26,608 nt of DNA from a virus. The position numbers and the translations under genes are program-made. Position 1 is the first letter of the stretch, and every line of letters starts with the position of its first letter. The notes below the pieces were generated by a model that saw only the letters and a list, made by a program, of their open reading frames with translations, was not told the DNA's origin and did no database searches. The stretch covers positions 1-26,608 of the IMG/VR virus record IMGVR_UViG_3300030060_007485; one strand, 5' to 3'. Below are positions 1 through 26,608 of this stretch, in pieces.

Positions 1-629
1 GAGGCCGCTGTTGAAGTAATACCGTTTGCGGCTGTGATCCCACCACCGTCTGCAATAGTTATAGCATTATCACCATCTGTAAATCCAATATTAGCTGTTT
101 GCACTTCACCACTGACTAACAAATCACCACCAACTGAGGCATCATCTGTTACAGTTAAATCATCTTGTACTTTTAAATCTACAGTAGATATGCTGGCAAA
201 AGCATCTACCATGGCTCCTCCTGAACCTGCTCCATCAGAATATATGACTTTGGTGTCGCCATTAGGTATGGTAACTGTGGCACCAGTGCCTTGCTTTATA
301 ACTATATTGTAAGGTCCTGAACTGCCCGAGTCTGTGGTAGCATTTTCAATAAACCAAAGTTTAGAAATTGTGTTTGGTCCAATCGTGATAGTACAGTCAG
401 AATCCAAAGCACCTGTGTATTTTAGGTACATAGACCTTGCCTCGTCTGTACCTCCGTCAGCTATTGTAGAAGTATGAGTGTTGGCATTGGTTGTGATGGC
501 CTCAGTACCGAAACTAAAAGCCTCAGCTATGAGTTCTAAGTTTGTATTAGTAGTGTTACCCCATGTACCCGATTGTTCACCTGTGGCTATTTCTTCTAAT
601 CTTAAATCGTTTGTGTAAGCACTTGACAT
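1..629 (-). CDS. Tail-fibre-like structural protein, N-terminal part (runs off left edge)
   Basis: The reading frame is open from an ATG at 629 to the left edge, giving 209 codons with no stop, so the C-terminus is missing. An AAGGA ribosome site lies about 7 bases before the ATG. The product starts SSAYTNDLRLEEIATGEQ, followed by TWGNTTNTNLELI. I recognise this opening from putative tail fibre or tail collar proteins of environmental phages. The rest is rich in Thr, Ser, Gly and Asp with short beta-type repeats such as DGDNAITIADGGG, as expected for a trimeric fibre shaft. It follows the 22-residue-repeat protein, so the two may belong to the same adsorption structure. The family assignment is from memory of the motif. 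Receptor specificity would sit in the missing part. Confidence 0.72.
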   Translation of the reverse strand, partial: MSSAYTNDLRLEEIATGEQSGTWGNTTNTNLELIAEAFSFGTEAITTNANTHTSTIADGGTDEARSMYLKYTGALDSDCTITIGPNTISKLWFIENATTDSGSSGPYNIVIKQGTGATVTIPNGDTKVIYSDGAGSGGAMVDAFASISTVDLKVQDDLTVTDDASVGGDLLVSGEVQTANIGFTDGDNAITIADGGGITAANGITSTAA

Positions 630-648
630 AATTTAGTCCTTTTTATTT

Positions 649-1128
649 TTAGGCGGCATCTCGACCAGCCTCTATAGAAGTATAATTTGGACTTTGACTT
701 GTTGCAATGTCTGAAAAGCTAGGAGTCTGACTAGTATCAATTTGACCATACACTAACGGAGTGCTTAAGCTAGTTGTAATTGCAAAAGTATCAGGAGTAA
801 CATTAGCATCAGCTGTGGTTGTTGCTGTGCCTAAACCACTGGTCAAACTGAAACTTGGCAGATTGATCACCTCGTTTTCATGGACGATAACAGAACCGAT
901 GGCGGAAGTTGTGACTTGCGTGCTTGGTGAAACATTAGCTTTGGCTACGACAGAAAGTGAACCAAGTCCTGATGTTATTGCCTGCGTACTTGGTGAAACA
1001 TCGGCTTTGGCAACTTGCGTAGTTGAGCCTAAGCCTGAGGTGATCGCTAATGTGCCAAGCGATACAGATACAGATTCACCGTTCCAAGTTCCCGAACCCC
1101 ATGTGCCTCGTCCCCAACCGACACTCAT
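649..1128 (-). CDS. Repeat-containing phage tail or spike-type structural protein (159 aa)
   Basis: The protein opens with a Gly/Trp-rich head (GWGRGTWGSGTWNG) and then has four to five tandem 22-residue repeats at about residues 29-138. The core pattern is (I/L/T)TSGLGS...VAKA(D/N)VSPSTQ. Short repeats of this kind are common in tail or fibre-associated proteins of environmental phages and suggest a repetitive beta structure. The start overlaps the stop of the 45-aa gene upstream by ATGA, so translation is probably coupled, and the fibre-like gene follows 19 bases downstream. There are no membrane segments or catalytic motifs. The structural role is inferred from repeats and position, and the exact virion location is unknown. 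Confidence 0.72.
   Translation of the reverse strand: MSVGWGRGTWGSGTWNGESVSVSLGTLAITSGLGSTTQVAKADVSPSTQAITSGLGSLSVVAKANVSPSTQVTTSAIGSVIVHENEVINLPSFSLTSGLGTATTTADANVTPDTFAITTSLSTPLVYGQIDTSQTPSFSDIATSQSPNYTSIEAGRDAA
715..1044 (-). repeat. Tandem 66-bp coding repeat (22 aa units)
   Basis: Four 22-residue units plus a degenerate fifth are encoded here. Two neighbouring units are still close at the DNA level: TGCGTGCTTGGTGAAACAT at 917-935 recurs with one change at 983-1001, exactly 66 bp away. The other units have diverged. This suggests growth by tandem duplication with one recent event. Confidence 0.8.
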
Positions 1129-1262
1129 AGATTATCTCTAACCTCTTCTAACAATGATTTTATATTATTGAGTTCTGCACGCACAGGTACAGTCATAAAA
1201 TCTAATGATAACATATTATCAATATTATTTATAACTTGTATTATCTTTTCTTTATCAGACAT
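1125..1262 (-). CDS. Small coupled protein of unknown function (45 aa)
   Basis: I place the start at the ATG at 1262, which overlaps the end of the 592-aa gene by 8 bases (ATGTCTGA). The stop overlaps the next gene by ATGA. A longer version starting at 1322 would add residues that lie wholly inside the upstream gene and has no ribosome site. The product (MSDKEKIIQVINNIDNML... to ...LEEVRDNL) is charged and predicted helical, with no membrane segment and no cysteine. There is no clear Shine-Dalgarno, so it probably relies on re-initiation after the upstream gene. It could be a chaperone or immunity-like partner of the 592-aa protein because the two are coupled, but that is only positional inference. 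Confidence 0.6.
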   Translation of the reverse strand: MSDKEKIIQVINNIDNMLSLDFMTVPVRAELNNIKSLLEEVRDNL

Positions 1263-3033
1263 TGTTAGATTTTGTAATATTTTGTATAATAGGCTTGATG
1301 GAATACAAATCAGACACATCATATTTTTCTTGGGAGTTAGGGCCAGCGGTCATTGAAACCCGTGGCAATGATAGGTTTGGTTTTTTTATACCACCAACAG
1401 AGGAAAACTGGATACCAGCCACACCCTCACAAGGTTTTGACTTTATCGTAAGTGGTTCAGAACTGTCCCAATCTGAGTTTGTAAAAATGTTTGGGTCGAA
1501 TCTTCCTGATCTGCCCAAAGATGTCACTTGACCACCCCGAGCTAACCGCACAGCAGTATTCTTGATTTCTTCAGGAATCTCTCTTAACACATCACCAAAC
1601 TCGTCAATCATTTGTTTTTTGTATTGTCGAGCAAGTTTTTCTGCCTCTATCATACCTGCACCTTTCAGTTCTTGGTTTTGCAGTTGTTTTTGTATAGCTC
1701 TGTATTGTTTATAAACAGGGTGCATTTTATCACCAGCCACTAACATTTTTGGGTGCACCAAAGCTATCTCTGCAACAATTTTTTCACCCGAAGGAGCTGT
1801 GTATTGAATGTTCAGCTTTCTGTCCATGTAACCTGTTTGGTTGATCTGTCTTTGTGAATCAAGGGTTGGGTATTTTCTGCTGATTAAGTTTACTAAAGCA
1901 TCTTCCTCATCGCCACTACGCACTAATATTCTTGTTCTCATAGGGTCTGTTATATTCAAAAAATTACCTTGATATTTTTCAAACGATTTTTCTGTAATTC
2001 GATCCATGCCTTTGACCTCGCCCACAGGACTGCCAGTAACATCATCTATGTCGTCTAATTTTCTCGCTGTTCTAGTGCCGAGGCTTTCTGCAATATCAGA
2101 AATTTCATCCTGAAAGCCTTTGTTGAGTTTTACACTACGAGCAAACATCTCATCGATTGTATTTAAGTCTGCTTGGTGTTTGTTGAAAATACTTTTTGTG
2201 TATGCTAAAGGTTTGTTACCAAATTTTCTGACTAAGGCCTCTGATGTTAGATTACCAGCTTGCGGTTGAAACTTCATCGCATCATCTAATAGGTCTTGTG
2301 TTTTTCCTATCTTTCTTGCTGTGTCATATTGTTTGAAGAGTTCTTGAGATTTAAAGACCCGTACAGGAATATCTGTAACCCCTAAATTTTGTAGTGCTTG
2401 TATAGAGGAGCCACCACCTAGCTGTTTGAAACGACCACCGGGCATTTGTAGAACTTCGATAGGTTGTCTTTTTTTTCTGCCTACTCCCTTATATATAAAA
2501 CCATCATCAACATTTTTTATAATATCTTCTGCAAGTTCTATTCTTTGTTGTTTTTGTTTTTTTGTTCCTCCTGAGGGTTGTTTTATATCTATTTTGTTCA
2601 CATCCACTAATGCGTCTGCCTCTTGAACTTTAATTGCTTTTTCTAGTGTGGGGTTAGTGACCTCTGTACCTGATTTAGTTTTGACAGCTCGCTTTAAGCC
2701 AATTTTCCCAAGATTGGCTAACTCACCGACTAAAGGTATTGCGGCAAGACCTGACAGGCCAGCGATACCTAAATTTACAGCACCTTGCCCTAGATTTCCT
2801 GCACTAAAATCTCTGACAGCATCACGACCATATTTTCCTGCGGCCGCAACATCGAGAGCCATGCCGGGTGGTGTAAAGCCAGCACCGATTTGTGCTATTA
2901 ATGGGACATTCTCTTCGTAACCAGTTACTAATCTGTCTAAAGCATCAGGACTGACTTCGCCACCTGCTTGTAGCTTTTTTATACTCTCGACTAAACCGCC
3001 TGATTGAAAGATGTCAACATCATCTAAGTTCAT
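1255..3033 (-). CDS. Putative virion-delivered multidomain protein with ParB-like and RelA/SpoT-like segments (592 aa)
   Basis: Seen from the N-terminus: a DDVDIFQSGGLV tag (residues 4-15) and a second LQAGGEV (21-27); a Gly/Ala hydrophobic module (about 53-118) also present in the 600-aa protein at 8090-9892; a stretch at about 175-232 (PIEVLQMPGGRFKQLGGG, then ALQNLGVTDIPVRVF) that resembles the ParB/sulfiredoxin fold; and a stretch at about 330-450 resembling RelA/SpoT-type nucleotidyltransferases. The last has KGMDRITEK, ITDPMRTRILV, GYMDRKLNIQ, AEIALVHPKM and H438..Y441. The tail carries RGGQV. The combination fits the polyvalent proteins of phages, which travel with the DNA and act in the new host. 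If the RelA-like fold is active it would transfer pyrophosphate to a nucleotide or tRNA, but activity is unproven. Domain calls are by motif only. No Shine-Dalgarno is visible. Confidence 0.6.
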   Translation of the reverse strand: MNLDDVDIFQSGGLVESIKKLQAGGEVSPDALDRLVTGYEENVPLIAQIGAGFTPPGMALDVAAAGKYGRDAVRDFSAGNLGQGAVNLGIAGLSGLAAIPLVGELANLGKIGLKRAVKTKSGTEVTNPTLEKAIKVQEADALVDVNKIDIKQPSGGTKKQKQQRIELAEDIIKNVDDGFIYKGVGRKKRQPIEVLQMPGGRFKQLGGGSSIQALQNLGVTDIPVRVFKSQELFKQYDTARKIGKTQDLLDDAMKFQPQAGNLTSEALVRKFGNKPLAYTKSIFNKHQADLNTIDEMFARSVKLNKGFQDEISDIAESLGTRTARKLDDIDDVTGSPVGEVKGMDRITEKSFEKYQGNFLNITDPMRTRILVRSGDEEDALVNLISRKYPTLDSQRQINQTGYMDRKLNIQYTAPSGEKIVAEIALVHPKMLVAGDKMHPVYKQYRAIQKQLQNQELKGAGMIEAEKLARQYKKQMIDEFGDVLREIPEEIKNTAVRLARGGQVTSLGRSGRFDPNIFTNSDWDSSEPLTIKSKPCEGVAGIQFSSVGGIKKPNLSLPRVSMTAGPNSQEKYDVSDLYSIKPIIQNITKSNNV

Positions 3034-3039
3034 TAGAAG

Positions 3040-3045
3040 ATTATG
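3040..3045 (-). promoter_or_regulatory. Possible -10 box 6 bp from the start codon (leaderless start)
   Basis: CATAAT lies exactly 6 bases before the ATG at 3033. The 15-base block ATAATCTTnTAATGA around the start is identical, apart from the n, to that of the 600-aa gene at 9892. No Shine-Dalgarno and no convincing -35 box are present. Confidence 0.35.
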
Positions 3046-3069
3046 AACGAAGATATGTTTTTTTTCTAG

Positions 3070-3873
3070 TTAGTGGTAGGTATCGTGCTGTCTGTTGTCT
3101 TCGTCTAGCAAGCCTTGAAACTTTCTATTTAAAATCCTTTGCACCTTGTGATAAGGGAACTGTGGATACTCAGGAAAAGAACTTTCGATTTGTTTTGATA
3201 TAGCCTTGGCACCTCTGCCTCGACCAGCTAACTTGTAGATAGCTTTCAAAACTTCTTGCTCATTTGGTATAGGTTCTAACTTTGTGTGTTTACCTTCTTG
3301 GACTTTACGATAACCAAAAGGTGTATGGCCACCGATTGAGTAACCTTTTTCTGCATAAGCTATTTTACCACCATAAAGCCTAGACATGATTTGTTCCCTT
3401 TCGAACTCAGCAAACATTGCAAGGTTGTTTACTAACATTTGGTTCGACATTCTAACCATGTCTAGTTTCATGTTTAGACCAGTTTTGGTTTTATCTTTTG
3501 GCAAGGCGACTGGTATATCACCGAACATGTCGCAAAAATATAAGGTGATACCAGCCTCCTCAAACTTAGGAATCAAGTTAACCATTTCTAAAAATGATCT
3601 TGCTAATCTATCTAATTTGGTGCACACAACAATATCATTGGCATCCATAGTGTCAGTCAGTTCTCGTGAGCCTTGTCTTTCCATGATAGGTTTCATGCCA
3701 CTGGTTCCCGCATCAACAAATATTTTATCGACCTCACGGTTGTATTTTTGTTTGACAAAAGCTCGGATAGATTCTTCTTGTTGCTCGAGAGAGCTACCGT
3801 GCTTGACCTGTTGTTCAGAGGACACCCTGATGTAGCCGTAAATATTATTGATCTGTTTTTTAGGTTGTATCAT
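3070..3873 (-). CDS. Serine recombinase (resolvase/invertase family, 267 aa)
   Basis: The catalytic domain is complete. YIRVSSEQQ carries the nucleophile Ser18 beside Arg16, KLDRLARS (86-93) carries the conserved arginines, and FEREQIMSRL (157-166) begins the long E-helix. GGHTPFGY (181-188) opens a recombinase-type DNA-binding domain, but only about 80 residues follow. The protein is therefore longer than a classic resolvase and much shorter than large serine integrases, and lacks their zinc ribbon and coiled coil. The ATG is preceded by AAGGAG, and the start overlaps the upstream gene by 14 bases. It may serve as an integrase, a resolvase or an invertase; no paired recombination sites are obvious. 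A structured intergenic region lies about 460 bp upstream. Family assignment is firm and role is open. Confidence 0.9.
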   Translation of the reverse strand: MIQPKKQINNIYGYIRVSSEQQVKHGSSLEQQEESIRAFVKQKYNREVDKIFVDAGTSGMKPIMERQGSRELTDTMDANDIVVCTKLDRLARSFLEMVNLIPKFEEAGITLYFCDMFGDIPVALPKDKTKTGLNMKLDMVRMSNQMLVNNLAMFAEFEREQIMSRLYGGKIAYAEKGYSIGGHTPFGYRKVQEGKHTKLEPIPNEQEVLKAIYKLAGRGRGAKAISKQIESSFPEYPQFPYHKVQRILNRKFQGLLDEDNRQHDTYH

Positions 3874-4207
3874 ACTGCTCCTTGTTTTTTCGTCTTAGTT
3901 CGTCTATTTTTTGTTTGCAAGCCTTCAAAGTTTTTTCTTGAAAAGTTGTATTCTTCTTTTTCCATATTAATTGTTGTGCTTTTTCTTCGATCTTTCGGTT
4001 AAATGCGTGATCTTCCTCTGTATAAGTACAAATTTCGCACTCACATTCGTTACCATGAAAAGGTCTTTGTATTCTTTGTTCCCGAATCCCAATAATTTCG
4101 GTTTGCAAAAAAGAGTCTGTCGCCTTAAAAAATTTTTGTGCAGGTTTATCTTCATGTGCACCGATCTCTTGAAACTGTATATGATAACCTTTATATTTGT
4201 GTATCAT
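3860..4207 (-). CDS. Hypothetical protein with CxCxxC motif (115 aa)
   Basis: I choose the ATG at 4207 because a GGAG lies 9 bases before it. A GTG at 4222 would place that ribosome site inside the gene. The product begins MIHKYKGYHIQF and has the cysteine cluster CECEIC near the middle, which could bind a metal or be a redox site. It ends in a Lys/Glu-rich helical tail. The start overlaps the 46-aa membrane protein by 17 bases, and the stop overlaps the recombinase start by 14 bases, so all three look co-translated. I do not recognise the family. A role as a partner of the recombinase is possible from the coupling alone. Confidence 0.65.
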   Translation of the reverse strand: MIHKYKGYHIQFQEIGAHEDKPAQKFFKATDSFLQTEIIGIREQRIQRPFHGNECECEICTYTEEDHAFNRKIEEKAQQLIWKKKNTTFQEKTLKACKQKIDELRRKNKEQYDTT

Positions 4208-4331
4208 CGTACCAATCTCCACATAAAATTATGCAACCCCAAGCCATGTATTTGTAAAATATCAAGCTCAACAAAATGACTAGGATCAAACTCCACTCTA
4301 TAACTTTTAATTTTTTCTTACCGTTTTTCAT
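4191..4331 (-). CDS. Small single-pass membrane protein (46 aa)
   Basis: An ATG at 4331 opens 46 codons. A basic N-terminus (MKNGKKKLKVIEW) is followed by a strongly hydrophobic run SLILVILLSLIFYKYMAW, then a short Cys-containing tail ending DDTQI. This is the layout of a one-helix inner-membrane peptide with the N-terminus in the cytoplasm. The ribosome site is weak (TGAG close to the ATG). The end overlaps the next gene start by 17 bases, typical of this operon. Small phage membrane peptides can be holins, spanins or host-modulating factors. Nothing here decides between these, and no endolysin gene is in the window. Confidence 0.5.
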   Translation of the reverse strand: MKNGKKKLKVIEWSLILVILLSLIFYKYMAWGCIILCGDWYDDTQI

Positions 4332-4478
4332 AACTCAGTGTGGTTGTGCAACATCCCTTCTATGATGAAAGAGTCTAGGTAGAGATATTGCACTTTCATT
4401 TCTTGCTTAGGAAAAAACATCTAAAAAAAGCAAGCTATTTCGGACAACCACATGCCCGCCAATGGAGTTACCTAGACT
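4332..4478. other. Structured intergenic element with interlocking inverted repeats
   Basis: Two perfect inverted repeats interlock: TGTGGTTGT (4339-4347) with ACAACCACA (4444-4452), and AGTCTAGGTA (4372-4381) with TACCTAGACT (4469-4478, inside the end of the 65-aa gene). The order A, B, A', B' is that of a pseudoknot if transcribed. Between them lie CTTGCTT/AAGCAAG (4402-4408 and 4428-4434), ATGAAAG/CTTTCAT (4365-4371 and 4393-4399) and GTGCAA/TTGCAC (4347-4352 and 4388-4393). No gene fits here. It could be a structured RNA, a cis-regulatory element or a recombination site. Confidence 0.45.
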
Positions 4479-4665
4479 TACCATCCATTAACCTTATTTT
4501 TCTTGATAACTCGTAAACCTTATTGTTTGCATCTTGAACATTTTGCCAAAGTTTGTCGTAAGTTTTGTTACCAACATAGGGACCATCATTTCTAAACAAG
4601 CTCTCAGCTCTGTGTTGTTCAGAATATGCCCGATCTAATTCTTTTTCTAGTTGCTCTCTAGTCAT
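4468..4665 (-). CDS. Small helical hypothetical protein (65 aa)
   Basis: The ATG at 4665 has a strong ribosome site (GGAGAGGAG, 5-6 bases upstream). The product is highly charged and probably a helical hairpin: MTREQLEKELDRAYSEQ..., a break at GPYVGNKTYDK, then a second helix. Gln, Glu and Lys dominate and there is no membrane segment. It overlaps the small upstream gene by 8 bases, and its last codons form one arm of the inverted repeat in the following intergenic element. I do not recognise the family. Its size, charge and operon position are typical of early phage accessory proteins that bind a host or phage partner. Confidence 0.65.
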   Translation of the reverse strand: MTREQLEKELDRAYSEQHRAESLFRNDGPYVGNKTYDKLWQNVQDANNKVYELSRKIRLMDGKSR

Positions 4666-4777
4666 TTGCTCTCCTCTCCTTTTTTTTAATCTCTCGCAAA
4701 AACTTTTTTATGTCTACTAATTTTAATTTGTTAATATCGACATAACCTTCGTGTACTGGATATTTTTTCTTTTTCAC
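4658..4777 (-). CDS. Very small basic protein (39 aa, GTG start)
   Basis: An ATG at 4795 has no ribosome site, whereas the GTG at 4777 has AAGGAG 8 bases before it. That GTG also makes a GTGA overlap with the stop of the gene upstream, so I take it as the start. The product begins MKKKKYPVHEGYVDINKLKL and ends in a Lys/Arg-rich helix (KKFLREIKKKERRAND). The high positive charge is compatible with nucleic-acid binding. The stop overlaps the next gene by 8 bases. No family is recognised. The overlaps on both sides are the main support that it is real. Confidence 0.55.
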   Translation of the reverse strand: MKKKKYPVHEGYVDINKLKLVDIKKFLREIKKKERRAND

Positions 4778-4923
4778 TTCTGTTTCTCCTTCCATAGTTC
4801 GTATTCAGCTTTGACCAAAAACAATTCTTTTTGCACCAGCTCCATCTTGTCGAGAGCCACTGCCATCTTTTGTTCTAGTTCAGCTATTCTCTTTTTGTAA
4901 TATTTATGTGGTTGTAATTCCAT
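4774..4923 (-). CDS. Small coiled-coil protein (49 aa)
   Basis: Starting at the ATG at 4923, the 49-residue product is almost entirely one amphipathic helix rich in Glu, Lys, Leu and Ala (KKRIAELEQKMAVALDKM, then ELVQKELFLVKAEYELW). It is likely a coiled coil. It lies directly under a good promoter (TTGCAA, 17 bp, TACAAT) whose -10 box ends 8 bases before the ATG, so the transcript may have almost no leader; there is only a weak GGAA. The stop overlaps the next gene by GTGA. No family is recognised. A small dimerising adaptor is possible. Confidence 0.55.
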   Translation of the reverse strand: MELQPHKYYKKRIAELEQKMAVALDKMELVQKELFLVKAEYELWKEKQK

Positions 4924-4931
4924 TTGTTTCC

Positions 4932-4960
4932 ATTGTATAAAAATATGTTGTGCTTTGCAA
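4932..4960 (-). promoter_or_regulatory. Sigma-70-type promoter TTGCAA-17-TACAAT
   Basis: On the minus strand TTGCAA (4960-4955) and TACAAT (4937-4932) are 17 bp apart, just after the stop of the 74-aa gene. The predicted +1 falls within about 2 bases of the ATG at 4923. The -35 box matches the TTTGCA core of four other promoters in the window. Confidence 0.6.
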
Positions 4961-4964
4961 ACTT

Positions 4965-5189
4965 TTATCCATCTTTGCTTTTTGGTTGTTTACTTTCGTA
5001 CTGAGCAATAATCTCCTCGGCTCTTTCATTGGCTTGATCTGACATCAAACCAAGTTCTTCTATTTCTTGTAAGACTTTTTCTCGTTCCTGTGGATTTAAG
5101 ACATAGGGCAGAGAGTCTTCTCTCTGCTCTATCTCTTTTTGAATCTGCTCAAGAAATTTCTTGACAACTTCGTTTTTGAGGTCGGTCAT
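4965..5189 (-). CDS. Acidic helical hypothetical protein (74 aa)
   Basis: I start at the ATG at 5189 because AAGGA lies 7 bases before it. A TTG 15 bases further upstream would overlap that site. The ribosome site itself overlaps the stop codon of the gene upstream, so translation is likely coupled. The product (MTDLKNEVVKKFLEQIQKE..., a PYVLNPQEREK turn, then a second helix and a Lys-rich tail) reads as a charged helical hairpin without membrane segments or cysteines. No family is recognised. A sigma-70-type promoter follows immediately, so this gene closes one transcriptional segment and a second may begin after it. Confidence 0.65.
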   Translation of the reverse strand: MTDLKNEVVKKFLEQIQKEIEQREDSLPYVLNPQEREKVLQEIEELGLMSDQANERAEEIIAQYESKQPKSKDG

Positions 5190-5197
5190 AAGGGTCC

Positions 5198-5503
5198 TTA
5201 CCAAATAAGTGAATAATAATAATTCGGTTGACCAGCATCAACCACTTTGAATTTCAGAGGATACTCGTTACCGTCTTTTTTATTTTGTTTCTCTTCTGAT
5301 TTCTTGAGGCTTTCAGCATCTTCTTTCGTATTACAAGAATACAATAACTTCCAAGGCTCATCGGGTCTTGCATAGCTGCCAGTATATTGCGAATAAACTC
5401 GGTATCTGTTTACCCACTCTTTAGTGAAACGATTACCAGCTTTATCCTGATAATCGCCATCTTCGTTCTTGAAAATATTTTCGGGTTTAAAAGTGATTTC
5501 CAT
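5198..5503 (-). CDS. Hypothetical protein rich in aromatic and charged residues (101 aa)
   Basis: The ATG at 5503 has a near-perfect ribosome site (AGGAGG a few bases upstream). The product contains many Tyr and Trp residues (EWVNRYRVYSQYTGSY, YSCNTKEDAESLKK) and finishes FKVVDAGQPNYYYSLIW. A mixed alpha/beta cytoplasmic domain is likely: a beta-rich first half, a Lys/Glu-rich helix in the middle and a short strand at the end. There is no signal peptide or membrane helix. It sits 8 bases after the 155-aa gene in the same operon. I do not recognise the family and do not assign a function. Confidence 0.65.
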   Translation of the reverse strand: MEITFKPENIFKNEDGDYQDKAGNRFTKEWVNRYRVYSQYTGSYARPDEPWKLLYSCNTKEDAESLKKSEEKQNKKDGNEYPLKFKVVDAGQPNYYYSLIW

Positions 5504-5511
5504 ATTCCCTC

Positions 5512-5979
5512 CTAGGCCTCAACTTGTTCCTTGTTGTATTCCCATTGAACATTAGCCTTCTTTGCCATCTCTCTAGCGGCTAAGGCCTTAAGATTAACAC
5601 CTAACCAGTAAGCATCAGTCTCATACCAGTTGTCGACCTCGCAGGCTTGGTAGTTCCAGCAAGCAAGCATGTTGTAAATATCGTCAGCACCAAGGTCACA
5701 ACAACCAACACCGCTTAACAAGCTAACACCAGCACCGTCAGTTGAATATTTAAGAAGACTCAAACACTCAGTTACATAATCAGCATACTCATTAGGGTTA
5801 TCGTCATATCTTGCGACCAAGCTATCGATGTTAGCTTGAGCCAAAAGTTTGACCATGTTCTTAGGGTCACAGTCAATTTTTTCTTTAGTGAAACAGTTGT
5901 ATGCGTGGTCGAACCTCCTGTTCTCAGCATACTTAACTATTTCAGTTATATGTTGTGGTTTTACTAAAAATGCACTCAT
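5512..5979 (-). CDS. Conserved-looking phage hypothetical protein (155 aa)
   Basis: The start is the ATG at 5979, which has GGAGG 6 bases upstream. A longer TTG start would place that site inside the gene. The product begins MSAFLVKPQHITEIVKYAENR, an opening that resembles phage proteins of unknown function, and contains several cysteines (NCFTKEKIDC, GCCDLGADDIYNMLACWNYQACE). The C-terminal half looks helical and ends near KKANVQWEYNKEQVEA. The Cys and aromatic pattern could mean a compact, possibly metal-stabilised domain. The gene lies one base after the upstream stop, so it is tightly coupled. No enzymatic motif is seen. Confidence 0.7.
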   Translation of the reverse strand: MSAFLVKPQHITEIVKYAENRRFDHAYNCFTKEKIDCDPKNMVKLLAQANIDSLVARYDDNPNEYADYVTECLSLLKYSTDGAGVSLLSGVGCCDLGADDIYNMLACWNYQACEVDNWYETDAYWLGVNLKALAAREMAKKANVQWEYNKEQVEA

Positions 5980-5980
5980 G

Positions 5981-6193
5981 TTAGGCCTCCACAACTTCTA
6001 ATATGTCCGAGACATAAATACTTCCGATTTCATCAAAAAGTCCTACATCAGAACCTTTGACATCTACTAACAGGGTATTTTTAAACCCTTTACCTTGCTT
6101 GATGCTTTCCATAGCAGTAGCTCTAGTAGGCATGCCAAGCTGACCAGTGATCAACTTAGTGCCCTTTTTAATTTTTTCGAAATTTCTTATCAT
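5981..6193 (-). CDS. Small hypothetical protein, first gene of the minus operon (70 aa)
   Basis: The ATG at 6193 has GAGGAAAA before it and is the first gene after a predicted promoter (TTGCAA, 17 bp, TATATT). The product is mostly beta: a basic start (MIRNFEKIKKGTKLITGQLG), a RATAMESIKQGKG helix and a final strand pattern GSIYVSDILEVVEA. It could be a small SH3-like or KOW-like domain, which would suit binding nucleic acid or protein, but this is only a shape guess. It lies one base before the 155-aa gene. As the promoter-proximal gene it is likely made early and abundantly. Confidence 0.65.
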   Translation of the reverse strand: MIRNFEKIKKGTKLITGQLGMPTRATAMESIKQGKGFKNTLLVDVKGSDVGLFDEIGSIYVSDILEVVEA

Positions 6194-6232
6194 TTTTCCT
6201 CACTTAGTAAAGTATCATTACCTTACATCTAT

Positions 6233-6261
6233 AATATACAAAAAAATGCCCTACATTGCAA
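6233..6261 (-). promoter_or_regulatory. Promoter for the left minus operon (TTGCAA-17-TATATT)
   Basis: On the minus strand TTGCAA (6261-6256) and TATATT (6238-6233) are 17 bp apart, followed by about 35 bases of leader with a good ribosome site before the ATG at 6193. It is divergent from the plus-strand promoter next to it. Confidence 0.6.
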
Positions 6262-6285
6262 ATAAATATTAAAGATAATAAAAGT

Positions 6286-6314
6286 TTGCAAATCATAGTA
6301 TTCTAGTTTAGTAT
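6286..6314 (+). promoter_or_regulatory. Promoter for the small plus operon (TTGCAA-17-TAGTAT)
   Basis: TTGCAA at 6286-6291 and TAGTAT at 6309-6314 are 17 bp apart. The leader to the ATG at 6352 is about 30 bases with a strong TTGGAGGAA ribosome site. Its -35 box reads AGTTTGCAAA, like the promoter at 4932-4960. Confidence 0.5.
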
Positions 6315-6351
6315 ATACATGTAAACAATTATGTTTACTTTGGAGGAAAAA

Positions 6352-6651
6352 ATGAAATACGAAAAAACCACTTGTGGTAGATTAGTAGGTTCAGGTATCG
6401 TAGATGGCTACCTTATATCTGTGGTAATCGAGCCTAAGTTAATAAATGGTATGAAATATTATCAAGGCTACTTGTTAAGCAAATCAAAGTTGGATTTCCC
6501 TGATGATAATTCAACAGTGGGCATCGGCAATTTTGCAGATGAAGTTGATGGTGGTTACACACTAAAGGATGCAAAAGAGTATATAAATGATTATATAAAG
6601 CTAGAAATAGATAATGGTAACTTCGATAATTATGAGGCTTATAACAATTAA
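6352..6651 (+). CDS. Hypothetical protein (99 aa), first gene of the plus operon
   Basis: I start at the ATG at 6352, which has TTGGAGG 5 bases upstream. An ATG at 6331 would put this site inside the gene. The product (MKYEKTTCGRLVGSGIVDGY...) is beta-rich in the first two thirds and ends in a helix with acidic residues (DAKEYINDYIKLEIDN). One cysteine is present, with no membrane segment or known motif. The next gene follows after 9 bases with its own GGAGG. It is the first of seven genes that run to a terminator at 8195-8216. Function unknown. Confidence 0.65.
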   Translation: MKYEKTTCGRLVGSGIVDGYLISVVIEPKLINGMKYYQGYLLSKSKLDFPDDNSTVGIGNFADEVDGGYTLKDAKEYINDYIKLEIDNGNFDNYEAYNN

Positions 6652-6660
6652 GGAGGAAAA

Positions 6661-6855
6661 ATGGAAAATATATATACAATCAAAGATGTGTTAAGGGTCG
6701 GCAACCCTTTAGACGATGGAACTAACTTTAAATGTATCAAATGCGATAAAAAAGGAGAAATGACTTATCAAGCATTGCCTTTTGAATCAAATGAATATGG
6801 CTTTAATTACAAATGTGGTTGGTGTGGAGAATGGCAAATAGAGGAGGAAGTATGA
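6661..6855 (+). CDS. Small zinc-ribbon-like protein (64 aa)
   Basis: The ATG has AAGGAGG directly upstream. Two CxxC knuckles, CIKC (about residues 24-27) and CGWC (about 52-55), are 24 residues apart with aromatic residues around the second. This is the layout of a zinc ribbon. Such phage mini-proteins often bind nucleic acid or RNA polymerase, but that is inference. The N-terminus (MENIYTIKDVLRVG) precedes the first knuckle, and the C-terminus is acidic (WQIEEEV). The stop overlaps the next start by ATGA, so expression is coupled. Confidence 0.65.
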   Translation: MENIYTIKDVLRVGNPLDDGTNFKCIKCDKKGEMTYQALPFESNEYGFNYKCGWCGEWQIEEEV

Positions 6856-7271
6856 CAAATATAATAGATAAAATCAGACAGGCAAAGAGGGAAGTTAAAC
6901 CCAAGCCTGAAATATTCGTTGGACAAGGTGCAACTTATCAACCTCATACCGACCAGTACCCACTCACCATAACCAAGGTTGAAGGTGAGGTTGGCAAAAG
7001 AAAAGTAACTCTTAGGGAGTGTAAAGCAACACCTACTAAAAATTACGATTACTACAAAAATCAATCTCACATCTTCACAGATGATCCTGTTGGTAGAGAG
7101 TTCTACTTTCAAGAAAAAGATGAAATTATCGACCAACACGGTGATGCTGATTACAAGGTATTTAAAGAGTCGAATCTAAATCAAGACACAGGAAGACTGA
7201 ACAAAGCTAAGGGTGCTGGTGGTCTGATTTATGTAGGATTTAGAAAAAGATGGCAAGACCCAAGTTTTTAA
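6852..7271 (+). CDS. Hypothetical protein, beta-rich (139 aa)
   Basis: The ATG at 6852 has GAGGAGGAAGT immediately upstream and overlaps the previous stop by ATGA, which fixes this start over an in-frame ATG at 6813. The product contains GQGATYQPHTDQYPLTITKV, then KVTLRECKATPT and a DYYKNQSHIFTDDP stretch. I recall similar text in small phage proteins without assigned function. The GATY...TD.YP...V pattern suggests a compact beta barrel. No catalytic residues stand out. It lies 9 bases before the 56-aa gene. Function not assigned. Confidence 0.65.
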   Translation: MTNIIDKIRQAKREVKPKPEIFVGQGATYQPHTDQYPLTITKVEGEVGKRKVTLRECKATPTKNYDYYKNQSHIFTDDPVGREFYFQEKDEIIDQHGDADYKVFKESNLNQDTGRLNKAKGAGGLIYVGFRKRWQDPSF

Positions 7272-7280
7272 GGAGGAAGT

Positions 7281-7451
7281 ATGAAATATATACAAAGAAA
7301 AGACTCTTACGGAAACTTTGAAACAGTTGATGAATTTGAGTCTGATAAAGAGGCCAGAAGTATGCTCAAAGAGTATCGGTTAAGCGATAAAAGTGCATAT
7401 TATTATATAAGCAAAAGATGTTGTAAGGATTGGCAAGAGGAGGAAGTATGA
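7281..7451 (+). CDS. Small hypothetical protein (56 aa)
   Basis: The ATG at 7281 has AAGGAGGAAGT upstream, and the stop overlaps the next start by ATGA. The product reads MKYIQRKDSYGNFETVDEF, then a helix DKEARSMLKEYRLSD and AYYYISKRCCKDWQ. This pattern, including an ARxMLxEYRLSD helix, is one I recall from many small phage proteins of unknown function. It is likely an alpha/beta mini-domain. The paired cysteines could bind metal or form a dimer contact. The coupling on both sides makes it a real gene. Confidence 0.65.
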   Translation: MKYIQRKDSYGNFETVDEFESDKEARSMLKEYRLSDKSAYYYISKRCCKDWQEEEV

Positions 7452-7711
7452 ATGTTTATGAAAAAGCATTAGATTTTTATAATAAAGGAACCTTTTTACA
7501 ATTAGAGGGTTCTGTTGGCAGAAGTTTCGTTAGTAACTTTTTAGATTCAGGAATCATCAAGACCCTTGATGAGGCTGGTAACGAGGTTATTGACGGATAC
7601 GGTAGAACAATCCAGCTAAAAAAAGCAGTGATTGATAACGATAGAATCGATGAACTTTGGTTAGATAATCCTGAGTTCATGGAGCAAATAGAAGGAGGAG
7701 AAGATGAGTGA
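7448..7711 (+). CDS. Hypothetical protein (87 aa)
   Basis: The ATG at 7448 overlaps the previous stop by ATGA and has GAGGAGGAAGT upstream, so I prefer it to an in-frame ATG 18 bases earlier. The product begins MNVYEKALDFYNKGTFLQLEG and continues to an acidic end (EFMEQIEGGEDE). It is mixed alpha/beta with no cysteine or membrane segment. Its last codons include the ribosome site for the next gene, which it overlaps by 8 bases. I do not recognise the family. Confidence 0.65.
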   Translation: MNVYEKALDFYNKGTFLQLEGSVGRSFVSNFLDSGIIKTLDEAGNEVIDGYGRTIQLKKAVIDNDRIDELWLDNPEFMEQIEGGEDE

Positions 7712-7928
7712 TCCATTGAAAACTGTTGGCATGGTATCAGCCTTGTTCGATATAATGTGCGAAGGTGATAAGGACCAAGCAAAAGTCATCGACCAAAGAG
7801 CTAGATTTTACAAAACTCAAAAAGGTATAATTTGGCCTGATGATTGGGATGACCTGCCATTAGAAGAGAAAAAAAGAAGATTAGATGGTATGGATAAAAT
7901 AGCTTTAGGTAATGACCCAGCCAACTAA
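7704..7928 (+). CDS. Small hypothetical protein (74 aa)
   Basis: GAAGGAGGAG lies directly before the ATG at 7704, inside the end of the previous gene, with an 8-base overlap. The product (MSDPLKTVGMVSALFDIMCEG..., then YKTQKGIIWPDDWDDLPLEEKKRRLDG) is acidic and probably helical with a Trp/Asp-rich turn. The downstream gene overlaps by 17 bases. It is not recognised. Its position near the end of the seven-gene unit and its size fit an accessory early protein. Confidence 0.65.
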   Translation: MSDPLKTVGMVSALFDIMCEGDKDQAKVIDQRARFYKTQKGIIWPDDWDDLPLEEKKRRLDGMDKIALGNDPAN

Positions 7929-8136
7929 AATTAAATTATATGGTGCCTTCTTCAAAAAAGTAGAAGGCACTAATTTTTATACTCTGTTTGGGAAAGATCG
8001 TTGGCAGATTATTGACGGACAACCTGTAGAAATGTTTAAAGACGAAAAATTGTTAGAGGCTCAGAAAAAAAATTGGACAGAGTTAGATTTTACTCCTGAG
8101 TTTGTTTCTTTTCTATCTCGTAAACGGGAGAAGTAG
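7912..8136 (+). CDS. Small hypothetical protein, last gene of the plus operon (74 aa)
   Basis: The ATG at 7912 lies in the end of the upstream gene and has only a weak TTTAGG, so coupling is probably important. The product (MTQPTKIKLYGAFFKKVEG, TLFGKDRWQIIDGQPV, ending SFLSRKREK) is a small mixed-fold basic protein. Its 3' end overlaps the opposing 600-aa gene by 47 bases. The transcript then meets a clean terminator at 8195-8216, which is unusual because that terminator is part of the opposing reading frame. Function unknown. Confidence 0.6.
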   Translation: MTQPTKIKLYGAFFKKVEGTNFYTLFGKDRWQIIDGQPVEMFKDEKLLEAQKKNWTELDFTPEFVSFLSRKREK

Positions 8137-9892
8137 TGTCTTTTAACATGCCTTGCCCTAAGTAAACAAAAACCACCGCTGGTAAAATTGTACGGCCCTC
8201 ATCGAGGGCTTTTTTTAGACCTGCAAAACCTTTTTCTTTTATTATTGTCAATGCAGTATTAATGTCTTTTCTGATCGGTAAGTCATTTTCACGGGCAAAA
8301 GTCAAATCCACTTCCAATTTATTTTCTACAAACTTTCTAACTTTTTTACTAGCATCAAGTTTACGGATAGCATCTGTATCTAGGTTTTGAAACAATCTTT
8401 TGGTAGCGGTTCCCGAAATGTCAGCCAACTCGTCAGCATTTTTTGCAAACTCAGATGAAAAATCAGAATAATTTATAGAGTCGAAGTTACCTTTTTCGAC
8501 AACTTCTATTTTGTCACCAAATTTTTTGTTCGAAAATTCAACAATGTCGGAAACAACATCATCTGAAAGTTCTTCAAGATTATCGAAAGATTTGTTGTTA
8601 AAGAAAGTCACACCCTTAGGCAAAGTTACAGGATCAAGTTCGTATTTTTTGGTAAATCCTGCTAGTTCTTTAAACTCATCTTGTGATAGACCTGTTTTTA
8701 AACTTAATTTTATCGTGTCATTTTTACCCTTTGGTTTAGCAACAACTCGACTGGTAGGAGTCCCTTCTTGTTGAGTTATAAAACCGAAGACATCATCTCT
8801 TTGTTTAATTTTTTCGACATCTTGTGGTCTTGGTATGCCTGCCTCAGTCTTTACTATAGGCCTAGATATAAATAAAGGATTAAAGGATTCATCGTAAAAG
8901 CCTTGACCCAATCGCACATCTTTTTGTGGCACCCCTAATGCCTCATAAAACGGGTCTTGTCGATACATTTCACCTGTACTTGGGTCCCTGTAAATATCAA
9001 GCGAATACTCAGCTCTTTGTGCCTCAGGTAATTCTGTTATGCCTTTAAGTTGTCCTGTAGAAGGACCCGGTATAGTTTCTGAGGTTGAGGCTAAGGTATC
9101 TAAACCTCTGCGTAATCCTCTAGCTCCAAGTGCACCTGCGGCGGCAATAGTGCCGACTGCGGGTAGTGTGCCTAACCCTTCAAGACCTGCCATGGCTATA
9201 TTTCCTGCTCGTGCTAGACCTTCGGTTTCCTGAGCTCGTTTGCCATATTCAACAGCTCCTATGGCTGATAAAGTCTCACCCAGCACAGGAGTGGCATACA
9301 AAGCAAGTTGTGTTTGCAGTGGTAACTCTTCGAATCTAGCGAAAGCCTCTCGCTCTTTGCCCTCGTCCAATAATTCTTTGATCTCCTTCGAGCCAACAAG
9401 AGTTTCCGCTGTCGCCTGAGCAATTTTGTCGGGTCTTGTTATGTTGAGGTTGCCTAACGCATCTAATAAATTAAATCGATCTTTTTCGACCTCACCGCCC
9501 TCTTGGAATTTTTTTTCTACTCGTAGACCAACTGCTGGAGTCTCACCCAAAACAGGTACGGATTGTTGTTTGGCAAACAAAGTTGCTACATCAAATATAT
9601 CTAAGGGTGTATCTTTTATGGGTAAATCTTTCTCTAAAATGTATGAACTTTTATTGAGCAATTCAGGATTTTTTCTTATTCTTAGGAAGTTTTGTCTTTT
9701 GTTTAATTCTTCTAAGGCTAAAGATTTTATAGCTCTGTCTATATTTTCAGCAAGATTTTCACTTGGGTTTAAGTCAAGTCTCTCTTCCAAATCTTTGATA
9801 ATTTTTGCTATCTTAAATAATTCTGTATTTGGTTTTGGCTCGATAGGTTCGAAAATATCAATATCATCACGAGTTTGTAAATCTTGCATCAT
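8090..9892 (-). CDS. Second putative virion-delivered protein with tag and hydrophobic module (600 aa)
   Basis: The N-terminus has DDIDIF (9-14), and FQEGGEV occurs at 129-135; both resemble motifs in the 592-aa and 517-aa proteins. Residues about 200-265 form a Gly/Ala-rich module (EYGKR..., AGNIAMAGLEGLGTLPAVG, GLRR) that aligns with the one in the 592-aa protein. After it comes a part I cannot assign (GQGFYDESFNPLFISRP, then TIKLSLKTGLSQDEFKEL). A hydrophobic stretch RTILPAVVFVYLGQGML lies near the C-terminus and could be one membrane helix. The ATG follows a TATAAT by only 6 bases and has no Shine-Dalgarno. I read it as a protein carried in the virion with a different effector end, but no catalytic motif is visible. 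Confidence 0.6.
   Translation of the reverse strand: MMQDLQTRDDIDIFEPIEPKPNTELFKIAKIIKDLEERLDLNPSENLAENIDRAIKSLALEELNKRQNFLRIRKNPELLNKSSYILEKDLPIKDTPLDIFDVATLFAKQQSVPVLGETPAVGLRVEKKFQEGGEVEKDRFNLLDALGNLNITRPDKIAQATAETLVGSKEIKELLDEGKEREAFARFEELPLQTQLALYATPVLGETLSAIGAVEYGKRAQETEGLARAGNIAMAGLEGLGTLPAVGTIAAAGALGARGLRRGLDTLASTSETIPGPSTGQLKGITELPEAQRAEYSLDIYRDPSTGEMYRQDPFYEALGVPQKDVRLGQGFYDESFNPLFISRPIVKTEAGIPRPQDVEKIKQRDDVFGFITQQEGTPTSRVVAKPKGKNDTIKLSLKTGLSQDEFKELAGFTKKYELDPVTLPKGVTFFNNKSFDNLEELSDDVVSDIVEFSNKKFGDKIEVVEKGNFDSINYSDFSSEFAKNADELADISGTATKRLFQNLDTDAIRKLDASKKVRKFVENKLEVDLTFARENDLPIRKDINTALTIIKEKGFAGLKKALDEGRTILPAVVFVYLGQGMLKDTTSPVYEIEKKQTQE
8195..8216 (+). terminator. Rho-independent terminator of the plus operon, inside an opposing gene
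   Basis: GCCCTC (8195-8200), loop ATC and GAGGGC (8204-8209) form a perfect 6-bp GC-rich stem followed by seven T residues (8210-8216). It sits 58 bases beyond the last plus-strand stop codon, within the coding sequence of the 600-aa gene on the other strand. Confidence 0.85.
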
Positions 9893-9898
9893 TACAAG

Positions 9899-9928
9899 AT
9901 TATACTAGCGAAAAGGTGGGCCAGTAAA
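9899..9928 (-). promoter_or_regulatory. TATAAT 6 bp before the start codon (possible leaderless promoter)
   Basis: On the minus strand TATAAT (9904-9899) abuts the stop codon of the oxygenase gene and ends 6 bases before the ATG at 9892, which puts the predicted +1 on the A of the ATG. A weak -35 TTTACT (9928-9923) is 18 bp upstream. Confidence 0.45.
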
Positions 9929-10456
9929 CCAAGCAACAAGTACATATCTTTCGCCTTTGGTAATCGGTTTGACTTTGTGTGGTAAGAAAGAACTGAAAGC
10001 AACTACTTCACCAACTTTAGGTTTTGTGCAACTAGCACTTTCACCTGTACGGAAACATATCTCGCCACCCTCGTATCTTTCGTTGAGTAAAAGACTCATA
10101 GATATTTTTCTAGTGGCAGGAGTCCCTTCGGGTCCTATGTCGATATGATATTCGTAACCACGACTAGGTGACTTGTATCTGATCACTTGTGCTTTTTCGA
10201 TTCCGTCTATGTCGTAACCAAAATATTGATTCACGGTTTTGGCAACTTTACTTAGAATGGCATACAATCTTTTGGCATTGTACTCAATCGGATATATCTC
10301 AGCATCCCGTGTATCTTTTTCTATCTTTTCTTTGCCCTCTGTGAATATTTTAGCTTGTTGGGGTTCCTTATCAATAATGTAATCCATGAACAAATCCACA
10401 TCTTCTTGTCTTAAGGCTAGACCAGTCACACCATGTTTGGGCATTTCTGCACTCAT
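9905..10456 (-). CDS. 2-oxoglutarate/Fe(II)-dependent dioxygenase (183 aa)
   Basis: The iron site is complete: HID (His104, Asp106) and the distal His160 in FLPHKV, with Arg170 in GERYVLVAWF placed to hold 2-oxoglutarate. ISMSLLLNERYEGGEI, GEVVAF and WFTGPPF match the double-stranded beta-helix core of prolyl-hydroxylase or PiuC-like phage oxygenases. These enzymes use O2 and 2-oxoglutarate to hydroxylate protein, nucleic acid or small molecules; the substrate here is unknown. I start at the ATG at 10456 because the longer TTG start at 10495 adds only upstream residues without a ribosome site. The gene lies 12 bases before the 600-aa gene and downstream of a 343-base non-coding stretch. Confidence 0.88.
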   Translation of the reverse strand: MSAEMPKHGVTGLALRQEDVDLFMDYIIDKEPQQAKIFTEGKEKIEKDTRDAEIYPIEYNAKRLYAILSKVAKTVNQYFGYDIDGIEKAQVIRYKSPSRGYEYHIDIGPEGTPATRKISMSLLLNERYEGGEICFRTGESASCTKPKVGEVVAFSSFLPHKVKPITKGERYVLVAWFTGPPFR

Positions 10457-10532
10457 TGGCACATTTTGGTTTATTTTGTACAAAATTACAATCAATAGGA
10501 ATCATATTTTTTGGTAATTCAGTGTGACGAAC

Positions 10533-10622
10533 TCAGTTACACATACAACTACAACTACATCTACAGTTTTGCGGGGTGCGGGGGGTCCGCAAAACTTTTT
10601 GCCCGTAAAATAAGGGTTTCAT
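10533..10622 (-). CDS. Doubtful Cys-rich microprotein (29 aa)
   Basis: An ATG at 10622 with GGAG four bases upstream opens a 29-residue frame ending NCRCSCSCMCN. The alternating cysteines are produced by a TGTAGT-type DNA repeat, and its middle crosses the GC island and hairpin. The frame could be an accident of repetitive DNA. If translated, it would be a small metal-binding peptide. I list it only because the ribosome site is acceptable. Confidence 0.2.
   Translation of the reverse strand: MKPLFYGQKVLRTPRTPQNCRCSCSCMCN
10565..10600 (+). terminator. GC-loop hairpin with T tract (terminator-like, or packaging element)
   Basis: AGTTTTGCGG (10565-10574) pairs perfectly with CCGCAAAACT (10587-10596) around the G-rich loop GGTGCGGGGGGT, and five T residues end at 10600. 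It reads as a plus-strand terminator, yet no plus-strand gene lies upstream within 2.4 kb. A role in packaging or protection from antisense transcription is an alternative. Confidence 0.45.
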
Positions 10623-10694
10623 GGGACTCCAAAGATCAATAGTTACTGTTGTACACACAACGACCACTGTAAGCTACATAAATAAAGGCTTGTA

Positions 10695-10742
10695 GAAAGC
10701 TCTGAAACCCTCTAAACATAAGGCTTTCAGCTATTTTTTTTT
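10695..10742 (+). terminator. Second plus-strand terminator-like hairpin
   Basis: GAAAGC (10695-10700) pairs with GCTTTC (10723-10728), and CTGAAA (10702-10707) with TTTCAG (10725-10730) as an alternative. Nine T residues follow (10734-10742). The stem is weaker than that of the first hairpin. No plus-strand gene feeds it. Confidence 0.35.
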
Positions 10743-10799
10743 GATTTTTTGAGATTTTTTACTTTTTAGAAAGAAAGTGCCGTAGAGCAAGTTTTTTTT

Positions 10800-11312
10800 C
10801 TACATATCCTTATCGCTGTAATTTTGTGAATCTGTACCAAATAACTTTCCTAATCTTTCACGGATTTGTTCTTTGCTCATCTTCTCGAGGTTGGCATTGA
10901 TATTAATATTCTGTGATCTGTTGATAGACAAACCACCAAGCTGATTAAGTTCTTTGATAGCAGAAACAGCCGCATTGAACTGACCATTCTCGTATGCAGT
11001 CTCCATAATCTTCCATAACATCGTGCCTGTTTTCTGTGGTGTGATGGCATACTTTTCTGCAAGTTCTTCTTGCTTAAGTTTGATGGCTTTAACCACATTT
11101 GGATAGTCTTTGCCATTCAGTAATTTATTAGCAGACACACTTGGAAATTCGTAACCAGCTTTCCTTGCCGCCTCAGTTTGTCCACATGCTCCTTCTGTAT
11201 AATGCCAAACAAAACTGGTTTGCATTTCTGTCAAACCAAACTCTTCGTTCTTCTCGAATTGACTTGGTGTTTTGACTATCTTGTCTCTAGGTTTTTTTGG
11301 TCTGCCTACCAT
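10800..11312 (-). CDS. terS: Phage terminase small subunit (170 aa)
   Basis: The layout is that of small terminases. A basic N-terminus (MVGRPKKPRDKIVK) is followed by the helix-turn-helix region TEMQTSFVWHYTEGACGQTEAARKAGYE, then SVSANKLLNGKDYPNVVKAI and the helical oligomerisation core QEELAEKYAITPQKTGTMLW. These features match the Terminase_2 type family in order and length. The protein recognises the packaging site and loads the large subunit. The large subunit is not downstream as usual; the oxygenase gene follows after a 343-base gap, so the packaging genes are split. The ATG at 11312 has only a distant GAGAG and lies 6 bases after the SET gene stop. Confidence 0.85.
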   Translation of the reverse strand: MVGRPKKPRDKIVKTPSQFEKNEEFGLTEMQTSFVWHYTEGACGQTEAARKAGYEFPSVSANKLLNGKDYPNVVKAIKLKQEELAEKYAITPQKTGTMLWKIMETAYENGQFNAAVSAIKELNQLGGLSINRSQNININANLEKMSKEQIRERLGKLFGTDSQNYSDKDM

Positions 11313-11318
11313 TTTATG

Positions 11319-11663
11319 TTAACTCTCATCAATATAATAATCTAAAGTTAGTTCTTCACCTACCTGAATATCTCTTGAAGTATAGACATTGAAAACTCTG
11401 TAGTCATCCCAGTCTAGTTCTTCTGACACATAACAGTTCGCATCTTCATCAGTATGATTAAAAAAACCACCCAAAGGTGTTCTGACATAGCCACAGATCA
11501 GTGGTACTTTTATATGTGACATACCTAAATCGGTGTTGGCCTCAATCTTTTGTGTTGCAAATAAACCCAACCCTTCTATTGGGCTTGTTTTTATGGTTAT
11601 GAAATCAGGTAGAGGTTTGTAATAAAATTTATTAAACTTCGTTTTTGATATTTCTTTTTTCAC
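11319..11663 (-). CDS. Minimal SET-domain protein, putative protein lysine methyltransferase (114 aa, GTG start)
   Basis: All short SET motifs are present: GLGLFATQKIEAN (31-43) for S-adenosylmethionine contact, FFNHTDEDANC (67-77; usual NHSxxPN) for the pseudoknot core, and YTSRDIQVGEELTLDYY (94-110) with the catalytic-region Tyr residues. The whole protein is about the size of the viral enzyme vSET. These enzymes methylate lysines, and phage versions could act on ribosomal, histone-like or phage proteins; the target here is unknown. The start is a GTG at 11663, overlapping the 52-aa gene by 32 bases, with a weak GAGAG upstream. I saw no ATG that keeps the first motif. Confidence 0.82.
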   Translation of the reverse strand: MKKEISKTKFNKFYYKPLPDFITIKTSPIEGLGLFATQKIEANTDLGMSHIKVPLICGYVRTPLGGFFNHTDEDANCYVSEELDWDDYRVFNVYTSRDIQVGEELTLDYYIDES

Positions 11664-11790
11664 TTTGCACTACTCTCTTTTTTGTTTTCTTCCAGTGTTT
11701 TTTATATGGACTGTTGAAGATCATTTGCCATTTTTCATTCATGTCTGCATCAGATATACTTTGTGGTCTTCTTTTGTCTCCCTTACTCAT
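11632..11790 (-). CDS. Small basic protein (52 aa)
   Basis: The ATG at 11790 has GGGA upstream and overlaps the stop of the micro membrane gene by 8 bases (ATGAGTAA). The product begins MSKGDKRRPQSISDADMNEKW and ends in a very basic stretch (KKHWKKTKKRVVQSEKRN). The opening GDKRRP...ISDxxMxxxWxxIF resembles short phage proteins I have seen without function. The high positive charge suggests nucleic acid or ribosome binding. It overlaps the SET gene by 32 bases. The function remains open. Confidence 0.6.
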   Translation of the reverse strand: MSKGDKRRPQSISDADMNEKWQMIFNSPYKKHWKKTKKRVVQSEKRNIKNEV

Positions 11791-11875
11791 CGTCCCACTC
11801 AAAAAAAACTGCCAAAGCAATAGCCATGCCGACAAAGAAAACCATAAACAAAATAAATTCGACAGTGTTATTCAT
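11783..11875 (-). CDS. Micro membrane protein (30 aa)
   Basis: An ATG at 11875 opens 30 codons: MNNTVEFILFMVFFVGMAIA, then LAVFFEWDDE. Nearly the whole peptide is one hydrophobic helix with an acidic C-terminal cap. A TATAAT ends 6 bases before the ATG and there is no Shine-Dalgarno, so the transcript may be leaderless. The stop overlaps the next gene by 8 bases, which supports translation. Its role is unknown; membrane-active phage micropeptides include holin-like and exclusion factors. Confidence 0.5.
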   Translation of the reverse strand: MNNTVEFILFMVFFVGMAIALAVFFEWDDE

Positions 11876-12080
11876 ATCAATATTATAAACAGGGTAGAGG
11901 GTGTAAGGGTAGGCTGTTCTAATAATACCTTTTTTGTATGGTATATAAATGCGTTTATACTCGTATAACTATTTATTCTCTTCTTCTTATATACACTTAC
12001 ACTACCTATAGCTAATAGCCTGATAAACAAAGGAATTTTTGACAGGGTAAGGCACAGTGTAGGGTAAGCTATCAGTCCCA
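11876..12080. other. Non-coding AT-rich stretch with AGGGTR iterons; candidate origin
   Basis: Five AGGGT(A/G) copies form two clusters, at 11891, 11898 and 11906 and at 12044 and 12061. Each cluster belongs to a roughly 28-base imperfect direct repeat starting ACAGGGTA and ending near GGGTA(A/G)GCT. Between them lie about 120 very AT-rich bases with a palindrome TTATACTCGTATAA (11955-11968) and ATACC/GGTAT (11925-11929 and 11940-11944). Iterons flanking an AT-rich, meltable stretch next to replication genes suggest a replication origin. The left cluster also occupies the -35 region of the micro membrane gene. Confidence 0.4.
11882..11887 (-). promoter_or_regulatory. TATAAT 6 bp before the start codon of the micro membrane gene
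   Basis: On the minus strand a perfect TATAAT ends 6 bases before the ATG at 11875. No standard -35 is present; AGGGTR repeats lie in its place and may bind an activator. Confidence 0.4.
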
Positions 12081-12743
12081 TCAATCGTGTATCCCATCGA
12101 ATAAATCCATTTGTCTTAATTTTGCTTTTATGTCTACACACTCATAATTTTTGTTGTTACCCTTAGGATATGCTTTTATATCCCATTTCATGTCTTTCTT
12201 CATATCTCTCTTTTCTTTTTTATTACCATGTAGATAGATATATCTAAAAGTTGGCATAAGTTCTTCTGTCTTCATTATCCTCCCTTTCTTATCTACATCT
12301 CTTCTCATATCAAAAGTCTTGCCATCCTCAAAAGTATATCTATGTTTTTTAGCACTGGTTCCTGTATAAAGCCAATTAGTAGCCTGATAAACATAACCAT
12401 GATGATTGTGGTTAGCATCAGCATAAGAAACCAATGCCATGGGTGTTGGTAATTTTTTTATTGCTCTAGTGATGAAGTAACTAGCAGAGTTTTTCGGTGT
12501 ATGTGAATTTAAAACCAGTCTATTAAGTTCAAGAGTTTTTACTCTTTTCTTATGGAATATACATTTGCCATCGTTGTATTCTTTATTGGGTGGACAACCA
12601 AAAGTGATAACTCCTTCTAAATTGTTATCAAGATCAACCAAGCCAAACGCATAAGATATGGGACACAACCTTTTTGCATAATGTTTTTCTAGCAACCAAT
12701 CCTGCACTTCATAATTTTGTAGCTGTTTAATCCTGTAATCCAT
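12081..12743 (-). CDS. mom: Mom-like DNA adenine modification protein (220 aa)
   Basis: The protein resembles the phage Mu Mom family, a GNAT-fold group that modifies adenine to shield phage DNA from restriction. Characteristic blocks are TLELNRLVLNS (70-80), NSASYFITRAIKKL (85-98), the core VSYADANHNHHGYVYQATNWLYTGTS (105-130), and KKHRYTF after it. Family members carry SYAD...HxGxxYQAxNWxYTG in this order. The start at 12743 shares one base with the primase-helicase stop (TGATG), so translation is coupled; a TTG 12 bases earlier is unlikely. Its place beside replication genes suits modification during or just after synthesis. The chemical product here cannot be deduced. Other GNAT roles are possible but less likely. 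Confidence 0.75.
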   Translation of the reverse strand: MDYRIKQLQNYEVQDWLLEKHYAKRLCPISYAFGLVDLDNNLEGVITFGCPPNKEYNDGKCIFHKKRVKTLELNRLVLNSHTPKNSASYFITRAIKKLPTPMALVSYADANHNHHGYVYQATNWLYTGTSAKKHRYTFEDGKTFDMRRDVDKKGRIMKTEELMPTFRYIYLHGNKKEKRDMKKDMKWDIKAYPKGNNKNYECVDIKAKLRQMDLFDGIHD

Positions 12744-14932
12744 CAATCGTTCCAATCCTTGTAGTCTCCACCAAAACTTCCTGAGCTCCCGCTCCCTGAG
12801 TCTTCGACTGGAGTGTAGTCAAGATCATAGACATTCTTACCGTTGGTCCTTCTTTTCTCAATGCCATGCTCGTGTAAAACACGAACCGCATCTTTGATGT
12901 CAGGCATCCTCGGATTACTAATACCCAAGTCCCTAAGGAACTGTGTCATCTGTACAGGCTCAGTTGCCTTACTATCAAAGTTCACATGTTGCAATACCAA
13001 GTCTTCGACTGAGCTTTGTGTTCGGTAAGTTTCATTCGATTCTTGTAAGAGCTCTCGCTCATCAGGAGATAGAAACCAATTCTTTACACCTTTAATATAA
13101 TATTGTTCTTTGATCTCTGCCCATACTTGTTGCATATCGATACCGTGATTGACATTGATCTCTTTAACAGCAAGCACCCAAAATCTTCTGTTACCACTGG
13201 TATCTGTCAAGAACTCTCGAGCATTGACACTAGCATAGAAGGCAGTTCGTCTTTGGTAGGTAGTGAAAGCTCGGTCATAAGGCAAACGCAACTCATCTGT
13301 TTTGGCTGTCACAAAGGCCTTGAGTTGGTCTATGTCAGACTTCTTAAAAGTCGACTCTATTTCACCGAGCTCCACTATCCAATGAGAGACTGCTCGTTTC
13401 ACACTATCTTTATCTGATGGGTTGAGTGTCGCTCCTTCTAACAACCAACCCTTCTCGTAATCGCACAACCGTTTGAACCATAAAGTCTTACCCAAACCCT
13501 GTGCTCCTTGTAGGACCAAGATGCCTTCGAGCTCAACTCCATTCTCTTCATAAGCGGCGGCTACACAACTGATCAACCATTTCTTGAGCAATATCTCTTT
13601 TTGTTTTTTAGATTCGACTGTGACCAAGGTATCCATGAAAGCCTCAAGTCTTGATGTCCCATCCCAAGGCTTAGAGTCAATCCATTCTTTCACAGGGTTG
13701 TACTCTTCAGCCAATATCTTGAGGTAGTCTCTGACCTTAGTGTGTGGTATGCCCATATTGATACAGCGATTTTCAATCTCAATCAGGCTGGCCTCTTCTC
13801 GCATGTCAGCGATAAACTTCGTTTCAGGTATCTCGATCTCCATGCGTTTCTTAATTACATTGTAGCGAACCTGTATGCCGTGGGTGGTCAAAACTCCACC
13901 GATGTTATCTTTAGTATTGAGTATGCGACCACTACCACTTCTTTGATAGTCGTACTCCACAGGGATGTCCAGTGTTTGTAACACCACCTCACCTTCGGTC
14001 TTCGCAACTTCGTTCTTATGGTCGTTGTAGTCACCCTTAGTTTCAGGCATAAAGACCTCAGCCTGCCCACCTAGTTTCTTGATGATGTTGCAAGCCTTAG
14101 TCGCCTCTTTCTCTCCTGTCTTACTATCATCATTGTCAGCTATAAATATGTGTTTGTGCTTAGGAAAATAGTCATACATAGTCTCAGCTACCGCTGATAA
14201 ATTGTAAGCATCGAAAGTGACGACCACAGCTTGACTGTAATCTGCATAGTAACTGCTGGCAGTCGCATAGCCTTCGCAGTAGTTTATAATTTTGTTGTTG
14301 CTATTCTTGAGCAACTCTTGTCCCAAGATAAAAAAGCTCCCGCTTTTTTTGGAACCAGTAAGAAATCTTTTTTCGCCTTTTTCATCTATGTATTGCAAAC
14401 CGACCACGGCAAGATGCTGGTCGTACAGCGGAATCATAAGACGACCTTTGGTGTCTTGTTTCAAACCATAAGACAATACTTGTTTGCGTTCTAAGTAGGG
14501 ATGTTTTTCACAAGGTTCACTACTGTTCCATATTGAGACAGCTCGTTCTGCGGCCTTGCTATATTTCTCGGCTTGTTTGACCTCAGCCTCTTTTCTTAAT
14601 CTTTCGATCTCTTCTTTGTGTGCTTTGGTCAATCTACGACCTGCACCATTTTCAGGATGCCATGTTCCTTGTGGTTCGTTAGCACTTAATCTGTAATCAC
14701 CAAAGCGACCAAAAGGTGTAGATTGGTCTGCCCAAAATTGATACCAACCGACTTTCTTGCGTTGACCACCAACATTCATAAAGGCTCGACCTACAGACCC
14801 ATCAGTTACCAAACCTCTTTGTGGGTCAGGCTCTAATCCATGGTCAAACAAGAAGTTTGTAAACTGTGTTTGTAAATCATGTGATAAGGGACGGTCAAAG
14901 TTTTTCTTAGGTTTTTTAATTTTTAGTGACAT
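12743..14932 (-). CDS. Toprim primase fused to VapE-type helicase (729 aa)
   Basis: The N-terminal half is primase-like. FWADQSTPFGRFGDYR precedes a Toprim core with Glu220 in NYCEGYATA, DAYNL (241-245) and the acidic ADNDD (265-269) that would bind metal. Residues about 415-650 match the virulence-associated protein E helicase family: KPWDGTSRLEAF, Walker A GAQGLGKT (476-483), Walker B HWIVELGEIE (517-526), an arginine region RRTAFYASVNAREFLTD and NRRFWVL. The C-terminus is a Gly/Ser/Asp-rich tail. Together these suggest one protein that primes and unwinds at the fork, as in phages and islands that carry primase-VapE fusions. No DNA polymerase is in the window. The ATG at 14932 has a weak ribosome site. 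Confidence 0.88.
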   Translation of the reverse strand: MSLKIKKPKKNFDRPLSHDLQTQFTNFLFDHGLEPDPQRGLVTDGSVGRAFMNVGGQRKKVGWYQFWADQSTPFGRFGDYRLSANEPQGTWHPENGAGRRLTKAHKEEIERLRKEAEVKQAEKYSKAAERAVSIWNSSEPCEKHPYLERKQVLSYGLKQDTKGRLMIPLYDQHLAVVGLQYIDEKGEKRFLTGSKKSGSFFILGQELLKNSNNKIINYCEGYATASSYYADYSQAVVVTFDAYNLSAVAETMYDYFPKHKHIFIADNDDSKTGEKEATKACNIIKKLGGQAEVFMPETKGDYNDHKNEVAKTEGEVVLQTLDIPVEYDYQRSGSGRILNTKDNIGGVLTTHGIQVRYNVIKKRMEIEIPETKFIADMREEASLIEIENRCINMGIPHTKVRDYLKILAEEYNPVKEWIDSKPWDGTSRLEAFMDTLVTVESKKQKEILLKKWLISCVAAAYEENGVELEGILVLQGAQGLGKTLWFKRLCDYEKGWLLEGATLNPSDKDSVKRAVSHWIVELGEIESTFKKSDIDQLKAFVTAKTDELRLPYDRAFTTYQRRTAFYASVNAREFLTDTSGNRRFWVLAVKEINVNHGIDMQQVWAEIKEQYYIKGVKNWFLSPDERELLQESNETYRTQSSVEDLVLQHVNFDSKATEPVQMTQFLRDLGISNPRMPDIKDAVRVLHEHGIEKRRTNGKNVYDLDYTPVEDSGSGSSGSFGGDYKDWND

Positions 14933-15013
14933 TTATTTCTTGCTCTTAATGTTAGAGTGTGTTTTAATTTACACTATGCTATAAAAATTAGCAATCATTT
15001 ATCGAGGAAATTT

Positions 15014-15727
15014 ATGAGTTTAACAATTAGTAACCAAGGAAATGCTGACCTACCAAAGTTAGCTAAAGGAGTATATCATGGTACTTGTTTCCGTATTGTT
15101 GACTTGGGTGAATCTATCCAAGAATACAAAGGCGAAAAGAATAAAAGAAAACGAGTACATATTAGTTTTGAAATCACTGAGGCGGTAGACCCCTCTGACA
15201 ATGCAGTTGATATGGATGATGGGCGACCATTTGCCGTATCTAAAACATATACCGCCTCTCTTTTTGAAAATGCGGCACTGCGTATTGACCTACAAGCATG
15301 GCGAGGCAAAAGTTTTACCGAAGAAGAATTAAACGGTTTTGACATTGGTAAGCTGTTGGGTTGCACAGCGAGGATTGAAGTCGGACACACAGAACCTAGC
15401 GACAAAGGTGCTGGTGGTAATCCAAAAATACTATCATTGCAAAGACCTGATGGTGGCATAGAACAAGATAAGCAAACTAAAAACGATAAGCAAAAATTTG
15501 ATTTGTCAGTTTATTGTGACGAGTTCAATGGTAACTCTAGTCCTGAAACAAAAGCTATGTGTGATGTATTCGAAAGTCTACCAACATGGCATCAAGAAGA
15601 GATACAAAAAAGTTTTGAATATGAGGCGGCTGTTGAGCAAGGTGCAGATAAACCTGTAACAGAAAGTAATGGTGGTCTTGCTGATTTGGCGAAGGATGAC
15701 GAGAAACATCCTGACATACCTTTCTAA
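15014..15727 (+). CDS. Phage SSB-like protein with bacterial-type DIPF tail (237 aa)
   Basis: The start at 15014 is set by GAGGAAA 5-8 bases upstream. The body has a predicted OB-fold pattern (LPKLAKGVYHGTCFRIVDLG, RKRVHISFEIT, TYTASLFENAALRIDLQAW) that I recall from phage single-strand DNA-binding or recombination proteins. LQAWRGKSFTEEELNGFDIGKLLG is typical of that group. A flexible acidic C-terminal region ends exactly in DIPF, the tip of bacterial SSB proteins that recruits host repair and replication factors. It lies upstream of an exonuclease on the same operon, which fits recombination-dependent replication. The fold assignment is by pattern and the tail is seen directly. Confidence 0.75.
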   Translation: MSLTISNQGNADLPKLAKGVYHGTCFRIVDLGESIQEYKGEKNKRKRVHISFEITEAVDPSDNAVDMDDGRPFAVSKTYTASLFENAALRIDLQAWRGKSFTEEELNGFDIGKLLGCTARIEVGHTEPSDKGAGGNPKILSLQRPDGGIEQDKQTKNDKQKFDLSVYCDEFNGNSSPETKAMCDVFESLPTWHQEEIQKSFEYEAAVEQGADKPVTESNGGLADLAKDDEKHPDIPF

Positions 15728-15737
15728 TTAGGTGGTG

Positions 15738-15785
15738 GAGCAACTTCGTGGTTCTCTTGTACAACTACCCCATAAGGAGTTGCTC
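15738..15785 (+). promoter_or_regulatory. Hairpin masking the ribosome site of the DUF3310 gene
   Basis: GAGCAACT (15738-15745) pairs perfectly with AGTTGCTC (15778-15785). Inside, GTGGTT (15749-15754) pairs with AACTAC (15763-15768) with one G-U pair. The only ribosome site, AAGGAG (15774-15779), is partly in the outer stem and 13 bases from the ATG at 15793, so folding could control translation. Confidence 0.5.
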
Positions 15786-15792
15786 TTAGCCT

Positions 15793-16107
15793 ATGAAATA
15801 TGATGATGTAAACCAACCCAAACATTACATGGGTGAGGGTGTAGATGGACAAAACATTGAGTGTATAGATGCCATGGTTGCTGTTTACGGTGAAGAAAGA
15901 GTAAAGGAGTGGGCTGAAATAAATGCTTTTAAGTATCAATGGCGACAAGGCAAAAAAGGTGATCAGGCAGAACACCTAAAAGATAAGCAAAAAATTATTT
16001 GGTACACAAGATACTCTATGGGTGATGATCCAAGAAGAGATGAAACAATAGATATGTATGCTGAAGAAAAATGTGACTTTCAAGGAGATACAGAAAAAGA
16101 TGACTAA
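15793..16107 (+). CDS. DUF3310-family phage protein (104 aa)
   Basis: The sequence follows the DUF3310 pattern: NQPKHYMGEGVDGQNIECIDAM at residues 7-28, then AFKYQWRQGKKGDQ and KDKQKIIWYTRYSM. The family is widespread in phages, often sits among nucleotide-metabolism or replication genes, and has no settled biochemical role. The C-terminus is charged and acidic. The gene sits between the SSB-like protein and the second oxygenase, whose start overlaps its stop by 8 bases. The distant, structured ribosome site suggests regulated translation. Family assignment is strong; function is unknown. Confidence 0.85.
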   Translation: MKYDDVNQPKHYMGEGVDGQNIECIDAMVAVYGEERVKEWAEINAFKYQWRQGKKGDQAEHLKDKQKIIWYTRYSMGDDPRRDETIDMYAEEKCDFQGDTEKDD

Positions 16108-16813
16108 GGAAATGAAATACGACATTTACTCACTACCAAGTGTTTTGATGTTACAACACGAGATGGATACAGAGATGGTTAAGGACTTAAACGACTACCT
16201 CGATGATTTGCAAAAAAGCAGAGACAAAAAATCAGCCAGCGATGATTTGGTTGGTCAAATAAATAAGGGCGAGCAACTTAACATTGACCCTGAACATGAT
16301 AAGGTCAAGCCTTTCCGCAACTTGGCTGTCAATCTTGGTATCAAATATATCCAACATTTTGTGCAACATACTGGCACTAATGTCAGACCTAAAAAATTAG
16401 GTTTGGATAAACTATGGTCTGTGCATAGTTATGAGGGTGATTACAACCCAATACATGATCATCTAACATTAACTAATATGGGCATATCTTTTACCTGTTG
16501 GACTAAAGTACCTGAACAAATAACAAAACCAAAAGATACTGGGTCTTACGACCTTTATAACAATTCAGGTGCCATAGACGGTTTCATCAACTTTACTTAT
16601 GGTCTTAACCAAACAGGTGACCCTGAGAAACTTAGACCATCTCAATCGAGATACATAAAACCTGAGGTCGGTAAGTTTCTGATGTTTCCATCATGGATGC
16701 AACATTGTGTCTATCCGTTTTTCGGTGAGGGTGAACGCAGAACTGTGGCTGGTAACTTAAACTGTTTCGACTTATCTAAAGAAGATATAGATAAACTTAA
16801 GGAGAAAAAATGA
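16100..16813 (+). CDS. Second 2-oxoglutarate/Fe(II) oxygenase, 2OG-FeII_Oxy_5-like (237 aa)
   Basis: I start at the ATG at 16100, overlapping the previous stop by 8 bases; a GGAG is 12 bases upstream. LWSVHSYEGDYNPIHDHLT (105-123) provides the first iron ligands around His119 and His121. VGKFLMFPSWMQHCVYPFFGEGERRTVAGNLN (190-221) supplies the distal His202 and a basic residue (Arg213 or 214) for 2-oxoglutarate. This order is typical of a phage family of putative oxygenases (PF13759 type). The substrate is unknown. It differs clearly from the first oxygenase, so the phage carries two unrelated members. It is coupled by ATGA to the exonuclease gene. Confidence 0.82.
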   Translation: MTKEMKYDIYSLPSVLMLQHEMDTEMVKDLNDYLDDLQKSRDKKSASDDLVGQINKGEQLNIDPEHDKVKPFRNLAVNLGIKYIQHFVQHTGTNVRPKKLGLDKLWSVHSYEGDYNPIHDHLTLTNMGISFTCWTKVPEQITKPKDTGSYDLYNNSGAIDGFINFTYGLNQTGDPEKLRPSQSRYIKPEVGKFLMFPSWMQHCVYPFFGEGERRTVAGNLNCFDLSKEDIDKLKEKK

Positions 16814-17592
16814 TAGCACCTGAGTTTGAAGTTGGCATCTACGATAATATCCCTTATGAAGATTATGCGGCCATACCAGCTTACAGGTCACACGACCTAA
16901 CAGCTGTCATCAAATGTCCGTACACATGGAAGTTCAAAAAACAGGTTGAGCAAACACCTTCGATGTTGGAGGGCAGAGTGCAACATACTTTGTTTTTAGA
17001 GGAGCACAACTTTGATAAAGAGTTTGTTGTGCAACCACAAATAGATAGAAGAACCAAAGCTGGCAAGGAGGATTACGAAACTTTTTTAAACACAGTAGGT
17101 GAACGCACAGTAATAAGTCAAGATTTATACGATACTTGTTTAGAAAGAAAAGGTGTTGTCCAAGAGTTTGTACCCAAACCAACAGACATGGTTGAGCTTA
17201 CAATTTGTTTCATGTGGCACGATCAACCTTTCAAAGCACGACTTGATTGGTACGACAATGAATATGTATGGGATTTGAAAACCTGTGTCGATGCCTCACC
17301 TCGTGGCTTTATTCGTGCTGTTAACAACTTCAACTATCACATGCAAGCATCTTTATATATTGATGCCTGTAAAGCAGTAAATCTCAAATGTGAAGGTTTT
17401 AAATTCCTAGCACAAGAGAAAAAAGACCCGTACCCTTATGCGGTTTACACACTATCAGATGAGTCGATCAAATATGCTCAAGCAAGAAACGAGCAAGCAC
17501 TAGAAAAGATTTTAAAATGTGAGGCTGAAAAAGAATACAGGCCTTTCGGCCTGTATGGTGAACAAGTCATAGAATCTACTGACCTGTATTAA
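16810..17592 (+). CDS. PD-(D/E)XK exonuclease, RecE/DUF3799-like (260 aa)
   Basis: The nuclease core is readable: GRVQH (55-59) with the conserved His, an acidic Glu129, LDW (Asp146), the WDLKT strand (Asp155, Lys157) as the PD-(D/E)XK signature, and YHMQASLY (176-183) with the Gln and Tyr found in RecB-like phage exonucleases. Such enzymes resect DNA ends for single-strand annealing or intron-free recombination; DUF3799 members occur beside SSB-like genes as here. AAGGAG precedes the ATG, which overlaps the oxygenase stop by ATGA. No annealing protein is seen nearby. The last codons carry a perfect hairpin that serves as the terminator of the opposing operon. Confidence 0.85.
   Translation: MIAPEFEVGIYDNIPYEDYAAIPAYRSHDLTAVIKCPYTWKFKKQVEQTPSMLEGRVQHTLFLEEHNFDKEFVVQPQIDRRTKAGKEDYETFLNTVGERTVISQDLYDTCLERKGVVQEFVPKPTDMVELTICFMWHDQPFKARLDWYDNEYVWDLKTCVDASPRGFIRAVNNFNYHMQASLYIDACKAVNLKCEGFKFLAQEKKDPYPYAVYTLSDESIKYAQARNEQALEKILKCEAEKEYRPFGLYGEQVIESTDLY
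17527..17556 (-). terminator. Rho-independent terminator of the minus operon, inside the exonuclease gene
   Basis: ATACAGGCC (17535-17543) and GGCCTGTAT (17548-17556) form a perfect 9-bp stem. Read on the minus strand the loop is GAAA and the stem is followed by TCTTTTTC (17534-17527). It lies about 40 bases past the stop codon of the 328-aa minus gene. Confidence 0.75.
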
Positions 17593-17594
17593 TT

Positions 17595-18581
17595 TCACAT
17601 TTGTACCATCTCCACTTTTGTTGGTCTTTGATAAAAGCCAAAGAATTGCTCACCATTTGCTTTAGTAACTCTTGCAGAAAATTTAACCTTAATACCAGTC
17701 AAGTCGTCAATCTTTAAGTAGCCTTTCTCATCGTAGTCCAATGTGTCAACAATTACTTTAGGACAAGTACCATAAACTGTATAACCTTTGTTATCTTTTA
17801 CAAATATCTTTGTCTGCATACCATATTCACTTTCAATGAGTTTGGCCTTAGTGATTGTGCCTTCAACACACTGTTTGAAACCACTTTTTTGTATTGGCCT
17901 CATTGAGGCAAGTTCTTTAAGGTAATCATTTCTTATCTGTAAATACTTTTCTGATTTCTTAGCCACATCAGCATCACTAGGAAACTGAGCAATAATTTTT
18001 GTAAAGAGGTTTATTTGTGCAGGTGTTAAATCTTTACCTGCAACTGCTTTTTCATAAATGTTTCTAAATATATCCCAAGCAAAAGTTTTTCTTGCAGCCA
18101 TACAGTTTATAAACTTAGCAGCATCAAGATTAGATATGTCTTTGGATTTTACAATTTCCCAGTCAGTCGGATAGACATTAGTCAAATCATTTATTTCTTC
18201 AGCAAGTTTGCGTCTCATAGATAAAAAACCATCAAAACAATTTTCCTCAACCCACTCAGCTATCTCATTCAGGACAACTTCATCGATACCCTGTGAGGCC
18301 ATAGTTTGATAAAACTGTTGAACATTTTCTGCCTTTCTACCAGTTTTAGAGGTGTTATAGTCACGCATGGAACTTTGCTCACAGATATAGAAATCTTTAA
18401 TTGAATTAGATTTACAGTAATCAATAAAGGTATTGACGGCCTTTGTGTAATGCTTTGAAACATTACGAACATATTTCCATTTACCAGTATATCCTGCCGT
18501 ACTATCCCACCAGTAAATACAATACATTTTTTGATTAGGTTTTAGTGCTAATGCTCCAAATGTAGGATTTTCGTTTTTCAT
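17595..18581 (-). CDS. Hypothetical protein with C-terminal OB-fold-like domain (328 aa)
   Basis: The C-terminal third (from about residue 235) reads EGTITKAKLIESEYGMQTKI, then KGYTVYGTCPKVIVDTL, a GIKVKFSARVTKAN strand and FFGFYQRPTKVEMVQM. This five-strand pattern resembles a small OB-like nucleic-acid-binding barrel found in several phage proteins. The N-terminal part has Trp/Tyr-rich strands (KMYCIYWWDSTAGY), and the middle is helical with many Lys and Asp. A strong ribosome site (GGAGGAAGG) overlaps the previous stop (ATGA). I infer nucleic-acid binding, perhaps in replication or recombination, but cannot name the family. Confidence 0.65.
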   Translation of the reverse strand: MKNENPTFGALALKPNQKMYCIYWWDSTAGYTGKWKYVRNVSKHYTKAVNTFIDYCKSNSIKDFYICEQSSMRDYNTSKTGRKAENVQQFYQTMASQGIDEVVLNEIAEWVEENCFDGFLSMRRKLAEEINDLTNVYPTDWEIVKSKDISNLDAAKFINCMAARKTFAWDIFRNIYEKAVAGKDLTPAQINLFTKIIAQFPSDADVAKKSEKYLQIRNDYLKELASMRPIQKSGFKQCVEGTITKAKLIESEYGMQTKIFVKDNKGYTVYGTCPKVIVDTLDYDEKGYLKIDDLTGIKVKFSARVTKANGEQFFGFYQRPTKVEMVQM

Positions 18582-18865
18582 CCTTCCTCCTGTTCAAGTT
18601 CTAACTCTGCGATTTCTTGTTCTAACTTATTTTGCCCTAAACTCCACTCACTTCCATTCTTTTTAATTTCGTCTAAGAACTCATTTACTATAATTTCTGC
18701 TTGATCCCAACTTACACCATATAGGGCAACAAGAAAACTTGTGCAATCAAAGTAAAATTGAGAGCCTTCTCCAACAGCCTCATTTTCGTTTTCTGTGTAA
18801 TATATGTAACAACACAAAAGTTTCTCTATCAAAATTCTGTGTTCTTTTGTCAACGCAACATTCAT
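18578..18865 (-). CDS. Hypothetical acidic protein (95 aa)
   Basis: The ATG at 18865 has GGAGGAAGTATAGG before it, the same leader found before the 88-aa gene. The product begins MNVALTKEHRILIEKLLCCYI and ends in an acidic helix (LEQEIAELELEQEEG). The middle has Cys, Tyr and Trp (YFDCTSFLVALYGVSWDQ) and could be a compact helical domain. There is no signal peptide or clear membrane helix. It overlaps the 328-aa gene by ATGA and follows the 88-aa gene by one base. No family is recognised. Confidence 0.6.
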   Translation of the reverse strand: MNVALTKEHRILIEKLLCCYIYYTENENEAVGEGSQFYFDCTSFLVALYGVSWDQAEIIVNEFLDEIKKNGSEWSLGQNKLEQEIAELELEQEEG

Positions 18866-18866
18866 C

Positions 18867-19133
18867 CTATACTTCCTCCTGACCTGTATTAATTAATTTA
18901 TTAAAGTCTGTAACAGCTATTTCGTCTAAGAAAATTTTTTGGTTGCTATCTGCAATAATGTGGATATGCCCACTGTCCTCTATTGATCCCCACTGTGTGT
19001 GATCAACAGTATCGTCTTTTAACAACGGTGCTCCCCACACAAATTCAGAACCACGATTACTGCACTCTGCTGTTTCCACAATAAAAGCATTACCTCTATA
19101 TTCAGGAACAGTAAAAATTTGAAACTTTTTCAT
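18867..19133 (-). CDS. Hypothetical beta-rich protein (88 aa)
   Basis: The ATG at 19133 has GGAGGAAGTATAGG upstream and overlaps the stop of the 43-aa membrane protein by ATGA. The product (MKKFQIFTVPEYRGNAFIVE..., then HIHIIADSNQKIFLDEI and a short helical end) is mostly beta with a few His residues. It is likely a small cytoplasmic fold. Its stop lies one base before the next gene. I do not recognise the family and assign no role. Confidence 0.6.
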   Translation of the reverse strand: MKKFQIFTVPEYRGNAFIVETAECSNRGSEFVWGAPLLKDDTVDHTQWGSIEDSGHIHIIADSNQKIFLDEIAVTDFNKLINTGQEEV

Positions 19134-19261
19134 CCTATACTTCCTCCATTAATAAAGTCTACAATTAAAACAAAACAGAGAGCGAACACACCGAAATAAC
19201 ATAAAGCCAATTCAGCTCTCTCGTCCAACCATCTTTCTGCTTTCCAAACTAAATATCTCAT
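19130..19261 (-). CDS. Small single-pass membrane protein, first gene of operon (43 aa)
   Basis: An ATG at 19261 opens 43 codons. A basic amphipathic start (MRYLVWKAERWLDERAE) is followed by a hydrophobic helix ALCYFGVFALCFVLIVDF and a short NGGSIG end, whose codons double as the ribosome site for the next gene. The stop overlaps that gene by ATGA. The promoter TTGCAC-16-TATAAT ends 8 bases before the ATG and no Shine-Dalgarno exists, so its mRNA is probably leaderless or nearly so. A small membrane peptide made from a strong promoter may modulate the host membrane; the role is unknown. Confidence 0.55.
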   Translation of the reverse strand: MRYLVWKAERWLDERAELALCYFGVFALCFVLIVDFINGGSIG

Positions 19262-19269
19262 ACACTAAT

Positions 19270-19297
19270 ATTATACAAAATTTGGAGTGATGTGCAA
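19270..19297 (-). promoter_or_regulatory. Strong sigma-70-type promoter TTGCAC-16-TATAAT
   Basis: On the minus strand TTGCAC (19297-19292) and a perfect TATAAT (19275-19270) are 16 bp apart. The predicted +1 lies 0-2 bases before the ATG at 19261. It faces away from the regulator gene on the other side. Confidence 0.7.
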
Positions 19298-19349
19298 GTT
19301 TTTATACATTACAGCATTTTATTATATCTGTATCAATTTTCATATTTGT

Positions 19350-19376
19350 TTGCACAAAACAGTAAAATAGTATAAA
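19350..19376 (+). promoter_or_regulatory. Divergent promoter for the regulator gene (TTGCAC, TATAAA)
   Basis: TTGCAC (19350-19355) and TATAAA (19371-19376) are only 15 bp apart, shorter than ideal, so activity may be weak or regulated. Between this and the opposite promoter an inverted repeat TACAG (19310-19314)/CTGTA (19328-19332) could be an operator for the adjacent regulator. Confidence 0.4.
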
Positions 19377-19400
19377 CTTTGTCAGTATATATATTTGAAT

Positions 19401-19565
19401 ATGGAAACTAAATTAAACGACAACAACAAGATTAGAAAAAGTTTAGCTGTTGATGTTGCTACTTATGAATTGTTACAAGATATTTGTGGCAAGGAAAGAA
19501 GGCCTAAGATAGACCAGTTAAAAGTTCTTATAGAACAAGAACATAACAGACTGTTTGCATCTTAG
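19401..19565 (+). CDS. Ribbon-helix-helix-like small regulator (54 aa)
   Basis: An ATG at 19401 opens 54 codons. KIRKSLAVDVATYELLQDIC reads as a beta strand with alternating residues followed by a helix. KERRPKIDQLKVLIEQEHNR then gives the turn and second helix of an Arc/CopG-like ribbon-helix-helix fold. Such proteins dimerise and bind operators. It is transcribed away from the minus operon from a shared 139-base control region, so self-regulation and control of that operon are likely. No Shine-Dalgarno is seen before the ATG. The fold is inferred from pattern only. Confidence 0.55.
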   Translation: METKLNDNNKIRKSLAVDVATYELLQDICGKERRPKIDQLKVLIEQEHNRLFAS

Positions 19566-19571
19566 AACAAC

Positions 19572-19808
19572 ATGATTAACTTTATAAAAAAGATGTCAGA
19601 GAAAGTTAAAATCAATAGTGATCTGCCAGTAGCAGAAGAAGTAATAGACTTTTATAGTCGGTTGAACTTACAACAACAAGCCTCTCTTATGAGACTTATG
19701 GCTCGTAATCTTATGGTTCATGTAGACGGTAAAGAAGTTTGGGGACAGGAACTAGATTATGAGGTCACTGGTGCTATGATAAAAGCCAGTCAAAAATCAG
19801 GCGATTAG
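19572..19808 (+). CDS. Small helical hypothetical protein (78 aa)
   Basis: The frame starts at 19572, six bases after the regulator stop. An internal ATG at 19593 (MSEKVKI) is a possible alternative, and neither has a clear ribosome site. The product is largely helical (PVAEEVIDFYSRLNLQQQAS, then LMRLMARNLMVHVDGKEVWG and a final helix with AMIKASQK). It has no cysteine and no membrane helix. Its end overlaps the opposing 787-aa gene by 12 bases. It may partner the small regulator, but this is inferred only from adjacency. Confidence 0.55.
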   Translation: MINFIKKMSEKVKINSDLPVAEEVIDFYSRLNLQQQASLMRLMARNLMVHVDGKEVWGQELDYEVTGAMIKASQKSGD

Positions 19809-22160
19809 ACTGCCAATACCTGACATACCCATTTTTCGTCTTGCTATTTCACGATCTTTTTCATCAGGTAAAATAGTTGGTGAAAGTTGTGTAGATATAT
19901 CTAAATTACTTTGTTTATCATCGATTGTTTTATCTCCTCCTAACAAGTCCTCTATGTCTTTTAAGAGGTTGTCAGGTGGAGGTGTTGGAGTCGGTGTAGG
20001 TTGTGGTGGCTGTGTTAAACCAGTTCTTTCTCCAAGCTCTTGAGCTCCTTCTACTACTCCTCTTGTCAGTGTTTGCCCACCGAAATATTCGGGTGAATTA
20101 AAGAACCTAAAAATTTCGTCCACATTTTCGCTTTCGTTCAAAATCATTTTTGTCAGAACCTCGTAGTATTTTTCTTCTTGAGCTCGAGCAATGTTATCTA
20201 AGGTTTCTTCACCCAATCTACCTGTTACGGCTCTGCCCGGCATATTAAGGATTGCATAAATACCCTTAAGTGCACCAGTTTTTATGTCGCCACTTTCTGA
20301 TTTTAGAATTTCTTTGACTGCCTGAAAAGGTTGTGTGTCTGAACTGCCTATCGAGACTTTATATACACCATCTAATATTTCATTTAATTTATATAGTTGT
20401 GTTAATTCGTCAGGTTCTAACATGACCTCCAACATTTCTTTAGTTTTTCTTTGATTAAGATATTGATTAAATTTTGGCAAACCCTCTTGTAAATTTGTTG
20501 GCTTTAAAACTTCTTGAAACTTACCTCTTAAAAAATATTGTTTCATTTCATTAAATAATTCTTGTCCAACATCTAATCCACCTGTTTCAGGTTTTGCTAC
20601 GACATCAGGTAATGGATCAAGCAACGCACTTTTTGCTCGCCTTAAAGAATCAGGTGTAGCATTTGGATCGAAAAATACTTTTATTATATTGCCCGTTTGT
20701 TTATCTGTAGTATATTTTGCTATCTTGCCGAGAATAGTTTTTTCGACCTCTAACAGTGCTGGATTAACGGGGTCGTACAGCTCTCTAGCTAATTTATAGT
20801 TCGGTTCAGCCTCATCCATTAACCTAGTTAAATTTTTCATTATGTTAGTAAACTGTGGATATAAATTAGAGTTACTTCTTACTTCTTCATACAACTCCTT
20901 CAAACTACCTTTTCTTCTTCTGTCTAATGCCTGTAAGCTATTTATTGGATCACCATTTTCGTCCAATAACAGTTTTTTAAAACGATTGAATTGTTCAGCC
21001 TCTCCAACATCTAACTTGACTGTTCTTATAACCTTGCCCTTTGCATCTCTGACCACTCCCTCAGCCATGTCATCTATTACATCTATCAGCTCATCCATAC
21101 CTCTAACCTCTATGTCGTTTGGTGCCTCATCTATTATTTTGTATAAACTTCTAGCTCTCTCCTGTCTAGCTTTAGATATTTTTTCAAGTGAGGCATCTAC
21201 TGCCGTTTTAACACGAGTAGGAACATCTCCAATATCTGCTATTTTTTTTGAGCTTAAAGTGTCTATGTAAGTTTCAACTGCATTGATTACCTGAACATTT
21301 TGATCTTTCAAAAAGTTTCCTATCTGCATTATTTCGGGTTGTCTGTTTAAAAAATGTTGCAAGTTGGCGGCTCGGGCTGGATTGGTAATTGCCTCAGCCT
21401 GTCCCAAAGTTAAGTCTAGGCCAAATTTTTCTTTTGCCTCTTTGATTATTTCAGCTTTATCTTTTTTCAAATTGATCAAGTATCTAAGACTGTCAGGTTC
21501 TTTAGAAAATATATTTAAAACTTGACCTGAACCTCTAGCACCGTAGCCAAAAGGTAGAGCACCAAAACCTGAAGATATGAGCAAATCGTTAAAAGTAGCT
21601 AAGTTTTCTTCAGGACTATTTTCGTAAAAACTATTAATCGCTAGTTGTCTTGCCGTTCTTGGCACTGCACCGCCTAAAAAGGTGCCGATAAAACCACCAG
21701 CCATTGTTTGACCAAGCACATTAGCACCAGCTAAAAAAGGACTACGAAGTGCAGGTGCTTGTGATAATCCTCGTTTGAAACCTGCACCAGCTCCAGCTAA
21801 ACCACCACCCACATCGAAACCGAATGTAACGGCTGGTACAACATTGGGCACTAATGTTTCTGTAAATGCAGAAAAACCTTCAACATCTTCAAATTCTTTT
21901 TTGTAAGTTTTACCCTTGTAGACTTTTTCTCCTGCTGGGTCTTCATAATAAATAGTGCCATTAATGTTTCTGTATTTGAAACTAGGGTCAATACCTTTTT
22001 TAACTAAATCGGGAAACCTTTGTTCAGCTAAAAAACGGATACGAGTTTCAGGATCAATAAATAAGTAAGCCTGTGTTTTTTTTGCTAATTGGTCACTTTT
22101 GCTTTGCGTATCTTCTTCATCAAGAAAACTCTCTAATGTAGAAAAGTCAAATTCGCTCAT
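19797..22160 (-). CDS. Putative internal virion / DNA-ejection protein (787 aa)
   Basis: This is the largest complete gene. The N-terminus (MSEFDFSTLESFLDEEDTQ) leads to RFLAEQRFPDLVKKGIDPSF and an NGTIYYEDPAGE stretch. A Gly/Ala hydrophobic region at about 103-167 could insert in membrane. A long helical middle follows, then a Pro/Thr linker (PQPTPTPTPPP, about 718-730) and a conserved-looking end (LPDEKDREIARRKMGMSGIG). This order of parts resembles the large ejection proteins of podovirus-like phages that leave the capsid with DNA, but it lacks a recognisable lytic transglycosylase motif. The start overlaps the previous gene by ATGA with GAGGAG upstream. Confidence 0.65.
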   Translation of the reverse strand: MSEFDFSTLESFLDEEDTQSKSDQLAKKTQAYLFIDPETRIRFLAEQRFPDLVKKGIDPSFKYRNINGTIYYEDPAGEKVYKGKTYKKEFEDVEGFSAFTETLVPNVVPAVTFGFDVGGGLAGAGAGFKRGLSQAPALRSPFLAGANVLGQTMAGGFIGTFLGGAVPRTARQLAINSFYENSPEENLATFNDLLISSGFGALPFGYGARGSGQVLNIFSKEPDSLRYLINLKKDKAEIIKEAKEKFGLDLTLGQAEAITNPARAANLQHFLNRQPEIMQIGNFLKDQNVQVINAVETYIDTLSSKKIADIGDVPTRVKTAVDASLEKISKARQERARSLYKIIDEAPNDIEVRGMDELIDVIDDMAEGVVRDAKGKVIRTVKLDVGEAEQFNRFKKLLLDENGDPINSLQALDRRRKGSLKELYEEVRSNSNLYPQFTNIMKNLTRLMDEAEPNYKLARELYDPVNPALLEVEKTILGKIAKYTTDKQTGNIIKVFFDPNATPDSLRRAKSALLDPLPDVVAKPETGGLDVGQELFNEMKQYFLRGKFQEVLKPTNLQEGLPKFNQYLNQRKTKEMLEVMLEPDELTQLYKLNEILDGVYKVSIGSSDTQPFQAVKEILKSESGDIKTGALKGIYAILNMPGRAVTGRLGEETLDNIARAQEEKYYEVLTKMILNESENVDEIFRFFNSPEYFGGQTLTRGVVEGAQELGERTGLTQPPQPTPTPTPPPDNLLKDIEDLLGGDKTIDDKQSNLDISTQLSPTILPDEKDREIARRKMGMSGIGSLIA

Positions 22161-23710
22161 TCTAACTCCTCAGGAGCTAAATCGAAAATAGAGTTAAATT
22201 GAAAATTAGGCACATCCGCATATTTTTCTTTAAATTTTTTGTGTATTTCTCTAGCTCTTTTTCTATCTGCTGAACCTTTCATCGTTTTATATTCCTCAGC
22301 CAATCTATTGTACTCCGATTGTGCTCGTGAAACTTCAAATAGATAATTGTATTCTTCAACAGATTGACCTGATTCTAGTGCTTTATAGAAACCCTCTATA
22401 TATCTTTGCCTATCTTCCTCTGTATCTAAACCTGCCACTGGATTGTCACCTTCATAGTAATCTTGGATAGTGCTTTCTAAAAATTTTATATCATCATCAG
22501 AAAAAATTTTATTGTCATTTTCTTCGTCTGTGACAGTTTTGTTGTACCAATCGACTTCGAACTTTTCTAAGCCTCTAACATACTGTGTATAACTTATCTC
22601 ATCATTTGCTAACTGTTTTTCTAATTTATCTGTTTCTACTTGTAAATCTGTGTAGAAGTCAACATCTCTTTGAGCTATTTTTTCTAAAAACGCAAGTTGC
22701 CTACGGAAACCCTCAGCACTTGAGCCTAAGCCCGGCGAGGCCATAATAAAAAGCTCCATTTCCCTGTTCGAAATAGCACCCTTGGTTCTGCTAACGATGT
22801 TCATAGTGAAGTTCATACCCAGCTGTGTGATTAAAATTTTGTCAGCTAATATTCTTTCTTGTTCGTCTGTCGTTAAATTCAAGGAACTTAATAATTTTTG
22901 AAAAGGTAATAAAGTGTTAGACAAAAGACCGAACTCCTCGTCACCAATATTTTCAGCGGCTCGTCTTGCAGAATTTATCTCAACAAGAGTATTTGTACCT
23001 GCTTTATATTTTTCACCTGCATCGTTAAGGAGTTTTTCTTCCCTCCCAACAAAAAGTTTTTCTCTCTCTTTAGGAACACCACTTCCATCGCCACCTATGT
23101 TTATATTGGTTCCACTTATGCTTGTTGGTTGCCCACCGTTTGCTAAAATACTTTCTACCTTATCTTCATTAGCAACAATATTTTTTACTTGTTGAATTTT
23201 ACCATCAGGCATTTTGAAATATAGGTAATCTACTTTTTTGTTTTTATTATCTAAAGTTTTCAGATACTCTTCTCTAGTAAACTCTAATGCTGATCGTTCA
23301 TCTTGCAAAGCCATTTGTGCGGCTATTCTTGCTATCTCTCTGTTTTCTGCATCAGCATCCGCTTTTATTGCTCGCATACGATCACTAGCATTTTTAAAAC
23401 CAACACCTAAACCTATGTATGTTGAACCCATACCTGTGTTTGGTGTCGACAAAAGCCCAGCACCTAACTCGCTTGCAAAATCGTAAATGTTAAATTTTCT
23501 ACGAGCTGGTTGTTGTCCTCTTAATCTTTCAGCATATTTTTGTACATCTGCATCATAATCAGATGAACCTAATTGGATTTTTAGGAAACTCTCAAGTTGC
23601 TCACTAAGATTTTTTTCTTGGTTTTCATCATTATTTTCTTCATTTTCTACACCACCACCCTCTTGAAAAATATCTATTTGTTCGGGTATTTGTGCTCTAG
23701 TTATAGCCAT
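22157..23710 (-). CDS. Putative internal virion structural protein with IDIFQEGGGV tag (517 aa)
   Basis: Residues 12-21 read IDIFQEGGGV, the cleanest copy of the short tag shared with the 592-aa protein and, in split form, the 600-aa one. An acidic N-terminal stretch follows, then a long helical region (about 105-150) and a conserved-looking block ITQLGMNFTMNIVSRTKGAI with EMELFIMASPGL at about 294-328. I recall that block from internal or ejection proteins of environmental phages. There are no membrane helices. It shares one base with the upstream stop (TAATG), has an AGGA ribosome site, and overlaps the ejection protein by ATGA. Confidence 0.65.
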   Translation of the reverse strand: MAITRAQIPEQIDIFQEGGGVENEENNDENQEKNLSEQLESFLKIQLGSSDYDADVQKYAERLRGQQPARRKFNIYDFASELGAGLLSTPNTGMGSTYIGLGVGFKNASDRMRAIKADADAENREIARIAAQMALQDERSALEFTREEYLKTLDNKNKKVDYLYFKMPDGKIQQVKNIVANEDKVESILANGGQPTSISGTNINIGGDGSGVPKEREKLFVGREEKLLNDAGEKYKAGTNTLVEINSARRAAENIGDEEFGLLSNTLLPFQKLLSSLNLTTDEQERILADKILITQLGMNFTMNIVSRTKGAISNREMELFIMASPGLGSSAEGFRRQLAFLEKIAQRDVDFYTDLQVETDKLEKQLANDEISYTQYVRGLEKFEVDWYNKTVTDEENDNKIFSDDDIKFLESTIQDYYEGDNPVAGLDTEEDRQRYIEGFYKALESGQSVEEYNYLFEVSRAQSEYNRLAEEYKTMKGSADRKRAREIHKKFKEKYADVPNFQFNSIFDLAPEELE

Positions 23711-25395
23711 TACTGTCCTGCTCTTGGATTTGCAAAGTTACCGATTGCACCTAAGGCGCTTAAGCCGACACCTAAGCCTGTTTGTAATGGACTTGGTGGT
23801 GGTGCAAATGTTGTTCTTGTTTGGAACTGACCTGCTGGTGCCATGCTGATAAATGGTGCTAATGCTTGGAACTGTGCTAGTGGTGCCTGTTGAGCTTGCA
23901 GTTGATTTCTTCTTTGAGCATCGAGCACTGCTTGTTGTTGTGCTTGTTGTTGTTGACCAAATCCTGCTAACTGTCCTATACCTGCCATGGCTTGTTGTTG
24001 TGCCTGTGCACCTAAGCCTTGTAATTGTGAACCTAAGCCAAACTGTGCTTGCTGTTGTTGTTGTGCTATCTGTTGTTCTAAGTTACCTAATCTACCAAAA
24101 GCTCCTGCTAGTGCTTGTTGACCACCAAATCTTTGACTGCCGATATTACCTAAAGATTGTCCTAGTGCTTGTTGTGAACCTAGTCTCTGTCCTGCTAAAC
24201 CTGATAGAGTTGAACCTAATTGTTGTTGTGCGGAAAGTCTTGATCCAGCTAGACCAGCTAATCCTTGTGAGGCTAATCTTTCTGCCTGTCGTTGTCTTGC
24301 AAACTCACCGAGTCCTGTTTGTTGTGCCTCTGAGAATCCTCTTGCCCTGATGCCACCTAATGCCTCTGCCAGTCCTCTTCCTAATGCTCTTTGTCTCTCT
24401 TCTGCTCCTAATCTAGCTCTTGAACCGAAAGCCGATTCGCCACCTCTAGCTATATCTCCTGCTCTTGCTCCTATGTCGGCAAGTTCGCCTCGCTCCATCA
24501 CATCTCTGACGGTTTGTTGCACGACTTGTTCTTCGAAAGGATTGAAGAATTGTCCAGTCATTCTTGGGTCATAACCACCAAGAGTACCTCTTAACAGACC
24601 CTCAGATTCTCCTAATCGACCACCGAACTGTCCTGTAGCTCCAAGTTGTAAGGCACCGATACCACCAAGACTACGACCAAACTGGTCGGTTGCTCCTCGG
24701 AGTAATTGTTCTTGCTGTCCAAGACCTGACAGTAAACCACCTAAACCTTCCTGTGTTGCTCCTAAACCTTGTAACTCTCTTTCTCTTGCTCGACCTAAAC
24801 CTGCTTGTAAGTCAGCTACACCTCTACGAAAAGCTCCTTGGGCATCTCGTAAAAAAGGTTGTTCTATACCAATAGCTTGTCGAGCTAACTCTTGTGCTCT
24901 AAGTTGGTCAGGAGTAAGACCTGCTACTTGTTCAGGTATGACTATAGGTTTGCCTTCGGCATCGAAGAAAGTTCGCTCTGCGGCACGCATAGCACCCGGT
25001 ATGAAACCACCTTTACCGTCAAGACCAAATAACAGTTGTTTTGTTAGTGCATCTAAACCTGTTTCAACTCTGTCGACCTGTGAGGCAAAAGGTTGTTGTT
25101 GATTTGTCATAGGCATAGGTGGTGGAGGTTGCCCTGTTCCAACCTGTACTGGTTCTTCCAACATTACAGGCATAGGCCTTTTTATAGGTCTTTGTAGTAT
25201 TGGTGTTCCTTGCACTTGAACATCAGGAGGTAAATTAACAGTCGGTTCGAACAAATCATCTCTTATCCGTAATGGTGGACGACCTCTCATTAAACTAGCT
25301 GGCCCTTTATTCTCAACATTCCTTATCACAATATCTTCGTCAGGGTTCCTTTGCTTGATACCACGCATTGTAGCCAATCTACTTAAAAAACTCAT
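23710..25395 (-). CDS. Gly/Gln/Leu-rich repetitive structural protein (561 aa)
   Basis: A Pro-rich N-terminal third (PPPPMPMTN, VNLPPDVQVQG) is followed by a long stretch of Gly, Gln, Leu, Ala and Arg in irregular 11- to 22-residue repeats such as LAGSRLSAQQQLGSTLSGLAG, here split as LAGSRLSAQQQ and LGSTLSGLAG. The centre has FFNPFEEQVVQQTVRDV and AFGSRARLGAEERQR, a pairing I recall from structural proteins of environmental phages (NPYEQQV...AFGGSR pattern). A rod-like, possibly helical, internal or neck protein is likely. The gene is linked by TAATG overlaps on both sides, with no ribosome site at its start, so its synthesis should depend on the upstream gene. Confidence 0.65.
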   Translation of the reverse strand: MSFLSRLATMRGIKQRNPDEDIVIRNVENKGPASLMRGRPPLRIRDDLFEPTVNLPPDVQVQGTPILQRPIKRPMPVMLEEPVQVGTGQPPPPMPMTNQQQPFASQVDRVETGLDALTKQLLFGLDGKGGFIPGAMRAAERTFFDAEGKPIVIPEQVAGLTPDQLRAQELARQAIGIEQPFLRDAQGAFRRGVADLQAGLGRARERELQGLGATQEGLGGLLSGLGQQEQLLRGATDQFGRSLGGIGALQLGATGQFGGRLGESEGLLRGTLGGYDPRMTGQFFNPFEEQVVQQTVRDVMERGELADIGARAGDIARGGESAFGSRARLGAEERQRALGRGLAEALGGIRARGFSEAQQTGLGEFARQRQAERLASQGLAGLAGSRLSAQQQLGSTLSGLAGQRLGSQQALGQSLGNIGSQRFGGQQALAGAFGRLGNLEQQIAQQQQQAQFGLGSQLQGLGAQAQQQAMAGIGQLAGFGQQQQAQQQAVLDAQRRNQLQAQQAPLAQFQALAPFISMAPAGQFQTRTTFAPPPSPLQTGLGVGLSALGAIGNFANPRAGQ

Positions 25396-26608
25396 TATGA
25401 GCTAGGTTGTGCAGAAGATTCGAAAGCATCCATAATCTTATACATGTTTTCCATTCCTCTGTTCCTATCCTCCTCTAAAGATGGTACTAAACTTATGATA
25501 CCACCTTGGTTTTGTATTTCGTAAGAACCAGCTCCTCTAACTGCTTGTCCTGTCATTACGAACTCGCCATCACTTAACATAGCTGGTATATCATCACTTG
25601 TCTCTGTACCCGCTCCGTTGATCGGTCCATCCCTTCTTGGAAAGTCTTGAGGTTCAGGTTCACCACCTTCTTGTAATCTCTGTACGGCACCGCCTTGTGC
25701 ATACTGCATGACTGGGCCACCACCCATCATGCCACTGACCATGCCACCTTGTAAATCTTCTAAGCCATTACCATAAACTCCGCCACCGTATGCCATAGGT
25801 CTTGGTTGTCCACCTGAAAGTTCAGGTAAAGTACCTTGCGGTAGTAAACCAAACTCAACAGGATTTGGTGCTGGTTGTCCCATTCTCCGTGCTATCTCGG
25901 CCTCTATATTATATCTACCACTAGCATCCATAGTTGTTAATGGTGTAAGTGGGACACCTGTTTGACCTTTAGCCTCTTGGTAAGCCAGTTGACCTAATTT
26001 ACCTGCAAGTGCTCCTGCTCCTGCCAAGCCTAGTAAACTACCTAAACCGCCACCACCAAGTAGTCCACCGCCACCTTCGCCTTGTCCTCCACCAAGTAAT
26101 CTATTTTTTACACTACCTACTAAACCCTTACCGCTTGGGTCAATGCCTAAAATATCGTCTAAGAAATTAAAACCTCTTCTGCCTGAGCCACTGACTTGTC
26201 CTTGGCCTTGACCCATACCCATAGGTAAACCCTCTTGGTCATAAACAACTTGTCCGCCACCGCTAATGACATCTCCTGCTTGACCTACATTACCAAAAAT
26301 ACTTCTTATTCCGCCTTGTTTTAAACCACTGCCTAGTGCTCGTAATTTGTCACCAAACTGAGCTTTTGCAAAAGCCGCATCACCCATGCCACCAACATTA
26401 GCGATATTACCAAAAGCCTTACCAGTCCCATATCCTGATATGGCACCTGTTACGGCTCCTTTGATACCTTTTCCTGCGGCTAAGTTAGTCGCCGCACCGA
26501 TTGCCGCGGCTAAAGGTGGCCCAACACCCGGTATAAAATTTGCTAAGGTGCCTGCATAAGGTGCAATTTTTTTAGCAAATTTTTTAAGTTTTTTTCCAAT
26601 TTTTTTAA
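25395..26608 (-). CDS. Gly-rich structural protein with SDDIPAMLSDGEFV motif (runs off right edge)
   Basis: The frame stays open to the right edge, so the start is outside; 403 residues and a partial codon are visible. The visible N-terminal part is basic then hydrophobic (KKLKKFAKKIAPYAGTLANF, GVGPPLAAAIGAATNLA). The middle is poly-Gly. Near the C-terminus are YAQGGAV and LQEGGEP and then DGPINGAGTETSDDIPAML followed by SDGEFVMTGQAVRGAG (encoded at 25527-25631), a motif I recall from structural or tape-measure-like phage proteins. The stop shares a base with the next start (TAATG). An ATG at 26387 exists but the frame clearly continues upstream. Confidence 0.7.
   Translation of the reverse strand, partial: KKIGKKLKKFAKKIAPYAGTLANFIPGVGPPLAAAIGAATNLAAGKGIKGAVTGAISGYGTGKAFGNIANVGGMGDAAFAKAQFGDKLRALGSGLKQGGIRSIFGNVGQAGDVISGGGQVVYDQEGLPMGMGQGQGQVSGSGRRGFNFLDDILGIDPSGKGLVGSVKNRLLGGGQGEGGGGLLGGGGLGSLLGLAGAGALAGKLGQLAYQEAKGQTGVPLTPLTTMDASGRYNIEAEIARRMGQPAPNPVEFGLLPQGTLPELSGGQPRPMAYGGGVYGNGLEDLQGGMVSGMMGGGPVMQYAQGGAVQRLQEGGEPEPQDFPRRDGPINGAGTETSDDIPAMLSDGEFVMTGQAVRGAGSYEIQNQGGIISLVPSLEEDRNRGMENMYKIMDAFESSAQPSS

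What the first reader, a model, noticed from the sequence alone, without database searches (positions are those of the whole stretch)
1684..2511. ParB-like plus RelA/SpoT-like segments in a putative virion-carried protein
Seen: residues about 175-232 of the 592-aa protein have the spacing of a ParB/sulfiredoxin-type domain (PIEVLQMPGG, then ALQNLGVTDIPVRVF). Residues about 330-450 have RelA/SpoT-like blocks (KGMDRITEK, DPMRTRILV, GYMDRKLNIQ, AEIALVHPKM, H438..Y441). Known: RelA/SpoT-fold enzymes make alarmones or pyrophosphorylate tRNA, and phage polyvalent proteins combine such domains for action right after DNA entry. Inference: the phage may inject an alarmone-type or tRNA-modifying effector. 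The G-loop and catalytic residues are not certain from sequence.
Basis: partly seen in the sequence, partly recalled or inferred. Interest (0 to 1): 0.75.

Follow-up and report, generated by a model that had tools for sequence, protein, structure and literature searches.

The report
Phage effector with hidden antisense gene
A family of uncultivated phages carries a swappable, toxin-like protein with an alarmone-synthetase fold, and a second, previously hidden gene, probably its antidote, is written on the opposite DNA strand entirely inside the first one.

Summary
Residues 137-244 of the 592-aa protein model as a ParB/sulfiredoxin fold and 291-492 as a RelA/SpoT synthetase fold (Z 13; best Foldseek hit is the toxin Tas1). 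A 23-member family profile finds alarmone synthetases by sequence (E 3e-6). D363 and E422 (Mg-ligand positions) are invariant, but the specificity motifs match neither GTP- nor ATP-type enzymes.

Beyond the finding: the gene sits in a fixed slot beside a serine recombinase. Relatives with ~90% identical flanks carry a Zeta-toxin kinase there behind the same N-terminal module. Unrelated effectors in these phages (Zeta, ART, PBECR5) share an N-terminal DxDIF-type tag.

The last ~90 codons overlap, antisense, a conserved 77-aa gene (1298-1531, +). A -10-like hexamer lies exactly 7 nt before its start in 22 of 22 loci; its frame, not the sense frame, is under protein selection; it models confidently (pLDDT 88). 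It lies opposite this effector in 32 of 32 contigs, is absent from 7 Zeta loci, and does not overlap the effector in a distant relative. Its best structural neighbours include Tis1, the Tas1 immunity protein (weak, Z 4.5).

Best reading: an exchangeable, probably virion-delivered toxSAS-like effector with an antisense-nested immunity gene. Delivery, toxicity and neutralisation are untested.

The parts
1255..3033 (-). Effector ORF, 592 aa: N-terminal tag, helical module, ParB/Srx domain, RelA/SpoT domain, disordered tail
2995..3024 (-). N-terminal tag DDVDIFQSGG (residues 4-13), shared with several unrelated proteins of these phages
2698..2949 (-). Conserved Gly/Ala-rich helical module (residues 29-112), shared with the Zeta-bearing versions of the slot
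2302..2625 (-). ParB/sulfiredoxin-fold domain (residues 137-244); present in some relatives, absent in others
1558..2163 (-). RelA/SpoT-fold pyrophosphokinase domain (residues 291-492)
1945..1947 (-). Codon of invariant D363 (Mg-ligand position of the synthetase family)
1768..1770 (-). Codon of invariant E422 (second acidic catalytic position)
1258..1554 (-). C-terminal tail of the effector (residues 494-592), pLDDT under 50; open frame kept, but replacements near-random; overlaps the antisense gene
1298..1531 (+). Antisense gene, 77 aa (MEYKSDTSYFSWELGPAV...), candidate immunity protein
1262..1290 (+). Promoter-like sequence TTGTTA-17-TATAAT ending 7 nt before the antisense ATG (10 of 12 consensus matches, best in 4 kb)
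1262..2802 (.). Exchanged stretch: no DNA similarity to Zeta-bearing loci L003-L005, whose flanks are 89-92% identical
3070..3873 (-). Serine recombinase (Resolvase PF00239, E 9e-28) directly upstream in 26 of 27 loci tested
1125..1262 (-). Small conserved gene (MSDKEKIIQV...) whose start overlaps the effector stop; downstream edge of the slot
8090..9892 (-). Second tagged gene (P0002, RDDIDIF): N-terminus as in ART-PolyVal protein P0011 of L004, C-terminus as in P0009 of L001

Best explanation
The 592-aa protein is one version of an exchangeable phage effector. Shown by computation: a conserved N-terminal tag (DxDIF) and helical module, then a ParB/Srx domain and a RelA/SpoT-type pyrophosphokinase domain, in a fixed slot beside a serine recombinase where related phages carry a Zeta-toxin kinase instead. 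Also shown: a conserved 77-aa protein gene lies antisense inside the effector's 3' end, with its own leaderless promoter-like sequence. Inferred: the N-terminal part loads the effector into the virion or ejection machinery; the RelA/SpoT domain moves pyrophosphate from ATP to a nucleotide (more likely adenosine, giving (p)ppApp) or to tRNA, arresting or reprogramming the cell; the antisense protein is its immunity factor, made from a host-type promoter on incoming or resident phage DNA, probably blocking the acceptor site as Tis1 does for Tas1. Rough likelihoods: RelA/SpoT fold 0.95; antisense gene real 0.93; antisense protein is the cognate immunity protein 0.6; delivery in the virion 0.55; (p)ppApp as product 0.4.
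For: Fold and sequence. Invariant K349, D363, R366, R368, E422, H438 in the family. Slot order. Exchange with Zeta at sharp edges. Tag on unrelated effectors. Antisense gene: replacements conservative in the antisense frame (-0.08) and not in the sense frame (-0.72), controls the other way round (random placement); pLDDT 87.6 against under 50 for the sense tail; -10 hexamer exactly 7 nt before the start in 22 of 22 loci; homologue that does not overlap the RelA/SpoT gene in L062. Linkage: 32 of 32 contigs found with the small protein lie opposite the RelA/SpoT effector, 0 of 7 Zeta loci have it. Fold: Tis1 6ox6_B among the four best rows, while the effector's best hit is Tas1 6ox6_A.
Against: The Tis1 match is weak (Z 4.5, tied with unrelated MalF at 4.7; no Foldseek or sequence significance). 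The specificity motifs differ from both adenosine- and guanosine-type enzymes, and the Arg of GRVK and Gln of ExQ are lost in most members (motifs from PMC12226406). No virion data. The toxic nature is inferred from family and from exchange with Zeta. No cultivated relative.
Confidence: 0.6

Rival explanations
1. The effector is an early host-takeover enzyme (alarmone or tRNA pyrophosphokinase) delivered with the DNA, and the antisense gene is real but not an immunity gene: a regulator or unrelated inhibitor that happens to travel with the cassette.
For: Sequence and Foldseek searches give no immunity family for the small protein. Polyvalent proteins with RelA/SpoT are proposed as host-modifying effectors (PMC5512222).
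Against: Strict one-to-one linkage with the RelA/SpoT version and absence with Zeta; persistence of the pair in L062, where the small gene does not overlap the RelA/SpoT gene; Tis1 among the best structural neighbours.
Confidence: 0.25
2. The antisense ORF is not a gene; its conservation is a by-product of selection on the sense tail of the effector.
For: The sense frame stays free of stops in 22 of 22 loci, against 0.4-2.3 stops expected per locus; third codon positions of the two frames coincide, so the frames constrain each other.
Against: Replacement pattern, confident fold, fixed promoter spacing, and a homologue with only a 5-nt overlap with its neighbour.
Confidence: 0.05
3. The RelA/SpoT-fold domain is catalytically dead and serves as a structural or binding module of a minor virion protein.
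For: Loss of some canonical synthetase-motif residues.
Against: D363, E422, K349, R368 and H438 are invariant in the 23-member alignment where present; the domain is exchanged for another catalytic toxin fold.
Confidence: 0.1

Closest known systems
MuF polymorphic toxins of temperate phages, type Apk2, with IapK and Aph1 immunity proteins (PMC12226406, PMC5576092)
   Same: Phage-encoded, conserved N-terminus with exchangeable C-terminal toxins, a RelA/SpoT-fold toxin, a small partner gene at the 3' end
   Different: No MuF domain found; N-terminal tag and helical module instead; specificity motifs differ; the partner gene is antisense and nested inside the effector gene rather than downstream on the same strand; no Aph1-like hydrolase seen
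Tas1-Tis1 type VI secretion effector and immunity pair (PDB 6ox6; PMC11782079)
   Same: Effector's best Foldseek hit is Tas1; Tis1 is among the best neighbours of the antisense protein
   Different: Phage setting, ParB/Srx domain added, gene layout; the Tis1 match is weak and without sequence support
Polyvalent proteins of phages (PMC5512222)
   Same: Combination of ParB/Srx, RelA/SpoT, ART and PBECR-type domains in phage proteins
   Different: Smaller; no metallopeptidase processing domain seen; a slot-like exchange of the C-terminus and a partner gene are not described there
toxSAS toxins of toxin-antitoxin systems (FaRel2, CapRel; PMC11782079)
   Same: RelA/SpoT-fold toxin with a small protein partner; CapRel matches at Z 10.8
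   Different: Delivery-type N-terminus; opposite-strand overlap; pseudo-zinc-finger antitoxin domain not seen
Bxa-type prophage polymorphic toxins of Bacteroides (PMC11699363)
   Same: Prophage-encoded toxin family with a shared N-terminus, varied toxin domains and immunity proteins
   Different: ART toxin, different N-terminus, different hosts

Membership tests
RelA/SpoT synthetase superfamily | Synthetase fold | tested here: met
   Z 13.0 over 169-172 residues to small alarmone synthetases; Foldseek E 2e-5
RelA/SpoT synthetase superfamily | Sequence-profile similarity | tested here: met
   Family profile against solved chains, best E 3.3e-6; direct PF04607 hits are all below the curated cut-off
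RelA/SpoT synthetase superfamily | Acidic Mg ligands (Asp of syn2, Glu of syn4) | tested here: met
   D363 and E422 invariant in 23 sequences, aligned to the Asp and Glu of YjbM
Guanosine-type (RSH) synthetase | Syn2 AVR, Syn3 SxH, Syn4 IR (motifs as given in PMC12226406) | tested here: not met
   Here RTR, DRK and LV or II
Adenosine 3'-pyrophosphokinase (Apk) | Syn2 RYT, Syn3 GxN, Syn4 YH (PMC12226406) | tested here: not met
   Only the first Arg of syn2 is shared (R366); the rest differs. Activity itself is untested
MuF polymorphic toxins | N-terminal MuF domain | tested here: not met
   No MuF match in Pfam, PHROGs or NCBIfam scans
ParB/sulfiredoxin superfamily | ParB/Srx fold | tested here: met
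   Residues 137-244, Z 8-10 against Noc, Srx, SerK, ParB
ParB/sulfiredoxin superfamily | Nucleotide-binding Arg-rich box (GERRxxA-like) | tested here: inconclusive
   The aligned stretch reads LGGKST or LGGGSS without the arginines (my alignment by eye)
Polymorphic toxin system | Conserved N-terminus with exchangeable C-terminal toxins | tested here: met
   RelA/SpoT and Zeta versions in one slot
Polymorphic toxin system | Cognate immunity protein that neutralises the toxin | not testable with these tools
   Linkage, absence from Zeta loci and a weak Tis1 fold match only
Tis1-like immunity proteins | Tis1 fold | tested here: inconclusive
   Z 4.5, 62 residues, rmsd 4.0, tied with an unrelated row; no sequence match
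Polyvalent phage proteins | Packaging in the virion and transfer with the DNA | not testable with these tools
   No proteomics; gene order beside tail-type genes only

The most novel reading that the evidence does not exclude
An immunity gene that lies wholly inside its own toxin's gene on the opposite strand, read from its own leaderless host-type promoter, so that toxin and antidote form one physical cassette that is exchanged as a unit and are transcribed against each other.
Probability: 0.5. Interest if true: 0.9.

Novelty: new variant of a known kind. Interest (0 to 1): 0.8.

Why it matters
Phage-borne polymorphic toxins are known mainly from MuF proteins. This would be another delivery scaffold, in uncultivated phages, with a short terminal tag shared by several toxin classes that can be tested as a virion-loading signal. 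The antisense-nested partner is, as far as the held literature showed, an undescribed toxin-immunity arrangement. It suggests that small immunity genes may be missed elsewhere because annotation discards ORFs lying antisense inside longer ones.

Tried and rejected
P0001 alone against Pfam, PHROGs and solved-structure sequences gave nothing useful; the sigma-70 match at E 0.005 looks like helical-region noise. PF04607 against the window record gave no hit. tblastn of P0001 and P0003 and blastn of window 12743-20000 against isolate phages found no relatives. The N-terminal module in GTDB genomes found none, so host and prophage state are unknown. Wobble-position counting could not decide the frame because third positions coincide; the BLOSUM test with control regions was used instead. 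The antisense protein against Pfam, PHROGs and solved-structure sequences gave nothing, and Foldseek gave no significant match in PDB or viral models. The AGGAGG...ATG gene junctions with KEAA ends looked like a repeat but are ordinary strong ribosome sites. Searches for earlier reports of antisense-nested immunity genes found none in the held library; the library is incomplete.

Full report
Check of the observation. The 592-aa ORF is at window 1255-3033 on the minus strand. Alone it has no usable family match. A motif search for D[IV]DIF[QE]xGG in IMG/VR and a profile search gave more than twenty distinct relatives, most at 29-45% identity. In a first set, 9 of 11 members show a sub-threshold RelA_SpoT match (best E 0.0017). 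A 23-member profile of the region finds solved alarmone synthetases at E 3e-6 to 1e-4 and Tas1 at 0.0011. The AlphaFold2 model is good for residues 130-490. Foldseek puts Tas1 first, then RelQ/RelP-type synthetases. VIA-align gives Z 13.0 for residues 291-494, and Z 8-10 for residues 137-244 against ParB, Noc, sulfiredoxin and free serine kinase.

Active site. In the alignments K341, K349, D363, R368, an aromatic at 402, E422, H438 and Y441 match positions of catalytic or substrate residues in YjbM-type enzymes. The Arg of the GRVK motif and the Gln of ExQ are lost in most members; two divergent members, L059 and L062, keep the Gln. The specificity motifs described for adenosine-type (RYT, GxN, YH) and guanosine-type enzymes (AVR, SxH, IR; PMC12226406) are both absent: here they read RTR, DRK and LV or II. 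The enzyme is probably active, but its substrate cannot be read from sequence.

Slot and exchange. In 26 of 27 loci tested (one contig counted twice) the effector directly follows a serine recombinase, and it is usually followed by a small conserved gene, a p159-like gene and a tail-type gene. In L003-L005 the same slot holds a protein with the same first 109 residues (75% identity) and a Zeta-toxin kinase (PF06414, E 2e-12). DNA identity is 89-92% up to codon 78 and again from window 1262 onward, with nothing in common between. L072, L077, L083 and L084 carry Zeta-type versions as well (L077 confirmed at E 4e-17). The RelA/SpoT versions vary further: the ParB/Srx domain is present or absent, and some members add an ART-type domain. 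Other tagged proteins carry ART-PolyVal or PBECR5. This is how a polymorphic toxin behaves: a common N-terminus with an exchangeable effector.

The tag. A short motif [DN][IVL][DN][IV]F occurs in the first 25 residues of 40 of 352 ORFs, against 0.08 expected from shuffling. Homologues are counted repeatedly and part of the set was fetched with the motif, so the number overstates the case. The spread over unrelated protein types (RelA/SpoT, Zeta, ART, PBECR5, P0009) is the stronger point. Many effectors carry a second copy at their C-terminus, though the window's does not. A role in virion loading is inference.

The antisense gene. The last 90 or so codons of the effector overlap, on the opposite strand, an ORF conserved at 24 loci. 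Four lines show that it is a gene. First, in the overlap amino-acid replacements are conservative in the antisense frame (mean BLOSUM -0.08) but near-random in the sense frame (-0.72); in two control regions of the effector the same measure favours the sense frame (0.14 against -1.09, and 0.02 against -0.76; random placement gives -0.74 and -0.80). Second, AlphaFold2 gives pLDDT 87.6 and pTM 0.76, whereas the sense tail is below 50. Third, a TA...T hexamer lies exactly 7 nt before the antisense ATG or GTG in 22 of 22 loci (background 0.058 per position), with TTGTNN 17 nt further up in 19; the window's copy is TTGTTA-17-TATAAT. This is a leaderless promoter layout. L088, outside this set, has instead a leader with a ribosome site. 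Fourth, the distant relative L062 has the same gene on the opposite strand about 1.4 kb downstream of its RelA/SpoT gene, overlapping its neighbour by only 5 nt (hhalign E 2.4e-18). The sense frame nevertheless stays free of stops where 0.4-2.3 would be expected per locus, so the effector is selected to read through, perhaps to reach its C-terminal tag or to couple to the next gene.

What the antisense protein does. Searching IMG/VR with it as bait returned 32 contigs, all with the RelA/SpoT effector on the opposite strand. None of seven Zeta-bearing slots has it. It has no sequence match. In the structural second look, Tis1, the immunity protein of Tas1, is among the four best rows at Z 4.5 (62 residues, rmsd 4.0), with unrelated MalF at 4.7. 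By itself that is weak. It gains weight because the effector's own best match is Tas1 from the same crystal entry, and because linkage had already suggested immunity before the structure search was run. PMC11782079 reports that Tis1-like partners inhibit (p)ppApp-making enzymes by occluding the acceptor site, while tRNA-modifying ones use a different antitoxin fold. If the resemblance holds, the effector is more likely a (p)ppApp synthetase.

Mechanism proposed. Shown by computation: folds, slot exchange, tag, antisense gene and its promoter-like sequence. Inferred: loading into the virion, action in the newly infected or a competing cell, and protection of producing or lysogenic cells by the antisense protein. 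A host-type promoter on the opposite strand would let the antidote be made independently of late transcription, and transcription of each strand would oppose the other.

Comparison with the known. MuF-Apk2 toxins (PMC12226406, PMC5576092) are the closest functional analogue, but the MuF domain is absent and their specificity motifs are not met, so this is not filed as a member. The domain belongs to the RelA/SpoT superfamily by fold, sequence profile and catalytic residues, and the protein is a polyvalent or polymorphic phage effector by architecture (PMC5512222). The nested antisense partner has no counterpart in the papers searched.

Limits. All relatives are uncultivated viral contigs, and the window is a virus record without a known host. 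No isolate phage or GTDB genome matched, so host and lifestyle are unknown. Contigs in the counts are related to one another, so counts of loci are not counts of independent events.

Noticed in passing
L003:6200-6400, L004:7260-7460, L005:2180-2380, L084 and L072/L077 just after the effector stop: Zeta-bearing slots have a small ORF in the +1 frame overlapping the effector's 3' end (MPQESSKTYKFDPDAIDDEVLQAHV...; in L072/L077 a different short one). It could be the Zeta partner.
   Followed up: partly
window 8090-9892 (-) compared with L001:1115-2554 and L004:440-1960: P0002 joins the N-terminus of an ART-PolyVal protein to the body of a second tagged protein at a shared EGGEV stretch, as if a deletion had removed the ART part.
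   Followed up: partly
window 11319-11663 (-): A phage-encoded SET domain protein (PF00856, E 7e-10).
   Followed up: no
window 12081-12755 (-): A Mom-family DNA-modification protein (PF25680, E 4e-30) next to a primase-helicase.
   Followed up: no
window 9905-10495 (-) and 16058-16813 (+): Two different 2OG-Fe(II) oxygenases in one 26.6-kb phage fragment (E 1e-13 and 2e-12).
   Followed up: no
window 22157-23710 (-) and 25395-26606 (-): P0004, in the run of long structural-type genes, also starts with a QIDIFQEGG tag, and the neighbouring Gly-rich protein has YAQGGAVQRLQEGGEP; the tag may mark virion or ejection proteins in general.
   Followed up: partly
L062:3331-6684 and L062:7007-8044: A 1118-aa multidomain protein with repeated ANGGDV-type motifs ends in a RelA/SpoT domain that keeps the ExQ motif; it is followed by an ORF that reads as ART-like and then by the antisense homologue.
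   Followed up: partly
L018:3-1412 (-): One ORF with an ART-type domain runs on into a second copy of the tag and N-terminal module (LDDIDIFQESGEVSPDLG...), so tagged modules can occur in tandem.
   Followed up: no
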